From Verrucomicrobium sp. BvORR106 (GTDB lineage: Bacteria; Verrucomicrobiota; Verrucomicrobiia; Verrucomicrobiales; Verrucomicrobiaceae), in assembly GCF_000739655.1 (NCBI RefSeq), contig NZ_BATR01000098.1:1-64000 (forward strand): DNA of 64,000 bases. Direction: 5' to 3'. The notes beneath the pieces are model-generated. The model did no database searches and was not told the DNA's origin. It saw only the letters and a program-made list of their open reading frames with translations. The translations under genes and the position numbers were made by a program. Numbering within the stretch: the first letter of the stretch is position 1; the number at the start of each line of letters is the position of its first letter. Below, piece by piece: positions 1-64,000 of the stretch.

Positions 1-1342
1 AGAGCAACGTGTCACTGCCCACCCGTTCAGCTTCCATTTCGAATCCGCCCGTGCCATTCACCGTGCCGCCAGTCACGGCATCGCCCGGTTGTTTCTCCAC
101 GGGGAGCGATTCCCCGGTGATCATGGACTCATCCACGCTGGAGTGCCCGTTGAGCACCCGGCCATCCACCGGCACCTTCTCGCCCGGGCGGACGCGCAGG
201 CGGTCGCCCGTCTTCACCTCATCCAGCGGTATTTCCTCGTCCCCATGGGTGCCGATACGACGGGCCGTGGGCGGGGCGAGATTGAGCAGAGCCTTGATCG
301 CGGAGCCGGTGCGGCTGCGCGCCCGCAGTTCCAGGACCTGTCCCAGAATCACCAGCACAATGATCACTGCGGCGGCTTCAAAGTACACCCCCACACTGCC
401 ATCGTGACCGGTGCGCAGGGATTCGGGAAACCACCCGGGGGCCAGCATGGCGACCACGCTGTACAGATAGGCGGCCGCCACCCCCAGGGAGATGAGCGTC
501 CACATGTTGAAGTTCAGCGTCGTCAGAGAGCGCCAGCCGCGTCGGAAGAACGGCCAGCCTGCCCACAGCACCACTGGAGTGCTCAGGGCAAACTGCAGCC
601 AGCGTGAGGGCTCACTGTCCGCCCAGGATCCATGACCCTGGCCCGGCAGCAAGTGGGTCATCGCCAGGATGAACACGGGCAGGGAGAGCACGGTGCTGAT
701 CCACATGCGCCGCGTCATGTCCCGCAGCTCTGCGTTGTCGTCTTCTGGTTCGTCGGCACCTGCCACCAGTTTGGGTTCCAATGCCATGCCGCACTTCGGG
801 CAGTCGCCGGGATGATCCTGCTGCACCTCCGAGTGCATGGGGCAGGTGTAGATCGTGCGCGCCTCCGGTTTCCAGGCCGGATTTCGATCCAGCGCCATGC
901 CACATTTGGGGCAGTCACCGGGCTTGTCGGACTCCACCCCCGGGCACATGGGACAAAAATACTTGGCCGAGGCGGAGGGCTTCACCTCTGCGCCGCCGTG
1001 ATGATGTTCATGTCCGTGGCCACTGCAGCAAGATGCCGCTGGGGCAGGCTTTACGGGAGCGGGGGCGTGTTGCTTGGAACCACCGCCACAGCAGGAGGAC
1101 GGGGCCGGTGTCTGCGGCTTGGTTGCCTGAGGGGCTGGTGTGGAAGCTGGTGCACCGCCACAACACGAGTTTCCATGCGCGTGAGCTTCGTGATGCTCAT
1201 GCTTCGTTGCGCCAATACCCACGAACTTCGTCCGGCAGTGCTCGCTGCAGAAGTGCCAGGTCTGGCCATCCTTCTCGGCGCTCAAGCTCGTCGCCGGATC
1301 CACCATCATGCCGCACACCGGGTCTTTTACCTTGTCCATCAT
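1..1342 (-). CDS. Heavy-metal (copper-type) P1B ATPase, N-terminal part
   Basis: Exports a soft metal ion, most likely copper or a related cation, across the inner membrane using ATP. The gene runs off the left edge, so only about 447 N-terminal residues are visible. They hold a YHS metal-binding domain (about 6-40, with C10, C32 and C36), a linker with three CC-x-G clusters and His-rich stretches (about 45-118), two heavy-metal-binding modules of the YxCPMxP/H type (about 128-151 and 165-189), the first membrane helices, and the actuator motif TGES. The phosphorylation loop and the CPC-type membrane site lie outside the window. The ATG abuts the TGA of the preceding sigma-factor gene, so the two are probably translationally coupled. 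The family is clear; metal specificity is inferred. Confidence 0.9.
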
Positions 1343-1918
1343 TCAGTTCCTTCCATTGAAATTGTGGTTGTCGTGGGCCTGAGATGGAGCATCACAGGTG
1401 CAGTCCAGACACCCGTGGGTGGCACAGCTCTGGCAGCTCAGCTCCAGTCTCTCCCGCAGTTGCTGGCGGGCACGATGATGGCGTACGATCAGGTTGTTTC
1501 TCGTAATCCCGAGTCTCGCGGACGCCTCGTCCGTGCTTTCACCACCCAGGTCCAGCCGCTCGATCAGCTCGGCGTACTCCGGTTTCAGAGTCGGCAGCAG
1601 AGCCTTCATGCACTGGCACGTCACGCGATCCTCCTCGGCATCCGGGGTCACCTGTTGCTCCAGCTCCACCTTCAGCTTTTCCACCGCCCGGGCATGCACA
1701 TCATCCCGCCGGTACAGATCAATGATCGTCCGGCGCAGGATGCGGTAAAACCACGCCTTGGCGCTCTCATCTTCCCGTAGTTCCCCGCTGGATCGCAGGG
1801 CCTTCAGCAGGCTTTCCTGCACCGCGTCCGCAGCCAGTTCCGGGCTGGACAGGCGCTTCCGCGCAAAAGCGAGGAACTCGCTCAAGTGTTCCAGCAAAGA
1901 GGTTTCTAGAGTCTTCAT
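1343..1918 (-). CDS. ECF sigma factor with cysteine-rich C-terminal tail
   Basis: A sigma-70 family (ECF) RNA polymerase sigma factor of 191 residues. Region 2 is visible around residues 15-75, with the typical ADAVQESLLKA and AWFYRILRRTIIDLYR stretches, and region 4 around 105-155 with the helix-turn-helix. After region 4 comes a short tail with CxxCxxHxCxxCxC spacing (about residues 160-173), which could bind metal. No anti-sigma factor gene is adjacent. The gene is directly followed by a metal P-type ATPase with no gap between stop and start. By analogy with CorE-type sigma factors, whose Cys-rich C-terminus senses metals, I infer that this one switches on the metal exporter when metal binds the tail. 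The sigma assignment is firm; the sensing role is inferred. Confidence 0.88.
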   Translation of the reverse strand: MKTLETSLLEHLSEFLAFARKRLSSPELAADAVQESLLKALRSSGELREDESAKAWFYRILRRTIIDLYRRDDVHARAVEKLKVELEQQVTPDAEEDRVTCQCMKALLPTLKPEYAELIERLDLGGESTDEASARLGITRNNLIVRHHRARQQLRERLELSCQSCATHGCLDCTCDAPSQAHDNHNFNGRN

Positions 1919-1983
1919 TCACCAAGGCTGACGCAAAGCTAGGGCGCTCATTACAGTGTACGCGTCTGAGCAGTGAAGAAATT

Positions 1984-2124
1984 TAACCACAGAGCCACAG
2001 AGAACACCGAGGAGGCAAAAATTATGAATTAGGAATGATGAATTATGAATGGGCTTCCTCTGACTGGGTCTTCGTGCCGATCAGGGGCTCCATTCCTAAT
2101 TTCCAATTCCTAATTCATCATTTT
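1984..2124. repeat. Intergenic AT-rich repeat with imperfect inverted arms
   Basis: The stretch begins with a run of the type ACCACAGAGCCACAGAGAAC, followed by repeats of the words GAATTAGGAAT and GAATTATGAAT. The arm near 2022-2052 is imperfectly complementary to the arm near 2089-2121, so the region could fold into a long hairpin. Both word types are familiar as short repeats outside genes in many environmental bacteria. A related AATTAGGAATTAGGAAT word follows the stop of the beta-helix gene near 53357. No gene is visible here. Confidence 0.6.
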
Positions 2125-2137
2125 TTGGAAGTTCCCT

Positions 2138-3079
2138 CTAGCTCACTTTCTTCCACAGCAATCCCAGGAACAGCGGGAACTCCTTCCGCGCTTTGTTCTC
2201 CGCCTTGGCCCTGGGGCCGGGTTCGCTTTGTTTGTGGGAATACCATTCCTGAAACCCGGCAAGCACGAGGCCGGCGGCGAAGCCTTTGGCGAGCAGGTCG
2301 GAGAGGCTGAGGTGAAAGGAGGTAGTGGTCTCGCTCTCCCGTTGGCCAGGGTGCATGACGATGGGGATGGTCAGCGGGCTGCCATACGCATCAAGGCGGC
2401 GATATTGGATCTTGGCCTCTTCATCAAAGCCCCAACTGGTCTGGCGGGGGATGCGGAAAGTGGGGTGGTTCATGGCCCAGAGCATGCGACCGCCCGGCTT
2501 CAGCACCTTGGCGGTGGCCTGGCAGACTTCGCCTAGGTGCGCCATGTTCTGGATGCAGAGGATGGCGGAGATGGCGTCGAAGGTGCCCAGGTCGTTGAGC
2601 TTTGCTGCGTCCCGCGCCACATAGCGGATGGGGGCAGGGGAGGGGTAGGTCTTGGCCCGTTTGATGAGGGAAGGGGCGGCGTCTACGCCGGTGACCTTGG
2701 CTCCCTCGGCCGTCAGGGCGCGGGAGAAGACCCCCTGTCCACAGCCAAGATCGAGGATAGCTTCGCCTGCCTGCGGCTTGAGCAGAGCCAGTGCCCCGGG
2801 GATTACCACTTGCTGGTAAAGTTCTGAACCGTTTTCGCCCAAGATCCGATCATACCACTGCGCCGACTGCTCCCAGGAGGTGGCATGCTTCCTCAAGCCT
2901 GCAGGACCGTGCCCTGGTCTGAATCCTGGCCGCGTCGGACTCTGGCAACCTTCTGTGCCTCCTTTTTGCGGTCGTGGTCCACGATAGGGGGCGGGAGAGG
3001 AGGAGCGTTCCTCCTGCTCTCCACGACGACGACGGTTTTGGTTCTTGTCGCCATCACGATCACGTTTCTGCCAAGCCAT
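2138..3079 (-). CDS. Class I SAM-dependent methyltransferase
   Basis: A predicted S-adenosylmethionine-dependent methyltransferase of 313 residues. The first 65 or so residues are a charged, low-complexity extension rich in Arg, Gly and Pro. The Rossmann methyltransferase domain follows, with motif I ILDLGCGQGVFSRAL (about 108-122), an acidic residue after the next strand (VTGVDAAPSLIKRAK), motif II-like DAISAILCIQNM and post-motif LKPGGRMLWAMNHP. The pattern resembles methyltransferase type 11/UbiE-like enzymes; the substrate cannot be told. It is the last gene of a minus-strand group but is separated by a terminator from the glycosyltransferase upstream, so it is probably its own transcription unit. 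The N-terminal extension may be partly untranslated if a later start is used. Confidence 0.85.
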   Translation of the reverse strand: MAWQKRDRDGDKNQNRRRRGEQEERSSSPAPYRGPRPQKGGTEGCQSPTRPGFRPGHGPAGLRKHATSWEQSAQWYDRILGENGSELYQQVVIPGALALLKPQAGEAILDLGCGQGVFSRALTAEGAKVTGVDAAPSLIKRAKTYPSPAPIRYVARDAAKLNDLGTFDAISAILCIQNMAHLGEVCQATAKVLKPGGRMLWAMNHPTFRIPRQTSWGFDEEAKIQYRRLDAYGSPLTIPIVMHPGQRESETTTSFHLSLSDLLAKGFAAGLVLAGFQEWYSHKQSEPGPRAKAENKARKEFPLFLGLLWKKVS

Positions 3080-3123
3080 CTGTCAGAATAGCCGGATTGA
3101 GGGAGATCGAAACCGCAAAAGCA

Positions 3124-3151
3124 AAAGGGCTCCCGAAATTGGGAGCCCTTT
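3124..3151 (-). terminator. Rho-independent terminator after the GT2 gene
   Basis: An 11-bp perfect stem (AAAGGGCTCCC / GGGAGCCCTTT) with a 6-nt loop. Read on the minus strand it is followed by TTTTGCTTTTGC. It sits about 35 nt past the stop of the minus-strand glycosyltransferase and ahead of the methyltransferase gene. Confidence 0.85.
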
Positions 3152-3186
3152 GCTGAGAGTCTCGTGAATCGATCTGCGGGAGAGGC

Positions 3187-3909
3187 TTACTTCTTCCCAG
3201 AAGAGATTCGCTCGAAGAAATAGGGGATGGAGATCTTTAGGCACTGGATGCCGTAGCGCAGCGCCTTGGAGAAAGGGATGGAGCTGCTGTCTTCCTCGTA
3301 CACCGTGGGGCAGGTCACCTCGCTCGTGGCGAAGTCATGCCGCAACGCGCCAATGAGCATCTGGTTGTCGAAGATAAAGTCGTTGCGGAATTCGTGGAAG
3401 GGCACCGTTTCCAGCAGCTTGCGGGTGTAGCCGCGGCAGCCGGTGTGGAATTCACTGTGGCTCACGCCAAAGCACCAGCCCATCACCATGGTGAGCAGGC
3501 GGTTGGGCAAATAGCGCCAGAAGGGCATGGTGCCGCGGGCTCCCTTGCCAGAGGTGCGGGCGCCCAGCACGAGGTCGTGGTAACCCGTGGCCAGCATGGC
3601 CGCCATGGGAAGGGTCACCTTGGGTGGGTACTGGTAGTCCGGGTGAAGCTGGATCACGATGTCCGCGCCAGCGTCCAGAGCCAGTTGCAGACAGCGCTTC
3701 ACGTTGCCGCCATAGTTCAGGTTCTTCTCGTTGCGGAAGACAGAGATGCCGAGCGCCTGCGCAGTGGCAAAGGTGTCGTCTTTGGAGGCGTCATCCACCA
3801 GGATCACGATGTCCACATACTCGCGTGGGATGTCCGCGACGGTCTTGCCCACGGTTTTGGCCGCGTAGTACGCGGGCATGGTGACGGCGATCTTTTTACC
3901 AAGAAGCAT
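3187..3909 (-). CDS. Family 2 glycosyltransferase (DPM1/WcaA-like)
   Basis: A cytoplasmic GT-A fold glycosyltransferase of 240 residues that would move a sugar from a nucleotide donor. The start IAVTMPAYYAAKTVGKTV is typical of the family, followed by VILVDDASKDDT (nucleotide-binding DD), the NLNYGGNVK stretch, and HPDYQYPP where the DxD-type metal motif would lie. There are no obvious transmembrane helices at the C-terminus, unlike undecaprenyl-phosphate transferases of the GtrB type. It lies just downstream of a COG4091 oxidoreductase gene and a GT-C membrane glycosyltransferase on the same strand, which suggests a surface-glycan role. Substrate unknown. Confidence 0.88.
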   Translation of the reverse strand: MLLGKKIAVTMPAYYAAKTVGKTVADIPREYVDIVILVDDASKDDTFATAQALGISVFRNEKNLNYGGNVKRCLQLALDAGADIVIQLHPDYQYPPKVTLPMAAMLATGYHDLVLGARTSGKGARGTMPFWRYLPNRLLTMVMGWCFGVSHSEFHTGCRGYTRKLLETVPFHEFRNDFIFDNQMLIGALRHDFATSEVTCPTVYEEDSSSIPFSKALRYGIQCLKISIPYFFERISSGKK

Positions 3910-3960
3910 GTGTGAGAGTGGTGCGTTGAATGACGGGAGAACGCCACCCGGAAGCAGGCA

Positions 3961-5142
3961 TCAAGCCAGTTCCAGACTTTGTTGCCGGATGGAATCCCAT
4001 GCCTTTTTGGCGAGGCTGTTGGGAATGTCCACATCGGAAGTCATCAAAGTCTGTCCCGCCGCAACGGAGTGCCGCAACCGGGCGCCGGAAAGGAGGCCGA
4101 TGGGTGGCGCATCCGGTAGCTCTGTGATGCGGACCGTTTCACCACGCAGCTCCACACTGCCGATCGCGGCTTCTATGAGCGTGCCAGCAGGAAGATCCTT
4201 TTTGGCCACGGCTACCACATTGATCTTGGGCTGCGCGCTGTTGTTCAGCAACACTCCGCCACCAGCGATGACGCGGCGCAGGGTGCGCGGCAGTTCCAGG
4301 TGACAGAGGTGATAGGGGCGCAGCAGGGTATAGTACGGCCCATCACCTAGCTTCAGGTAGCGCAGTACCTGGGGGCGTTCGGTAGGGTGCTCGCAGGTTA
4401 CGAAAACTCCGGCGGGCAGTTTTCGGTTGAGCACGTAGTCACTGAGCGGCGTGCCCAGTCGTGTGGCTTCGGCACCCAGCAGGGCACCTGCTTCATCCAG
4501 CGTCAGGTCCTGTGGACCCAGCATGCCGCGCTGAGCGATATCCGCACCCAGCCCATTGGCCACTAGTGCTTGCTCGATCTGCAGCTTGGTTCCGTCGGTG
4601 AAGCTCGTCACCTGCGTCCGGCTGATGCCGTTGCGGCTGGCCCAGTAGGCCATTTCTTCCTCTTTCGGATGATGATTGAGGAAGCCCTTGATGTTGCCGT
4701 ACACCAGCGGATTGAAGCCCATCTGCACCGCCTCTTCATGCAGGGCGGCCAGGGAGCCGGGTTGGTCGCCTTCTGCCTCGGTCAGCAGACCGCTGTTGCA
4801 GAAGTACGAGCCCACAGTCACGTGGAACTCCGCGCCCATCGTCACCACCGGCAGGCCTGCCTCATGGGCAGCCTGCACAGCATTGCTGGCGTGAAGAATG
4901 TCCCCGCTGCACTCCACGATCACGTCAGAGTTGGCCATCAGGTCCTCCATGGACCGCGTCAGCAGGTTGGAATCGATCTCCCGCACGGAGTTCACCGGTC
5001 GCCGGGTCAGCACCCGAGACACCGCCATATCCGGCGTGGAACGCAATACCAAGCACAAGCCCACGGCAATGAACCCAGTCCCTACAATCCCAATTCTTGT
5101 TGGGACTGTACGAGATATTCTGGGCGTCATGGGGCTTGGCAT
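3961..5142 (-). CDS. NAD(P)-dependent homoserine dehydrogenase-like protein with C-terminal SAF domain (COG4091)
   Basis: A predicted oxidoreductase of 393 residues. An N-terminal Rossmann motif GIVGTGFIAVG (about 18-28) is followed by a strand ending in VIVECSG, as in homoserine dehydrogenase and related enzymes. The C-terminal third has VAKKDLPAGTLIEAAIGSVELRG, typical of an SAF (antifreeze/flagellar FlgA-like) domain. This two-part layout matches the COG4091 family, whose characterised relatives act on polyols or sugar acids; the substrate here is unknown. ATG at residue 5 (MTPRIS) is an alternative start. It lies 51 nt upstream of the GT2 gene and downstream of a GT-C glycosyltransferase, so an unusual-sugar step in glycan synthesis is possible but only inferred. 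Confidence 0.8.
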   Translation of the reverse strand: MPSPMTPRISRTVPTRIGIVGTGFIAVGLCLVLRSTPDMAVSRVLTRRPVNSVREIDSNLLTRSMEDLMANSDVIVECSGDILHASNAVQAAHEAGLPVVTMGAEFHVTVGSYFCNSGLLTEAEGDQPGSLAALHEEAVQMGFNPLVYGNIKGFLNHHPKEEEMAYWASRNGISRTQVTSFTDGTKLQIEQALVANGLGADIAQRGMLGPQDLTLDEAGALLGAEATRLGTPLSDYVLNRKLPAGVFVTCEHPTERPQVLRYLKLGDGPYYTLLRPYHLCHLELPRTLRRVIAGGGVLLNNSAQPKINVVAVAKKDLPAGTLIEAAIGSVELRGETVRITELPDAPPIGLLSGARLRHSVAAGQTLMTSDVDIPNSLAKKAWDSIRQQSLELA

Positions 5143-5244
5143 CCGGGGTAGTTTTGCGGGGAGTCGCGGATACTGCCGACAACTGCCGCGAAAGCAAACG
5201 AATCCAGCAAGAAGCGTGATAATCTTGCGGGGAAAAACAATTGC

Positions 5245-7236
5245 CTAGCGAGGATTTTGTCCGCGATATCGATACACATCGCGGGAAGTAAAGGGCATGA
5301 GTCCGGAAAAGTGTCCCACATGTTCAAATTGTGCGGGATCCTCCAGCACAGCGATCACTTCCGCCAAGGTGGGATTGGATTTTTGAAAGCCCACATCCCC
5401 CAGATTGAAGTAGAGCTGGCGTTTGCTGCGGTCTGCTTCTTCAAGCAAGACGCGAAACTCTGCCAGGTTGTCCGCCCGGTACATGGCCGGGTCGTATGCT
5501 TCGGTGAACATGGAGAGAGCGCCGCCCATCACTTTCTTGTCGAAGTCGGGGTGACGCGGGCTCATGATCTCCCGGTAGCTGGCCACCGACTCACGGGAGG
5601 GCTCGATGGGGTGGTGCCGCATCCGATCCCGGGGGACGGCGGTGATCAGGACAAATAGCGTGGTCACGGCAAGCAGCAGTCCATGCCGATGCTTCACCCG
5701 CCAGCGCGCCATGCCTGAGGCGGCGGCAGAAACCAGCATGAAGAGGCCCGGTAGGAACGGTAGCAAGTACCAGGGGTAGGGCTTGTTCTGCCCTGCCGCC
5801 ATGTGGGCGAGCATCAAGACGGGTGGTGCCAAGACGAAGATCAGGAGCAATCGGCGAGTCCGGTCAGTCACCAGCGCCCACAGACCCACGAGCAAAGTCA
5901 GGAGCAGCGTGCCCATTCCCGCTGCAAACAGCACGGGGTGATCACCAAATGCGGCGGAGAGGTGGTGGTGAAGCGGGTTGGTCTCCCGGCTCCACGAGTT
6001 CCAGGGCTGGCCAAAGACCCAGCCGGAAAAGGAATCCTGCCACCAGCGTAGATCCATCGTGCCGTGGATCTCCCCCTTTTTCATAAATTCCAGCAACTGT
6101 GGCCAGCAGGGGGTGAGGTAGCCCAGCACCAAGAAACAGGTGACCAGCCCGCCGACGATCCATCGGCTGGCGAGGAGGAATCTAGCCGACCACGTCAGGG
6201 ACGGGGTCCAGAAGGCGACCATCACCACAAGATTGAGCCCCGCCAGCAGGTACACGCTCTGGAAATTGCTCCAAAGGATGAAAAACTCCAGCACCCCCAT
6301 GAGCACCCACCAGCGCCAGAGTCCAGTCTGGAGGGCGCGACCCACTACTCCCACCAGCGCGGTGGCCCCCAGCATCACGAAACCGTAGCCGCGACCATCT
6401 ACGGCAAACCGGATGAACCACGGATGCGCCGCCATGAGCAAGACCGTCCACCAGCCACTGAGCCCCCAGACCCGCAGGGACCAAATCATCAGCGCCAAGG
6501 TCGCCAGACCGCCCACGAATACTGGCGCGCGCAGGAGCGCTTCGTTGAACCAAGGGGCGTCCGGCCCGGTGCCGGGGCGGAAAAAGGTCTCATGGGAGAG
6601 CCGGGCAAAGGCGCTGTACCCCAGGTGGTTCGTAGGCTTGCGCATGTTCCACAGAGTGGTCGCCCATGAGCGGGGCTCAATGGTGAGTGTGCCGTCGGGC
6701 TGGCGCTCCACCTTGTCCAAGATAAACCGGCTGGCGTTGAAATCCTCATCTCCCCACATGGAGAGGGTCAGTCGAGGGCTGTTCATCCACGCCCCCAGTC
6801 CCACCACGCCCACCAGTCCCAGCGTCTGCCATCTGGTCCAGCGGGGGCGGGTAGGGGACTCCACAAAACTCATCCCTTCTTGCCGCTGCCGACCCAGCCA
6901 GGGGCTGGCCAGGAGCAACAGGGCGGACAGGCACAGATTCAGCTTCAACCCCTTATAGAGCCACACGGGTACGTAGGCCTCAGGTGCCACCACTTTGCCC
7001 TCTGCCTTCAGGCGCTCAATCCGACGCTCCTGTTTAACTGGCTGGTCGATCGTCAGATACGCCGTCAGGAACCCGGCAAACAACAGGGCGCTTGCCAGGA
7101 CCAGAACACGGGATTCACGCAGCGGCAAAGAGGAGGGGACACGAAACATCCGGCCGCGACCATGGCTTTGAGGCTCCGTCGAGGCAAGCGCCAACTCCAT
7201 CTCCTTCCCCGAGAGGGAGCCGTCCTCATCCAACAA
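5245..7236 (-). CDS. GT-C (GT39/ArnT-like) integral membrane glycosyltransferase
   Basis: A large membrane protein of up to 663 residues with about a dozen hydrophobic segments. The motif LSMWGDEDFNASR after the second or third helix carries the acidic pair found in the first periplasmic loop of GT39-type enzymes (PMT, ArnT), which use lipid-linked sugars. A soluble C-terminal part with no helices follows, ending YRYRGQNPR. The longest frame starts at TTG; ATG starts at about residues 13 (MELAL) and 30 (MFRVP) are plausible, and none has a convincing ribosome site. It lies first in a minus-strand group with the COG4091 and GT2 genes. Substrate unknown. Confidence 0.8.
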   Translation of the reverse strand: MLDEDGSLSGKEMELALASTEPQSHGRGRMFRVPSSLPLRESRVLVLASALLFAGFLTAYLTIDQPVKQERRIERLKAEGKVVAPEAYVPVWLYKGLKLNLCLSALLLLASPWLGRQRQEGMSFVESPTRPRWTRWQTLGLVGVVGLGAWMNSPRLTLSMWGDEDFNASRFILDKVERQPDGTLTIEPRSWATTLWNMRKPTNHLGYSAFARLSHETFFRPGTGPDAPWFNEALLRAPVFVGGLATLALMIWSLRVWGLSGWWTVLLMAAHPWFIRFAVDGRGYGFVMLGATALVGVVGRALQTGLWRWWVLMGVLEFFILWSNFQSVYLLAGLNLVVMVAFWTPSLTWSARFLLASRWIVGGLVTCFLVLGYLTPCWPQLLEFMKKGEIHGTMDLRWWQDSFSGWVFGQPWNSWSRETNPLHHHLSAAFGDHPVLFAAGMGTLLLTLLVGLWALVTDRTRRLLLIFVLAPPVLMLAHMAAGQNKPYPWYLLPFLPGLFMLVSAAASGMARWRVKHRHGLLLAVTTLFVLITAVPRDRMRHHPIEPSRESVASYREIMSPRHPDFDKKVMGGALSMFTEAYDPAMYRADNLAEFRVLLEEADRSKRQLYFNLGDVGFQKSNPTLAEVIAVLEDPAQFEHVGHFSGLMPFTSRDVYRYRGQNPR

Positions 7237-7521
7237 CGAGGAACCAAGAACTTGCTCACTTTAAAACTCCTGCTATCCTCCGCGCCTCATGTCGTCCGCA
7301 GCCTCCATCTGGCTCATTCGAATTATCTAGGGCTTCTGCAGCGCCTGAAAGGCGTTTTCTTGTGCAGACAGCCCGCATCCTCCCTCCCGACTGAGCGCCC
7401 GGACCCGGCGTCGAACTGGCGAAAGATTGACCTCGCCATCCCCCGGTCCGCCTTGCGCAAGACGCTCTTCTTTGCTTTTCTCGTAACCCTGCTTTTTTTC
7501 GCTACTTCCTCTCCGCTTCTT

Positions 7522-9105
7522 ATGATCACTGCACCGAAAGTTTCCCTTTATGACACCACGCTCCGTGATGGGACGCAGGGTGAAGGCGTAAACTTCAGCT
7601 CGCTCGACAAACTGCGCATCGCCCACGAGCTCGACAGCTTTGGCATGCACTACATCGAGGGCGGCTGGCCCGGCTCCAACCCCAAGGATGTGGAGTTCTT
7701 CGAGCTGGCCAAAAAGCAGACATTCAAGCATGCCAAGATCGCTGCCTTCGGCAGCACCCGCCGTGCCGACCTGGCCGTGGACAAGGATCCCCAAGTGCGC
7801 ACCCTTTTGGAGGCGGAGACGCCGGTCGTCACCTTCTACGGCAAGAGCTGGCTCCTTCACGTGACCGAAGTGCTGCGCACCACGCCTGAAGTGAACCGCG
7901 CGATGATCCGCGACACGGTGCGCCACTGCAAGGAGGCCGGTCGCGAAGTGTTCTACGACGCAGAGCACTTCTTTGATGGGTTCAAGGACGAGCCTGAGTA
8001 TGCCCTTTCCACCCTTGAAGCTGCTCTGGAAGGTGGGGCCGATGTGTTGGTTCTGTGCGAGACCAATGGCGGTACCCTTCCTCACGAGATCGCTGAGATT
8101 GTTGCCAAGGTCCAGGCCCGTTTCCCGGAGGCCAAGCTCGGCATCCACAGCCATGATGATGGCGGTCTCGGCGTGGCCAACGCTCTCGCCGCCATCCGGG
8201 CAGGCGCCGTGCAGGTGCAGGGCACGATGAACGGTTACGGCGAGCGTACCGGTAACTGCAACCTGACCACCGTCATCCCCAATCTCCAGCTCAAGATGGG
8301 GATCCCCGTGGTGGGGGACCTTACCAAGCTCACCGTCCTCTCCAAGTTTGTGGACGATGTGGCAAACCTCCCGCACTTCAACCGGGCTCCGTTCGTCGGC
8401 AGCACTGCTTTCTCCCACAAAGGGGGCACGCATGTGAATGCCGTGCAGAAACTGGCCCGCAGCTATGAGCACATCCAGCCCGCCAGTGTGGGCAACCGCC
8501 AGGTGGTGTTGGTGAGTGATATGTCTGGCCAGGACAACATCCTTCACAAAGCTACCGAGCTTGGCTTCCCGCTCCAGCGTGGCTCTGCGGAAGTGAAGCG
8601 CATCCTCGATCACGTGAAGACCCAGGAGAACGAAGGCTACGAATACGAAGCCGCCGATGCCTCCTTCGAGCTCGTGCTCCGCAAGGACCTGGGTCAATTC
8701 ACCCCCAGCTTCAAGCTGCTGGAGTATCACGTGAGCCACCGCACCCACGGCGAGCGTGGCTTCGATACCTGCGAAGCCACCGTCAAAGTGGAGGTGAATG
8801 GCGAACGCGTTTACACGGTGGAGGAAGGCGACGGTCCGGTGAACGCCCTTGACCGCGCCCTGCGCGTTGCCCTTTCCAAGGCCCATCCGGAAATCGCAAC
8901 CGTTCAGCTCTGCGACTACAAGGTCCGCATCATCGATAGCCGCACCGGCACCGCTGCCAAGACCCGCGTGCTGATCGAGAGCACCGATGGTGTGAACCAC
9001 TGGGGCACCGTCGGTGTGAACACCAACATCATCGACGCCAGCTGGGAAGCCCTCGTGGACAGCCTCGAGTACTTCCTTTCCAAGAAGGCGAACTACGCGG
9101 AGTAG
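7522..9105 (+). CDS. cimA: (R)-citramalate synthase
   Basis: Condenses pyruvate and acetyl-CoA to (R)-citramalate, the first step of the threonine-independent route to 2-oxobutanoate and isoleucine. The 527-residue protein begins with VSLYDTTLRDGTQGEGVNFS, the HMGL-like TIM-barrel opening of the DRE-TIM family; GEGVNFS favours citramalate synthase over isopropylmalate synthase (GEQxPG). Metal-binding HSHDDGGLGVANA lies near residue 212 and GNCNLTT near 250. The last 130 residues are the LeuA-type allosteric domain, so isoleucine feedback is likely. The ATG was chosen because the family opening starts six residues later; the frame is open much further upstream but there it overlaps the divergent membrane protein. 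No neighbour in the pathway is adjacent. Confidence 0.93.
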   Translation: MITAPKVSLYDTTLRDGTQGEGVNFSSLDKLRIAHELDSFGMHYIEGGWPGSNPKDVEFFELAKKQTFKHAKIAAFGSTRRADLAVDKDPQVRTLLEAETPVVTFYGKSWLLHVTEVLRTTPEVNRAMIRDTVRHCKEAGREVFYDAEHFFDGFKDEPEYALSTLEAALEGGADVLVLCETNGGTLPHEIAEIVAKVQARFPEAKLGIHSHDDGGLGVANALAAIRAGAVQVQGTMNGYGERTGNCNLTTVIPNLQLKMGIPVVGDLTKLTVLSKFVDDVANLPHFNRAPFVGSTAFSHKGGTHVNAVQKLARSYEHIQPASVGNRQVVLVSDMSGQDNILHKATELGFPLQRGSAEVKRILDHVKTQENEGYEYEAADASFELVLRKDLGQFTPSFKLLEYHVSHRTHGERGFDTCEATVKVEVNGERVYTVEEGDGPVNALDRALRVALSKAHPEIATVQLCDYKVRIIDSRTGTAAKTRVLIESTDGVNHWGTVGVNTNIIDASWEALVDSLEYFLSKKANYAE

Positions 9106-9289
9106 AGTCGTCCGGGCCTTGCGGACAGCTTGTGACGGAGTGGCAGTGCATGCTGCCCTTCGTCTGCGCGCCATTCGTCGCGCGAGACTGCCCCTTGATG
9201 AGGCCGGGCCTACAGCCCTCACAAGGCGGCAAGATTCTCCGTTTCCCTGATGGCCTTGGCCAAATTTTTCACCCTTGGCGCACCGCGCC

Positions 9290-11914
9290 TCAGTTCTTCC
9301 CAGGGCTCTCAGGTACCAGCCGTGACAGCAACTGCTCGTACCGTTGCCGGTGAGGATGTCCTTCAGGGAAGATTTGGCGGGCGGTGGTGACCGCATGTTG
9401 TGCCAATGTCACGGCCTCCTGGGGGCGACGGAGCTGCACGCAGAGACGGGCGTAGTTGTACGACGTCATGGCGGTGTCGGGGTGGAGAGAGCCCAGCACC
9501 CGGAGTTGAGCTTCCAGCGTGCTCCGATAGAGGGGCTCTGCCAGATTGAATTCGCCCTTGTCCAGCAGCAGGTTGGCCAGGTTCTTCGCGCTCACCAGGG
9601 TGTCTTGATGCTCTGGGCCGAGGATGCGTACCCGTCCTTCATAGGAGGCGCGGTACAGCGTTTCTGCCCCGTTCACATCCTGGCGGTCGGCCAGGACGTT
9701 CGCCATGTTGTTCTTGCTGCTCAGAGTGTCGGGATGGTCGGGACCCAAGATTTTTTCCCGCAGCTGCAGCGTGTGCCGGTAGAGGGGCTCCGCGGCACCC
9801 AGGTCTCCCTTGCGATAATGCAGGGTGGCCAGGTTGTTCATGCTGGAGAGGGTCTCCGGATGCTCCGGGCCATAGAGGCTTTGGGACAAAGAGAGCAGGC
9901 GTTCCGAGAGCGGTTGGGCGGAGGCGAAGCGACCCAGCAGCCGATGCAAGGCGGAGAGCCAGCGCAGGGCGGCCAGTAGATTGGGAGAGGAGATTCCTTC
10001 GTTGCGCTCAATGGCGCGGAGCAGAGCATGCAGATGCGGCTCCAGCACTTGGTAGCGTTCCGTTCCTCCCACGACGCTCCGGGTCTTCCAACACTGGCGC
10101 AGGTAGGTGAGCACCCAGTCTCTCCAGCGTTGGTAGACGGACCGTGGATCAAAGATTGAATGTTGCTGGATGGGATCGCGCCATTCCCACTGGAGCCGGG
10201 CGGCCTCGGCCAGACCTACGCTGGTGAGCGTCCAGGCTTTTTCTTTCGTTCCGGGCTCTGCCCCTGGGACTTCCTGTTCCGTCAGGAAACCGCGCCGCGT
10301 CAGGTGCTGCAGTGGCTCCTCCACCTCACTGGGGCGCACGCCCATCGCGGTGGCGATGGAGAGGGTCGGCGCTGGGGTGGGGGCGTGCAGGGAAAGGGCA
10401 TACCATGCGGGCAGGGCGGCTGCATCCAGCCCGCTGAAGGACTGGGCGCACTGGGCGAGAATCCAAGGGACGTTCTTCTGCTCGGAGGCGATGGTTTCGA
10501 GGAAATCAATGCCGTCTCTCCGCAAGCGCGCCAGGTACGAGGAGGGAACAATCTGCTCTGACGCCAGATGCTGGGCCGTGAGCTCCAGGATCAGCGGGTG
10601 GGCTCCCATGCGGCCGGCGATTTCCTGCCAGACAGGGTCGTTGAACTGAGGCAGCGAGTGAGAAGTCGAGTTCGCGTAGGCGGTGGCCGCTCCCGAGGTA
10701 GCCGCGGCAGGGAAGTTGCCTGTCGCTCCCACTCCGGCAAGTTCTGGTTCCGGCACTGCGGCGACGGCCTCGCGCGAAGGTTCCTTGTCCAAGCGGGAGC
10801 GATAAAGGCAGAACGCTCCGTCTTCCAGAGACAGCGGGTGCACGGTCACGGTCGGGACGCCTGGCAGGACAAAGGGCTCCAGCGCCTCCACCACCAAGTG
10901 GGCAGGGCCGGCCAGCTGCAAGAGGCGTCCCAAGTTCTCCGCGACTTCAGCGCCTTCCAAGATCAAACAGACGTCTGGTTTGGAGAGGAGCTGCTTTACC
11001 GCCGCCTCATGCTTGGTGTCAGGAATGTCTCCCAGACCAGCCTGGGTAAGGATGGTGGCCAAGGCAGAGTAGTGGCCTTGCGCCTCATGAAAATTGTAGC
11101 GGAAGACTCCGCCAGGGTAGGCACCGGGCGCGTCTGGGCCGGGTGCGATCTGGGCCAGCGAGGCCGCTATGAGCGAACTCTTGCCGATGCCGCGGCTTCC
11201 GGTGACGCTGACCCGGTGGGAGCTCTTCAGCGCCTGTTGAATGGATTCCTTCTCCAGGGTCCTCCCTACGAAGTTCGGCGCTGGCTGCGGAACGTGCCAC
11301 GGGGGAGTATGGCGCGTCGGCGGCGGTTTGATGAAAAGTTCCGTGCCCGCGGTCACCGACGTCGCCGGTGGCAGTTGAGGGCTGGCTTGTGCAGGCGGAG
11401 GGGCGGGGGATTGTGCGAGTTGCTGGCGGGTCTCGTCAATCCAGCCCTTCAATCGACGAACAATGGCCCGCAGGGCTTCCATGTCCTGCACGCGGATCTC
11501 GGCTCCATTGTGGCGGACCAGACGTTCCTGATGGGAGTGTTGCAGGGTGACGGCCTCCTCCTGCTCGGGCGGGTGGGAGAGGGAAGGGAAGTCCGCATCG
11601 CATACCACGGTGAAGACTTTTTTCCCCAGAGATCTCGCCATTGCATATTCCAGCTGGGCGTAGCTCCGGCGGGGTTCCGCCGTCGGGCGGTTGGCAGGCT
11701 CCGGGCCGAAGCAGCTTCCTGCCAGATGGATCATCGCATCGCACTTGCTGATGTGGTGCTCCATGAGACTCCAGGCGGAGGCCCACTGGGCAGGGTAGTT
11801 GTCCACATGGACCGGCGTGGCCTCCATCTGTAACATCTCCGCCCGCACCAAGTTGACCGCTATGCCCAGGTCAGGACTTGCCGCGCTGATGTAGATCTCC
11901 GGTCGCCTTATCAC
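9290..11914 (-). CDS. DUF4062-STAND NTPase-TPR protein
   Basis: A three-part signalling protein of 874 residues. Residues 5-110 look like DUF4062 (EIYISAASPDLG opening, then a conserved SKCDAMIHLAGSCFG), a domain often found in front of STAND NTPases. A proline-rich linker (about 168-212) leads to an NTPase module with P-loop GSRGIGKSS (239-247) and a Walker B-like strand VCLILEGAE. The C-terminus carries about four kinesin-light-chain-type TPRs of 42 residues, each with the HPxTLxSxxNLA pattern (about 690-860). Start is GTG; an in-frame stop lies seven codons upstream. It is a single gene between cimA and a divergent ABC transporter. STAND proteins of this layout include defence sensors and other switches; the target is unknown. 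Confidence 0.85.
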   Translation of the reverse strand: MIRRPEIYISAASPDLGIAVNLVRAEMLQMEATPVHVDNYPAQWASAWSLMEHHISKCDAMIHLAGSCFGPEPANRPTAEPRRSYAQLEYAMARSLGKKVFTVVCDADFPSLSHPPEQEEAVTLQHSHQERLVRHNGAEIRVQDMEALRAIVRRLKGWIDETRQQLAQSPAPPPAQASPQLPPATSVTAGTELFIKPPPTRHTPPWHVPQPAPNFVGRTLEKESIQQALKSSHRVSVTGSRGIGKSSLIAASLAQIAPGPDAPGAYPGGVFRYNFHEAQGHYSALATILTQAGLGDIPDTKHEAAVKQLLSKPDVCLILEGAEVAENLGRLLQLAGPAHLVVEALEPFVLPGVPTVTVHPLSLEDGAFCLYRSRLDKEPSREAVAAVPEPELAGVGATGNFPAAATSGAATAYANSTSHSLPQFNDPVWQEIAGRMGAHPLILELTAQHLASEQIVPSSYLARLRRDGIDFLETIASEQKNVPWILAQCAQSFSGLDAAALPAWYALSLHAPTPAPTLSIATAMGVRPSEVEEPLQHLTRRGFLTEQEVPGAEPGTKEKAWTLTSVGLAEAARLQWEWRDPIQQHSIFDPRSVYQRWRDWVLTYLRQCWKTRSVVGGTERYQVLEPHLHALLRAIERNEGISSPNLLAALRWLSALHRLLGRFASAQPLSERLLSLSQSLYGPEHPETLSSMNNLATLHYRKGDLGAAEPLYRHTLQLREKILGPDHPDTLSSKNNMANVLADRQDVNGAETLYRASYEGRVRILGPEHQDTLVSAKNLANLLLDKGEFNLAEPLYRSTLEAQLRVLGSLHPDTAMTSYNYARLCVQLRRPQEAVTLAQHAVTTARQIFPEGHPHRQRYEQLLSRLVPESPGKN

Positions 11915-12120
11915 AATCAGTAGTTGGTACAGTCACTCTATGCGGAGATCTCCTCCTTTAACAAGCATGGGTATGGAAAAGAAATAATAATAGCAATAAC
12001 GGACTCGTTTTGGGGGAAATAGCGGCTTTGGTCATTTTAATTTCGCATGCGACCAAATGGTTGCGTGCATGGCCCGGTGAAAAGCTTGCACACCCCCGGC
12101 AATTCAGCTTCGTTGGCGCG
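11915..12120. other. Divergent intergenic region
   Basis: About 200 nt between the divergent STAND and binding-protein genes. It includes an AT-rich patch near 11980-12000 and a perfect palindrome GGAGATCTCC at 11944-11953. Promoters for both genes should lie here, but no clear -35/-10 pair could be assigned. The binding-protein frame is open back to a TTG at 12010. Confidence 0.4.
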
Positions 12121-13863
12121 ATGCGCGGCGTCTCCAAACCCCAACTGACAGCATTGATCGCCGCGCTCACTTCTTGGTGGGAGCGGTTTCGCCGCGTGCC
12201 TATCGTGCAGCATTGGGGGCGGGAGCTCGCTGCTGTGGGGGCCATTGTGGTGGTATTGGCGGCGCCGTTCCTTCTGAAGCCGGCGGAGGGCAGCGCTCCG
12301 CGCCAGCATGATCGTCGGCTGGTGATCTACACCCCTCACCACGAGAAGATTCGCCACGAGTTTGGTGCCGCCTTTGCCAGGAAGTGGAAGGAGGAGCGGG
12401 GCGAGACTCTCTACGTCGACTGGCGCGTGGCTGGCACCTCGGAGATCGGTCTCATGATGCGCTCCGACTACGCCGCGGCTTTTGAGCGCTATTGGACGGA
12501 CTCGTTGAACCGGCCCTGGTTGCCAGAGGTGGCGACCTCGTTTGGCAATTCCAAGGTGACGCTGCCCAAGGCGGGAGAGAAGGGGCAGCTTACCCTGCAG
12601 CAGTCGGCAAGGAAGGAATTCCTGGACTCCGCCGTTGGCATCGGGGTGGATCTCTTTTTTGGCGGAGGTGCGGTGGACTATGAGTCCCAGGCTAAAGCGG
12701 GCTTTCTGGTGGCGGCGGATGCCAGTGGCCAATTCGGGCTGAAGCCAGTGATGAAAAGGCACCCGGAGTGGTTCCAGCCGCAGTCCATTCCCCAGAACCT
12801 GGGGGGCGAGAACTACTACGACAAAGAGTCCCGCTGGGTGGGGACTTGCCTCTCCAGTCTCGGCATCTGTTTCAATCGCGATGTCCTGGCCCGCCTGGGG
12901 ATCGAGAAGGAACCTCTTCAATGGGAGGCCCTGGGGGATCCACGGTACTTTGGGCAGGTGGCGCTGGCGGATCCCAACAAGAGCGGGACGGTGACCAAAG
13001 CTTTCGAGCAGCTCATCCAGCAGCAGATGCAGCTGGCGATCGATGAGCGGCGTGATGACCCGAAGGCCGAGGGCGACCCGGAGAAAATCGGTCTGGAGAT
13101 CGGCTGGGAGCGTGGGGTGCATCTCATTCAGCGAATCAGCGCGAACTCCCGTTACTTCACCGACAACGCCACGAAGATCCCCCTTGAGGTTTCCCAGGGA
13201 GATGCGGCCGCTGGCATGTGCATCGATTTCTATGGGTGGACGTTTGAGGATTTGGTGCGTCGGCCGGACGGGACATCCCGGATGGGGTATGTGACCCCGC
13301 TGGGCGGCACCTCGATGGGGGTGGATCCCATTGGCATGCTGCGGGGCGCGCCGGAGCCTGAGGTAGCCACGGCTTTCATGGAATTCGTGCTCAGTGATGC
13401 GGGGCAAAAGCTTTGGAATTTCAGCCCCGGTACTCCTGGCGGGCCCGTTCGCACGCCTCTACGCCGGCTGCCGGTACGTCTTGATTTCTATCAAGCCGCG
13501 AACCGGGCCTATATGACCGATCCTCATGCTGATCCGATGGAGACGTCTCGAGCCTTCACGTACCACCCGGAGTGGACGAATCACCTCTTTGGAGTGGTGC
13601 GATACTTGGTAAAGGTGATGTGCGTGGATACCCATGAGGAGCAGCGTCGTGCCTGGGAGATGTTGATCAGTCGGAATTTCCCACCGCGGGCCACTGCCGT
13701 GTTCGAAGACACCCGGTTGCTCAATTATCAGGCCGCACAGGAGCTGGCCGCCCTTCTGCAAAAGAAGGACAAGGTTCAGGAAGCCCGTAAGGCCACCGAA
13801 CTCAGCGTCGCCTTCCGCAATCAATACCGACGCGCCTACCAACTGGCCAAAGACGGATTCTAG
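12121..13863 (+). CDS. ABC transporter substrate-binding protein (ferric iron-type)
   Basis: A predicted extracytoplasmic binding protein of 580 residues. A hydrophobic segment near residues 35-52 (LAAVGAIVVVLAAPFLL) looks like an uncleaved membrane anchor or a long signal. The following domain has the type 2 periplasmic-binding fold seen in Fbp/AfuA proteins: LVIYTPHHEKI at the start, GICFNRDVLARLG, WEALGDPRYFGQVALADPNKSGT, and YVTPLGGTSMGVDPIGML. It is longer than the usual 330-400 residues, with extra segments and a helical C-terminus. It lies 97 nt before a two-domain permease. ATG at 12121 was preferred over TTG at 12010; neither has a clear ribosome site. The ligand (ferric iron, thiamine, phosphonate or other) is inferred only at family level. 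Confidence 0.8.
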   Translation: MRGVSKPQLTALIAALTSWWERFRRVPIVQHWGRELAAVGAIVVVLAAPFLLKPAEGSAPRQHDRRLVIYTPHHEKIRHEFGAAFARKWKEERGETLYVDWRVAGTSEIGLMMRSDYAAAFERYWTDSLNRPWLPEVATSFGNSKVTLPKAGEKGQLTLQQSARKEFLDSAVGIGVDLFFGGGAVDYESQAKAGFLVAADASGQFGLKPVMKRHPEWFQPQSIPQNLGGENYYDKESRWVGTCLSSLGICFNRDVLARLGIEKEPLQWEALGDPRYFGQVALADPNKSGTVTKAFEQLIQQQMQLAIDERRDDPKAEGDPEKIGLEIGWERGVHLIQRISANSRYFTDNATKIPLEVSQGDAAAGMCIDFYGWTFEDLVRRPDGTSRMGYVTPLGGTSMGVDPIGMLRGAPEPEVATAFMEFVLSDAGQKLWNFSPGTPGGPVRTPLRRLPVRLDFYQAANRAYMTDPHADPMETSRAFTYHPEWTNHLFGVVRYLVKVMCVDTHEEQRRAWEMLISRNFPPRATAVFEDTRLLNYQAAQELAALLQKKDKVQEARKATELSVAFRNQYRRAYQLAKDGF

Positions 13864-13960
13864 GAGTACTTCTGCGTCTTTAGCTAGTCTGTATGGGGTG
13901 CGGTACCTGGAGGCCTGGCAAGCGAACCATCACGAACCAAGCACGAAGAACTGATTCCCC

Positions 13961-15655
13961 ATGCCTCGCTCTTTTAGTTATGTCGTGTTTGTGGTGATGG
14001 CGGTCTTTTTCGCCTGCTTCTTCCTCATGCCCATCTGGAGCACCTTGGAGGTGGCCTTTCTTGGGGGGAAGGGGCAGTTCACCTTCGACTATCTGGCGGG
14101 GATCTTTCGCAATCCCATGTATCGTGAGGGGTTGGTGAACGCCTTCATCATCGCGGTGTGGACCACGTTGGGCTGCCTGGTGCTCTCACTGCCGCTGGCG
14201 GTGTTGTTTCACCGCTTTGAGTATCCTGGAAAGAATGTCCTCAACGGAATGCTCCTGCTTCCCATGATCCTGCCGCCCTTTGTGGGGGCGGTGGGGGTGC
14301 GCGCCATGCTGGGGCAGGCCGGGGCTTTCAACAGTCTGCTAATGAAGCTGGGCCTCATGGATCCCGCCCACCCGAGAGACTGGCTGGGGGAGGGGCAGAT
14401 GGTGGGCGTCATCATCATGACGACACTGCACCTCTTCCCCATTCTGTATCTCAATGTGACCGCATCGCTGGCGAATCTGGACCCTGCTCTGGATGAGGCT
14501 GCGGCGAATCTGGGGTGTGCGCCCTGGCGGCGCTTCTGGCGCATCACGCTGCCCCTCATCATGCCCGGCGTTTTTGCCGGCGGTACCATCGTCTTCATCT
14601 GGGCCTTCACGGAGCTGGGGGTGCCACTGGTTTTCGACTACACCCGGGTCACGTCCGTCCAGATCTACAACTCGTTGCGTGATCTCAGTGACAATCCCCA
14701 ACCCTACGCGCTGGTGGTGGTGATGCTGCTCGCCACGGTCCTCATCTACTTGACCAGCAAGTTCCTGTTTGGCCGCAGTCATGTGCTCGGAGGGGGGCGC
14801 AATGTTGTCGCGCGGGAGCCGGTACGGCTCGCGCCCATATGGGCGTGGGGGGTGACGGCGCTTTTTGCCGGCGTCATTTTCATTGCCATGGTGCCGCATA
14901 TTGGCGTCATTCTTCTTTCTCTTTCCAAGGGTTGGTACCAGTCGGTGTTCCCTGAGGGGCTGACTCTCCAGCACTACCGGGACGCGCTCAGTCATGAGAT
15001 GACGCTCACCGCCGTCTCCAACAGTTTGAAGTATGCTTCGCTGGCCACCTTGCTGGATGTAGTGCTGGGGTTGGGCATTGCGTACGTGAACGTGCGTTCC
15101 CGGCTCCCGGCCCGGCACCTGCTGGATGTGATGGCCATGTTGCCGCTGGCGGTGCCAGGCATTGTTCTCGCCTTTGGCTACCTCGCCATGGCCAGGGAAG
15201 GGGAGCCCTTCCACTGGCTCATGTTGGGGGAGGATCCGGTGTTGCTCCTGGTGGTGGCGTATTCCGTGCGCCGACTGCCCTATGTGGTCAGGTCCGCCAC
15301 TGCCGGCCTCCAGCAGGTGAACCCCGATCTGGAAGACGCCGCGCAGAACCTGGGGGCTCCTCCTTGGCGGGCTTTTCTCCGCGTCACCCTGCCTCTTATC
15401 ACGCCGAATCTCATCGCGGGCGGTCTTCTGGCATTCGCCTTTGCCATGCTGGAGGTGGCAGATTCCATGGTGCTCGCCCAGCAGGCCAGTCACTATCCCA
15501 TTACCAAGGCCATCTATCTCCTCATGCACTCCTTGGGAAATGGTCCGTATCTCTCGGCTGCCTTGGGGGTCTGGGCCATGATCTTCCTGGGTGTTACCCT
15601 CTTGGGGGCGGCTCTCGTGTTGGGGAAAAAGCTGGGATCTCTTTTTAGAGCTTAG
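13961..15655 (+). CDS. ABC transporter permease, duplicated (FbpB/ThiP-type)
   Basis: Forms the membrane channel of the importer served by the upstream binding protein. The 564 residues contain two homologous halves, each with about six helices and an EAA loop: DEAAANLGCAPWRRFWRITLP in the first and EDAAQNLGAPPWRAFLRVTLP in the second. Both keep the coupling-helix glycine for an ATPase partner. This fused arrangement is typical of ferric-iron (FbpB/SfuB) and thiamine (ThiP) permeases. No ATPase gene follows; the next gene is rpoA. The transporter must therefore use an ATPase encoded elsewhere. Confidence 0.88.
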   Translation: MPRSFSYVVFVVMAVFFACFFLMPIWSTLEVAFLGGKGQFTFDYLAGIFRNPMYREGLVNAFIIAVWTTLGCLVLSLPLAVLFHRFEYPGKNVLNGMLLLPMILPPFVGAVGVRAMLGQAGAFNSLLMKLGLMDPAHPRDWLGEGQMVGVIIMTTLHLFPILYLNVTASLANLDPALDEAAANLGCAPWRRFWRITLPLIMPGVFAGGTIVFIWAFTELGVPLVFDYTRVTSVQIYNSLRDLSDNPQPYALVVVMLLATVLIYLTSKFLFGRSHVLGGGRNVVAREPVRLAPIWAWGVTALFAGVIFIAMVPHIGVILLSLSKGWYQSVFPEGLTLQHYRDALSHEMTLTAVSNSLKYASLATLLDVVLGLGIAYVNVRSRLPARHLLDVMAMLPLAVPGIVLAFGYLAMAREGEPFHWLMLGEDPVLLLVVAYSVRRLPYVVRSATAGLQQVNPDLEDAAQNLGAPPWRAFLRVTLPLITPNLIAGGLLAFAFAMLEVADSMVLAQQASHYPITKAIYLLMHSLGNGPYLSAALGVWAMIFLGVTLLGAALVLGKKLGSLFRA

Positions 15656-15897
15656 GAGATGGTGATATTTGGCTAATCATTAGTGGTTGCGGAGTGCCGA
15701 CCAACCCGTCGCGAGTAATCACAAGGCTTGGTTTTCCGACTGTCTGATCGGCTCCAAAAATATCTTGCAAGGTCGCAAACCTCGTGTTTCTTCCCCGCCC
15801 CTTGCGAGCCAGCTCATCCGCTGTTGGTCTTCGGGTTCCCTTTTCTTTGATCAGGGGATAGCTCGCCCCGAAGGCAACCCAGCTATTCTATACCACC

Positions 15898-17013
15898 ATG
15901 TCCATCCGTCTTGCCCGCTTCGAGATGCCGAATCGCCTCGTGAAAAACGACGCGACCGCCACCGACTATTACGCCCAATTCGTTGCTGAACCCTTCGACC
16001 GTGGTTATGGCCACACGATCGGCAACAGCCTGCGCCGCGTGCTGCTTTCCTCCCTGGAAGGCGCTTCCATCACCAGCGTGCGCATCAAGGGAGCTGAACA
16101 TGAGTTCACCACCCTTCCCGGCGTTCTCGAAGACGTGACCCAGATCGTTCTCAACCTGAAGAAGGTGAAGTTCCGCCACTTCGAGAACAAAGAAACCCGC
16201 CTCCTTCAGGTGTCCGTGGACAAAGAAGGCGTCGTGACCGCTGGTGACATCAAGGACGACACGAGCTATCAGGTCATCAACAAGGATCAGGTCATCTGTA
16301 CCCTTGATCGCAAGGGCAAATTTGAAGCTGAGCTCGAAGTCAAAGTGGGCCGCGGTTTCGCCACCAACGAAGACAACAAGCGTCCGGACATGCCGATCGG
16401 CGTGATCCCGATCGACTCCATCTTCTCCCCCGTGACTCGCGTGAAGTACGGCGTGGAAGCCACTCGCGTGGGCCAGAACACCGACTACGACAAGCTTCTC
16501 ATCGACGTCTGGACCGACGGCCGCATCACCCCTCAGGACGCTCTGCTTCAGTCCTCCGCGATCCTTCGCAAGCACCTTGATGTGTTCGTCAACTATGACG
16601 ACAACCAGGTCGAGTTCGAAGTGGCTCCGGAAGCTCAGAGCGAGGAAAACCTGGAGCTGCGCAAGCTGCTCAACATGTCCGTCAACGAGATCGAGCTCTC
16701 CGTCCGCGCTGCGAACTGCCTCAACAACGCGAACATCACCAGCGTGGGCCAGCTCGCGATGAAGAGCGAGGCCGAGATGCTTCGCTACCGCAACTTCGGC
16801 AAAAAGTCCCTCACCGAGATCAAGGAAAAGCTCTCCGAGCTGGGCCTTACTCTCGGCATGAAGCTCGACCCGTCGCTGCTTGAGCCGCTGCCTGGTGGCG
16901 TCTCCATGCTGCGCGCCGGTGGCTTCCGCCGTGACGATGACGATGAGGCCGATGCCGACAGCTTCTCCCGATTGATCAGCGCCAACCTGGGCGATGATGA
17001 CGATGAGGAATAA
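15898..17013 (+). CDS. rpoA: RNA polymerase alpha subunit
   Basis: Scaffold subunit of RNA polymerase, 371 residues. The N-terminal assembly domain (about 1-235) includes GYGHTIGNSLRRVLLSSLEG. The C-terminal domain (about 260-330) has ELSVRAANCLNNANITSVGQL and KSLTEIKEKLSELGL, which bind UP elements and activators. An acidic tail with DDDDE runs extends past the usual end. Here rpoA and rplQ form a two-gene unit behind an ABC transporter; the rpsM-rpsK-rpsD genes that usually precede rpoA are absent. The 240-nt leader from 15656 probably holds the promoter. Confidence 0.97.
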   Translation: MSIRLARFEMPNRLVKNDATATDYYAQFVAEPFDRGYGHTIGNSLRRVLLSSLEGASITSVRIKGAEHEFTTLPGVLEDVTQIVLNLKKVKFRHFENKETRLLQVSVDKEGVVTAGDIKDDTSYQVINKDQVICTLDRKGKFEAELEVKVGRGFATNEDNKRPDMPIGVIPIDSIFSPVTRVKYGVEATRVGQNTDYDKLLIDVWTDGRITPQDALLQSSAILRKHLDVFVNYDDNQVEFEVAPEAQSEENLELRKLLNMSVNEIELSVRAANCLNNANITSVGQLAMKSEAEMLRYRNFGKKSLTEIKEKLSELGLTLGMKLDPSLLEPLPGGVSMLRAGGFRRDDDDEADADSFSRLISANLGDDDDEE

Positions 17014-17066
17014 TCGCCTGCGCCCCGCCCAAGGTAAGGTTAATTGACTAACAGGAAATTGAGACA

Positions 17067-17486
17067 ATGAGACATCAACGCAAAACCGTTAAACTGCAGC
17101 GCAAGGCGAGCCATCGCGATGCATTGCTGAAGAACCTCTGCAAGAGCCTGATCGAGCACCGCCGCATTCGCACGACCCTCGCCAAGGCCAAGGCCCTGCG
17201 CCCTGTGGTGGAAAAGCTTGTCACCCTTGGCAAGCGCGACACCGTGCACGCCCGCCGTCAGGCTTTCGCCGTGCTTCGTAGCAAGAACCTTGTCAGCAAG
17301 CTCTTCGGTGAGATCGCCGTGGCTTCCAAGGAGCGTCAGGGTGGTTACACCCGCATCACGAAGCTCGGCCAGCGCCAGAGCGACTCCGCTCCGATGGCTT
17401 TCATCGAGTGGGTTGATGCCTTCGCCCCTGCAGCCGCTGCTGCTTCCGTCAAGGAAGTGGAAGCCGAAGTGGTCGGTAAGGAGTAA
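17067..17486 (+). CDS. rplQ: 50S ribosomal protein L17
   Basis: Large-subunit ribosomal protein of 139 residues at the polypeptide exit side. The opening RHQRKTVKLQRKASHRDALLKN and the RIRTTLAKAKALRPVVEKLVTLGK stretch are characteristic. An Ala/Glu-rich extension follows the conserved 120-residue core. It lies 53 nt after rpoA and before a strong terminator, in the common rpoA-rplQ order. Confidence 0.97.
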   Translation: MRHQRKTVKLQRKASHRDALLKNLCKSLIEHRRIRTTLAKAKALRPVVEKLVTLGKRDTVHARRQAFAVLRSKNLVSKLFGEIAVASKERQGGYTRITKLGQRQSDSAPMAFIEWVDAFAPAAAAASVKEVEAEVVGKE

Positions 17487-17515
17487 GATCGTTTAGCACG
17501 ATTGATTCAATTTCA

Positions 17516-17556
17516 GGAACGCGGGAGCCGCTTGGTTTCCGCGTTCCTTTTGTTGT
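17516..17556 (+). terminator. Rho-independent terminator after rplQ
   Basis: A 9-bp perfect stem GGAACGCGG / CCGCGTTCC with a 14-nt loop, followed by TTTTGTTGT. It lies 30 nt past the rplQ stop and closes the rpoA-rplQ unit. Confidence 0.88.
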
Positions 17557-17694
17557 GTCTGGTGGCCTGGGTTTGCGCTTGCGCTTGCGGGTTGAAGAAT
17601 GATGTGGTGGGATTTTCTCCTGATGCGCATGGGGACCTTATCAACGCGGCAGTTTTCCCGTCTGATTTTGCGACGTCCTCTGCATGCCGTCTGT

Positions 17695-18339
17695 ATGCGT
17701 AGAGTGGCGCAGGGTGTGGTGGCCTGTCTTTTGGCCATCCTCGTGCTGAAGGCGGGTGAGATGGATCCCACCCAGTATTGGGAGACAAGAGATGGCGTCT
17801 CTTACGTGGTAGCCACCAACAAGGGCGGGGAGTCTGGCTACATGGCTGTGGTGATTCCCACCGAGGATTGGGTCTCCTCTGGTCGTGAAGCTCCGGCTGG
17901 AGCGGTGAAGATTGATGCCGAAACGGTCTCGTCTTACCTGTACTTCCATCCTTCCGAGTTTCCCCGCGAAAAGGGGGAGTTCCCGAGTGAGGAGGCTATT
18001 GAGTTTGAGCGAAATAGACGAGAGAAGGCGTACTTTGAGGCCTGCAAGAAAGCTGGCTTGGTTCTTCCCCGGGATGACAAGCAGACCATCATGCTATTTG
18101 AGGTCGGCACGGTCGCGATCCGGGTGGATCGAGTGATCAAGGGGGCGGTGACCCAGGGGCAGCAATTGATCCTCAAGTGGAATCGACCGTATCGCAAGTC
18201 GTGCCCCCCTTTCACGCCGCCGGATAGCGGGCAGTATTTGTACCAGCTTGTCTTGGCTCAAGATGGGAAGACGGTCGCTTTCTTCGATGGGTGTGAGGTG
18301 GCTTATCTTCCCCGTTTGGAGGCCAAGCTGTCTCGTTGA
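17695..18339 (+). CDS. Exported protein of unknown function
   Basis: A hypothetical protein of 214 residues. The chosen ATG gives a signal-peptide-like start (MRRVAQGVVACLLAILVLKAGE), while the frame stays open to 17599. After it come a short YWETRDGVSYVV segment, an acidic central part, and a C-terminal half with predicted beta-strands including two Cys (SCPPFTPP and FDGCEV) that could form a disulfide. No recognised domain. It follows the rplQ terminator and so probably has its own promoter. Confidence 0.65.
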   Translation: MRRVAQGVVACLLAILVLKAGEMDPTQYWETRDGVSYVVATNKGGESGYMAVVIPTEDWVSSGREAPAGAVKIDAETVSSYLYFHPSEFPREKGEFPSEEAIEFERNRREKAYFEACKKAGLVLPRDDKQTIMLFEVGTVAIRVDRVIKGAVTQGQQLILKWNRPYRKSCPPFTPPDSGQYLYQLVLAQDGKTVAFFDGCEVAYLPRLEAKLSR

Positions 18340-18429
18340 GGTTGAAGTTGAATGGGGGGGCTCTTCACATCTCGCGTGACATTTGTCCGCCGGAATGTGA
18401 TTTTATGGAAAAACAGCCCCCGATCACAG

Positions 18430-18858
18430 ATGACTGAAACCAATCCCAACTTGCTCGACCCCAAGGATGCAGAACACCTCAAGCTTCTCGCGATTTTTCA
18501 CTACGTCGCGGCAGGGCTGGCGTTCGCGGGGCTGGCATTCATGTTCATACACTTCCTCTTCTTCAAGATGATGATGTCCGATCCGGCCATGCTCAGCGGA
18601 GCCAAAGGCGGCCCTCCGCCGCAAGCAATCTTCACCTTCATGAAGGTTGTCTATGCAGGGATGGGGCTCTTCTTTGTGGCGTATGCGGTCGGCAACCTTC
18701 TCTCGGCCAAGTATCTAAAGCAGAGGCGGCATCGCATGTTTTCTTACGTGATGGCCGCGCTCAACTGCCTGCACATTCCCATCGGTACCACGCTGGGGGT
18801 GTTCACGATCATCGTTCTTTCGCGTGATTCAGTGCTGAAGGCGTACGGAGACGCCTGA
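18430..18858 (+). CDS. Small integral membrane protein
   Basis: A 142-residue protein with four predicted helices: about 21-43, 70-95 and two in the last 45 residues. The soluble start MTETNPNLLDPKDAEHLKLL leads into AIFHYVAAGLAFAGLAFMFIHFLFF. Similar small four-helix proteins with an AIFHYVxAG opening occur in several phyla, and no function is known to me. The ATG at 18430 places translation just before the DAEHLKLL stretch; the open frame upstream looks unlike coding sequence. Confidence 0.72.
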   Translation: MTETNPNLLDPKDAEHLKLLAIFHYVAAGLAFAGLAFMFIHFLFFKMMMSDPAMLSGAKGGPPPQAIFTFMKVVYAGMGLFFVAYAVGNLLSAKYLKQRRHRMFSYVMAALNCLHIPIGTTLGVFTIIVLSRDSVLKAYGDA

Positions 18859-18985
18859 GGTCTCGGAGCGGTGCGCCAAGGGGGGTGCTCAGGTGCGTGA
18901 GTAGAATTCGGTGGGGACGCGGCACGAGAAATCTACGTTTCACAGCGTTGAATGGCTTGGTGTCGATTACCACCGAGCTCCCGCC

Positions 18986-20164
18986 ATGCGATTTGCCCCA
19001 CTTTTTCCCCTCTTGTTGGTCGTCATCTCTTTGTCGTCTCGCCTGAGCAACGCTGCCGATCCACACTCGTCGGATCATGGCTGGCAAAAGCAGGGGCTGA
19101 TGTTCAAGATGGAGCCCGGGGTGCTGGTGCAGAACTTTACCAGCCCGGCGGAACCTCTGCAAGATGGGCGTTGGCGCATCTGGTGCAGCCTTTCAGGAGC
19201 GCAGCGGAACAAGAATCTAGCTTTCGCGGAAGGGCGGCCCGGTGGCGACTGGAAGGTGACGGAGGCGGTGCTCTCGCCTGGTGCTCCGGATCTCAGTGCT
19301 CCCTTTGCCATTGGTGGCGTGCCGGAGGGGTGGCATCTGGTTCAGGGGGTGCATGTAAAGCTCCCTCAGGGAGGGGAACGTCTTTACTTCTGGGCCCATG
19401 GCGAAGGGGTGGTGCGATACGTAGCAGCGGACCGCATGAGTGACGCCGGGGATCATTACCGGATCGTCAATGCAGGGGCACCCTGCCTCTATCACCCTGC
19501 TGATCGGGCGGTGGGTGGCCCGGCCGCTCTTGAGGCGGAGTTGCTGAGGTGGGCCAAAAAGGTGGCCGCTCCATTGGAGGGGGAGGCCCTCGCTTCTGGG
19601 AAGCTGATCTCAAACGACGCCACCAATGTCTATGTCCTGCCTGACGGCACTTTTGAGATGTACACGGTTGGGCTGGTTCAAATCCCGAAAGAGGATCCCC
19701 GATTCCAACCCCAGGACAACATTCCCGGCTTGCTGCGGGTTATTGACCGCTTGACCAGCAAGGATGGTCTGAAATGGGGCAATCGGCAGCGGGTGATCGA
19801 GCCTGACGAGAAAGATCCGGTCGATCAGCAGTTTTACTTCCTCTCCGTCACTCACACGGATGCTGGGCGGGTGGGGGTACTGGGCCATTATCGACTGGGA
19901 GCACAGACGATCGATCTGGAGCGATGCTCTTCCGCGGACGGTATCAGGTGGGAGCGAATGGCCCGTGAACCCTGGATCTCACGGGGTGGGGAGGGGAGTT
20001 TGGATGGTTACCTCCTTCATGCGCCCCATGCGATGGTGCGGCGTGAGGGGAAGTGGTGGCTCTTTTACACCGGTGGGAATTTTAGCCACAACCGTAAGCT
20101 CTCCTATGGGCCAGAACATCGGGGCATCTTCCTGGCGACTCGCCCAGATTTGGCTGAGCCCTAA
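18986..20164 (+). CDS. Secreted protein with glycosidase-like beta-propeller pattern
   Basis: A hypothetical exported protein of 392 residues starting with a clear signal peptide (MRFAPLFPLLLVVISLSSRLSNA). The mature part has repeating short beta segments ending in phrases such as GRWRIWCSLSG, ERLYFWAHGEG and GKWWLFYTGGN. This is the pattern of five-bladed propeller families such as GH32/GH43/GH130. No catalytic triad could be assigned by eye, so enzyme activity is uncertain. It ends 20 nt from the stop of a convergent gene. Confidence 0.7.
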   Translation: MRFAPLFPLLLVVISLSSRLSNAADPHSSDHGWQKQGLMFKMEPGVLVQNFTSPAEPLQDGRWRIWCSLSGAQRNKNLAFAEGRPGGDWKVTEAVLSPGAPDLSAPFAIGGVPEGWHLVQGVHVKLPQGGERLYFWAHGEGVVRYVAADRMSDAGDHYRIVNAGAPCLYHPADRAVGGPAALEAELLRWAKKVAAPLEGEALASGKLISNDATNVYVLPDGTFEMYTVGLVQIPKEDPRFQPQDNIPGLLRVIDRLTSKDGLKWGNRQRVIEPDEKDPVDQQFYFLSVTHTDAGRVGVLGHYRLGAQTIDLERCSSADGIRWERMAREPWISRGGEGSLDGYLLHAPHAMVRREGKWWLFYTGGNFSHNRKLSYGPEHRGIFLATRPDLAEP

Positions 20165-20184
20165 TCAGCAACGGCGGGATGCGG

Positions 20185-21609
20185 TTATGGTCCCGACTCC
20201 GGAGAGGGGGCGGATTGAATCAGGTGCCCCTTTTTGAAGTTCATCCTTCCCGCCTCTGTTTTATCCGGGTGATAATCGATCATTGGACCGTCGTAGGCGT
20301 GATCTTTGAGGGTTGCCGTCCGGTGCGGATCGCTTTCAGGGGTGATCCATCGGTAGGTCCAGGCTCCCTTTCCTAAATAGATGAGCTCCGCTTTGTTCCC
20401 GGGTCGGATGAGTTGCTCGTAGGTGCCCAGGGCGAGTTTCCCGGAGAGTATTTTGCTGTTCGCCGCTCCCAGCCGGGAGATTCGTGCGATCTCCCTCCGG
20501 TCCTTGAAGAACAAGGTTATCGGGAGGGCGAAGTTGCTCAGGCTGACATAGGTGAGGCCGGCTGCGCGGGGGCGGGAGTCTACGAAGTTGAATGCACTCG
20601 TCTCGACCCAGAGAATGGCTTTGGCAGGGTCAGCTTCAGCGTACACAAAAGCGAAACGGTCGTACCAAGCCCGGGTCAGTCGCCGCTCCTCAGGGGGCCA
20701 GTGAGCATTGATGAGGGATCGCTCGCGGGCAGAGACTGAAAGATCAGGTTCACCATAAGCTTTCTGAATCGCCAGTAGAGAAGGGTGGGTGGGGCTCACG
20801 GGTACCTGAGGGGGTGGAGCGGGCTGGGGCTGGTCGCCGGTCATCAGGCGATCCCGCAGCGTTGCGGTGAGAGCTCTGATTCGATCCTCGGCATATGGTC
20901 GGTCGAAAAATTGGGGGTCGAGCAGGATTTGTCCTCCACGGGTGCGGAGGACGGCCGCGTCTTCCGCTGCGCTGGCTGGACGGAGTCGCAGGGTGGACTC
21001 AATGGTGGAAGGATTCCAGGGTGTCGCCTCGTTGTCTCGCTGCCAGCGGGTGAAGTGAATCACTGCCCGAAGGAGAGCGGGTGAGTCGTCGGCCTGGTTT
21101 TTGACGAACCAAATGAGGTGTTCCTCCCCGGGCGTAAACCGTTTGTAGCGAATGGATTGGAGAAAGAGGGAGTGTCCCGCAGGAGTGGTGGGGGAGATGT
21201 AGGCGCGGTCGCCGGCAAAATAGCCCTCGTCGTTGTCCTTCTCCTCCTGGCCCGCCTGGTCTGCCACTCGAATGCAACCAAATTGGCACCAGGAATCGGG
21301 AAGGCTTAGAGCCCAAACCAGGTCAAGGTAAGGGGTTCTGGGTGCCCGGAATCTCACCGCTGACCCCAGTCGTCCGTCGGGTAAGACAAACGCGGCGTTG
21401 CGAAGATTGGCCTCGAATTGACGAGGGGGATCCGAGCCTTCCGTCACTGAAACCTCCGGGAACTCCTTCGCCCGGGCTTGGAAAAGTTCGGGAAACAGCT
21501 TCCACGGCGCGGAGGCCTTGGCCCCCTCTTCCTGAGATCCCGAAAGGGTGGGGGAGAGCGTGAGGCATGAGAGCAAAAGGATGCCCGGATATTGCGAAAA
21601 CCTGCTCAT
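20185..21609 (-). CDS. Exported protein of unknown function
   Basis: A 474-residue protein with a probable signal peptide (MSRFSQYPGILLLSCLTLSPTL). No known domain is recognised. The sequence alternates beta-type segments with a Pro/Gln-rich linker near residue 265 (QPQPAPPPQVPVSP), which may divide two domains. The C-terminal part includes WVETSAFNFVDSRPRAAGLTYVSLSNF and LGKGAWTYRWITP. It is transcribed away from the respiratory operon, so the 21610-21847 gap holds divergent promoters. Confidence 0.7.
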   Translation of the reverse strand: MSRFSQYPGILLLSCLTLSPTLSGSQEEGAKASAPWKLFPELFQARAKEFPEVSVTEGSDPPRQFEANLRNAAFVLPDGRLGSAVRFRAPRTPYLDLVWALSLPDSWCQFGCIRVADQAGQEEKDNDEGYFAGDRAYISPTTPAGHSLFLQSIRYKRFTPGEEHLIWFVKNQADDSPALLRAVIHFTRWQRDNEATPWNPSTIESTLRLRPASAAEDAAVLRTRGGQILLDPQFFDRPYAEDRIRALTATLRDRLMTGDQPQPAPPPQVPVSPTHPSLLAIQKAYGEPDLSVSARERSLINAHWPPEERRLTRAWYDRFAFVYAEADPAKAILWVETSAFNFVDSRPRAAGLTYVSLSNFALPITLFFKDRREIARISRLGAANSKILSGKLALGTYEQLIRPGNKAELIYLGKGAWTYRWITPESDPHRTATLKDHAYDGPMIDYHPDKTEAGRMNFKKGHLIQSAPSPESGP

Positions 21610-21775
21610 GGCGGCCGATGGCTGGCCGCCTCATCCTACAGAGCCAGAAGGAGATTGAGAAGCAACTTCTCCAAGGGATCTCCCTCCGGCATAAAAGCTG
21701 CGCCATGGGCCGCCACAGGCTGTTCGCAGGGACATCAGGGGCTGCCAAAAAGTTCAAAATTCTTCATTTCCATTC

Positions 21776-21803
21776 TTGCAAACAACTGCCAGCATCCTAC
21801 AAT
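21776..21803 (+). promoter_or_regulatory. Probable sigma70 promoter of the respiratory operon
   Basis: TTGCAA (4/6 match to the -35 consensus) and TACAAT (5/6 match to the -10 consensus) separated by 16 nt. The predicted start site would be near 21810, about 38 nt before the actA ATG and at the edge of the palindrome next downstream. Confidence 0.55.
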
Positions 21804-21810
21804 GAATCCC

Positions 21811-21830
21811 CTTGTGAAATTTTTCACAAG
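21811..21830. promoter_or_regulatory. Rex-type operator palindrome upstream of actA
   Basis: The 18-mer TTGTGAAATTTTTCACAA fits the known Rex site consensus (TTGTGAA-N4-TTCACAA) with no mismatch, and one more base pair extends each arm. It sits 17 nt before the actA start, over or just past the predicted transcription start, where a repressor would block transcription. Rex senses the NADH/NAD+ ratio and commonly controls respiratory genes. The site is seen directly; binding by Rex is inferred. Confidence 0.7.
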
Positions 21831-21847
21831 CGCAGACTCTGAACCTT

Positions 21848-22663
21848 ATGGGCAATTTTTTTCCTCGCTGGACCAACTGGGTGCCGTTGAAGATTGCGGT
21901 GTGCCTTGGATTTGTACTGGTGGGCGTGGCCGTTGGTGCCTCCTACTATTTCACTCCCAAGTACACCCGGGTAGGCTATGAGCCGACGCAACCCGTGGCA
22001 TTTTCTCACAAACAGCACGTGGGGGAGCTCGGGCTCGACTGTCGCTACTGTCACTCCTACGTGGAGCAGTCCAGCCACTCGAACGTGCCCACCAACCAGA
22101 CCTGCTACAACTGTCACGGTCCGGACAAGGGGCAGGTGAAGAAGGACAGCCCGAAGCTGGCCAAGGTTCGTGAAGCCAACATCACCGGCCAGCCCATCGA
22201 GTGGGTCAAGGTGCACAAGGCCCCTGACTACGTTTACTTCAACCACAGCGTGCACGTGAACCGCGGCGTTTCCTGCGTCAGCTGCCACGGCAAGATCAAT
22301 GAGATGGAAGTGGTGAAGCACGCTGAGCCGCAGAGCATGGGCTGGTGCCTTGACTGCCACCGTGAGCCGGAGAAGAACCTCCGCCCCCTCGACCAGATCA
22401 CCAATCTCAACTACAAGCCCGAGCAGCTCAACCGTGATGCCTTCTATCAGGGTCTCGCTGACAAGGGTGCCAAGTTCGAAGACCTCGGCAAGACGGTCCT
22501 CAACGGCAAACCGGCGGAGAAGCTCCCCGCCGACCTGAACGCTCTCGTGGCCCTCGCCACGGATACCTACGGCCCAACGGTCACGCAGCAGGAGGTCGGC
22601 AGCCAGCTCAAGCACAACTGGCGCATCCATGCTCCCGAGGATTGCACCACCTGTCACCGCTAA
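21848..22663 (+). CDS. actA: Alternative complex III subunit A, pentaheme cytochrome c
   Basis: Periplasmic electron-transfer subunit of ACIII, the quinol:cytochrome c oxidoreductase that replaces the bc1 complex. The 271 residues carry one N-terminal membrane anchor (about 14-35) and five CxxCH heme sites (Cys65, 86, 143, 167 and 266 as first Cys), the number known for ActA. His residues such as those in FSHKQHVG and FNHSVHV are likely distal ligands. It is the first gene of the operon and lies behind the promoter and palindrome. Confidence 0.95.
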   Translation: MGNFFPRWTNWVPLKIAVCLGFVLVGVAVGASYYFTPKYTRVGYEPTQPVAFSHKQHVGELGLDCRYCHSYVEQSSHSNVPTNQTCYNCHGPDKGQVKKDSPKLAKVREANITGQPIEWVKVHKAPDYVYFNHSVHVNRGVSCVSCHGKINEMEVVKHAEPQSMGWCLDCHREPEKNLRPLDQITNLNYKPEQLNRDAFYQGLADKGAKFEDLGKTVLNGKPAEKLPADLNALVALATDTYGPTVTQQEVGSQLKHNWRIHAPEDCTTCHR

Positions 22664-22684
22664 CCTTTCGCGCCAAGTCCACGC

Positions 22685-25600
22685 ATGAAACGCATCTGGC
22701 AACATCCTGAAGTCAAGTCTGAGCGTCGCTACTGGCGCAGTCTTGGTGAGTTCTCCGGCACGCCGGAGTTCACCGAGAAACTGGGCCGCGAGTTTGATCC
22801 TTCGATCAGCCTTGAGTCGCCTGAAGAGCGCGAGAACTCGCGTCGTGATTTCATGAAGATCATGGGCGGCATCGCCGCCGTGGCCGGTTTGGCAAGCTGC
22901 CGCCGTCCCCAGCAGAAGATCCTTCCTTTCACCAAGCACGTGGAATGGATCGTGCCGGGCAAGTCGCTGCTTTACGCGACCGTGATGCCCCGCCCGTACG
23001 GCTCGACCCCGGTGGTGGCCGTGACCCACGAAGGTCGCCCGACTCACCTTCAAGGCAACCCGCTGCATCCGACCAACGGTGGTCTGGATATCTTCGCCCA
23101 GGCTTCCGTGCTGGACCTCTACAGTGAGTCCCGCGTCAAGAAAGTCGTCGGCAAAGGTGCTCCGACCTCCTGGAGCAAGTTCGAGCGAGAACTGCGCGGA
23201 TGGTGGGAACACAGCTGGTCCAAGAATGGCGGCGAAGGTCTCGCCCTCCTCCTGAGCCCCAGCACCTCGCCCACTCGCGGCAGCCTCCTGGCGGACTTCG
23301 CCAAGACCTATCCCAAGGCTGCTGTTTACAGCTACGCTCCTGTCAGCCGGACCAACGAGCTCAATGCCGTGAAGGCCCTCTTCGGTGAAGGCGTGTCCCT
23401 GCTTCCGAACTACGCGGCGGCAAAGATTGTCTTCTCCTTGGACGCAGACTTCCTGGGCGTGGACTCCACCACGGAGTTCCACACCAAGTCCTTCATGAAG
23501 AACCGTGGTCCTGAGAAGGGCACGGACGGCATGAGCCGTCTTTATGTGATGGAGAACCGCTACACCCTCACGGGTGGCATTTCTGACCATCGCAAGCCGA
23601 CCGCGGCCAGCCTCATTCCTGCCGCGGCTGCCGTGCTGGCGCAGGAAGTGGCCAAGTTCACCAAGGACAGTGCTCTGCAACAGGCTGCCGCTCCGTTGGC
23701 GCAAGGCCTGAGCGACAACCACAAGCAGTGGATCGCGGTTGCGGCCGAAGATCTTTTCGCGAACCTCGGCAAATCGATCGTGGTTGCCGGTTCCGGTCAG
23801 AGCGAAGCGGTGCACGCCCTCGTGCTCGCGATCAATGACTCTCTCAAGGCATTTGGTTCGGTGATCGACACTGTGACCGTCCCGGTGGACAAGTCCGGCA
23901 GCATCGAGCAGCTCACCACTGACCTCACGGCCAAGAAGGTGAAGCAGCTCTTCATTCTTGCCGACACCGATCCGGTCTATGACGCCGTCGGTTTCGCTGA
24001 AGCCGCCAAGGCCAGCGAGGCGAAGATCGCGACTCTGGCTCTCCGGGCCAACCACACGGCGAAGCACTCCCATTGGATTCTCCCTGCCGCCCACTACCTG
24101 GAAGCATGGGATGACGTTCGCTCTGCCGAGGGCGTGTATTCCGTGGTGCAGCCGATGATTCAGCCACTCTTTGACGGTGCCTCCGTCAACGACATCCTGC
24201 TCGCACTCTTGGGTCGTAAGCACCCGGGCCCCGCCCGCGCGAAAGCGGTGGAGCCTTCGAAAGATCCCGCTGCTCCCGTGCCCGCTCCGGTCTTTGAAGT
24301 GGACCCCGCCTACGTGGCCGTGAAGGAAAGCTTCACAAAGACTGCAGGTGCTTGGGATGAAGAGAAGTGGAATCATGCATTGCGTGACGGATTCCTTCCG
24401 AAGACATTTTATCCGAAGGCGAAGGTTTCCCTGAACCGCGGTGCAGTGGCAGGTCTGGTGGCGAAGGCTCCCAAGCTCTCCGCTCCGACTGAGCAGGCTC
24501 TGGAAATCGTCCTGGCCCCTGATGCCAGCGTCTATGACGGTCGCTACATCGACAACGCCTGGTTGCAGGAAGCTCCGGATCCAATCACGAAGCTGACGTG
24601 GGACAACGCCGCTTGGTTGAGCCCGCGCACCTTCAAGCGCCTTGGCCTCAAGACCGAAGGTGACTTCATCGAAGTCAAGGTAGGGGACAAGACCCTCAAG
24701 ATCGCCGCGATCGCCTGCCCGGGCCATGCGCATGATTCCGTGACCATCCCGCTTGGCTACGGCCAAAAGGTGACCACCTACGTGGGCAAGGGAACTGGCT
24801 TCAACGCCTACCCGCTGCGCTCCGCCAACACTGACTACATCATCAGTGGCGCTGCGGTCGCCAAGGTGGAGGGCAACTACGAGCTCGCCATCACGCAGGA
24901 GACTTACACGATGGAAGCCCGCTCGCAGGTGCGCGAAGCGACGCTCGAGACCTTCCAGAAGGACGAGCATTTCGCCTCCCACCAGGGCATGGATTCTCAC
25001 ATCCCGCCGGAGATGAGCATCTACAAGGGACGTATCGGCGTGAAGTCCGAGGAGAACCCTAACGGCTTCGACTACGAGAACATCCCGCAGTGGGGGATGG
25101 TGATCGACCTCTCCAAGTGCCTTGGCTGCTCCGCATGTATCGTGGCCTGCCAGAGTGAAAACAACATTCCCGTCGTGGGCAAGGACCAGGTTCGCAAGGG
25201 CCGCGTCATGCAGTGGATCCGCATGGACCGCTACTTCGCCACCCCGGACAATGTGGACACCGACCCGACTCTGGAAGACTTGGACAACCCGGAAATGGTG
25301 AGCCAGCCGGTGTCCTGCCAGCAGTGCGAATCCGCTCCGTGTGAGACGGTCTGTCCCGTGAACGCCACCGTTCACACTGAAGACGGCCTCAACGCCATGG
25401 CGTACAACCGCTGCATCGGTACCCGCTACTGCGCCAACAACTGTCCGTACACCGCCCGTCGCTTCAACTTCTTCGATTACAACAAGCGCAACCCGCTGAT
25501 CGAAACCAAGGTGTTGGGTCTTAAGACGAACAACATCTACGCTGGCCCGCTCGGTGAGAAGAAGCCCCAGGAAATGGAGCAGCTTCAGAAGAACCCGAAC

Positions 25601-25984
25601 GTCACCGTTCGTATGCGTGGTGTGATCGAGAAGTGCACGTACTGCGTGCAGCGTCTCGAAGAGGCCAAGATCAACCAGCGCCGCATTGCCCGCGATGACT
25701 CGAGCAAGCTGATGGTGAAGAGCGAGAGCCTCAAGGTGGCCTGCCAGGCCTCCTGTGCCGCCGACGCCATCGTCTTCGGCAACTTGGCCGACAAAGACGG
25801 TCCGGTGGCGAAGATGAAAGAACATCCGCGCAACTACCAGGTGCTCAAGTACCTCGGCACCCGCCCGCGCACCAGCTACCTGGCTAGGATTCGCAATGTG
25901 AATCCCCAGATGGCGAAGTTGGAGCTCGAAAAAGACCGCACGGTGCCGACGGGTACCTCCAGCAGCATGGAACGCTCATTCTAA
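22685..25984 (+). CDS. actB: Alternative complex III subunit B, molybdopterin-oxidoreductase-like iron-sulfur protein
   Basis: A 1099-residue fusion, as expected for ActB. A twin-arginine signal lies at residues 53-66 (SRRDFMKIMGG), so export in folded form is likely. The first 750 residues resemble the large molybdopterin oxidoreductase subunit, which in ACIII holds no cofactor. The C-terminal part is a ferredoxin-like domain with clusters starting at Cys812 (CLGCSACIVAC), Cys878 (CQQCESAPCETVCP), the CIGTRYCANNCP set and Cys984 (CTYCVQR). These fit three 4Fe-4S clusters and one 3Fe-4S. It lies between actA and actC. Confidence 0.95.
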   Translation: MKRIWQHPEVKSERRYWRSLGEFSGTPEFTEKLGREFDPSISLESPEERENSRRDFMKIMGGIAAVAGLASCRRPQQKILPFTKHVEWIVPGKSLLYATVMPRPYGSTPVVAVTHEGRPTHLQGNPLHPTNGGLDIFAQASVLDLYSESRVKKVVGKGAPTSWSKFERELRGWWEHSWSKNGGEGLALLLSPSTSPTRGSLLADFAKTYPKAAVYSYAPVSRTNELNAVKALFGEGVSLLPNYAAAKIVFSLDADFLGVDSTTEFHTKSFMKNRGPEKGTDGMSRLYVMENRYTLTGGISDHRKPTAASLIPAAAAVLAQEVAKFTKDSALQQAAAPLAQGLSDNHKQWIAVAAEDLFANLGKSIVVAGSGQSEAVHALVLAINDSLKAFGSVIDTVTVPVDKSGSIEQLTTDLTAKKVKQLFILADTDPVYDAVGFAEAAKASEAKIATLALRANHTAKHSHWILPAAHYLEAWDDVRSAEGVYSVVQPMIQPLFDGASVNDILLALLGRKHPGPARAKAVEPSKDPAAPVPAPVFEVDPAYVAVKESFTKTAGAWDEEKWNHALRDGFLPKTFYPKAKVSLNRGAVAGLVAKAPKLSAPTEQALEIVLAPDASVYDGRYIDNAWLQEAPDPITKLTWDNAAWLSPRTFKRLGLKTEGDFIEVKVGDKTLKIAAIACPGHAHDSVTIPLGYGQKVTTYVGKGTGFNAYPLRSANTDYIISGAAVAKVEGNYELAITQETYTMEARSQVREATLETFQKDEHFASHQGMDSHIPPEMSIYKGRIGVKSEENPNGFDYENIPQWGMVIDLSKCLGCSACIVACQSENNIPVVGKDQVRKGRVMQWIRMDRYFATPDNVDTDPTLEDLDNPEMVSQPVSCQQCESAPCETVCPVNATVHTEDGLNAMAYNRCIGTRYCANNCPYTARRFNFFDYNKRNPLIETKVLGLKTNNIYAGPLGEKKPQEMEQLQKNPNVTVRMRGVIEKCTYCVQRLEEAKINQRRIARDDSSKLMVKSESLKVACQASCAADAIVFGNLADKDGPVAKMKEHPRNYQVLKYLGTRPRTSYLARIRNVNPQMAKLELEKDRTVPTGTSSSMERSF

Positions 25985-25990
25985 TTTGTC

Positions 25991-27451
25991 ATGGCCCAGC
26001 AAACGGCGACCGCCTCCCACTCATCCTCAAACCAGCCGCGCATCCTTGATCGCGAACCGCTGGTCCTGAACAACCGCAGCTACAGCTGGATCACGAACCG
26101 CATCTGCGGCATCGTGGAAAACCGGCAGCCCAAGCTGTGGTGGATCCTCTTTATCCCGTCGGTGATCCTGACGGGCATCATGGCCTTCTGCTTTGTGTAC
26201 CTCATCTCCACCGGGGTGGGTGTCTGGGGCCAGAAACAGCCGGTTGCCTGGGCGTGGGACATCACAAACTTCGTGTTCTGGATCGGTATCGGTCACGCCG
26301 GCACCCTCATCTCCGCCATTCTCTTCCTCACCCGGCAGAAGTGGCGTACGGCGGTGAACCGGGCGTCTGAGGCAATGACCCTCTTCGCGGTGATGTGCGC
26401 CGGTCTCTTCCCGGCATTCCACGTCGGTCGTGTCTGGATGGTGTGGTTCCTCGCACCGGTACCGAACGCGAACGCCATCTGGCAGAACTTCAAGTCACCG
26501 CTCCTCTGGGACGTGTTTGCGGTGTCCACTTACTTCACGGTGTCCGTGATGTTCTGGTTCATCGGTCTTGTTCCCGACCTTGCGACCCTTCGCGATCGCT
26601 GCAAGCCTGGCCTTCGCCGTACCCTTTACGGGATCTTCGCCCTCGGCTGGCGTGGTGGCAACCGTCAGTGGAACCACTACGAAATGGCCTACCTCCTCCT
26701 GGCGGCCCTTTCCACCCCGCTGGTTCTTTCCGTGCACTCCGTGGTGTCCTTTGACTTCGCCACCTCGGTGGTTCCTGGCTGGCACACCACCATCTTCCCG
26801 CCCTACTTCGTCGCGGGTGCTATCTTCGGCGGCTTCGCCATGGTGCTTACACTCATGATCCCGGCCCGCCGGATCTACGGTCTCTATGACCTGATCACAG
26901 AGAAGCACATCGACAACATGGCCAAGATCATCCTGCTGACCGGTACCATCGTCGGTTACGGCTACAGCATGGAGTTCTTCATGGCCTACTACTCGGGCAA
27001 CCAGTACGAACTCCAGACCTTCCAGCTCCGTGGTCTCTACGGTCCGTCCGTCTGGTACTACTACTGCATGTTCGGCTTCAACGTCTTCGTGCCGCAGCTG
27101 TTCTGGTTCAAGTGGTGCCGTAAAAACCTGTTCGTCGTCCTCTTCGTCTGCATGTGCGTGAACGCGGGCATGTGGTATGAGCGCTACGTCATCATCGTGA
27201 CAACGCTGGAGCGCCACTTCATGCCGGGCTCCTGGCGTGTGTTCGACGCCACCTGGGTCGACAACTGGACCTTCATCGGGACGTTCGGCTTCTTCATGAT
27301 GAACTTCCTACTCTTCCTGCGCTTCCTGCCGGTGATCGCTGTGGCAGAAGTGAAGGCAGTGCTCCCTGAGGCCAACCCGCATCATGACGACCATCACGAG
27401 AAGGGTGTTCACGAACTGGAGATCGAGTACGGAAAGGTCAAGGTCTCCTAA
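25991..27451 (+). CDS. actC: Alternative complex III subunit C, NrfD/PsrC-like membrane protein
   Basis: Membrane subunit of 486 residues with about ten helices, of the NrfD/PsrC family that binds quinol in ACIII. Family features include the first loop [25 protein letters not shown] and the [13 protein letters not shown] and [14 protein letters not shown]-like central helices. A His-rich C-terminal tail ([16 protein letters not shown]) faces the cytoplasm by prediction. Starts 7 nt after actB. Confidence 0.95.
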
Positions 27452-27474
27452 CCCCTCGCTGGAGGAATTTTCAC

Positions 27475-28032
27475 ATGGCACGAACCACTCTCAAACGAGT
27501 CCACGGCTACCTGGCTGAATTTGACAGCGCCAGCGACGTTTATCACGCATCCGAGCAGATCCGCGACGCTGGCTTCCAGCGTTGGGACGTTCACTCGCCG
27601 TTCCCGATCCACGGATTGAACGAGGCGATGGGGCTCAAGCGTTCGATTCTTCCCTGGTTTGTCTTCTTTGGCGGCGCAGCGGGCATCACGACAGCCTTCT
27701 GCCTGGCTTACATCACCCAGGTGGGCATCTACCCCACGGTGGTGCAGTCCAAGCCGGCGAACATCTTCACGACAGCGGCTTTCTTCCCGATCATGTTCGA
27801 GCTGACGATTCTGTTCTCAGCGTTCACGACGGTGTTTGGTTGCTTCGCTCTGATGGGGCTTCCACGGCTGAACCACCCGCTCTTCGCGGCCAAGACCTTT
27901 AAGAAGTTCTCCGACGACGGGTTCTTTATCTGCATCGAGGCCCGCGATCCGAAGTTCCACCAGGCTGAAACCAGGGCCCTCCTGGAAGGGCTTGGCGGAA
28001 AGAACATCGAACTCGTTGAGGACGAACTGTAA
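27475..28032 (+). CDS. actD: Alternative complex III subunit D (DUF3341)
   Basis: A 185-residue membrane subunit with two central helices (about 62-85 and 100-125) flanked by soluble N- and C-terminal parts, as in the DUF3341 family. The start HGYLAEFDSASDVYHASEQIRDAGF is characteristic. In solved ACIII structures ActD packs against ActC and ActF near the membrane surface. This is one of the few genes here with a clear Shine-Dalgarno (GGAGG about 9 nt upstream). Confidence 0.93.
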   Translation: MARTTLKRVHGYLAEFDSASDVYHASEQIRDAGFQRWDVHSPFPIHGLNEAMGLKRSILPWFVFFGGAAGITTAFCLAYITQVGIYPTVVQSKPANIFTTAAFFPIMFELTILFSAFTTVFGCFALMGLPRLNHPLFAAKTFKKFSDDGFFICIEARDPKFHQAETRALLEGLGGKNIELVEDEL

Positions 28033-28047
28033 GCATCACGACTGTCC

Positions 28048-28698
28048 ATGAAATACTTTTTCCTCAGTTACTTTCTCGTCGTGGTGACGGTGGTGAGCTT
28101 TGCGGGCTTCCGCGGCCACAAGTTTGAAAAGCCTCCGATCCAGGTCTTCCCGGATATGGATGACCAAGCCAAAGTCAAGGCCCAGGTGAAGAGTCACTTC
28201 TTCGCGGACGGCGTGGGCATGCGTCACCCGGTCGCGGGCACTGTGCCCATGGGTTTCGAACATCCCAGCAAGCCGGCGAGTGAAGGCTACACGCCCCAGA
28301 CGATGGAGTTCACCCACGGATCCACGTATTACTACACCGGCAAGGTGGGGGATTACTACGGCGATGGCTTTCCTGAAGAGTTGAAGGTTTCCACCGAGTT
28401 TCTCAAGCGCGGCCAGGAACGTTACAACATCCAGTGCGCCATCTGCCATGGCACCTCCGGCAACGGCAAGGGTGTGTTCACCAAGTACTCCACCGTCGTT
28501 CCCGCCGACCTGACAGGCCCCGGCTTTGATGATGCCTCGAACCCGGCCTATCGGCCCGACGGCAAAATCTACGACACCATCACAAATGGCTGGAACCAGA
28601 TGGGCGGCTACGGCGCCAACATCACAGTGCAGGACCGCTGGGCGATCGTCGCCTACGTTCGCGCCCTCCAGCATGCGGCAAAAAATCCGGCCAAGTAA
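28048..28698 (+). CDS. actE: Alternative complex III subunit E, monoheme cytochrome c
   Basis: A 216-residue membrane-anchored cytochrome c with an N-terminal helix (about 3-20) and one CxxCH site (Cys130, Cys133, His134; CAICHGTSGNGKG). The late part MGGYGANITVQDRWAIVAYVRALQ is the usual cytochrome c C-terminal helix. It passes electrons from ActA to the next acceptor, here probably the cytochrome subunits further downstream. Confidence 0.93.
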   Translation: MKYFFLSYFLVVVTVVSFAGFRGHKFEKPPIQVFPDMDDQAKVKAQVKSHFFADGVGMRHPVAGTVPMGFEHPSKPASEGYTPQTMEFTHGSTYYYTGKVGDYYGDGFPEELKVSTEFLKRGQERYNIQCAICHGTSGNGKGVFTKYSTVVPADLTGPGFDDASNPAYRPDGKIYDTITNGWNQMGGYGANITVQDRWAIVAYVRALQHAAKNPAK

Positions 28699-28716
28699 TT
28701 TCCTTTCAAGCAAAGC

Positions 28717-30066
28717 ATGAGCGCCCATCCCATCACTCTTGACGACCTGCCGCGCGACGGAGAACGGCTCGATCTCACGAAGGTCAGCAAGCTGAACGGC
28801 TTGTTCCTCGTGATCGGCGGCCTTGGTCTGGTGGCCTCCCTGGCCTACCTCCTTGGTTTCCTTGGCGAGCAGAAGCAGGCGGAGTTCGCCTACAGCTGGT
28901 TGTTTGCCTTCTTCTTCTTCTTCACCATCACCTGCGGCGGCATCTTCTGGACCATGCTCCAGCATGCCTCCAACTCCGGCTGGAGTGTGGTGGTGCGCCG
29001 GTTGTTTGAGAACCTCGGTTCCAACATTGGCTGGATGGCGGTGTTCGTGCTTCCCTTCGTATTCATTCCCTCCGTTCAGAACGCCCTCTGGGAGTGGATT
29101 CCGATTCATCACAAAGCGGCAGAAGAGGCTGTTAAGTATAATGCGGATCATTCTGGCGCGAATTGGGGCACCTATGAAGGGCTGCACCACCTGGCGGAGA
29201 CGGATCACTCCAAGCACATCCTGACCTCCAAGTACGGCTACCTGAACCTGAGCTTCTGGTATGTTCGTGTGGTGGTGTACTTTGCCATTCTCGGTGCCCT
29301 CGCTTATTTCCTGCGCAAGTGGTCCATCCAGCAGGACAAGGACGGCAGCTTCAAGCACACGTTCCGCTCCCGCGCCTTCTGCTGCATCCTCCTGTTTCCG
29401 TTCGCCCTCGCCGTGACCTTCTCGGCGGTGGATTGGGTGATGGCGATGGACTACACCTGGTTCTCCACCATGTGGGGCGTCTACATCTTCGCCGGCGGTG
29501 CCTGGGGTGCCATGGCGGTCTCGATCCTCGCGCTGACGTATGTCCGCAGCAACGGCTACCTGCACAAGGTGACCAGTGGCGAGCACTACCACCTGATGGG
29601 CAAGCTGCTTTTCGCTTTCACGGTGTTCTGGGCGTACATCGCCTTCAGCCAGTTCTTCCTGATCTGGTACGCAAACATCACGGAAGAAACCCGCTTCTAC
29701 ATCCTGCGTAACACAGGCGGCTGGTGGTACCTCAGCCACGTGCTGGTCTGGCTCCACTTCGCAGTGTCCTTCGTGTTGCTGCTTTCCGCTGGCCGCAAGA
29801 AGCGCACCGGCGTGATGAACGCCCTCTGTTTCTGGGTGCTGCTCATGCACGTGGTGGACTGGTACTGGCTCATCATTCCCGAGCGTGGACCTTCCCTTTC
29901 CGAGGGTAAAGTCTTGTGGCTCGACGGAGCCTGGGTGGGGGATGTGATTGCCCTGCTTACCATGGGCGGTCTTTGCGGCTGGGCTTACCTGCGCCGTCTT
30001 TCCAAAGCCAGCTTGTATCCCTGCCGTGACCCCCGCCTGCTGGAGTCCGTCACCGCCACCAACTAA
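28717..30066 (+). CDS. actF: Alternative complex III subunit F, second NrfD/PsrC-like protein
   Basis: A 449-residue protein with about ten helices, a distant paralogue of ActC that completes the membrane core of ACIII. Central helices include FTVFWAYIAFSQFFLIWYANI and WVLLMHVVDWYWLIIPE, both typical of ActF. The N-terminal soluble part PITLDDLPRDGERLDL is short. It follows actE by 18 nt. Confidence 0.93.
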   Translation: MSAHPITLDDLPRDGERLDLTKVSKLNGLFLVIGGLGLVASLAYLLGFLGEQKQAEFAYSWLFAFFFFFTITCGGIFWTMLQHASNSGWSVVVRRLFENLGSNIGWMAVFVLPFVFIPSVQNALWEWIPIHHKAAEEAVKYNADHSGANWGTYEGLHHLAETDHSKHILTSKYGYLNLSFWYVRVVVYFAILGALAYFLRKWSIQQDKDGSFKHTFRSRAFCCILLFPFALAVTFSAVDWVMAMDYTWFSTMWGVYIFAGGAWGAMAVSILALTYVRSNGYLHKVTSGEHYHLMGKLLFAFTVFWAYIAFSQFFLIWYANITEETRFYILRNTGGWWYLSHVLVWLHFAVSFVLLLSAGRKKRTGVMNALCFWVLLMHVVDWYWLIIPERGPSLSEGKVLWLDGAWVGDVIALLTMGGLCGWAYLRRLSKASLYPCRDPRLLESVTATN

Positions 30067-30075
30067 GAGTTTCCC

Positions 30076-30972
30076 ATGTCGTCTCCCACGCCACCCACAC
30101 CCTCCCGAGCGCTCTCAGTCTTTCTGGGCACGCTGGCGGCATTTGCCAGCTTCGCCGTCGTGGCTGCCTTGCTGCAAGCCATCGCTGGCGGTACGCCTGA
30201 GTACCGGGATCATGATGCTCGCGTCAAAGTCAAAGAAGGCATCGCTGCTGAACAGGATGCCCTCGTTGAGAAGTACGGTCTGAAGCATGATTCGACTCCT
30301 GTGCTTGCCAAAGCCGCTGAACTTGTGAAGGAGCGCAAGCCCTCCACCTCCACGCAGGTGGTGCCTGGTTCCCCGACAGCGTTGAAGGCAGCTGCTGCTC
30401 CCGCAGCCGCTCCTGCTCCCGCACCGGAAGCTGCGAAGAAAGCGGAGGAAAAGCCTGCTGCCGCCCCAGCCCCAGCGCCTTCACCGGCCCCGGCTCCAGC
30501 GCCTTCACCGGCCCCGGCTCCAGCGCCTGCGCAGACTCCCTCACCGGAAACTCCAAAGGTCGAGGCTCCTGCCCCGGCTCCGATGCCTGCCGCGCCTGCT
30601 CCGGCAGCCGCCCCGGCTCCCGAGGCACCTAAGACGGAAGCGCCTGCGCCAGCCCCGGCACCCTCACCCGTTCCAGCTGCTCCGGCACCCGTGCCAGCCC
30701 CCGCTCCTGAGGCACCGAAGCCAACTCCGGCTCCCGCACCAGAAGCTCCTAAGTCGGAAGCGCCCGCCCCGGCTCCTGAGGCACCCAAGCCAGCTCCCGC
30801 ACCTGCCCCCGAAGCACCAGCGCCTGCTCCTGCTCCCTCCCCCGAGGCTCCGAAGACGGAAACTCCAGTTCCCGCCCCGGCCCCAGCCCCGGCTCCTGCC
30901 CCCACCACTCCCGCTCCTGAGGCTCCGGCTCCGCCTGCCGCTCCGGAAACTCCCGCACCCCAACCTCAGTAA
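30076..30972 (+). CDS. Membrane-anchored Pro/Ala-rich protein of the respiratory operon
   Basis: A 298-residue protein of unknown function, 9 nt after actF. Residues 14-37 form one helix (LSVFLGTLAAFASFAVVAALLQ), followed by a charged segment TPEYRDHDARVKVKEGIAAEQDALVEKYG. From about residue 105 to the end it is a low-complexity chain of Pro, Ala, Glu and Lys (PAPAP, PEAPK units), probably extended. It lies between ACIII and the CcoN-like gene, all on the same strand. A spacer or docking role for cytochromes on the outside of the membrane is possible but inferred. The tail length probably varies between strains. Confidence 0.7.
   Translation: MSSPTPPTPSRALSVFLGTLAAFASFAVVAALLQAIAGGTPEYRDHDARVKVKEGIAAEQDALVEKYGLKHDSTPVLAKAAELVKERKPSTSTQVVPGSPTALKAAAAPAAAPAPAPEAAKKAEEKPAAAPAPAPSPAPAPAPSPAPAPAPAQTPSPETPKVEAPAPAPMPAAPAPAAAPAPEAPKTEAPAPAPAPSPVPAAPAPVPAPAPEAPKPTPAPAPEAPKSEAPAPAPEAPKPAPAPAPEAPAPAPAPSPEAPKTETPVPAPAPAPAPAPTTPAPEAPAPPAAPETPAPQPQ
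30394..30969 (+). repeat. Coding low-complexity Pro/Ala repeat
   Basis: Irregular repeats of CCx-GCx codons (words such as CCGGCTCC and GCTCCTGAGGC) encode the PAPAP/PEAPK tail. The repeats are imperfect and in frame, with no spacer structure. Confidence 0.8.
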
Positions 30973-31003
30973 GCATCGTTTTTTCCTTTTTACCTGACCT
31001 GCC

Positions 31004-32515
31004 ATGGAGACAACTGACACGACCGTCTCAAACAGCGACAGCCTACGCCGCGCGGCCATTGACCGCTCGGTGAAGGGGCCGGTGCTCTTCCTGTTCGCCA
31101 ACGCCGCCCTTTGGCTGCTCGCATCCACCATCATGGGCTTGATCGCCTCTGTGAAGCTCGTTAAGCCGGGCTTCCTGGACTACGACTGGCTCTGGTTCCT
31201 CAACTACGGGCGCCTTCAGCCAGCCCATCTTACGGCCTTGGTCTATGGCTGGGCCATCCAGTCCGGCCTTGGTGCCAGCGTCTGGATCCTTGCCCGCCGC
31301 TCCGGTGTGGCTTTGGAGCGTGGTGCCGGATCGATGGTTACCGCTGGGGTGTTCTGGAACATCGGTGTGACGCTCGGTATCATCGGAATCCTTTTCGGCG
31401 GCAGCACTTCGCTGGCCTGGCTGGAGTTCCCGGCGTTCGTCTGGCCGCTCTTCCTGGTGTCATTCCTGATCATCGCTGGCCGCATGGTGCTGCACTTCAA
31501 CGCGGTGCAGCGTGAGAACTGGTTCTTCCTCTCCTCCTGGTACATTCTCGCGGGTCTCTTCTGCTTCCCTTGGATTTTTGCCACGGTGAATCTGTTGCTC
31601 AACCACTATGCCCCGGCTTCACCGCTTGGTGCGATTGGCGCTGGCATCAACGCCTGGTACGTGAGCAACATCATCTGGCTGTTCTTCACTCCTATTGGCT
31701 TGGGTGCCTGCTACTACTTTATCCCGAAGATCACCGGCAAGCCGGTTTTCAGCGGCCAGCTTGCGCAGTTGGGTTTCTGGGGTCTGGTGGTTCTCGGTGG
31801 CTGGACTGGCTACCAGAAGTACATGGGTGGGCCGCTTCCCGCCTGGATGTCCGCAGTCGGCGGCACCGCGGCACTGCTGCTCCTTGTTCCGGCTGGCATT
31901 GTGGCTTTGAACAACCACCTCACCACTGAGGGCAAGCGCGGCCTCATCGAGAGCAGCCCCACGCTTCGCTTCGTGTTCGTTGGTTCTTTCTGCTACGTGC
32001 TCATGAGTGGCGTGAGCGCCCTGCTGGGTACGTTCTGGACGGGTTCCAACACCCAGTTCACCTACGCCGAGTACGGCTATCAGCTCCTTGCGGTGTACGG
32101 CTTCTTCAGCATGACCATGTTCGGCGCGATTTATTACATCGTTCCCCGTCTGGCCAACTGTGAGTGGCTGAGCGCCCGCCTGATTCGCCAGCACTTCTGG
32201 TTCTCCGTTTACGGCATCAGCGCCATGGTGGTCTGCATGCTGGTCGGCGGTCTGTTCCAAGGCGCGAGCGTCAACAGCCCCGACAACTGGAATCAACCCA
32301 TGGTCGGTAGTGTCATCAACGCCCGTGGTTATCTTGTGGGCCGCTCTCTGGCCTGGGTCTTCATCCTGTGGTCGAACTTCTGGTTCTTTGTCCACCTTGT
32401 CTTCATGGTACTGGGTCTGGGACGTCGTAGCACGACGCCAACCCTGCTTGTGCATGACCGCCACCATGACTACGTCCCCGGAACTTTAACATCGGTTACC
32501 ACCAAAGAAGCATGA
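31004..32515 (+). CDS. CcoN-like heme-copper oxidase subunit I lacking catalytic ligands
   Basis: A 503-residue, twelve-helix membrane protein that aligns with cbb3 oxidase CcoN through most of its length (GRLQPAH, YYFIPKITGKPV, FGAIYYIVPRL). The low-spin heme ligand of helix 2 seems kept (His75). The other ligands are gone: GHNAV has become VSNII (His to Ser221), the CuB pair PHH has become YQK (Gln271-Lys272), and GHVHSG has become GYQLLA (His to Tyr359 and Leu361). It therefore should not bind heme b3 or CuB or reduce oxygen. It precedes a CcoO-like gene with a 4-nt overlap. I infer a structural role in an electron-transfer module. The alignment was made by eye. Confidence 0.85.
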   Translation: METTDTTVSNSDSLRRAAIDRSVKGPVLFLFANAALWLLASTIMGLIASVKLVKPGFLDYDWLWFLNYGRLQPAHLTALVYGWAIQSGLGASVWILARRSGVALERGAGSMVTAGVFWNIGVTLGIIGILFGGSTSLAWLEFPAFVWPLFLVSFLIIAGRMVLHFNAVQRENWFFLSSWYILAGLFCFPWIFATVNLLLNHYAPASPLGAIGAGINAWYVSNIIWLFFTPIGLGACYYFIPKITGKPVFSGQLAQLGFWGLVVLGGWTGYQKYMGGPLPAWMSAVGGTAALLLLVPAGIVALNNHLTTEGKRGLIESSPTLRFVFVGSFCYVLMSGVSALLGTFWTGSNTQFTYAEYGYQLLAVYGFFSMTMFGAIYYIVPRLANCEWLSARLIRQHFWFSVYGISAMVVCMLVGGLFQGASVNSPDNWNQPMVGSVINARGYLVGRSLAWVFILWSNFWFFVHLVFMVLGLGRRSTTPTLLVHDRHHDYVPGTLTSVTTKEA

Positions 32516-33189
32516 CCAGCTTGCGCAAACTCGTGATTGGATTGGGTGTCAGTTTCGGAGCTCCGTGGCTCCTGCTGGTCGTCATTCCTGCTCTCAAAGC
32601 CCAGAAGACCGTTCCTATCCCGTACGACAAGGATCGTGATGGATTGACCGGCTTCTATCCGGCCGAAGGTGTGTACCGCCAAGGTCAGCTCGTCTATCTT
32701 AAAGAGGGATGCGTGCAGTGCCACACCCAGGTTATCCGCACCACCTTCAACAACATCTCTGATGGCTGGAAGAAGGGGTGGGGGAGTGATCAAAGCGATA
32801 TTCCGAAGCATGTTGTGCGCGCCAGCACCATGCGTGACTACCTCGGTGAGCCAGTGGCTCCTCTAGGTGTCCAGCGGAATGGTCCGGACCTCGCCAACTT
32901 CGGCTACCGTGTGGTGGGTGAAGCCGGCCGTGAAGCTCTTCACGTGAAGCTGTATGCCCCGCGTTCCCAGAATGAGTGGAGCATCATGCCGTCCTACCGC
33001 CACCTCTACAAGGTGCAGAAGATTCAAGGTGCCGGTTCTCCCGACGCTCTGAAGCTTCCGAAGGATCTGGCTCCCAAGAAAGGCTACGAAGTGGTGCCGA
33101 CCGCCGAAGCCGTGGAACTGGTGAACTACCTTTGCTCCCTGAAAAAAGACGCCCCCGAGCCCGGCAAGGTGGTGGCTGACAGCAAGTAA
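32512..33189 (+). CDS. CcoO-like monoheme cytochrome c
   Basis: A 225-residue protein resembling the cytochrome subunit CcoO of cbb3 oxidases. One N-terminal helix (about 5-27) is followed by the heme site LKEGCVQCHTQVIR (Cys67, Cys70, His71). The downstream RNGPDLANFG and SIMPSY match the CcoO region that carries the Met ligand (Met159). Unlike its CcoN-like partner, the redox site is intact. Its ATG overlaps the partner's stop by 4 nt, so the two are co-translated. Likely role: membrane-bound electron carrier between ACIII and the oxidase (inferred). Confidence 0.88.
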   Translation: MTSLRKLVIGLGVSFGAPWLLLVVIPALKAQKTVPIPYDKDRDGLTGFYPAEGVYRQGQLVYLKEGCVQCHTQVIRTTFNNISDGWKKGWGSDQSDIPKHVVRASTMRDYLGEPVAPLGVQRNGPDLANFGYRVVGEAGREALHVKLYAPRSQNEWSIMPSYRHLYKVQKIQGAGSPDALKLPKDLAPKKGYEVVPTAEAVELVNYLCSLKKDAPEPGKVVADSK

Positions 33190-33198
33190 CGACGAGCC

Positions 33199-33897
33199 AT
33201 GAACGAGAATCAGCCCCAGAACTTTGACAATACTGACCTCGACCGCCTTCACGCTGCCGTGAAGCGCGAGAAGCCTGACGCCCAGCCTGGCCGCGAACCT
33301 GCTCCCTTGTGGGTGTTTGTCGCCAGCATGGCCGCCATGGTGCTCGCCGGTGGCTACGCCGGAGCTTACGTCGGTGGATTTGAATTCGAGCAGAACTCGC
33401 CCTACCTCGGGAAGGTGACGGATACTCGGCCGATCAAGCTTGATGTCGCAGACACTCTCGATCCCTTCGCCCTAGCGATGAAAAAGGGTGCCGATTCCTA
33501 CAACAGCTGCCAGGGCTGTCACGGTGCATCCGGTGGTGGTCAGCCAGGCCTGATCCCGCCGCTCGCTGGTTCGGAATGGGTTGCAGGTGGCACCGAGCGC
33601 ATCGCCCGTATTGCCCTTCACGGCCTGAGCGGTAGCGTCACTGTCAAAGGTGCAAACTACAATGGCGTGATGCCTCCTCAGTCGGGCCTTTCCGACAAGG
33701 AACTTTCCTACGTGATCACTTACATCCGGAACTCCTGGGGCAACAAGGGCTCCTTGGTGACGCCGGACATGGTGAAGAAAGTCCGCGCCGAAACGAAGGC
33801 CCATGTGGGTCCCTGGACGGCCGCCACACTCTCGGAGTTTGCCGAAAAGGACATTCCGGGCGAAGCTCCCGCAGCCGCCGCGCCCGCAGCCAAGTAA
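33199..33897 (+). CDS. Membrane-anchored monoheme cytochrome c (CcoP-like position)
   Basis: A 232-residue protein with a soluble N-terminal 35 residues, one helix (about 37-60) and a class I cytochrome c domain. Heme site CQGCHG at Cys104, Cys107, His108; the likely Met ligand lies in YNGVMPPQ. The ANYNGVMPPQSGLSDKELSYVITYIRNSWG stretch is the usual cytochrome c C-terminal half. CcoP normally has two hemes; this has one, so it is only a positional counterpart. It ends with an Ala-rich tail. It could donate electrons directly to the CuA site of the oxidase. Confidence 0.85.
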   Translation: MNENQPQNFDNTDLDRLHAAVKREKPDAQPGREPAPLWVFVASMAAMVLAGGYAGAYVGGFEFEQNSPYLGKVTDTRPIKLDVADTLDPFALAMKKGADSYNSCQGCHGASGGGQPGLIPPLAGSEWVAGGTERIARIALHGLSGSVTVKGANYNGVMPPQSGLSDKELSYVITYIRNSWGNKGSLVTPDMVKKVRAETKAHVGPWTAATLSEFAEKDIPGEAPAAAAPAAK

Positions 33898-33982
33898 TAG
33901 CAATCAACCGGCATCCTGACTCTCTGAGCTTGAGCACCGCACCTTTCCAATCCCCCGTTTTCCGAACCACCTGCTTTTATTC

Positions 33983-35836
33983 ATGAGCGCTGTTACCGCC
34001 CACCACGATCACTCGCATGCGGATCATGCTCACGAGCACGATCACCCGAAGCAGAGCTTCCTCTACAAGTACATCTTCAGTACCGACCACAAGGTCATCG
34101 GGATCCAGTACGGTCTCACTGCGATGTGCTTCCTGCTGTGGGGCTTCTTCCTCATGATGGTGATGCGCTGGAGCATCGCCTTCCCTGGTACGGAAATGCC
34201 CCTCTTCGGCCATCTGATGGGCGAACGCTGGGCTCCTGGTGGGGTGGTTAGCCCTGAGCTCTACAACATGTTTGGGGCCATGCACGGCACCATCATGGTG
34301 TTCTTGGGCGTGGTGCCTCTCGGTTTCGCCGCTTTCGGCAACTACATCATGCCGCTGCAGATTGGTGCAGTGGATATGGCGTTCCCCAAGCTCAACGCCT
34401 GGAGCTACTGGCTCTACTTCATCGGCGGTGTGCTCATGATGCTGAGCTTCTTCCTCCCGACGGGTGCTGCCCAGGTGGGTTGGACGAACTACTCTCCTCT
34501 GGCCACGACCGCACAGATCGACGTGAAGAACATCTTCTTCACCGGTCAGACGCAGTGGTTGTTCTCCATGGTGTTCCTGATCTCTTCCTCGCTGTTGGGC
34601 TCGGTGAACTTCATCACCACCATCCTCAACCTGCGCTGCAAAGGGATGACCTGGATGCGCCTGCCCTTCTTCTGCTGGGCCATGTTGGTCGTCGGTTTCC
34701 TGCTTCTCCTTGCTTTCCCCCCGCTTGAAGTCGCTGCCGTCATGCAGCTCGCTGACCGTCTCTTCGGTTCCAGCTTCTTCCTTCCGACGGGCTTGGTGGA
34801 AGCCAACAAACACCTCGACATCGCCGGTGGTGGCAGCCCGCTGCTCTACCAGCACTTGTTCTGGTTCCTCGGTCACCCGGAAGTGTACGTGCTCATCCTT
34901 CCGGCCATCGCCATCGTTTCTGACGTCATCCCGGCCAACATTCGTCGTCCGCTCTGGGGCTACAAGTCCATGATCTACGGCGTGCTCACGTTGGGCTTCC
35001 TGAGCTTCATCGTGTGGGCTCACCACATGTACCTCACGGGCATGGGACCGGTGGTCTCCACCTTCTTCCAGATCACCACGGTGTTGATCTCGGTGCCGTC
35101 CGTGATTCTTCTGACGTGCTTGATGATCACCCTCTGGGGCGGTTCCATCCGCTTCAACACGGCGATGCTGTTCGCCTGTGCGTTCCTTCCGATGTTCGGT
35201 ATCGGTGGTCTTACCGGTCTGCCGCTGGCCTTCAGCACGATCGACCTCTATCTGCACGACACCTACTACGTGATTGGTCACTTCCACTATGTGGTGGCTC
35301 CGGGCACGATCTTTGGTCTCTTCGCCGGCATCTACCACTGGTACCCGAAGATGACGGGCCGTTTCATGAACGAGACGCTTGGTCGCCTGCACTTCTGGCC
35401 TTCCTTGCTGTGCATGAACCTGCTGTTCTCCCCGATGTTGATTCAGGGTATGGCAGGCTTCCACCGCCGCTGGCATGATGGTGGGGTTGCTTTCGCTGGT
35501 ACGTCCAGTGGCGACTGGATGGGCATCCCTCTTTTGAAGCTCAACGAAGTGATGTCCTTTGCTGCTTGGGGTCTGGCCATTGCCCAGGTGCCTTTCATCC
35601 TGAACCTGTTCTTCAGCATCAAGGGTGGTAAGAAGGTGAAGTCGGACAACCCATGGCAGGCCACCACGCTGGAGTGGGCCACCCCGACACCTCCCGGACA
35701 CGGCAACTTCCTTCAAGAGCCCGTGGTTTACCGCGACGCTTACGACTACAGCGTTCCTGGCGCCGAAACGGATTATTCCCCGCAGTGGCTTCCAGAAGGC
35801 GTGAAGCCTGAGGAAAAGCTCACCCACATGCATTGA
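33983..35836 (+). CDS. ctaD: Cytochrome c oxidase subunit I (A1-type aa3/caa3)
   Basis: Catalytic subunit that reduces oxygen to water and pumps protons. The 617-residue protein has a His-rich N-terminus and twelve helices. All ligands are present: His101 and His435 for low-spin heme a, His433 for heme a3, and His298, His347 and His348 for CuB, with the cross-linked Tyr302. The D-channel Asp131 and the Glu300 in GHPEVY mark an A1-type pump. This is the real oxidase of the operon, in contrast to the degenerate CcoN-like protein upstream. Confidence 0.97.
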   Translation: MSAVTAHHDHSHADHAHEHDHPKQSFLYKYIFSTDHKVIGIQYGLTAMCFLLWGFFLMMVMRWSIAFPGTEMPLFGHLMGERWAPGGVVSPELYNMFGAMHGTIMVFLGVVPLGFAAFGNYIMPLQIGAVDMAFPKLNAWSYWLYFIGGVLMMLSFFLPTGAAQVGWTNYSPLATTAQIDVKNIFFTGQTQWLFSMVFLISSSLLGSVNFITTILNLRCKGMTWMRLPFFCWAMLVVGFLLLLAFPPLEVAAVMQLADRLFGSSFFLPTGLVEANKHLDIAGGGSPLLYQHLFWFLGHPEVYVLILPAIAIVSDVIPANIRRPLWGYKSMIYGVLTLGFLSFIVWAHHMYLTGMGPVVSTFFQITTVLISVPSVILLTCLMITLWGGSIRFNTAMLFACAFLPMFGIGGLTGLPLAFSTIDLYLHDTYYVIGHFHYVVAPGTIFGLFAGIYHWYPKMTGRFMNETLGRLHFWPSLLCMNLLFSPMLIQGMAGFHRRWHDGGVAFAGTSSGDWMGIPLLKLNEVMSFAAWGLAIAQVPFILNLFFSIKGGKKVKSDNPWQATTLEWATPTPPGHGNFLQEPVVYRDAYDYSVPGAETDYSPQWLPEGVKPEEKLTHMH

Positions 35837-35903
35837 TCTCCCCGGGGCCAACCACTCCTGTTCCAGTCAATCATTTCTCCCAACTGACAACTTTTTCGCT
35901 CTG

Positions 35904-37331
35904 ATGGAAATTCCATACACCGTCAAACCCCGGCCGGACACCGGACTGTTCAATGCGAAGATCGGCATCTGGCTGTTCCTCGCTTCTGAAGTGATGCTCT
36001 TCGGCGGTCTTTTCTCTGCCTACATCTTCCTGCGCATCGCCCCCGAAGGCCCCTGGCCTGTTCAGGTGCTGACCGTTAAGTGGGGTTTCATCAACACCCT
36101 TGTGCTGATCTTCTCCAGTGTCACCGTGCTGCAGGCGTGGGTGGCTCTGAAGTTGAGGAAGTTCCGGTTGTTCCAGGTTTGGATGACTCTCACTATCCTC
36201 TGCGCTGGTGGCTTCATGGCCATCAAGTCCGTCGAGTACGCTGACAAGTTCCATCACTTCGGTGTTTTGCTTAAGGACGGCAGCTCCTTGGAAGGTCACT
36301 TCCCGGAAGATCATCCTTATCACATCAAGTTTGATGAGGTGAAGACCGTGACGCTGGCCTCCAAGCACATGGACAAGGGCCTCTTTGACTGGAGACTTTT
36401 CCGCCATGGTTCTGACGGTGGTTTCCTCAAGTACATTGTGGACGGCAAGCCTGAGTTCAAAGATGCCGCCGGTAACTTGGTGACGTTGGATGCAGCTACC
36501 GTGAAGAAGTTGGTGCACGATGCTCAGGAGAAGAAGATCGACTTCATTGTCCTTACCGCGACCAATCCGCTCAAGTTTGACATCCCGCCGTCGAAGCTCT
36601 TCGACAACGCCTACGATGCTCACAAAGCCCATTTCCGTGATGGCACAGTGATCGACGGCAAGCTGGCCTATGATTCGATGCACCTTGAAGTGGACCGGAT
36701 CGATCTGCGCCGCCTCTTCGCTGCAGACGAGAAGAGCGACCAGAAGGCCTTTGAAAGCGTGCAGAACGCTGACGTGTGGCGTGTCCTCGGTGGCGACTGG
36801 AAGAAGAAGTTCAACGAGCACCACGATGTGGAACTGAACAAGTTCATCGAGAAGCACAAGAGCCAGAAGAAGCCCCAACAGCCCATGGACAACAGCGACT
36901 ACGTTCGCCACGTCTATGCCATGAAGATCAGCCTGGACGACTCCCACGGTCACGCCAACGCTGCCAAGACGGGTGGGGAAGGGCTTGCTGCTGAAGCCGC
37001 TGGTGACTCCCATGGCGCTCACGCTGCGGAAGCTCATGCTGGCAGCCACGGCCATCCTCTGGTTGTGATCGGGAAGAAGGACATTTCCTTCTGGTCCAAC
37101 TTCACTCCCAAGTACGGAAACTACTTCGCCATCTACTTCACTCTGACGGGCCTGCACGGTCTGCACGTGATCGGCGGCGCACTTGTACTGAGCCACATGT
37201 TGTTGTTCGGCAAGAGGATCTACGACAAGGACCCTGACCACCTGGCAAACCGTGTGGAAGTGGGCGGCCTGTTCTGGCACTTCGTGGATCTGGTCTGGAT
37301 CTTCCTGTTCCCGCTGCTGTATCTCCTCTAA
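35904..37331 (+). CDS. ctaE: Cytochrome c oxidase subunit III with a large internal insert
   Basis: Accessory membrane subunit of the oxidase, 475 residues against the usual 190-270. Helices at about 20-45, 57-83, 90-110, 405-435 and 452-474 give a five-helix subunit of the caa3 type. The third helix ends SVEYADKFHHFG and the fourth begins with GLHGLHVIGG; these are normally joined by a short loop. Here about 280 residues (roughly 117-400) are inserted, mainly hydrophilic with mixed strands and helices, ending in a His/Ala-rich stretch. The insert is in frame and codon use looks like the rest. Function of the insert unknown. Confidence 0.9.
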   Translation: MEIPYTVKPRPDTGLFNAKIGIWLFLASEVMLFGGLFSAYIFLRIAPEGPWPVQVLTVKWGFINTLVLIFSSVTVLQAWVALKLRKFRLFQVWMTLTILCAGGFMAIKSVEYADKFHHFGVLLKDGSSLEGHFPEDHPYHIKFDEVKTVTLASKHMDKGLFDWRLFRHGSDGGFLKYIVDGKPEFKDAAGNLVTLDAATVKKLVHDAQEKKIDFIVLTATNPLKFDIPPSKLFDNAYDAHKAHFRDGTVIDGKLAYDSMHLEVDRIDLRRLFAADEKSDQKAFESVQNADVWRVLGGDWKKKFNEHHDVELNKFIEKHKSQKKPQQPMDNSDYVRHVYAMKISLDDSHGHANAAKTGGEGLAAEAAGDSHGAHAAEAHAGSHGHPLVVIGKKDISFWSNFTPKYGNYFAIYFTLTGLHGLHVIGGALVLSHMLLFGKRIYDKDPDHLANRVEVGGLFWHFVDLVWIFLFPLLYLL

Positions 37332-37384
37332 CCCGACTCTCCGGGGCTGCGGCCCCGGGAATTGATTCCCAGCTTTTTACCATC

Positions 37385-37720
37385 ATGGCTCACGACCATC
37401 ACGACCACGACAGTCCGGAATACTACAAGAAGCAGTCCAAGATCATCTGGGCGGTTGGTGGTGTTCTCGTCCTTGGCACCCTCATCACCGTCGGGGTGAT
37501 GGACTGGGACATGGGCTCCCGCGCCGCCAACATTGCGTTCGGCATGTTCATCGCCCTGGTGAAAGCCAGCTTTGTCGCCCTCATCTTCATGCACTTGAAG
37601 AGTGAACGCGGTCTCATCTACAAGGTTCTCTTCTTCACCGTGCTTTTTGCGATCGGCCTCTTCGTGCTGACTTACCTCGGCTACGCTGATCCGCTGCACT
37701 CCAAGTTCATCGGTTACTGA
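37385..37720 (+). CDS. Cytochrome c oxidase subunit IV
   Basis: A 111-residue small subunit with three helices (about 22-40, 50-70 and 77-97) after a His/Asp-rich start (AHDHHDHDSPEYYKK). The KASFVALIFMHLKSE segment is characteristic of prokaryotic subunit IV (CoxD/CyoD-like), thought to stabilise the CuB site during assembly. It lies between ctaE and two very small membrane protein genes. Confidence 0.88.
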   Translation: MAHDHHDHDSPEYYKKQSKIIWAVGGVLVLGTLITVGVMDWDMGSRAANIAFGMFIALVKASFVALIFMHLKSERGLIYKVLFFTVLFAIGLFVLTYLGYADPLHSKFIGY

Positions 37721-37729
37721 TTTCCCGCC

Positions 37730-37936
37730 ATGTCCCTCAAAGGCTTCCACATTCTCTTCATCGTTCTGTCGTTTCTCTGCACCGCGGGGTTCTGGGCCTG
37801 GACGGTGGTGGAGGTGGAGCAGGCGAGGGAAGCCCGGGCGGTGGTTGCTGGGAACCTGAGTGGTACCCTGGCGCTGCTGCTGCTCGTTTACGGAATTTGG
37901 TTTGTCGCCAAGAAGAGCAAGACCATCAAGGTTTGA
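37730..37936 (+). CDS. Very small two-helix membrane protein
   Basis: A 68-residue protein with two predicted helices (FHILFIVLSFLCTAGFWAW and GTLALLLLVYGIWFVAKK). It starts 9 nt after subunit IV and is followed 21 nt later by another tiny gene. No family recognised. Its tight placement suggests an accessory oxidase subunit or assembly factor. Confidence 0.7.
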   Translation: MSLKGFHILFIVLSFLCTAGFWAWTVVEVEQAREARAVVAGNLSGTLALLLLVYGIWFVAKKSKTIKV

Positions 37937-37957
37937 GATCCTGATCCCCATCACACC

Positions 37958-38149
37958 ATGAGCCTCTTACATCTGCACCAGCTTGCCTGCGCCGTCTGTC
38001 TTCCGGACCAGTCGTCCGAAGTGGCCAAGGCTTCGAACACTGCCATCCTTTTTATGGTGGTCGTGGTCTTCAGCGTGCTGGGCCTGCTCGTCAAAATCAT
38101 GTTCAACTTTGCACGCAAGCAGCGTGAGTTCGAAAATTCGTCCCTGTAA
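37958..38149 (+). CDS. Very small single-helix membrane protein
   Basis: A 63-residue protein with one helix (about 28-50, AILFMVVVVFSVLGLLVKIMF), a start with two close Cys (LACAVCLPDQ), and a charged C-terminus. It ends 6 nt before ctaC. No family recognised. The ACAVC pair could be a lipobox-like or metal site, but this is speculative. Confidence 0.65.
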   Translation: MSLLHLHQLACAVCLPDQSSEVAKASNTAILFMVVVVFSVLGLLVKIMFNFARKQREFENSSL

Positions 38150-38155
38150 ATTCCC

Positions 38156-38986
38156 ATGATACCCGATTCGATGATCACCCTTGCCACCCTGAACAAGCTT
38201 CTGGGGATTCCCGCTCTTGCTTCTGAACACGGCGAGATGGTGGACCACATGCTTGAGCTGGTGCACTGGTTCATGTTGCTCCTTTTCATCGGCTGGTCCG
38301 CCTTCCTGGTGGTCGTCTTCACCAAGTTCCGTCAGAGCAAGAATCCCAAGGCCGACTATCACGGTGTCCGCGGTCACGCCTCCACTCACATTGAGATCGG
38401 CGTGGTCATCGTGGAAGCCATCCTTCTGCTCGGTTTCGCTTTCCCGCTCTGGGGCCAGCAATCTGAAAAATACCCTTCCGGCAACAACGTGCTGAAGGTA
38501 CGTGCTGTGGGCGAGAAGTTCCTCTGGAGCTTCCAGTATGGTGGTACCGACAATACCCTGGGCCGCACCGCTCTCAAGCTGATCGATATCGGCACCAACC
38601 CTCCGAACACGATCGGTCGCGACATGAAGGACCCGAACGGCAAGGATGACTTCGTGAAGGTGGGCGTGATGACCCTTCCGGTGAACCGCCCCGTGATCGT
38701 GGACGTGACCAGCAAGGACGTGATTCACAACCTTGCTCTTGTGCCGATGCGTATGGCACAGGATGCCACCCCTGGCGTTCGCAGCCACGCCTGGTTCAAG
38801 CCAACCAAGACTGGGTCCTGGGACATCATCTGCGGTCAGCTTTGTGGCCCCGGCCACTCCGGCATGAAGGCCACGTTGAACGTGATCGAGCAAAAGGAGT
38901 TCGACGAATTCGTTAAGGAAAACAGCGACACCGCCAAGGCCGCAGTCGAAGCCACCCCGGCTCCTGCTGCCCCGGCAGCCCACTGA
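38156..38986 (+). CDS. ctaC: Cytochrome c oxidase subunit II (CuA)
   Basis: Electron entry subunit of 276 residues with two helices (about 34-58 and 80-100) and a periplasmic cupredoxin domain. CuA ligands: His191 (IHNLALVP), Cys226, Cys230, His234 and Met237 (CGQLCGPGHSGM). The position usually Glu between the cysteines is Gln228; only its backbone carbonyl binds copper, so the site should be functional. There is no fused cytochrome c domain, so the donor must be a separate protein, likely the cytochromes encoded just upstream. It is the last gene of the operon, unlike the common ctaC-ctaD order. Confidence 0.95.
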   Translation: MIPDSMITLATLNKLLGIPALASEHGEMVDHMLELVHWFMLLLFIGWSAFLVVVFTKFRQSKNPKADYHGVRGHASTHIEIGVVIVEAILLLGFAFPLWGQQSEKYPSGNNVLKVRAVGEKFLWSFQYGGTDNTLGRTALKLIDIGTNPPNTIGRDMKDPNGKDDFVKVGVMTLPVNRPVIVDVTSKDVIHNLALVPMRMAQDATPGVRSHAWFKPTKTGSWDIICGQLCGPGHSGMKATLNVIEQKEFDEFVKENSDTAKAAVEATPAPAAPAAH

Positions 38987-39051
38987 CGCCGTGGCGGTTC
39001 TGCGACAGAATACCGCTCTGACCGACCTTGATCCTTCTTTGAATTTCTGCG

Positions 39052-39090
39052 AACGGCAAAGCCTTGGGGCTTTGCCGTTTGTTGTTTTTT
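39052..39090 (+). terminator. Strong terminator at the end of the respiratory operon
   Basis: A 12-bp perfect stem (AACGGCAAAGCC / GGCTTTGCCGTT) with loop TTGG, followed by TTTGTTGTTTTTT. It lies 65 nt past ctaC and separates the structural operon from ctaA. Confidence 0.92.
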
Positions 39091-39125
39091 AGCCCGTTTC
39101 GCCCATCCCTGATCTCATTCCTGGC

Positions 39126-40175
39126 ATGAACTGGACCCGATTTCAAAAGCTGGCCCTGATAGCGTTCATCTCGGTGGAAGTGCTCATCTTTGTGGGCGCA
39201 GTAGTGCGGGCGACTGGCTCAGGCCTCGGATGTCCCGACTGGCCTCTCTGCTATGGATGCTGGACTCCGCCGACCAAAGCGGAGGACATCGATTTCAAAA
39301 AACTCAACATCGAGAAGTTCCGGGCGAAGGCCGCGAGACTGGGGCGGGATCCCGCTTCCATCACCCCGGAGACGTTGAGGGCCGAGTTTGATCCTGTCGC
39401 CACCTGGGTAGAGTACATCAACCGTCTGACCAGCCTCCCGGTGGGGCTGTCTGTGACCGCTCTTCTCGTGGCGTCTTTTTGGCAGATCTGGGCGGGTCGC
39501 TTCCGGGTCTTTGCCGGTGCACTCGGTTCCTTCGCCCTGGTGCTGATCAACGCCTGGTTGGGCGCGCGGGTGGTTCTCAGCGGTCTGAAGCCCGGCATCA
39601 TCACCTTGCACATGGCTTTGGCCATTCTCTTGCAGTGTTTTCTCGTGTACACCGCCTGGCGTGGCACTTCTCAACCGTGGAAGCTTCCCGTGATCGGGGG
39701 CGGGGGCAAAGCTCTGTTTCGCATTGGGCTGCTGCTGTTTGCCCTGGTCGTGTTGGAGGGTGTCATGGGGTCCCAAGTTCGGGAGATGACGGATCACCTT
39801 GCCATGCTCCACGCGGGGGAGAAGCGTGAGCTCTGGGTCAAGGAACTGGATCAAACGGTCGTTTACCTCCTCCATCGGAGTTTCTCATGGATTATCTTGG
39901 GAGTGGCTTTCCTGTTTCACTGGAAGTCAACTCAAGTGCTTGGCCGAGTCGGTTGGCTGGAAAGAGGGATTGTGGGACTCGTTTGCGCTCAGATGGTGCT
40001 CGGTGTGGTACTGTCCCAGGTCGGAATCGTTCGGATCGCACAGATTCTCCACATTGGCTTGTCTTCCCTGCTGGTGAGTGGATTGTTCCTCTGGCTGCTC
40101 GGCAGCCATCGGGCAACCCGGGCGAAAGACTTGTCAGCACCGATGGAGACCGATGCGCCCAGTCCTGTAGTTTAG
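39126..40175 (+). CDS. ctaA: Heme A synthase (COX15/CtaA)
   Basis: Oxidises heme O to heme A for the aa3 oxidase. The 349-residue membrane protein has about eight helices. The VRATGSGLGCPDWPLCYG motif in the first loop and EYINRLTSLPVG are family signatures, and His residues in HMALAI and LLHRSFSW are likely heme ligands. A CPDWPLC pair may form the loop disulfide known in this family. It begins a second gene group after the operon terminator. Confidence 0.93.
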   Translation: MNWTRFQKLALIAFISVEVLIFVGAVVRATGSGLGCPDWPLCYGCWTPPTKAEDIDFKKLNIEKFRAKAARLGRDPASITPETLRAEFDPVATWVEYINRLTSLPVGLSVTALLVASFWQIWAGRFRVFAGALGSFALVLINAWLGARVVLSGLKPGIITLHMALAILLQCFLVYTAWRGTSQPWKLPVIGGGGKALFRIGLLLFALVVLEGVMGSQVREMTDHLAMLHAGEKRELWVKELDQTVVYLLHRSFSWIILGVAFLFHWKSTQVLGRVGWLERGIVGLVCAQMVLGVVLSQVGIVRIAQILHIGLSSLLVSGLFLWLLGSHRATRAKDLSAPMETDAPSPVV

Positions 40176-40206
40176 ATTTCCCAGTCCCGTCTTTTCAGAG
40201 AGCCAG

Positions 40207-41157
40207 ATGCAGAGTTCCGTCATGTCAGAGACCGCCACCTCGTCGAATACCCCATCCAACGTCACGATGAAGGACCTGATGTCGCTGACGAAGTTTCGTC
40301 TCAGTGTTCTCGTGTTGGTGACCACCTTTGTGGGTTACTGGCTTGGGCGCAGTGGGCAGGATCTGAACTTGCCATTGATGTTTCACACCCTGCTGGGCAG
40401 TGCCTTGGCCGCCTTTGGCGCGGCGGTGTTTAACCAGTTGATGGAGATCGAGCCGGACAAGCGGATGGACCGCACAGCGGATCGCCCCCTGCCTTCGCGC
40501 CGGATGGAGCCGGGTGTGGCCTTTGGAGTCGGCTGGCTGCTCAGCGCCTTTGCCTTGTTGCACCTGGGGAAGATGGTGAACGTGGAGTCCGCCGCTCTCT
40601 GTGCCATGACGCTCGCGGTCTATCTCTTCATCTACACCCCCATGAAGCAGCAATCGGCTTGGAACACGATTGTGGGCGCGGTGTCCGGCGCTTTGCCGCC
40701 GCTCATCGGGTGGGCTGGGGCCGCAGGTCCCCCGGTCAACAATGACGCTTACTTCCGTCTGGAATTGATTTCTTCCAGCGGGGCCATCTTCCTGTTCTCT
40801 CTGCTTTTCCTCTGGCAGCTCCCTCACTTCCTCGCGATCAACTGGATGTACCGGGATGAGTACCGCAAGGGCGGCTTTGTCATGTGGGCCAATGAGGATG
40901 ATACGGGGGGCAAAACCTCCAAGCTGGCCCTGCTTTTTTCATTCTGTGCCGTGGCGCTCGTGTTCCTGCCTCCCTTTGCGGGGGACACCACCTACTGGTT
41001 CCTCCCTTTTGCGCTTCTGGTGAACCTGATGCTGGTGTGGCTGGCCTGGAAGTTCTACAAAATTCGCGACCGGGCGAGTGCACGGAAGTTGTTCTTCTTC
41101 ACCCTCATGTACCTGCCACTCCTGCTGGGTATCAGCATGGTGTTCTGGAAAGCCTGA
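40207..41157 (+). CDS. ctaB: Protoheme IX farnesyltransferase (heme O synthase)
   Basis: Adds a farnesyl group to heme B to make heme O, the substrate of CtaA. The 316-residue protein is a UbiA-type prenyltransferase with about nine helices. The first aspartate-rich motif lies in NQLMEIEPDKRMDRTADRPL and the second in WMYRDEYRKGGF. ATG at 40222 (MSETATSS) is an equally plausible start. Located 31 nt after ctaA. Confidence 0.94.
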   Translation: MQSSVMSETATSSNTPSNVTMKDLMSLTKFRLSVLVLVTTFVGYWLGRSGQDLNLPLMFHTLLGSALAAFGAAVFNQLMEIEPDKRMDRTADRPLPSRRMEPGVAFGVGWLLSAFALLHLGKMVNVESAALCAMTLAVYLFIYTPMKQQSAWNTIVGAVSGALPPLIGWAGAAGPPVNNDAYFRLELISSSGAIFLFSLLFLWQLPHFLAINWMYRDEYRKGGFVMWANEDDTGGKTSKLALLFSFCAVALVFLPPFAGDTTYWFLPFALLVNLMLVWLAWKFYKIRDRASARKLFFFTLMYLPLLLGISMVFWKA

Positions 41158-41279
41158 TCAGCCGCCAACGGCGTGGCATTTTGCCACGTAGCGGCCTCGC
41201 CGTTCGTAAGCGTACTGGATCCTGTTACCATTCCTCTCTTCGACCTCCGCCTCCGTCTATCCCCGTGTCTGATCAAGCC

Positions 41280-42038
41280 ATGAGCACCCCCACGCCGCCC
41301 TCCACTCCGACTGAGCCTTCACCGGATGACGCGCCCAAGGGCATCAATCCGCTGACCGTCTGGGTGCCCATCATCGTGATTGTCTGCGGTGTGGTGATCG
41401 GCTGGAACTACATGGTGAGCCAGATCAAGAAGGAGCGGGAAGAGTCGGCGGGCATGGTGGAACAGCGCTTGCCCATGTTGTCCAGACTGGAGAAGAATAT
41501 TGGGTTCGTGGAGCGCAATGGCCAGAAAGTGGAACTCGCTGCGCTGAAAGGCAAAATCATCGTCGCCTGCTGGGTGTACACTCACTGCCCTCGTGGTTGT
41601 TCCGGCGTGGTGGGGGAGCTCCTCAGCCTGCACAATGATTTGGAGGCCAATCCAGACGTCCATTTCCTCTCGGTAAGTGTGGATCCTGCGGATGGCCCTG
41701 AGCAACTCAGCAAGTTCGCTGAAGGGCTGAAAATCAAAGGGGACAACTGGTGGTTTGTGAATGGGGAGACCAAGGAAGTGCGCTCCTACATGACCCGCTA
41801 CTTCGGGTTTCAGGGCGTGCAGGATGTGCCTGAGAAAGACCGCCTCTCTCCGGATGACAAGTACATCCACGACATGAAAGTCGCCCTGGTGGATCACAAA
41901 AGTCACGTGCGTGGCATGTACGACGTGGCCAGCTTCGACCCAGAGTTCAAGGCCTTCTGGAAAGACAAGATCCGCAAAGATATCGCCACACTGCTCAAAG
42001 ACAAAGTCGAGGACGAACAGGGCAAAAACACCAAGTAA
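41280..42038 (+). CDS. sco: SCO1/SenC-type copper chaperone
   Basis: Delivers copper to, or reduces, the CuA site of subunit II. The 252-residue protein has a Pro-rich start, one membrane anchor (about 25-43) and a thioredoxin-fold domain outside. Copper ligands: Cys103 and Cys107 (THCPRGC) and His197 (YIHDMKVALVD). The VSVDPADGPEQL stretch is characteristic of the family. The ATG was chosen because the open frame further upstream overlaps ctaB in a different phase. A small hairpin (41172-41188) lies in the gap behind ctaB. Confidence 0.9.
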   Translation: MSTPTPPSTPTEPSPDDAPKGINPLTVWVPIIVIVCGVVIGWNYMVSQIKKEREESAGMVEQRLPMLSRLEKNIGFVERNGQKVELAALKGKIIVACWVYTHCPRGCSGVVGELLSLHNDLEANPDVHFLSVSVDPADGPEQLSKFAEGLKIKGDNWWFVNGETKEVRSYMTRYFGFQGVQDVPEKDRLSPDDKYIHDMKVALVDHKSHVRGMYDVASFDPEFKAFWKDKIRKDIATLLKDKVEDEQGKNTK

Positions 42039-42228
42039 GGGGTGGTTTGCCGCCATCCTGCGAGCCTGGGCGCTCAGTTGCTCTCAGAAGAAAGCCGCAG
42101 GGCTTGGCGCTTCCCGTCTGATTCTGCCCGGAATTGCATGATTTGATTGATTGAGAGGCAAATGAGGCGGAAAGGCAGTCGCTCTCTCGTCCGCCATTGC
42201 TTCATTCACGATTGATTGCACCACCACC

Positions 42229-42654
42229 ATGGAAGTTTACGAACTCCCTGCGCTCAACGCCACCCTCAACGCCGCCGCCGCTGTTCTGCTGCTGTCGGGC
42301 TGGATCTGCATCAAGCTGGGCAAGCGCTCCGCTCACATCACTCTCATGTCGTTGGCGCTGGTGGTCTCCGCAGCGTTTCTTACCAGCTACCTGATCTATC
42401 ACTTCCATGTACCCAGCATGAAGTTTCAGGGCAAAGGGGCGATCCGGTGGGTGTACTACACCATCCTGATTACCCACGTCTTTCTCGCCATCGTCAATCT
42501 GCCCATGATCATCATGACGGTGGTGCCTGCGCTGAAGAAGAAGTTCGACAAACACAAGAGAATCGCCCGCTGGACGTTTCCAGTCTGGATGTATGTCTCT
42601 GTGACAGGCGTGCTGGTGTACCTGATGTGTTACCACTGGTTCGCGCTCGGGTGA
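42229..42654 (+). CDS. ctaM: DUF420 membrane protein (CtaM/YozB-like oxidase assembly factor)
   Basis: A 141-residue four-helix protein of the DUF420 family, required in Firmicutes for maturation of aa3-type oxidases. Conserved His residues lie in YLIYHFHVPSMKFQG, THVFLA, KHKRIARW and CYHWFALG, which could bind heme or copper. It ends the oxidase assembly group ctaA-ctaB-sco-ctaM. The symbol follows the Staphylococcus name. Confidence 0.85.
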   Translation: MEVYELPALNATLNAAAAVLLLSGWICIKLGKRSAHITLMSLALVVSAAFLTSYLIYHFHVPSMKFQGKGAIRWVYYTILITHVFLAIVNLPMIIMTVVPALKKKFDKHKRIARWTFPVWMYVSVTGVLVYLMCYHWFALG

Positions 42655-43021
42655 GGAGCGCGTGGCAGGATGGGGGGCTCGCTGTGTCGCCGCCCAGTTG
42701 GCTGATCCATGGCGAGAAGTTTGCTTCCAAGAGGGGGCGCTATCGGCTTGCCGGTCCGCGGTAGAATTGCGTTGTTCCTGCGCTCGCTTCACCCTCGGCT
42801 TATTCGTAGTGAACCCTCTGGGTTCGGAAGCAGGGTGCCGAGCAGCCGCCACCCCTCGGTCGGGACTACATTCCGGTGCAAGGGACACTCGATGCGTCGG
42901 TCTTCTGCCCGTTTGCTCTCGTGAATCGTCGGAGCAACGAACAGCGTGGCTGGCGTGATCTGACCCGACCCAGTGGAGACCATGCGGTCAAATTCGACCG
43001 TTGGTCCACTGGATTACTGAG
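42655..43021. other. Intergenic region without a clear gene
   Basis: A GC-rich gap of about 370 nt between ctaM and the convergent lepB. Several short open frames exist on both strands, but none has a credible start, composition or domain. An imperfect hairpin occupies 42970-43012 (CCAGTGGA / TCCACTGG outer arms, CGGTC / GACCG inner arms), directly past the lepB stop. It could act as a bidirectional transcription end without a T run. Confidence 0.5.
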
Positions 43022-44233
43022 CTACCGAATCACTCCCCAGTGGCTGGTGAGCGGCCAGTAGCAGAACCAGCCGGGGCCAACAACGTTCTGCTCGGGGACA
43101 GGGCCCCAGTAGCGGCTGTCAGAGCTGAAGTAGCTGTTGTCTCCCAGGGCCATGTATTGCTTTTTCTCCAGTTGCACGCCACGCACGGGCACGCGACGGC
43201 CGGTGGCGTCCTGGATGGCGTCCTGGTACCCGCGATAGCCGTCCTTGGGCTCGAGGTAAGTGCCCGTCATCACCCGCTGAAAGCCGGGTTCAGTGGCAAG
43301 CTGGCCGTTGATGAAGAGCTGGGAGTCTTTGATGGCCACGGTGTCCTCAGGAACGCCGCCGAGCCGCTTGATGTAGTGTTGGGAGCCCCAGCGCGCGTCG
43401 AAGTTGCCGCTTTCGATGCGGGAGATGTTCTTGGTGGTGAACACAAACACCTCCCCGCGGGTGGGGCGGCGGAAGTGGTAGGCGAACTTGTTGACGATGA
43501 CGTGGTCGCCGTTTTGCACGATGCCACGGGCGAGGAGCTGGCCCTTGCGAATGTAAGAGCGGGAGCCGGTGCGACGGTTCACGGCAGCGCGCATGTCCGG
43601 GGTGTCGTTGCTGCCGAGCTCGGTATCCGTGTTGGCGTGGGCCCAGAACTGCAGGTCATCCGTGAGCTGGCGGATAGGGGCGGAGATCTTGATGGTGTGC
43701 CCATCGGCGAAGTGGACCTTCGTGTAGGGACGGAAGATCAGGAACTTGTGCTCCGTAAGGGCGGTGGGTGCCAGCTCACCTTCGTGATCTGAAACCACAT
43801 TCAGATAGGTGGTACCGGTAAAGAAGCCGCCGAGCTTGCCAAGGAGGCCCGGATTGGGATCCTTCTCCGTGGCTTCAGCACGGATGCCATTCAGCGTAGG
43901 CTGCATGGAGCCCGTGGGGATCTGGAAAGGCTGGGCAATGTAAGAACGAATGCCCAGGGCGATGACGATGGAGACGAAGAAGACCTCGATGTTTTCCGCC
44001 CACTCCGTGGTACGGGCCTCCGGCAGAGCCCGCTCACAGACTTGATTCAGCTGCTTGCTCAGCTCGTCAATGCGGGTGCTGTTGCGCTGGCTGATGGCGC
44101 TGTCCAGTTCAGCGCGGAGTCCGTTGATCTCATCCAGCTTGGCAGCAGGCAGCAGATCGCGCTTGTAGTGGAGGAAACGGGTGACCCCCTTGCGGAGCAG
44201 CTTGGCGTGCTTGATGAAGCGCGGTTGGAACAT
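43022..44233 (-). CDS. lepB: Signal peptidase I
   Basis: Cleaves signal peptides outside the inner membrane with a Ser/Lys dyad. The 403-residue protein has a helical N-terminal 75 residues, one anchor (about 82-98), the Ser motif IPTGSMQPTL (Ser109) and the Lys region GDHVIVNKF (Lys249). The end has GDNSYFSSDSRYWGPVP, box E of the family. Ser and Lys are 140 residues apart against about 55 in E. coli, so a large extra segment lies between them. ATG at 44233 was chosen; the frame is open to 44323. It follows lepA by 118 nt, matching the common lepA-lepB order. Confidence 0.92.
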   Translation of the reverse strand: MFQPRFIKHAKLLRKGVTRFLHYKRDLLPAAKLDEINGLRAELDSAISQRNSTRIDELSKQLNQVCERALPEARTTEWAENIEVFFVSIVIALGIRSYIAQPFQIPTGSMQPTLNGIRAEATEKDPNPGLLGKLGGFFTGTTYLNVVSDHEGELAPTALTEHKFLIFRPYTKVHFADGHTIKISAPIRQLTDDLQFWAHANTDTELGSNDTPDMRAAVNRRTGSRSYIRKGQLLARGIVQNGDHVIVNKFAYHFRRPTRGEVFVFTTKNISRIESGNFDARWGSQHYIKRLGGVPEDTVAIKDSQLFINGQLATEPGFQRVMTGTYLEPKDGYRGYQDAIQDATGRRVPVRGVQLEKKQYMALGDNSYFSSDSRYWGPVPEQNVVGPGWFCYWPLTSHWGVIR

Positions 44234-44351
44234 GGCTGGCTGAGACTGGGTGGTGTCGGTTGAGGGGGCGCCGGAAAGGCGCGGATGGAGAGAGGGGCGT
44301 TGGCTGCCCCTGTGGTGACGCACCAGGAGCAGCGTATGCGAAGGGTGCTGC

Positions 44352-46151
44352 TCAATCCCCGGTCTTAAGCACCTGAATGAAGGCCTCTTGAGGGATGTTG
44401 ACGCGGCCGATGGCCTTCATGCGCTTCTTGCCTTCCTTCTGCTTTTCCAACAGCTTGCGCTTACGGGAGATGTCACCGCCGTAGCACTTGGCGGTCACGT
44501 CCTTGCGCATGGCGCTGATGGATTCGCGGGCGATGACCTTGCCGCCGATGGCGGCCTGGATGGCGACAACGAAGAGCTGTACGGGGATCACTTCCTTGAG
44601 CTTGGCGGCGAGGGCCCGGCCGCGGGACTCTGCCTTGCTGCGGTGCACGATGCAGGAGAAGGCGTCCACCGGCTCGCCGGCGATGAGCATGTCCATTTTC
44701 ACGAGGTCGGAGGCCACGTAGCCGGCATGTTCATAGTCCATGCTGCCGTAGCCGCGAGTCACGCTCTTGAGCTTGTCATTGAAGTCCACGAGGATTTCGT
44801 TGAGCGGCAGCATGCACTGGATCATGACCCGGTTGTCGTCCAGGGTTTCCGTGTGCTGCACGTCGCCGCGCTTGTCCATGACGAGCTGCATCATGTCTCC
44901 GATGTACTCGTTGGGCACCATGAGGAAGATCTTCACCATCGGCTCGCGGATTTCCTCGATCTCCGGCACGGGCGGGAGGAAGGAGGGGTTGTCCACGATG
45001 ACCATTTCACCGTTGGTCTTCAGCACCTCGTAGATAACGCTCGGGTACGTGGAAATCACGTCCATCTGGAACTCACGGCGCAGGCGCTCCTGGATGATCT
45101 CCATGTGGAGCAGGCCGAGGAAGCCGCAGCGGAAGCCGAAGCCGAGGGCGGCGGAGCTCTCTGCCATGTAGCTGAAAGCAGCGTCGTTGATCTGCAGCTT
45201 GCCCATCGCCATTTTCAGCGATTCAAAGTCGTCGGTGCTCACCGGGTAGATGCCGCTGAACACGAGGGGGTGAATTTCCTTGAAGCCCGGGAGGGGTTCG
45301 GGGGAGGGTCTACGGGTCTCCGTGACGGTGTCACCGATCTTCACGTCCGACGTGGCCTTCACGTTGGCAATGATGTAGCCGACGTCTCCAACGTGCAGCT
45401 CCGGCACGGTGGACATCTTCGGGCGGAAGACGCCGACATCCTTCACTTCATAGTCCAGACCGGTGGACATCATGCGCACCTTCATGCCGCGCTTCACGCT
45501 GCCGCTGAAAATGCGGACATAGGAAACCACGCCGCGGTAGGCATCGAAGACGGAGTCAAACACCGAGGCGCGCAAATGTTCTTCGCCGAGGGATTTGGGG
45601 GCGGGGATGTATTTCACCACAGCCTCCAGGATGTCCTCGATACCGATGCCCATCTTGGCACTGGCCGGCACGGCTTCATCTGAAGAGAGCTGCAGGATGT
45701 CCTCCAACTGTTTCTTCACGCGAGGCACATCGGCGCTCGGAAGGTCGATCTTGTTGATGACCGGAATGACGTGCAGATTCTGCTGCAATGCCAGGTTCAG
45801 GTTGGCCACCGTCTGGGCCTCCACGCCCTGAGAGGCGTCCACCAGGAGGAGGGCTCCTTCGCAGGCAGCCAGGGAGCGGGATACTTCGTAGGAGAAGTCC
45901 ACGTGCCCGGGGGTATCCAGGAGGTTCAGTTTGTAGGTCTTCCCGTCCTTGGCCTTGTAGCTCATGGTGACGGGGTGCGCCTTGATCGTGATGCCACGCT
46001 CGCGCTCCAGATCCATGGAGTCCAGCAGCTGATCCTGCTGCTGGCGCTCTGAAATGGTCTTGGTGAACTCCAGCAACCGGTCGGAGAGAGTGGTCTTCCC
46101 GTGGTCAATGTGGGCGATGATGGAGAAGTTGCGGGTCAGTTCGATGGACAT
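44352..46151 (-). CDS. lepA: Elongation factor 4 (back-translocase)
   Basis: A ribosome-binding GTPase that acts on stalled elongation complexes. The 599-residue length is typical. G1 AHIDHGKTT lies near residue 14, followed by GITIKA, G3 DTPGHVD and G4 NKIDLP. The C-terminal EF4-specific domain includes RKRKLLEKQKEGKKRMK. ATG at 46151 fits the family start MxxxxxRNFSIIAHIDHGK; the open frame upstream is intergenic. It lies just upstream of lepB on the same strand. Confidence 0.97.
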   Translation of the reverse strand: MSIELTRNFSIIAHIDHGKTTLSDRLLEFTKTISERQQQDQLLDSMDLERERGITIKAHPVTMSYKAKDGKTYKLNLLDTPGHVDFSYEVSRSLAACEGALLLVDASQGVEAQTVANLNLALQQNLHVIPVINKIDLPSADVPRVKKQLEDILQLSSDEAVPASAKMGIGIEDILEAVVKYIPAPKSLGEEHLRASVFDSVFDAYRGVVSYVRIFSGSVKRGMKVRMMSTGLDYEVKDVGVFRPKMSTVPELHVGDVGYIIANVKATSDVKIGDTVTETRRPSPEPLPGFKEIHPLVFSGIYPVSTDDFESLKMAMGKLQINDAAFSYMAESSAALGFGFRCGFLGLLHMEIIQERLRREFQMDVISTYPSVIYEVLKTNGEMVIVDNPSFLPPVPEIEEIREPMVKIFLMVPNEYIGDMMQLVMDKRGDVQHTETLDDNRVMIQCMLPLNEILVDFNDKLKSVTRGYGSMDYEHAGYVASDLVKMDMLIAGEPVDAFSCIVHRSKAESRGRALAAKLKEVIPVQLFVVAIQAAIGGKVIARESISAMRKDVTAKCYGGDISRKRKLLEKQKEGKKRMKAIGRVNIPQEAFIQVLKTGD

Positions 46152-46218
46152 CAGGGGGCGGGGACGGGAAAAAGGGGGATGAGACTTAATCGCGGAACCG
46201 CCACTTGGCAAGGGGGGC

Positions 46219-47799
46219 TTATCCGCCTGAAAAGTGAGACAGGAGGATGACTGCGAGGTTGTTGCCAGCATGAACGATCATGCTAGCAGCCAGTTTCCCG
46301 GTGCGCTGGTACACCCAGCAGTTCAGGATCCCGAAGAGGAAGACGTGGACGGTTCCGTTGACACTGTAGAAATGAGATCCTGCGAAGACGACGCTGGAGA
46401 TCAGCATGCCCACCACGGTGCCCCAGCGGGCCTGCACGGACCTGAAGATGAAGCCGCGGAAGACGATCTCCTCCACAAATGGGGCCATAGTGACGGCCCA
46501 AAAGATGCCCAGAGGAAGGGAGAGCTCGCCCTGGTTTGAAAAGGAACGACTCAAGCCGTCCAGCACGCTGGAGGTGGAGCCCAGCCATTCCAGGCCGGTG
46601 TCCAGAAAATGGAAAAACCAAGGCAGGAGCCCCATGCTGGCGAAACCCAGCCCGATGTAGCTGGCGGAGGCGAAATCCCGGTTTCTAAACCCCAGGACCT
46701 GTGCCAGACGCGAGAACTTAGGGGCGTAGATCCGGCAGAGTGGCACCAGGGGCAGAGAAACCATCGCGGTGGCCCAGCCCAGCCAGATCCAGGTGGTGGT
46801 TTGCCAGGCGGAATACTCATCCATCACTGCCGCAATGACTCCCGCCACCCATGGGTATGCGGCGGTGAAGACATGGTGAGTCAGCCACAGGGCGGCGAGT
46901 GCTGCGAGGCCGAAGGTGCTGACCACCCGGGGGCCAGGCCAGAGGCGGTAGAGGCGTAAATGGGAGGCGGGCGCCTTCAGGCCAGAGCGGGCCAGTGCCA
47001 CCCATGCCGCTGGGAGCGCGATCAATCCCAACAACGTCAGGTTCACCAAAATGACGGCGGCGAAGCCGAAGTTGCTCATGGCCCCTTTCTGAGCTTCGGC
47101 GAGAGCATCCTGATTGATCCGGTCCTGAAGATGGTACTGGGCCGCCAGAAAGCCCGTCCACCAGTCCACGGGTTGTTCACGGAGGTATTGGTCCAGGGCT
47201 TCGCGTTCGGATGCCGCCACCGGTGTGCCGTCCACGGCACCTTTAATGTAGCGGTAAGCGGGAAGTTTCTGCCCCTCCTCACTCACAGACTCCAGCGCCC
47301 CCTGGGCTATGGCCGTCCACTCCGCGGAGTTTTCTTCTTGGTCCCGGCTGAAACGCAGGCTGACCAGCGCGAGGTCCATCTGCAAGGCGTCCGTGGAGTG
47401 GCCTTCCGCCGCGACCTCGGTGAAGGCTGAGTAAACATCTTCGGGGATGGCATCCAGCTCCAAAATCCACTTCATGAAGCCGGGGCCCTGGTATCCTTTT
47501 TGGGAGTACTCATCATGCACCATCATGGAAGTGGCGACGTAGTTCCGAAAGGCACCCGAGGTGCTTGCTCCCGCGCTGGAACCGCCGCTCCAAGACCACT
47601 CTGCCTCCCACCAGACACACAGGATCAGGGCGGCCATTGCCCAAAGCACCAATTCCCGCCCCAGTCCCATTCTGCCCGGGATCAAACGCTGGGCATGACG
47701 CTTCGGGGCGTTCAGGTCGCCGAAATGGGCACCATTAGGGAGTGGGGGAGGGGTGAATTCGGCCTCTGCGCCAGAATCATCCCCTGAAGGTGAGGGCAT
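46219..47799 (-). CDS. CPBP-family intramembrane metalloprotease
   Basis: A 526-residue membrane protein of the CAAX-protease/bacteriocin-processing (CPBP, Abi) family. The C-terminal 200 residues hold the active-site motifs: EEIVFRGF (about 441), FAGSHFYS and VHAGNNLAV. The N-terminal half is an extra region with one helix near residue 52 and a soluble segment of about 200 residues with no known domain. It lies 67 nt upstream of lepA on the same strand. Substrate unknown. Confidence 0.85.
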   Translation of the reverse strand: MPSPSGDDSGAEAEFTPPPLPNGAHFGDLNAPKRHAQRLIPGRMGLGRELVLWAMAALILCVWWEAEWSWSGGSSAGASTSGAFRNYVATSMMVHDEYSQKGYQGPGFMKWILELDAIPEDVYSAFTEVAAEGHSTDALQMDLALVSLRFSRDQEENSAEWTAIAQGALESVSEEGQKLPAYRYIKGAVDGTPVAASEREALDQYLREQPVDWWTGFLAAQYHLQDRINQDALAEAQKGAMSNFGFAAVILVNLTLLGLIALPAAWVALARSGLKAPASHLRLYRLWPGPRVVSTFGLAALAALWLTHHVFTAAYPWVAGVIAAVMDEYSAWQTTTWIWLGWATAMVSLPLVPLCRIYAPKFSRLAQVLGFRNRDFASASYIGLGFASMGLLPWFFHFLDTGLEWLGSTSSVLDGLSRSFSNQGELSLPLGIFWAVTMAPFVEEIVFRGFIFRSVQARWGTVVGMLISSVVFAGSHFYSVNGTVHVFLFGILNCWVYQRTGKLAASMIVHAGNNLAVILLSHFSGG

Positions 47800-47943
47800 T
47801 GCATCGTCCTACCGGAAGTTTTGCGACTGGACAAGTGAAAGTGACGAGCCGCGCAAACTGCGGCAGTGACCTGCACGAGAGCCCTTCGTCCAGTACGGCT
47901 GACAAGGGCAGGAGCCCTTGCAATCAATTGACGGAGAAGCCCG

Positions 47944-48411
47944 TCAGTTGTTGGCGGTCTCCGCGTACGGAGAGAGTCGCCACACGATGCGTACCTGCAC
48001 CTCTTCAGGGCTGTTGAGCCGCAGATCGGACTCGAAAGCATCCTGTTGAGCGCGCCGCTTCAAGTGCCGCAGGTCACGACAGTGGAAGTTCACTGTCTCT
48101 TGGCGGGCCGGGAAATCCTGCGCGGTGGTTTCGAGCCCAAAGGAAGGCTCCAGCACACGACGGAGTCTGAAAAAGAGGAGGTAGTGCTCGCTTTCCAGGC
48201 GATTGCGAGCAGCGAAGAAGGTAGTGAGTACGGCTTGGGCCGAAGCCTGGCTGTCGAGCAGCATCATGCGGAGATCGAGGACCTCATCCGCAGCCGAAGG
48301 GGAAACTTCACAAAGCAACTGGGCCGCCAGACGGGCAGCATCAGCACGCCATCTTGCCAGAGGCCGCCGGGAATCGGTGGCTGGGGAAGCAACGCCAGTG
48401 TGAACTTGCAT
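47944..48411 (-). CDS. Small hypothetical protein
   Basis: A 155-residue protein with no recognised domain, rich in Arg, Ala and Leu and probably helical (LARWRADAARLAAQLLCEVSP; RNRLESEHYLLFFRLRRVL). The end ESDLRLNSPEEVQVRIVWRLSPY looks like a strand pair. The opposite strand is also open for 136 codons but has a less protein-like composition. Two small hairpins lie past its end: CAAGGGC/GCCCTTG at 47904-47921, and TGACGG/CCGTCA overlapping the stop. Confidence 0.45.
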   Translation of the reverse strand: MQVHTGVASPATDSRRPLARWRADAARLAAQLLCEVSPSAADEVLDLRMMLLDSQASAQAVLTTFFAARNRLESEHYLLFFRLRRVLEPSFGLETTAQDFPARQETVNFHCRDLRHLKRRAQQDAFESDLRLNSPEEVQVRIVWRLSPYAETANN

Positions 48412-48530
48412 GCGAAAAGAAGGATCAGAATCGTGACAATGCAAATGAAATCGTGAGAATGGGTCTCAGTAGCCTGTATTCAGTGACAAAACGGTCAAAT
48501 ATTGTCCAATCTTACGAGGAAAATGGACGC

Positions 48531-48597
48531 GTAGAGTGGTGGAGTGGTGGAGTGAGGGAGTGAGGGAGTGAGGGAGTGAGGGAGTGAGGGAGTGAGA
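48531..48597. repeat. Tandem 8-bp repeat AGTGAGGG
   Basis: Five exact copies of AGTGAGGG plus a partial sixth from 48551, preceded by a related AGTGGTGG word pair. No spacers, so this is not a CRISPR array. The gap from 48412 to 48689 shows no gene. Confidence 0.85.
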
Positions 48598-48689
48598 CGG
48601 GGCAGGGCCATTTGCGTCGCAGGCGGTTTGAGATGGACCGCGATACCCCAAGATCAACGCCGTCTCGATTCGGCCTTCGCCCTGAACAC

Positions 48690-48729
48690 CAACCAACAAA
48701 AAAGACCAGCTCCGGAGGGAGCTGGTCTT
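48690..48729 (-). terminator. Rho-independent terminator after dps
   Basis: A 12-bp perfect stem AAGACCAGCTCC / GGAGCTGGTCTT with a 4-nt loop. On the minus strand it is followed by TTTTGTTGG. It lies 44 nt past the dps stop. Confidence 0.9.
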
Positions 48730-48772
48730 CGAGAAAGGGTTCGTCAAAACCTGAACCGCTGCGGAACAGCGC

Positions 48773-49249
48773 TTACAGGTTCTTGAGGTAGCTCTTCAGC
48801 ATCCAGAGGGTCTTGTCGTGATACTGGATGCGCTTGATGGCGAGGTCCTGCGTTTCGAGGTCGTGAGCCTGCTCAGCGGTGTCGCGAAGTTTCTTTGCAG
48901 ACTCGTTGGCGGTTTCGTTGCCTTCAATGATGGCGGCGACGAAATCTTTGGCCGGAGCAGCACCCACCGGAGCGCCGGGGATGGAGCTGGCTTTTGCAAA
49001 GACAGCGAGGCCACCAGGGGAGTAGTCACCCAAGGCGCGGATGCGCTCGGCAACTTCGTCTACAGCTTCGAAAAGCTCCTCATACTGTTTCTGAAACGCG
49101 CCATGAAGTTCGAAGAAAGCAGGGCCTTCCACGTTCCAATGAGCAAGGTGTGTTTCCGCCATGAGGCTGTAGGAATCAGCGAGCAGGGTGGAGAGGGCCG
49201 CCGTCACAGCGTTTTGGGTTTTTCCGGGAGAAGTTTTCGTGGTGCTCAT
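48773..49249 (-). CDS. dps: Dps-family DNA-binding ferritin
   Basis: Forms a hollow dodecamer that oxidises and stores iron with peroxide and protects DNA. The 158 residues match the usual length. The inter-subunit ferroxidase site is intact in AHWNVEGPAFFELHGAFQKQYEELFEAVDEVAERI, with the two His, Asp and Glu at their normal spacing. The short start STTKTSPGKTQ has one Lys near the end and may bind DNA weakly. ATG at 49249 was chosen by family length. Confidence 0.93.
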   Translation of the reverse strand: MSTTKTSPGKTQNAVTAALSTLLADSYSLMAETHLAHWNVEGPAFFELHGAFQKQYEELFEAVDEVAERIRALGDYSPGGLAVFAKASSIPGAPVGAAPAKDFVAAIIEGNETANESAKKLRDTAEQAHDLETQDLAIKRIQYHDKTLWMLKSYLKNL

Positions 49250-49349
49250 ATAGCTAAATACGTTATTGAGAAAGTAGGCGGTTGTTGAGAATGTAGCAAC
49301 CAATCATTTCGCTGTAACTTGCTGGGATGTGAATTAGGATTGAGAATCT

Positions 49350-49556
49350 ATGTCAAGAACACTGTGCGACTGGAGCAAGAAGGACATTCAACGGCATGCC
49401 GACGAGCTGCTGGAGATTGTCTCGCCCCAGCTTTATCTTTGTGAGAAGTGCGCCCGCACGGCGTGCGATGACCGGTACCTGTGCCGGGGGGTGGAGATCG
49501 CCAAGCTGCGTCGCCGCCATGAGCGTGAGCTGGCCCATCACGGCCATGACGATTGA
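49350..49556 (+). CDS. Small cysteine-rich protein
   Basis: A 68-residue protein with CxxCxxxxCxxxxxxC spacing (YLCEKCARTACDDRYLC), suited to bind zinc or an Fe-S cluster. The rest is charged and helical, ending HGHDD. Divergent from dps, 100 nt away, and 44 nt before a dihydrouridine synthase gene, so it may be co-transcribed with it. No known family. Confidence 0.6.
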   Translation: MSRTLCDWSKKDIQRHADELLEIVSPQLYLCEKCARTACDDRYLCRGVEIAKLRRRHERELAHHGHDD

Positions 49557-49582
49557 TTGATTGATTGAACGATGGATGGATG
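49551..49582. repeat. Short GATT / GATG tandem repeat
   Basis: Four GATT copies, then GAAC, then three GATG copies, covering the end of the small Cys-rich gene and the leader of the dihydrouridine synthase gene. Such repeats can change length and might alter spacing to the downstream start. Confidence 0.7.
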
Positions 49583-49600
49583 TGCCACAACCTTCCGGTG

Positions 49601-50686
49601 ATGTTGTTTCCTGATGATGCAGCCGCTGTCACGGCGGTCCCGGTGAGGGAGTTCGAGGATCTAATGGCGCGACCGGGCCCCGTGCTGGCGCTGGCGCCCA
49701 TGCAGGATGTGACGGACCTGCCCTTCTGGCGGCTCATGACCGACTATGACGGTGCGGACCTCTACTATACCGAGTACTTCCGTGTCCATGCGGACTCCAA
49801 TCTGGAGAAGCCCATTCTGCGCTCGGTGACGGAGAATCCCACGGGGCGGCCGGTGGCGGCACAGATGATCGGGAACGACATTGCCTCGCTCGTGCGCACG
49901 GCGAAGGAATTGCAGGAGCATCCGATCGCCGCTGTAGATTTGAACCTGGGGTGCCCGGCGCCGGTGGTTTATAAAAAGTGTGCCGGCGGCGGTCTGCTGC
50001 GGGATCCTCGTCACGTGGATGCCATCCTGGGTGCGCTGCGGGATGCGGTGGTGAAGTGCAAGTTCACAGTAAAGACTCGAATCGGTTTCGATGACGCTGG
50101 CGTGTTCGAGCAATTCCTGCCGATCTTCGCCAAGCACAACATTGATCTGCTGACGGTGCACGGTCGCACGGTGGCCGAGATGTACCGGAGTGAGGTGCAC
50201 TACGACTTCATTGCCCGGGCGGTGGAGGCGATGAAGTGCCCGGTGCTGGCCAATGGCAACGTTTCATCCGCGGTGAAGGCAAAGGAGATTCTGGAGGTGA
50301 CGGGGGCCCGCGGTCTGATGATCGGACGTGGAGCCATCCGCAATCCGTGGATGTTCCGGCAGATCAGGCAGCATCTGGCCGGGCAGCCGGTCGTGCTACC
50401 CCGGGGGCGGGAGGTGCTGGAGTACATCCACCGTCTGTATGAGGCCGTGACCAGCCCGGAGGTGCCGGAGACGCTACAGGTGCAGAAGATGAAGAAGTAT
50501 CTGAACTTCCTCGGCCTGGGAGTCGAGCCCACGGGGAGCTTCCTGCACGCCATGCGGCGTGCCAAGACTAAGGTGGAGCTGTTTGCCGTGTGTGCGAGTC
50601 ACCTTGAGCATGACGCCGCGATGCCTTTGGAGCCGTTTAGCCTGGAACTCAAGGCCACGGACGTGATGGCAGGGGCTCATTTGTAG
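49601..50686 (+). CDS. tRNA-dihydrouridine synthase
   Basis: Reduces specific uridines of tRNA to dihydrouridine using FMN and NADPH. The 361-residue TIM-barrel enzyme has APMQDVTDLPFWRL at the FMN site, LNLGCPAPVVYKKCAGGGLL with the catalytic Cys, TVKTRIGFDD, and TVHGRTVAEMY. The length and helical C-terminus fit the Dus family; DusA, B or C cannot be decided by eye. ATG at 49601 was preferred; ATG at 49580 is possible. Confidence 0.9.
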   Translation: MLFPDDAAAVTAVPVREFEDLMARPGPVLALAPMQDVTDLPFWRLMTDYDGADLYYTEYFRVHADSNLEKPILRSVTENPTGRPVAAQMIGNDIASLVRTAKELQEHPIAAVDLNLGCPAPVVYKKCAGGGLLRDPRHVDAILGALRDAVVKCKFTVKTRIGFDDAGVFEQFLPIFAKHNIDLLTVHGRTVAEMYRSEVHYDFIARAVEAMKCPVLANGNVSSAVKAKEILEVTGARGLMIGRGAIRNPWMFRQIRQHLAGQPVVLPRGREVLEYIHRLYEAVTSPEVPETLQVQKMKKYLNFLGLGVEPTGSFLHAMRRAKTKVELFAVCASHLEHDAAMPLEPFSLELKATDVMAGAHL

Positions 50687-50756
50687 GTGTCTGTCTGTAC
50701 CGCTTGCCGGGAAGGAGGCTCTTTGACAAGGCGACCTAGCTTCACAGAATGTGAGC

Positions 50757-53360
50757 ATGCATCGTCTGCTTCGCTTCCTGGTACTTCCAGCTTTCCTGGG
50801 CACTGCGCCCATGGTGGCAGGGGTTGAGTTTCATGTTTCTCCCTCCGGCCTGGATACGGCCGCTGGCACCGCGGAAGCTCCGTTTGCGAGCCTGACTCGT
50901 GCCCGTGATGCGATCCGGGAGCTGCGCAAGAAAGCCGGGCTCAAGGAGCAGGCCCGGGTGGTGGTGCATGATGGGACCTATGAAATGCAGCAGCCGCTGG
51001 AGCTTGATGTGGTGGACGGCAGGTCTGACGGTCAGCCGGTGACCTGGGAGGCCGCGCCGGGGGCGAAGCCCAAGTTCATTGGAGCCCGCAAGGTGACGGG
51101 CTGGACCACGCACGAGGGCGCCATCCTCAAGGCGGATGTATCCGGCTTGAACCTGAGCAAAATCCAGATTCGTCAGCTACTGCTGAATGGCGAGCGCCAG
51201 CCGCTGGCGCGCTACCCAAACTTTGACCCTGCCAATCCGCTCTACGGTGGCTGGGCGTTTCTCACTGAACTGCCGGAGGGGGCCAACGAGGGCCACGTAT
51301 GGAAGCGGGAGGGCTATGTGAAGGCTGCGGATGTGCGCAAGTGGTCCCGGCCGGAGGAGGTGGAGCTCTTCATCTTCGCCCAATATGGATGGTGGAATTT
51401 CATTGAACCGGTAAAATCTCTGGATCCGGAGACCCGCAAGCTCACCCTGGCCAAGGATTGCGGTTATGACCTGCATCCGCACAACCGCTACTTCTTCCAG
51501 AATGCACTGGAGGAGCTGGATGCCCCAGGTGAGTGGTATCTGGACCAGAAGAGCGCCACGCTGTACTTCTGGCCACCCAAGCCGCTCGACCAGGCGGAGG
51601 TTCGGATTCCGGTGGTGGATAGCTTCGTCCGCATGCGTGCGGGCGTGAAAGGCATCACGGTGCGGGGGCTGTCCTTCCTGGGATGCAATGGCACAGCCAT
51701 CACGATGGAAGGCACGGAAGACTGCCTGGTGACAAAGTGTGTCATCGAGCACAGTGGCAGCATGCGAGGCTCCGGCGTGAGCCTGCAGGGTGGCAAGAAC
51801 AACCGGGTGGAACGCAATGAGATCTCCTACATCGGCAACACCGGCGTGGGTGTGGGCGGTGGGGATCGCAAGACGCTGGTGCCGGCCAACAACGTGGTCA
51901 CGAACAACCACATCCACCATGTGGGGGTCATCAACAAGAATGCCGCCGGGGTGGGCCTGGGAGGCGTGGGGAATGTGGTCACGCACAACCTCATTCACGA
52001 CGGCCCGCGCATGGGCGTACAGTTCAGTGGAAACAACCTGGTCATCGAGTACAACCACATCCACCACGTGATGCTGGAGACCCAGGATGGCGGTGGTGTG
52101 TACACAGGCGGGCGCGATTGGATCAGCTCCCGCGGCACGAGTCTGAAGTACAACTTCATCCATGACATCGTGGGGGTGGGGCAGGAGTCGGCCGGGCTCA
52201 AGGTTCCTTTCTTCGCCTGGGGGATCTACATGGATGACAACGCAGGCGGGCTGGACATTGAGGGCAACATCGTGGCTCGCTGCTCTCGCGCAGCCATTCA
52301 CCTGCACAATGGGCGGGACCACCACATCCTGAACAACATCTTCGTGGATGGCGGTGAACGTCAGATCGAGTTCAACGGCTGGCGGCCCGAACACAGTTAT
52401 GTCAAAAACCACATGACGACCATGGTGGAAGGTTGGGCCAGTGTGAAGGATCTGCCCGCCTGGAAAGGCATGCGAGGCATGGAGATCGATCCACGAAATG
52501 CCTTCTTCCCCGACCAGACCATGATGAGCGGGAATGTGGCAGAGCGGAACATCGTGCTCTGGAGCAAGCCGGAGTTGCGCTACGTGGACGTCCGCAACTG
52601 CATGCCGGAGCACAATACTTGCGACTACAACCTGGCATGGAACGGTGGTCAGCCTATTCGCACCGCCGTCTCCAAAGTGGGACCCGATCAGGGTGATGAT
52701 CTGTTGGCCGGAGCAGGTAGCTTCCAAGGTGTGGCTGACGGCACCGCTCCCAAGGGTTGGGGGTGGAACCACAAGCCGCTCAAAGAGTTGAAGTCGGTGG
52801 TGCAGGGCGGCGTGCTGGTGACGGACGGTGCGGTTAGCAAGGATCCCAAGAACCCCCACAGCGTGATTCACAGTCCCTTCGTGCCGTTCAAGGCGGGGGC
52901 CTCCTTCCGCGCCCGGCTGAAGGTGCGCTCGACCAAACCGGAGGCCAAGGTTTCCGCCGCGTTCATGATGTTCGTGGGCGGGAAAGGATACTGGGAAGGG
53001 CCTCGCAAGGAGATTCACCTCACCCCCGAGTGGCAGGAGGTGGAAGTGACCGGCTCCATGCCCCGGGAGTCGGATGCGAAGTGGAAGGACTGGATGAGCC
53101 AGTTTTGTGTGAGATTCGACTTCCCGGTGGACGAGGCCGTCCTGGAGCTCAAGGACCTCAGCATCCGCGAGGCTGGTCCCATGGATGAATGGAGTGCCTG
53201 GCAGAGCGAGGGTTGGGACAAGCACTCGGTGGTGGCGGATCCCTTGTTTGAAAACGCCGCCAAGGATGACTATCGCCTGAAGCCGGAATCTCCCGCCTTC
53301 AAGCTCGGGTTCAAGGCGCTGCCGATCGAGAAGATTGGGGTGGTTGAGGAGGCAAATTAG
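50757..53360 (+). CDS. Secreted right-handed parallel beta-helix protein
   Basis: An exported protein of 867 residues starting with a signal peptide (MHRLLRFLVLPAFLGTAP). The opening EFHVSPSGLDTAAGTAEAPFASLTRARDAIR is typical of secreted beta-helix polysaccharide-active proteins. From about residue 290 to 560 there are repeated turns rich in Asn, Gly and His (GNTGVGVGG, NNHIHHVG, YNHIHHV, HNLIHDGP), as in pectate-lyase-like helices. A C-terminal carbohydrate-binding-like domain follows (about 680-810). The layout resembles GH141-type enzymes, but no catalytic residues were assigned. Confidence 0.78.
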   Translation: MHRLLRFLVLPAFLGTAPMVAGVEFHVSPSGLDTAAGTAEAPFASLTRARDAIRELRKKAGLKEQARVVVHDGTYEMQQPLELDVVDGRSDGQPVTWEAAPGAKPKFIGARKVTGWTTHEGAILKADVSGLNLSKIQIRQLLLNGERQPLARYPNFDPANPLYGGWAFLTELPEGANEGHVWKREGYVKAADVRKWSRPEEVELFIFAQYGWWNFIEPVKSLDPETRKLTLAKDCGYDLHPHNRYFFQNALEELDAPGEWYLDQKSATLYFWPPKPLDQAEVRIPVVDSFVRMRAGVKGITVRGLSFLGCNGTAITMEGTEDCLVTKCVIEHSGSMRGSGVSLQGGKNNRVERNEISYIGNTGVGVGGGDRKTLVPANNVVTNNHIHHVGVINKNAAGVGLGGVGNVVTHNLIHDGPRMGVQFSGNNLVIEYNHIHHVMLETQDGGGVYTGGRDWISSRGTSLKYNFIHDIVGVGQESAGLKVPFFAWGIYMDDNAGGLDIEGNIVARCSRAAIHLHNGRDHHILNNIFVDGGERQIEFNGWRPEHSYVKNHMTTMVEGWASVKDLPAWKGMRGMEIDPRNAFFPDQTMMSGNVAERNIVLWSKPELRYVDVRNCMPEHNTCDYNLAWNGGQPIRTAVSKVGPDQGDDLLAGAGSFQGVADGTAPKGWGWNHKPLKELKSVVQGGVLVTDGAVSKDPKNPHSVIHSPFVPFKAGASFRARLKVRSTKPEAKVSAAFMMFVGGKGYWEGPRKEIHLTPEWQEVEVTGSMPRESDAKWKDWMSQFCVRFDFPVDEAVLELKDLSIREAGPMDEWSAWQSEGWDKHSVVADPLFENAAKDDYRLKPESPAFKLGFKALPIEKIGVVEEAN

Positions 53361-53756
53361 GAATTAGGAATGGCCGCTGCGCGGGAGGTGTGGAGATCCA
53401 GTGGGTGATCTCTGCGCATCCTCGGCAGCGGTACTTCCGGGGCTGGCGGAACCACAGGGCCAGCCGGTCGCCGGGCCGTCGCCACTCTCGTTTGGAGCTG
53501 GCCTCCAAGACATCTACCCAACGGCCGAAAGTCGTTGGGCCAGAAGCTAGTCCACACAGGCTCGGCATCGCATCGTCCTCGAGGGAAGGTGTCTGTTGAA
53601 GACCGACACGCCGACAGAGCTAACCCTTTGGTGGTATGCGTTTTTTCTCGAAATGCTAATTGTTACTTGATGGATAGTGACGATATGCAAATTATGAATA
53701 GTCCAGTTTCTTATGCGTGGTCTTGCTGCGCGGGTCTCTAGCTCTTTGTCCTAATC
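53361..53756. other. Intergenic region with folded segments
   Basis: Begins with AATTAGGAATTAGGAAT right at the beta-helix stop. The next 250 nt are GC-rich and contain nested complementary arms (CCGCTGC / GCAGCGG near 53382-53433, with GAGATC / GATCTC inside) and a perfect CCCAACG / CGTTGGG hairpin at 53517-53539. Short open frames on both strands do not look like genes. The last 100 nt are AT-rich and probably hold the promoter of the next gene. Confidence 0.5.
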
Positions 53757-54293
53757 ATGAGAAAGCTCCTGTCTATCGTCGCTGCGTGGGTTGGGTTTGC
53801 GGGGATGGGTATGGCGCAATCGCCATCTCCAGAGACCACCCCGCCAGCGGGGAGCTTAAAGGCGGCAGAAAAGCTGGCAGAGGTGATGAATCTCAAGGGG
53901 CAAATGGGAGGCGGCTTTGAAGCTCTCATGCCAATGATCAAAGGCATGGCTGACAGCATGATGCTGGCGACTGAGGAGCGCACGGCTCTAGAGAGCACCT
54001 TCCGCCAGTGGTATCTGGAGGACTTCGACCATGCGAAGATCTTGGCGGAGACCGTGAAGCTCTACGCGAGCACTTTCACGGAGGAGGAACTGATCATCCT
54101 GGCGGAGTTCTATACGACCCCAGCGGGACGCAAGGCCCTGACTGTGATGCCAGAACTCATGAAGCGCAGCGTGGTGATGGCGGCGGCTGAAAGCAAGGCC
54201 AAGCAGGAGCAGTTGAAGGCGCGACTGGATCGCCTCTTCACTGAAAAAGTGAGTCTGGCTCTGGAGCCAGGGGCAGGGAAGCGAGGGAACTGA
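53757..54293 (+). CDS. Exported DUF2059 protein, copy 1
   Basis: A 178-residue protein with a signal peptide (MRKLLSIVAAWVGFAGMGMAQS). The helical DUF2059 domain includes LKAAEKLAEVMNLKGQM and FTEEELIILAEFYTTPAGRKAL, near-identical in layout to the next gene. DUF2059 proteins are exported and their function is unknown. Confidence 0.85.
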   Translation: MRKLLSIVAAWVGFAGMGMAQSPSPETTPPAGSLKAAEKLAEVMNLKGQMGGGFEALMPMIKGMADSMMLATEERTALESTFRQWYLEDFDHAKILAETVKLYASTFTEEELIILAEFYTTPAGRKALTVMPELMKRSVVMAAAESKAKQEQLKARLDRLFTEKVSLALEPGAGKRGN

Positions 54294-54440
54294 GCGCATC
54301 GGCGCAGTTTCCCAGCAAACATTGCTTGTCAGGGAATGGCTGGCGACCGCAAGATGAGCGCGGAATTTTTTCCGCCCGTCCACGTTCACCCCTAGCCACA
54401 CCTTCACCTTCACGCCCATGGTGCCAACCAGGGCGTTCCG

Positions 54441-54938
54441 ATGCTTATGAAAATGCTGCTTCCGTTCGTTGCCGTCGTGCTCGCCTTCACCTCTGTGCGT
54501 GGTCAGGAGCCTACACCGGGGGCTGTGAAAGCAGCAGAAAAGCTGGCGGAAGTCATGGATATCAAAGCCCAGATGTCGAACGGTCTGGAAGCGATGATGC
54601 CGATGATCACCAACATGTCGGAGAAGATGAAACTCAATCCGACGGATGCCAAGGAACTGGAAGGCATCTTCCGGACCTGGTTCACGGAGGATCTGGATCA
54701 CAGCAAGATCTTCGACGAGACGATCAAGCTCTACGCCCAGAACTTTACGGAAGAGGAGCTGGCAGGCCTCGCCGCCTTCTATGAGAGCCCGCTGGGGCGC
54801 AAGTCTCTCACGGCTCTGCCTCAGCTCATGAAGAAGGGAGCTCAGATCGGCATGGCGGAGGGCCAGGCCAAGCAGGAAAAGCTGCGGGCCCGCCTGGAGC
54901 CTTTCTTCAAAAAACACGCTCCGTCAGGAAATCCTTGA
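54441..54938 (+). CDS. Exported DUF2059 protein, copy 2
   Basis: A 165-residue paralogue of the preceding gene, with signal peptide (MLMKMLLPFVAVVLAFTSVRG) and the same domain (VKAAEKLAEVMDIKAQM, FTEEELAGLAAFYESPLGRKSL). The two genes are separated by 147 nt and clearly arose by tandem duplication followed by divergence. Confidence 0.85.
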   Translation: MLMKMLLPFVAVVLAFTSVRGQEPTPGAVKAAEKLAEVMDIKAQMSNGLEAMMPMITNMSEKMKLNPTDAKELEGIFRTWFTEDLDHSKIFDETIKLYAQNFTEEELAGLAAFYESPLGRKSLTALPQLMKKGAQIGMAEGQAKQEKLRARLEPFFKKHAPSGNP

Positions 54939-55028
54939 GAGTGAGGACGCCGGGTGCCAAAAAAGCCCGGTCTTCATGAGCGGGGGGAGGCGTACACCTT
55001 AACGCCCTCCTCTCGCAAAATCCTCAGT

Positions 55029-56234
55029 ATGCCCAAATCTCCCCTCCCGGAGCGCCCGTTGCTGCTCCTTCTTGCCGCTGTCCAGTTCACCCACATCCTG
55101 GACTTCATGGTCATGATGCCGTTGGGGCCTCAGTTGATGAGGCTCTTCAATATTCTGCCGCATCAGTTCAGCAATCTGGTGGCCTCCTACACTTTCAGCG
55201 CGGCCGTGGCGGGGCTGCTGGGGGCGTTTTTGGTGGATCGCTTTGACCGGAAGACGGCTCTGCTTTTCTGCTATGCCGGGTTCCTCCTGGGCACTCTGGC
55301 GTGTGCCCTTGCGCCCTCCTATGAGACGCTTCTCGTGGCTCGTATTGTCAGCGGTGCTTTTGGCGGAGTATCGGGAGCGATGGTGCTGACGATTGTGGGG
55401 GACATTGTGCCTCTGGAGCGACGGGCTTCCGCCATGGGCATCATCATGTCCTCCTTTGCACTTGCCTCCATCTTGGGGGTGCCTTTTGGGCTTTGGCTTG
55501 CCGCGATCTGGAGCTGGCATGCCCCATTTCTCCTTGTGGTCGCCCTGGGATCGGTAGTGTGGGGAGTGACGTTGGTACGTTTTCCCGCCCTGCGCGGACA
55601 TCTGGCGGCGGCAGGCCAGCACAGCAGACAGGCCATCAAGGGTTTGCTTGAACTGCTGACGAATCGCAACACCCTGGCGGCACTTTCCTTCATGATGATG
55701 ATGATTTTCGGGCACTTCATCATCATTCCCTTCTTGAGTCCCAGTATGGTCGCCAATGCGGGGCTGGCAGAGAAGGATCTGTCTTACTTCTATCTGGCGG
55801 GCGGCATCGCAAGCTTTGTAACCTCCCCGGTGGTGGGGCGCATGGCGGACCGGCATGGTCGGTTGAAGATGTTTGCCATCATGATCTTGGGAGCGCTTCT
55901 GCCGGTGTATCTGATCACCAATCAGGGACCGTCCCACCTGGCAGTCATCATGGTGGTGGCGGCACTCTTCTTCGTCTTTGGCGGAGGGCGTTTCATTCCC
56001 GGGCAGGCCATCGTGACCTCTGCGGTACCAGCGCGTCTGCGGGGCAGCTTCATGAGTCTGAACAGCAGTGTGCGTGATCTCGCCGCAGGCGTGGCCTCCA
56101 TGTTGGGCGGCCATATCGTGGTGAAGGACGCCCTGACTGGGAAGTTGCTCCACTTCCCTACGCTGGGATGGATCGCAATCGCGGCTAGCCTGGCCAGTGT
56201 GGTGCTCGCCTCCCGGGTGAAGGCGGTGGCGTAG
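55029..56234 (+). CDS. MFS transporter
   Basis: A 401-residue, twelve-helix major facilitator. The loop between helices 2 and 3 carries LVDRFDRKTAL, a variant of the family signature, followed by ARIVSGAFGGVSGAMVLTIVGDIVP. The LDFMVMMPLGPQLMRLF opening is typical of the DHA1 (drug:H+) group. The frame is open to 54954 but ATG at 55029 fits helix 1 best. Substrate unknown. Confidence 0.87.
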   Translation: MPKSPLPERPLLLLLAAVQFTHILDFMVMMPLGPQLMRLFNILPHQFSNLVASYTFSAAVAGLLGAFLVDRFDRKTALLFCYAGFLLGTLACALAPSYETLLVARIVSGAFGGVSGAMVLTIVGDIVPLERRASAMGIIMSSFALASILGVPFGLWLAAIWSWHAPFLLVVALGSVVWGVTLVRFPALRGHLAAAGQHSRQAIKGLLELLTNRNTLAALSFMMMMIFGHFIIIPFLSPSMVANAGLAEKDLSYFYLAGGIASFVTSPVVGRMADRHGRLKMFAIMILGALLPVYLITNQGPSHLAVIMVVAALFFVFGGGRFIPGQAIVTSAVPARLRGSFMSLNSSVRDLAAGVASMLGGHIVVKDALTGKLLHFPTLGWIAIAASLASVVLASRVKAVA

Positions 56235-56444
56235 CGATTTGCCGCTTCTTGAGGCGGCCTCGCCCGCCAGCGCAGTCTCCTGAGGGTGATGCGGGTGGGC
56301 CGCAAATGGTGCGTGCAAGTTAGCAAGGCCGGATCCGGCTGGATGAACGATCTTTCAGGCAGAGGGTGAGGGCTCGCAAGGGAGCCTGACCTTCTGGGAA
56401 GATCGCATTCATTCTGCGGATTTGGATTGTTGTTTGCTCAGGCC

Positions 56445-57917
56445 ATGGAACTCACCGTTCAACAGCGTCGCGGCTTTTACGCAGGGGACGCCATTCAACG
56501 CCGGATCGGGGAGTTTCTCGGCGGGCGCTTTCCCGATGGGGGCACCGCCATGTACTTTGCTCCCGGGACAGAGGCGGAGTCGATGTACCGCCGACGTTAC
56601 CCGCTGAGGGAACTGACACGCTGGCTGGATGGAGGATCGGAGATCAACCGTTCTCTGTGGGATCACGAGTACCTGATTGCCCACCTGGACATTGAATATG
56701 TGAACTTTGACCGGCCCGGGGAGATTTACCTCGATCCAGACCGCGGTTTCTCCCTGCAGCAGCCGGTCCAGCGTGCAGTGAAGGACATCCTGTTCTCCTA
56801 CGGCATCCGTCCGCTGCATCTCCTCACCGGACGGGGCCATCACTTCGTGTGGCAGATGCGGCGCGAGAGTGAGGTTTTTCAGAAGCTGGCTGGCTTCGGG
56901 CGGCTCTCGGACACCTTGGAGCGGCTCTATGAAACATCTCCATCGCCCACCGGCGAGCTCGTGGAGCCGGAGCTGGGCCGGGCCTTTGCCGGGCTGGGGC
57001 TGGTGATGGAGTACCTGGCCCACCAGGTGAAAACCGTGGCCGCCGGGGAGAGCGAGATCCCGGTGGAGATGGCCGCGATTGAAGTGGGGGCAGATGATCA
57101 CGGTCGGGAGATGGTGTCGGTGGATATCACAGAGTATGCGGATCCTCTCATTGCCCGGGCGGTGCGGGTACCTTTCAGTGTTTACCTGAAACCCCGGCAG
57201 CAGACGTGGAAGATTGGGGCAGAAGCTGTGGACAGCATGCCGCCCATCTTCAGCATCCCCATGCCTGCGGGAGTGCGGCTGGGGCGGGCGCTGCAGATGA
57301 TGCGGGAGGTGGACAAGGTGAACCGCCTGGCAGAGCGCTCCTCCACCCGGATTCCGGATGCCTCCGAGCCCATGGAACGCCTGGTGGAGGACTATGCGGC
57401 GTCAAGGTTGAGGAAATTTCATGACTGGTACTATGAGGCCCAGCATGACCCGGCGGAGCGCTGGCCGGAGACGTATGACCGCACGGATCTCTCTGAGGTT
57501 CCGCCGTGCGTTCGTCTCATTCTGGAAAAGCCCAACGATCTGCTGCTGCGACCGGCTTGTGCAGAACGGGTGGTGCGGGTGATGCTGGCCCTGGGTTGGC
57601 ATCCGCGACACATTGGAGGGCTCATCCGCTCCAAATATGAACGGGAACATCATGAGTGGGGGGAGCAATGGTATCTCTGTGATCCAGCGACCCGTGCCGA
57701 TTTCTACGCCCGGCTCTTCAGCGGGCTTTTTGCCACCGGAGTGGATGACCTGGTGGACTTCAACTGTCGCTCTGCCCAGGAGGAGAATCTCTGCCTGGTG
57801 ACGGATTGCGGCGATGATATCCGGCGGTTCCGGGAATCACTTTTACACAGGAGGCAACATGAGAGACTGGGCCATCGGCCTTTCCACGGGCTGTTTCTAC
57901 CAGAAGAGCATCTTTGA
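56445..57917 (+). CDS. Archaeo-eukaryotic primase-like protein with PriL-like cysteine domain
   Basis: A 490-residue protein matching the three AEP primase motifs by eye. These are LDIEYV (Asp82, Glu84; the DxD/E metal pair), LLTGRGHHFVWQ (His132; the sxH motif), and SVDITEYADPLIARAVRVPFSVYLK (Asp227; in PriS the third motif runs into a similar RLPGSLHGK region). The C-terminal part (about 345-460) has EVPPCVRLIL (Cys355) and NCRSAQEENLC (Cys441, Cys450), resembling the PPC and C-x8-C elements of the PriL Fe-S domain. It could be a primase, primase-polymerase or a relative without polymerase activity. Its stop lies inside the next gene. Family assignment is by motif only. Confidence 0.65.
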   Translation: MELTVQQRRGFYAGDAIQRRIGEFLGGRFPDGGTAMYFAPGTEAESMYRRRYPLRELTRWLDGGSEINRSLWDHEYLIAHLDIEYVNFDRPGEIYLDPDRGFSLQQPVQRAVKDILFSYGIRPLHLLTGRGHHFVWQMRRESEVFQKLAGFGRLSDTLERLYETSPSPTGELVEPELGRAFAGLGLVMEYLAHQVKTVAAGESEIPVEMAAIEVGADDHGREMVSVDITEYADPLIARAVRVPFSVYLKPRQQTWKIGAEAVDSMPPIFSIPMPAGVRLGRALQMMREVDKVNRLAERSSTRIPDASEPMERLVEDYAASRLRKFHDWYYEAQHDPAERWPETYDRTDLSEVPPCVRLILEKPNDLLLRPACAERVVRVMLALGWHPRHIGGLIRSKYEREHHEWGEQWYLCDPATRADFYARLFSGLFATGVDDLVDFNCRSAQEENLCLVTDCGDDIRRFRESLLHRRQHERLGHRPFHGLFLPEEHL

Positions 57918-58689
57918 CTGCCTGGAAACGATCGGCTCCGGAGGGTTCAACCTCGTGGAGATCTGCTCGTTCCCAGCGCATTTGAACTACCATGACACCG
58001 GCGCGGTGCACCGGGCAGCCGAGAAGATGGCCGGCATCGGGATCGAGGCGTACTCGTTTCATGCCCCGTTCGCCGACCACATCGACATCACGTCTCTCGA
58101 TGCTCAACGACGTGAGCAAGGGGTGAAGGAGGTGCTGGTGGCGGCGGAGGCGGCGGCGATGCTGCGCGCCCGGAACTTTGTCATTCATCCGGGGCCGGAG
58201 CACGCGCTGTATCCCACAGGGGATGAGCGTTGGTGGCGGCTTGAGCACGTGGCCCGTTCCTTGAGCACCATTGCCACCCGTTGCCAGGAGTTGGGCGTGC
58301 TGTGTGTCCTGGAGAACAAGCTGTCTCACCTGCTCTTTGGCAACATTCCTGACATGATGTGGATCCTCGGGGCGATGACGACCACGCATGTTGGGGTATG
58401 TCTCGATACAGGCCACGCGTATCTGGCCCGCAATCTGGACAGCGCCATGCACAAGCTGGCGGGCTATCTGAAGATGGTTCACGCCAGTGACAACTCAGGT
58501 CATCATGATGATCACCTGCCCCCTGGCGAGGGGCATATTGACTGGGTGAATGTCCTGAGGAAACTCGGCGATAGCGGCTTCCAGGGCTCCATCATGCTGG
58601 AGATAGCGGGAAGAGGCGAGCCGCATGAAGTGATGGCGGCAGCGCGGAAGGCCCGGAGGTATTTGCGGGATCAGGAGAGGAGGCTGTAG
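57859..58689 (+). CDS. TIM-barrel protein of the endonuclease IV/sugar isomerase superfamily
   Basis: A 276-residue AP endonuclease 2/xylose isomerase-like barrel. The metal site looks complete: Glu in CVLENKLSH, Asp and His in VCLDTGHAYLA, His in MVHASDN, the DDHLPPGEGHIDW loop, and Glu in IMLEI. The superfamily holds both DNA-cutting endonuclease IV and sugar isomerases or epimerases; the length and GEGHIDW fit the isomerase side better. A strong AGGAGG ribosome site lies at 57849-57854, inside the primase-like gene, and the two genes overlap by 59 nt. Confidence 0.85.
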   Translation: MRDWAIGLSTGCFYQKSIFDCLETIGSGGFNLVEICSFPAHLNYHDTGAVHRAAEKMAGIGIEAYSFHAPFADHIDITSLDAQRREQGVKEVLVAAEAAAMLRARNFVIHPGPEHALYPTGDERWWRLEHVARSLSTIATRCQELGVLCVLENKLSHLLFGNIPDMMWILGAMTTTHVGVCLDTGHAYLARNLDSAMHKLAGYLKMVHASDNSGHHDDHLPPGEGHIDWVNVLRKLGDSGFQGSIMLEIAGRGEPHEVMAAARKARRYLRDQERRL

Positions 58690-58764
58690 ACAGGAGTAAC
58701 AAGATTTCTGACAGATTTACAAGATTGGGGGTGGAGGTTGATGCCTCCACTTACCATTTACCTC
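58690..58764. repeat. Intergenic ACAAGATT-type repeat
   Basis: Right after the TIM-barrel stop comes AGACAGGAGTAACAAGATTT followed by ACAGATTTACAAGATTGGGG, then a run of TTACCATTTACC words. The first element is closely related to 61008-61047. Confidence 0.65.
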
Positions 58765-59703
58765 TTACCGTTTTTTACCATTCACCAACCCTCCCCGTAC
58801 TTCTTCGGCAAAGGCCCGGGCGGCGGCGGTGCGGTGGCCGCCGTTGACCCAGATGAGGCCGACGCGGCGGTAGGAGAGGTCGGCTGGTTTGTCGGCCAGA
58901 CGACGGACACGGAGGTCGGGGTGCTTATCCCACTGCACAGCGGATTCTGGGAGCAGGGTGACCATGTTCGTCTGACGGATCGTGGAAAGAACACCTTCGA
59001 TGGAGTTCATTTCCACGGCGGGATGCAGACGGTGGTCGAGCTGTTGCAGGGCGACGCTCTCCACCACGAGCTCGCGCGTGCAGAAGCCATGGCTGAGCAG
59101 CACCAGGGGCTGGGCCAGCATCTCGGAGAGGAGAATTTTGCGCTGGCGGTCCAGCGGGTGTTTGTCAGGGAGTACGGCGACGAGTTGCTCGACGAAGAGC
59201 GGTTCGGTATCGAGGTGAGGGTGGTTCTTGGTAGAGATGAAGCTGATGCCCAGGTCAAGCTTGCCGGCCAGCACCTCGGCTTCCAGACTCTCCATGGGCA
59301 TTTCTCGAACGGATACCGTGACTTTGGGATAGCGGTTGCGGAAGGCGCTCACGGCTTCGGGCACAACGGCAACATTGACGGTGGAGACGATGCCCACCCG
59401 AAGCTGTCCGCTTTCCATCGTCTGTAGCTCGGCGATCTCACGGCGGGCGTCGTCCAGTTCGCGCATGATGGTGACGGCCCGGGTGTGCAGGATTTCCCCT
59501 GCAGCCGTGAGGCGGACCGTCCGGCTGAGACGGTCAAAAAGCGGGGTCCCCATCTGGCCTTCCAGCTGCTTGATCTGGTGGGACAAGGTGGGCTGGGAGA
59601 CGTGCAGCGCCTCCGCCGCCCGGTGGTAGTTCCCGGCGGCGGCTACTGCCAGGAAGTAGCGCAGGTGCCGCAGTTCCGTAGGGCTGTCTTTGATTGATGG
59701 CAT
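58765..59703 (-). CDS. LysR-family transcription regulator
   Basis: A 312-residue regulator. The N-terminal helix-turn-helix (about 11-70) has the typical HLRYFLAVAAAGNYHRAAEALHVSQPTLSHQI stretch. The C-terminal effector domain begins GQLRVGIVSTVNVAVVP. It is divergent from an MFS transporter gene only 60 nt away, the classic arrangement in which a LysR protein controls its neighbour. The effector is unknown. Confidence 0.92.
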   Translation of the reverse strand: MPSIKDSPTELRHLRYFLAVAAAGNYHRAAEALHVSQPTLSHQIKQLEGQMGTPLFDRLSRTVRLTAAGEILHTRAVTIMRELDDARREIAELQTMESGQLRVGIVSTVNVAVVPEAVSAFRNRYPKVTVSVREMPMESLEAEVLAGKLDLGISFISTKNHPHLDTEPLFVEQLVAVLPDKHPLDRQRKILLSEMLAQPLVLLSHGFCTRELVVESVALQQLDHRLHPAVEMNSIEGVLSTIRQTNMVTLLPESAVQWDKHPDLRVRRLADKPADLSYRRVGLIWVNGGHRTAAARAFAEEVRGGLVNGKKR

Positions 59704-59763
59704 CTATCGAAACGATTGAATCAAGAGAATGGATGTATCAGTGAAACACCGGACGGTAGGGGC
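59704..59763. promoter_or_regulatory. Divergent LysR/MFS control region
   Basis: Only 60 nt separate the two starts. An 11-bp inverted repeat ATCG-AAA-CGAT lies at 59706-59716, a possible LysR half-site arrangement close to its own start. Promoter elements are not clear. Confidence 0.4.
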
Positions 59764-61020
59764 ATGCAAGTTCCAACTTCTGCTTCATGTGCAACCTCAT
59801 TGAAACCTGCCAACTCCGTCACTACGCGTGAGAAGGCGGGGCTGCCGCCGGCACTTTATGCGCTCACCGTGGGAGCCTTTGGCATTGGCACCACGGAGTT
59901 CGTCATCATGGGGCTGCTGCTCCAGGTGGCTGCGGATCTCCACGTGTCGATCGCTGCGGCGGGGCTGCTGATCAGCGGGTATGCGCTCGGGGTCTTTGTC
60001 GGAGCCCCGGTGCTGACCATTCTGACCAGCCGGCTGCCTCGCAAGGCGGTGCTCATGGGGCTCATGATCCTGTTCATCGTGGGCAACGTGGTATGTGCGC
60101 TGGCGCCAAACTACACGGTGCTGATGGTGGCACGGGTGATCACAGCCCTCATGCATGGCACGTTCTTCGGCGTGGGCGCGGTGGTCGCCACTGGACTGGT
60201 ATCGGAGGATCGGAAGGCCTCGGCCATCTCGGTGATGTTCACCGGCCTGACGGTGGCCACGCTGCTGGGGGTTCCTGCCGGGGCCTGGCTGGGGCATCAT
60301 TTCGGCTGGCGGTCCACCTTCTGGGCGGTGAGCGTGATTGGCGTGGTAGGCTTTGCCGTGATCGCGCTCCTGGTGCCCCGGCAGCAGCAGACGGGTGAAC
60401 GGGCCGGAATGATGAGGGAGGAGCTGGCCGCAGTGTTTCGCCCGCAGGTGCTGCTGGGTCTGCTCATCACCGTGCTGGGCTGGGCGGGGGTGTTTGCGGT
60501 ATTCACTTACATCGAACCCATCCTCACCAAGGTGACCGGCTTTGCCCAAGAGGCAGTGTCACCCATTCTGTTCGCCTTCGGCGGGGGCATGGTCTTGGGA
60601 AACTACGTGGGCGGCAAGCTGGCGGACCGCAAGCTCATGGCCACCATGGTGGGCACGCTGGTGTTTCTGGCGCTGGTGCTGGCGGGCACCACCGTGGCGA
60701 TGCACAGCAAGGTGGGAGTGGTGCTCTTTGTGGGCCTGCTGGGGGTGGCGGCATTCGCGACCGTGGCCCCGCTGCAACTGCGGGTGCTGCAGAAGGCGGG
60801 GGGCGGTCAGACCCTGGCCTCCAGTCTAAATATCGGGGCCTTCAATCTCGGCAATGCCATCGGTGCCTGGATGGGCGGCGTGATCATTGAGCGGGGAGCC
60901 GGGGCCGGGTACCAAGCTGTGCCCGTGGCGGCAGCGATGGTGGCAGCCGGAGCCGTGTTGATGGCGCTATGGAGCTGGAAAGGGGATGGGCGGGAGCGGA
61001 CGCTTTCTAGACAGAATTAA
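59764..61020 (+). CDS. MFS transporter (DHA1, AraJ/YdhP-like)
   Basis: A 418-residue, twelve-helix exporter. The opening LTVGAFGIGTTEFVIMGLLLQVA is typical of the AraJ/YdhP/PbuE group. Further motifs are SRLPRKAVLMGLM after helix 2 and ARVITALMHGTFFGVGAV in helix 4. ATG at 59764 is favoured. Probably controlled by the divergent LysR gene; the exported compound is unknown. Confidence 0.88.
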   Translation: MQVPTSASCATSLKPANSVTTREKAGLPPALYALTVGAFGIGTTEFVIMGLLLQVAADLHVSIAAAGLLISGYALGVFVGAPVLTILTSRLPRKAVLMGLMILFIVGNVVCALAPNYTVLMVARVITALMHGTFFGVGAVVATGLVSEDRKASAISVMFTGLTVATLLGVPAGAWLGHHFGWRSTFWAVSVIGVVGFAVIALLVPRQQQTGERAGMMREELAAVFRPQVLLGLLITVLGWAGVFAVFTYIEPILTKVTGFAQEAVSPILFAFGGGMVLGNYVGGKLADRKLMATMVGTLVFLALVLAGTTVAMHSKVGVVLFVGLLGVAAFATVAPLQLRVLQKAGGGQTLASSLNIGAFNLGNAIGAWMGGVIIERGAGAGYQAVPVAAAMVAAGAVLMALWSWKGDGRERTLSRQN

Positions 61021-61047
61021 CAAGATTTTGAAGGATTAACAGGATGG
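61008..61047. repeat. Second copy of the ACAAGATT-type repeat
   Basis: AGACAGAATTAACAAGATTT then GAAGGATTAACAGGATGGGG. It starts over the last codons of the MFS gene and runs past its stop. Shares the words with the 58690 copy. The remaining gap to 61139 shows no gene. Confidence 0.65.
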
Positions 61048-61139
61048 GGAAAGTGGGAGGCAGTGGGGTAGTTTGGATGAACCCTGCAAGCGGGACGCCC
61101 GGGGTTCAGCATCGCGCCCACTGCCTTCTGCCCACTGGC

Positions 61140-62501
61140 TCACGCCAATTCTGGCAGCGGAGAGTCGGCGTCGCCGAACTTGTGCATCTTCATGCCCATG
61201 CGTTCCATGACGGAGAGGTGGAGGCGGCAGAGCTTGCGGTTCTCGTTCTGGCTGTAGTCCAGCATGCGGCCGCCGCGGATGGTGCCGCCACCGCCGCCAG
61301 CGAGGAGGACGGGGAGCTGGCGGGAGTCGTGGGCGTTGCCATCCCAGAGGCTCGAGCAGAAGAGAATCATGCTGTTGTCCAGGAGGGAGCGCTCGCCTTC
61401 ATCGGTGGCATCCATCTTCTGCAGAGTCTCGCACATGAGCTGCATGTGATACTCGTTCACCTTCTGGTACATGGCCAGACGCTCGGGATCATTGGCATGG
61501 TGGGAGAGCTCATGCTGACCACCCTTGATGCCGCCCAGGAAACCGAAGTTCATCTGGGAAAGGTCGTTGTTGAGCATCATGGTGGCGATGCGCGTGCGGT
61601 CCATCTGGAGGGCCAGCACCATGGTGTCCAGCTGAAGGCGCAAGTGGTCGCGCACATCGGCAGGGATGCCAGCTGCGGGGCGGGCGAAGGTGGGGGCCTT
61701 GACGGTGGGGGACCAGCCGTTACCGTTGGTCTCCTTTTTGCTGAAGGCATCCGCTTTTTCAATGCGCTGCTCCAACTCGCGGACGGAGGTGAAGTATTCG
61801 TCGAGCTTCAAGGCATCGCGGCGGCTCACTTTGTTGCGCAGGCTGTTAGCATCTCCCAGCACGAGGTCGAGCACGCTCTTGTCGCGCTTGCGCTTGGAGC
61901 CGTCGTCAAAGAGTTGGTCAAAGGCCTGTTGAGGATAGATCTCTTTCGGGGCTGGCGCAGTTGGGCTGCTCCAGGAGATGTAGGCGGAATAGATGGAGGT
62001 GTAGCCGCTGTCAGTGCTGTACTTGGGACCTTCCGTGCCCAGCACAATGCTTGAGACGGGGGTGTTCTTGCCCAACTCCTGCGCCATGAGCTGGTCCATG
62101 GTGGTGCCCACCTGCACATCCGTGGTGGTTTGCTTCACGGTCAGACCGGAAAGCACGTTCATCTTTGGGTAATGGCCGCCGGGGCCGGCCACGGTGGTGG
62201 GGTTCCAGAGTCCCTTGAAGACCAGAAGCTTGTCCTTCACCGGCTCCAGCGGGCTGAGCGTCTTCATCAACTCAATGCCCTGGGGACCGTTGGTGGCGCC
62301 CCAGTGGTGCGGGTTCACGCCATTGCCCATGAACAGGGCGGCGAACCGGCGGGGAGCTCCCTTGGCGGATGGCGTGGCGCTGCCCCATGCATTCATGGAT
62401 TCCAGCCAGGGCAAACCCATGGCAATCCCTGCTCCACGCAGGAAATGGCGGCGGGACAAGCCGGAGGAACGGCTGACAGGGCGGGCGTTAAAGGAGCTCA
62501 T
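61140..62501 (-). CDS. TAT-exported DUF1552 protein
   Basis: A 453-residue protein with a twin-arginine signal (SRRHFLRGAGIAMGLPWLES). It matches DUF1552, a family found mainly in Planctomycetes, Verrucomicrobia and Myxobacteria, with FAALFMGNGVNPHHWG near the start, the MDQLMAQELG and LVLGDANSLRNKVSRRDALKLDEYF segments, and a C-terminal VLLAGGGGGTIRGGR. These proteins are nearly always next to a DUF1592-type cytochrome, as here. Function unknown; they may process secreted or polymeric substrates. Confidence 0.9.
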   Translation of the reverse strand: MSSFNARPVSRSSGLSRRHFLRGAGIAMGLPWLESMNAWGSATPSAKGAPRRFAALFMGNGVNPHHWGATNGPQGIELMKTLSPLEPVKDKLLVFKGLWNPTTVAGPGGHYPKMNVLSGLTVKQTTTDVQVGTTMDQLMAQELGKNTPVSSIVLGTEGPKYSTDSGYTSIYSAYISWSSPTAPAPKEIYPQQAFDQLFDDGSKRKRDKSVLDLVLGDANSLRNKVSRRDALKLDEYFTSVRELEQRIEKADAFSKKETNGNGWSPTVKAPTFARPAAGIPADVRDHLRLQLDTMVLALQMDRTRIATMMLNNDLSQMNFGFLGGIKGGQHELSHHANDPERLAMYQKVNEYHMQLMCETLQKMDATDEGERSLLDNSMILFCSSLWDGNAHDSRQLPVLLAGGGGGTIRGGRMLDYSQNENRKLCRLHLSVMERMGMKMHKFGDADSPLPELA

Positions 62502-62577
62502 GGGACGAATTCGTGTGCAGGGATCGGGGTTTTCTTTGGGGGGCGGTTATAGACTATTACGCGGTCAGGAGGGCCGG

Positions 62578-64000
62578 TCATTCATTCCGGCGGTGCTGGA
62601 ACTGGCGGCTCTGCACCAGGGTGAGGACCGCAGCAGAGAACTTGCCACCGGACTTTTTCATTTCCTCCTGCATGGAAGCGAGGAGTGGCTTGTCCGAGGG
62701 CAGGACGTTACGCCCTAGGGCGTAGCCCACCAGCTTGCGGCAAAAGACGGCGCTGAACTCGTCTTCACGGGAACTGAGATATTCTCTCAAACCGGCAAGT
62801 CCCTTGAAGGATGCGCCACCTTTGATCTGGGCGGAGTCATCGATGGCCTGGCCGCCGTCGTCCTGGGTGCGGAGTCGGCCGATGGCGTCAAAGCCTTCCA
62901 GGGCGAATCCCAACGGATCGATCTTGTCATGGCAGGAGGCACAGGCTTTGTCAGCGCGGTGAGCCTCCAGCCGCTGACGCAGCGTGGTGGCCTTGGCCGC
63001 ACTGTCGTCGAGCTGCGGCACATCCGGCGGCGGCGGTGGGGTAGGGGCACCCAGCACGGCATGCAGAAGCCAGTCACCGCGCAGCACTGGACTGGTGCGT
63101 TGGGGGTAGGAGGTCTTCGTGAGAATGCTGCCCATGCCGAGGATGCCTCCCCGTTGGTGCTGGCCCACGGCGACTTTCTTAAACTCACCGCCTGTCACAC
63201 CGGGCACGCCGTAGTGCTTGGCCAGGCGCTCATTGAGGAACGTGTAGTCTGCGAGGATAATTTCCTTTACCGGGCGGTCTTCACGGATCACGTAGGCGAA
63301 GAATTCAGTGGTCTCCCGATACAGGTCGGCCCTCAACTCCGGAGTGAATTCCGGGAATTTGTTTCCGTCCACAGTGCTGTGCTTGGAGAAGCCGTTGAAG
63401 GACAGCCACTGGCCGGCGAACTCCTCAGCGAGGGCACGGGCACGGGGATCGCGCAGAAGTCGTTGCACCTCGGTAGTGATCGTTTCTTTCCTGGACAGGC
63501 TGCCATCCATGGCCGTCTGGGTGAGACGCGTGTCCGGCACGGAGGACCACAGGAAATAACTGAGCCGGGTGGCCAGTTCCCAGGGTTTCAAGGGATGTTC
63601 GCCGGGCTCATTGGCCTCCTCCATCTTGAACACGAAGTCCGGGGAGATGAAGATCCTCACCAGCACCTCGCGGGCGGCGGATTCGCGATCCAGATCACGA
63701 GCGCGGGCGTCAGCATAGAGCTGGCTGAGTTGTTGCTTGTCTGCGTCCGTCAGGGGGCGACGCCAGGCTCTCTTGGCAAAGTGCAGCAGGTGTCCACGCA
63801 GATTTTCATCCCACTCGTTCAGATCCTTGGGATTGGGCTTGAGGGAGCGTACCAATCGCCAGTCGGTCAGCATGCGCGTCATGCGGTCCTTCTCCTGGGG
63901 AGGGATCAATGAGGCGAGCTGGACATCGCTCAAGTAGTACACGCCGGGTCCTTTGCCGCCGCGTTGGAAGTTGCGAGAGACTTCCTCCATACGGCGCAGG
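62578..64000 (-). CDS. DUF1592/DUF1588/DUF1585 cytochrome-like protein, C-terminal part
   Basis: Partial: the frame is still open at the right edge. The visible 470+ residues hold DUF1592 (about 150-270, FAKRAWRRPLTDADKQQ and FEFAGQWL-like segments), DUF1588 (GILGMGSILT through RGDWLLHAVLGAPTPPPPP) and DUF1585 (FSAVFCRKLVGYALGR). A heme-binding CASCH site lies in DKACASCHDKIDPLG. The missing N-terminus would usually carry another cytochrome and DUF1587. It lies 76 nt upstream of the DUF1552 gene on the same strand, the typical operon order. Confidence 0.9.
   Translation of the reverse strand, partial: LRRMEEVSRNFQRGGKGPGVYYLSDVQLASLIPPQEKDRMTRMLTDWRLVRSLKPNPKDLNEWDENLRGHLLHFAKRAWRRPLTDADKQQLSQLYADARARDLDRESAAREVLVRIFISPDFVFKMEEANEPGEHPLKPWELATRLSYFLWSSVPDTRLTQTAMDGSLSRKETITTEVQRLLRDPRARALAEEFAGQWLSFNGFSKHSTVDGNKFPEFTPELRADLYRETTEFFAYVIREDRPVKEIILADYTFLNERLAKHYGVPGVTGGEFKKVAVGQHQRGGILGMGSILTKTSYPQRTSPVLRGDWLLHAVLGAPTPPPPPDVPQLDDSAAKATTLRQRLEAHRADKACASCHDKIDPLGFALEGFDAIGRLRTQDDGGQAIDDSAQIKGGASFKGLAGLREYLSSREDEFSAVFCRKLVGYALGRNVLPSDKPLLASMQEEMKKSGGKFSAAVLTLVQSRQFQHRRNE

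Follow-up and report, generated by a model that had tools for sequence, protein, structure and literature searches.

The window, 64,000 nucleotides of Verrucomicrobium sp. BvORR106 (contig NZ_BATR01000098.1, positions 1 to 64,000), encodes between alternative complex III (ACIII) and an aa3 oxidase a CcoN-like protein that, judged by its residues, is a pseudo-oxidase subunit I, predicted to be catalytically dead. Its substitution pattern in turn indicates that the dead CcoN is preserved by purifying selection, and the analysis suggests that in many Verrucomicrobia it now serves the electron chain in a structural role.

All genes of the cluster are on the forward strand. ACIII has the order actABCDEF (21848-30066), with 6-23 bases between genes. 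ActA (21848-22663, five CXXCH), ActB (22685-25984) and ActC (25991-27451) are homologous to solved ACIII, matching chains of 6f0k with E-values of 8.9e-60, 1.4e-207 and 5.1e-171, and 6btm and 6lod are likewise among their structure matches. ActD (27475-28032), ActE (28048-28698, one CXXCH) and ActF (28717-30066) are named from gene order and matches among relatives. The slot between ActF and CcoN is filled by a heme-free protein (30076-30972) that has a long Pro/Ala tail and, at its N-terminus, a single hydrophobic stretch; the slot protein of some relatives contains a heme c. The trio consists of the CcoN-like protein (31004-32515, 503 residues), a CcoO-like monoheme cytochrome (32512-33189, CVQCH, axial Met in SIMPSY) whose start overlaps ccoN by 4 bases, and a CcoP-like monoheme cytochrome c (33199-33897, CQGCH, Met in VMPP, N-terminal hydrophobic stretch). 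Its position directly after ACIII, claimed in the first-pass annotation, is borne out by gene order in the window and in relatives. The claimed functional oxidase is indeed next door: CtaD (33983-35836), the A-family oxidase subunit I, has the heme/CuB motifs GHPEVY, AHH and GHFH in its translation. It is followed by CoxC (35904-37331), in which a large hydrophilic insert splits two COX3 halves, a COX4_pro-type small subunit (37385-37720), and CoxB (38156-38986), which carries the CuA motif but lacks any CXXCH and so, as first described, is an oxidase subunit II without a fused cytochrome c. Genes for a COX15/CtaA-type heme A synthase, a heme O synthase (CtaB) and a SCO1/SenC protein complete the cluster (39126-42038).

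The CcoN-like protein is confidently modelled (AlphaFold pLDDT 91.7, pTM 0.92), and its match to 3mk7 (Z 46.6, rmsd 2.0, 444 residues) indicates that the C-family heme-copper oxidase fold is present. In the alignment to PDB structures H75 aligns with the helix-2 His, so both fold and helix-2 His are retained as initially proposed, and H75 is the sole survivor of seven ligand or Tyr positions. S221 is at a CuB His position, Q271-K272 at the CuB His pair, G265 at the cross-link Tyr, and Y359 and L361 at the two helix-X His positions. The assignment of individual positions to individual metals is assumed from knowledge of the family; we take the Y359 position to be the high-spin heme (b3) His and that of L361 to be a low-spin heme b ligand. 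With L361 at this place, the bis-His heme b would be lost too. The first-pass list of replaced CuB and high-spin heme ligands is therefore correct for S221, Q271-K272 and Y359 and misplaces L361, which belongs to low-spin heme b. Alternative His at the lost ligand positions, which would argue against the loss, were sought in this alignment, and the window protein has none besides H75; the same losses are shared by verrucomicrobial relatives. Read from its ligand positions, the protein lacks the binuclear heme-metal site of a working O2 or NO reductase. It scores 119.9 bits against NCBIfam TIGR00780 (ccoN), below the cut-off of 583.15, as do intact trio members (L057 250.3 bits, L034 266.5 bits), and the canonical CcoN Glu is absent both from it and from the intact trio members shown. 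A second CcoN, with all seven residues intact, is encoded elsewhere in the same genome (contig C151).

Among 145 distinct homologues, all seven residues are retained in 30 and four or more are missing from the other 115 (the dead rows), with no intermediates; one sample of 80 loci is the best 80 of 528 and is biased to the window's kind, so that 115:30 is not a frequency. The survey of the dead state covers Verrucomicrobiota, and in one search 72 of 91 matching genomes were read. Intact verrucomicrobial relatives have the same ACIII-CcoN-CcoO-cytochrome c order, and the ancestor would therefore have been an ACIII-linked C-family oxidase. Relatives that keep the ligands, which would leave the window copy simply decayed, do exist, but the pattern is not that of one decayed copy and points to a repeated change from enzyme to pseudo-enzyme. 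Five plasmid-record homologues from other phyla (read from ten listed, among 377 plasmid records with a match) are all intact, and none has ActC within about 8.7 kb upstream. The ccoN gene tree requires three losses. A single origin of the dead state is rejected (p 5e-5), and the union of clades A and B is rejected at borderline only (p 0.046). The ccoN analysis comprises tree 1, without L151 and L158, and tree 2, which includes both. Nine changes are required by the ACIII-gene trees, of which the ActBCD tree is a quick tree and the ActC tree contains long rows (L151, L098) that are possibly mis-extracted.

It is just about probable that CcoN and CcoO form a pseudo-oxidase scaffold that holds an exit cytochrome c on ACIII, here facing aa3. 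The trio would descend from a C-family oxidase (CcoN-CcoO-cytochrome c) that was functional and whose genes formed a unit with those of ACIII. O2 reduction may have passed to other oxidases in several verrucomicrobial lineages, where the CcoN active site was presumably lost, and CcoN and CcoO would have been retained because they keep the monoheme cytochrome c positioned on ACIII. The path in the window lineage would run from menaquinol through the ACIII hemes (ActA/ActE) and the trio cytochrome c to CuA of the adjacent aa3, the trio cytochrome c standing in for the Rhodothermus subunit II cytochrome c or the sixth ActA heme of Flavobacterium. The physical ACIII-trio-oxidase complex, the electron path and the scaffold role are all things that we infer. 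Direct transfer from ActE to CuA, as proposed for Rhodothermus, could count against a bridge formed by the trio.

The trio appears to be tied to ACIII first, rather than to aa3. ActC lies upstream at 97 of the 100 dead loci with sufficient upstream sequence, and aa3 is absent downstream at 22 of 110 testable dead loci. In a second sample CtaD is unseen within about 5 kb at 22 of 29 dead loci, some ended by contig ends, and is found within that distance at 4 of 11 intact loci. Across the class, adjacency to aa3 thus does not distinguish dead from intact trios. CtaD is present somewhere in the genome in 40/40 cases with a dead trio and 17/21 with an intact one. The CoxB heme c motif occurs in 0/18 trio-adjacent oxidases versus 31/35 unlinked ones, a difference that tracks the oxidase lineages and so lacks phylogenetic independence; in clade B, 17 of 18 unlinked oxidases have their own cytochrome c. 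In 18 of 84 genomes with ActC, this gene has no CcoN-like neighbour (ten are group g5; three split-contig cases are uncounted). The original idea of a fixed bridge or scaffold therefore keeps its conserved dead core and its heme motifs, but is weakened as a bridge by the many dead trios with no adjacent oxidase and by ACIII genomes free of the trio. The persistence of the trio beside ACIII at loci with no oxidase nearby is also what would be expected if CcoN and CcoO were kept only for ACIII stability or assembly, with the cytochrome c serving various acceptors and no fixed aa3 bridge. This alternative, which we consider rather unlikely, also draws on the loss of the CcoO axial Met in about half of the dead loci. 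Of the partner cytochromes, picked by profile searches, CcoO is present at 114 of 115 dead loci with CXXCH in all 114, but its axial Met is lost at 59 of them. Cytochrome c is present at 113 of 115, with CXXCH and Met in 112. Window CcoO scores 46.1 bits against FixO (cut-off 29.6) and keeps one CXXCH and the axial Met, and the third protein has one CXXCH and so is not a diheme CcoP. The reported intact heme sites of the neighbours accordingly hold for the window and, for the CcoO Met, do not extend to about half of its dead relatives. From these motifs, it is doubtful that CcoO carries electrons in half of the dead lineages, and the third-gene cytochrome c would be the constant carrier. Against a role in stability only, aa3 without its own cytochrome c directly follows the trio in the window lineage, and some genomes have ACIII and no trio.

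Dead ccoN has a dN/dS of 0.023 between the window and its congener L039 (ctaD 0.011), and dead pairs range from 0.023 to 0.242 (14/16 pairs with finite dS), which with the 115 dead homologues supports a conserved loss under purifying selection. Constraint was counted over the 89 rows of the window's dead clade, to the exclusion of 19 clade-B/L079 rows and 7 divergent ones. W451 is found in 87/89 rows where intact proteins have G (30/30), Q351 in 88/89 where they have H (30/30), and K or R at position 272 in 82/89. Newly conserved are His 464 (79% of the 89 rows, present in the window) and His 116 (85%). These His residues, the conserved Q and K/R at the CuB site, and the retention of H75 in 92% of the window's clade might reflect a new CcoN chemistry, such as a heme b bound by H75 together with a different second ligand, or an ion path that works with ACIII. 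In one group (L055, L063, L161, L177, L235) both low-spin heme His persist although the active site is gone. Such chemistry is nevertheless improbable, as H75 is missing in 28 of 115 dead rows and position 116 is Val in the window. Plain decay of a redundant oxidase on its way out is very improbable and largely refuted: intact relatives exist, dead rows have longer branches in both ccoN trees, and the highest dN/dS values are those of three clade-B pairs (0.15-0.24), but the window reading frame is open, selection and new constraints are evident, the partner genes are retained, and two samples show the loss in many genera. A role in the assembly of the neighbouring aa3 or in the insertion of its cofactors, to which ctaA, ctaB and SCO in the same cluster might point, is hardly credible, since the trio remains with ACIII where aa3 sits elsewhere.

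The scaffold reading may extend, with somewhat less than an even chance, to the class Verrucomicrobiae, in which a pseudo-oxidase would have become a structural partner of ACIII repeatedly, some nine times provided that the ACIII-gene trees are correct. ACIII-oxidase coupling would then have a third architecture: a dead cbb3-like core would hold in place the cytochrome connecting ACIII with a different oxidase, and in some lineages the wiring would have been further rebuilt (CcoO axial Met to Cys, heme c in the slot protein). Repeated active-site loss under strong selection would amount to a replicated conversion of enzyme to scaffold, and comparison of intact with dead clusters makes the electron hand-over from ACIII to oxidase testable.

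The trio resembles cbb3-type (C-family) CcoN/CcoO/CcoP oxidases in its fold over 444 residues and in its monoheme CcoO-like and cytochrome c partners, but of the ligands it keeps H75 alone, and its third subunit has one heme motif where that of cbb3 has two. ACIII-oxidase supercomplexes are known with two other heme solutions, as far as the available portions of the reports go (PMC5928083, PMC8552683). That of Flavobacterium johnsoniae joins ACIII with an A-family oxidase, the two enzymes whose genes are neighbours in the window; the link proposed there, in the accessible text, is a sixth heme carried by a mobile domain of ActA (PMC8552683), whereas window ActA has five CXXCH. The Rhodothermus marinus ACIII-caa3 supercomplex shares the five-heme ActA, ActE and oxidase genes adjoining ACIII, but its oxidase subunit II, according to the portion available, has a fused cytochrome c (PMC5928083), which window CoxB lacks. 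A literature search turned up no report of a CcoN lacking its ligands next to ACIII; one could be contained in Refojo 2010 or in Muntyan 2015, the latter having an 'unknown group', as cited in the part of PMC5492636 consulted. ACIII with a 'cbb3' in the same neighbourhood has been described in verrucomicrobial methanotrophs and Opitutaceae, where the available text takes the cbb3 as working (PMC8498564, PMC6688271), but ligands are absent at ten methanotroph-family loci. Calls of 'cbb3 oxidase' beside ACIII may thus be based on a protein whose active site is gone, among them the attribution of the methanotrophs' high oxygen affinity to a cbb3 oxidase, as given in the accessible part of PMC6688271. 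This suggests that the name 'cbb3 oxidase' has in some publications been given to proteins that are not oxidases.

From actA (21848) to ctaB (41157) every gene in the window is on the + strand, and the gaps between them are -4 to 85 bases from actA through the COX4_pro gene. The best matches of ActA, ActB and ActC in a structure-chain search are solved chains of alternative complex III (ACIII, actABCDEF, 21848-30066). Next come a Pro/Ala-rich protein, a CcoN-like protein (31004-32515), a CcoO-like cytochrome (32512-33189), a monoheme cytochrome c (33199-33897) and an A-family oxidase, which follows this trio directly, as the first-pass annotation had it. The oxidase part comprises CtaD (from 33983), CoxC, a COX4_pro protein, CoxB (38156-38986), heme A/O synthases and SCO. 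In CoxC (35904-37331, 475 aa), a hydrophilic stretch of ~280 residues separates two COX3-matching parts. The protein in the slot between ActF and CcoN (30076-30972) is hydrophobic near its N-terminus and has a variable tail, Pro/Ala-rich in the window.

The CcoN-like protein was said to keep the CcoN fold, and its AlphaFold model bears this out. The model is confident (pLDDT 91.7, pTM 0.92; 51 sequences), and with it as query cbb3 CcoN chains rank first in both Foldseek and VIA-align, 3mk7 giving Z 46.6 and an rmsd of 2.0 over 444 residues. Alignment to PDB CcoN chains places H75 at the helix-2 heme His, S221, Q271 and K272 at the CuB His positions, Y359 and L361 at the two helix-X His positions, and G265 at the Tyr position, so that the retained His and the substitutions were read correctly. 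Metal and heme roles are assigned to these residues from family knowledge, and we take the second helix-X His to be the low-spin heme b ligand. The claimed loss of the CuB ligands therefore stands, but L361 occupies the place of a low-spin ligand and that site is lost too; conventional binding of either heme by this protein is not expected. The canonical cbb3 Glu is absent from the window protein, and absent too from the intact trio members shown.

The ligand loss is conserved among Verrucomicrobiota. Of 288 genomes of the phylum searched, 91 had a match, and the best match was fetched from 60 of these, together with five Proteobacteria plasmid loci and 80 named loci, which are the best 80 of 528 and so bias the sample towards the window's kind. 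The named loci include Phragmitibacter, Prosthecobacter, Luteolibacter, Rubritalea, Roseibacillus and Haloferula, among others. With the window this made 146 rows, or 145 after removal of one duplicate. In this biased sample all seven residues (heme and CuB His, cross-link Tyr) are present in 30 of 145 rows, 25 verrucomicrobial and five proteobacterial. The other 115 are dead: three rows lack four of the residues, nine lack five, 88 lack six and 15 all seven, and no row among the 145 lacks one to three. The dead form spans many genera, and strains that carry it include Rubritalea marina DSM 17716 (L169), Rubritalea profundi SAORIC-165 (L155), Luteolibacter marinus (L146) and Roseibacillus ishigakijimensis (L172). 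A group of five loci from the two samples (L055, L063, L161, L177, L235) has lost the active site and kept both low-spin heme b His, possibly a halfway state. Thirteen further places were fetched: four, from methanotrophs, are dead; the other nine (L221-L229) belong to different CcoN groups and are intact, with no ACIII gene match close by. With these, loci from all but 19 of the 91 matching genomes were read. Two of the nine (L226, L227) are extra CcoN-CcoO-cytochrome c sets in genomes that also carry a dead trio (G018, G099).

Since relatives with the ligands exist, as in the 25 verrucomicrobial rows, the window copy might simply be decayed; low dN/dS and newly fixed residues contradict this. 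Between the window and its congener L039, dN/dS is 0.023 for dead ccoN, 0.045 for ccoO, 0.039 for the cytochrome c, 0.011 for ctaD and 0.004 for actC. Dead ccoN pairs with finite dS (14 of 16) range from 0.023 to 0.242, the top values (0.15-0.24) being three pairs from the second dead clade, clade B; four of five intact pairs give 0.012-0.074. The window clade holds 89 of the 115 dead rows, with 19 clade-B/L079 rows and seven divergent rows set aside. It has W451 in 87/89 rows and Q351 in 88/89, versus Gly and His in 30/30 intact rows; Y403, W147 and R474 are likewise fixed and differ from the intact rows (n=30).

CcoN trees built without the seven ligand/Tyr columns (93 and 81 rows) require three changes: the large clade including the window, the second clade, and L079 within intact rows. 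We interpret these changes as losses because the outgroups, proteobacterial and canonical, keep the residues. A single origin of the dead state is rejected (p 5.1e-5, 49 rows with every dead row forced into one group), as is L079 joined to the second clade (p 0.002, 49 rows); joining the two large clades is borderline (p 0.046). Trees of ACIII genes were added because long-branch attraction among the dead CcoN rows is a risk. Two were made, of ActC (48 rows; parts of it weak) and of ActBCD (39 rows; a quick method), and each requires nine changes. CcoN's own tree thus gives three losses and the ACIII genes nine, a number that may be too high if trio genes moved between lineages.

The partners keep their heme c motifs, as had been stated. 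Of the 115 dead loci, 114 yielded a CcoO, always with CXXCH, and 113 a cytochrome c, with CXXCH in all but one; in the two loci lacking the cytochrome c the sequence stops at most 0.9 kb past ccoN. The cytochrome c axial Met is present in 112/113 dead and 28/28 intact rows. The CcoO axial Met is present in all 28 intact rows with CcoO found versus 55/114 dead rows (53 Cys, 2 His, 2 Arg, 1 Ala and 1 Lys instead), so CcoO is an intact partner in its CXXCH but not, in 59 dead rows, in its axial ligand. By a crude ORF pick, the slot protein has a heme c motif in 29/49 loci with CcoO Cys versus 1/48 dead loci with Met, a lead only, since the Cys loci are related lineages.

ActC lies upstream in 97 of 100 first-sample dead loci with enough upstream sequence. 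The other three (L041-L043) have only ActE and ActF near; no ActC was found in the ~9.3 kb before the trio, and L041 encodes an aminotransferase and a caspase-domain protein ahead of ActE. In L220 (G152:C1:359894-361198), the search finds three stops in the ActC before the dead trio and splits it into two matches, possibly broken or misassembled. Downstream of the dead trio (110 first-sample loci with enough sequence) are CtaD in 87, only CoxB in 1 and neither in 22. Intact verrucomicrobial loci have ActC in 25/25 and CtaD in 3/24 testable (L060, L151, L158); these three look like the pre-loss state, an intact trio already preceding an A-family oxidase. No ActC lies within ~8.7 kb upstream in any of the five proteobacterial loci (L034-L038), which are intact trio relatives from plasmid and megaplasmid records; two carry a cbb3-subunit annotation.

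A second sample covered 113 genomes of the class. ActC (cut-off E 1e-80) is present in 84, and in 63 of these a CcoN-like gene lies downstream in the same direction. The other 21 comprise ten of one group (g5) with a distant ActC (41-45% identical), three whose CcoN-like gene is on a different contig and eight with none beside ActC, which in some of them is at a contig end. Additional ActC copies without a trio also occur, methanotroph genomes among them. Forty newly fetched loci are 29 dead and 11 intact. ActC is on the same contig in 35 (29 dead, 6 intact); the remaining five, including L273 of a different lineage, are all intact. All 29 dead loci have CcoO and cytochrome c matches in the fetched stretch, and CtaD matches there in 7/29 dead versus 4/11 intact loci.

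Family f4 includes five genomes with pmoA-type genes (PF02461), in which ACIII genes are followed by dead CcoN, CcoO, cytochrome c, CtaD, CoxC and CoxB; the fetched stretch of L219 holds only ActD-ActF of the ACIII genes. Ligand positions read alike in five more f4 genomes (L256, L258-L261), pmoA status having been counted only for the first five. Over these ten the seven positions are SESSHFV, or ADAAHQ followed by T, V or I (L219 by eye). At L219 (genome G072), NosZ, NosD and ABC protein genes (11343-17033) lie between ActF and dead CcoN. PMC11102522 reports the same nosZ/nosD arrangement in Methylacidiphilum caldifontis IT6, and f4 is therefore taken as the methanotroph family. In G008, an eleventh f4 genome, a genome search finds ActC but nothing CcoN-like, while the other ten have the dead trio. 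It would fit PQ17, which according to PMC8170126 has aa3 and ba3, others carrying an additional cbb3. The cbb3 is linked to high oxygen affinity in PMC6688271 and listed as a terminal oxidase in PMC10205796; on our reading, this methanotroph 'cbb3' lacks an active site.

CtaD (E 1e-40 or better) is present in 40/40 dead-trio genomes versus 17/21 intact-trio genomes (61 in all), the four exceptions (G128, G228, G001, G146) being two pairs from one genus each. Trio-adjacent CoxB has CXXCH in 0/18 loci and unlinked CoxB in 31/35 (exceptions L185, L199, L200, L201). The CtaD neighbourhoods fetched number 38, a subset of CtaD places. CoxB was not found in L198 and L216, and L215 repeats the L060 cluster.

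There is good support for ligand loss, for retention and for repeated origin of the dead state. The trio may be kept because it acts as a scaffold that tethers the exit cytochrome, an account to which we give a shade better than an even chance. Across the class the tie in evidence is to ACIII alone; in the window lineage the account would also include electron hand-over to the aa3 oxidase. With neither a fused cytochrome c nor a sixth ActA heme in the window, the donor would be ActE or the trio cytochrome c, and our reading favours the latter. The window differs from two known ACIII-oxidase links. In Rhodothermus, subunit II carries a fused cytochrome c (PMC5928083), whereas the window CoxB has no CXXCH, in agreement with the first-pass annotation; in Flavobacterium, the proposed link is a sixth ActA heme (PMC8552683), whereas the window ActA has five CXXCH.
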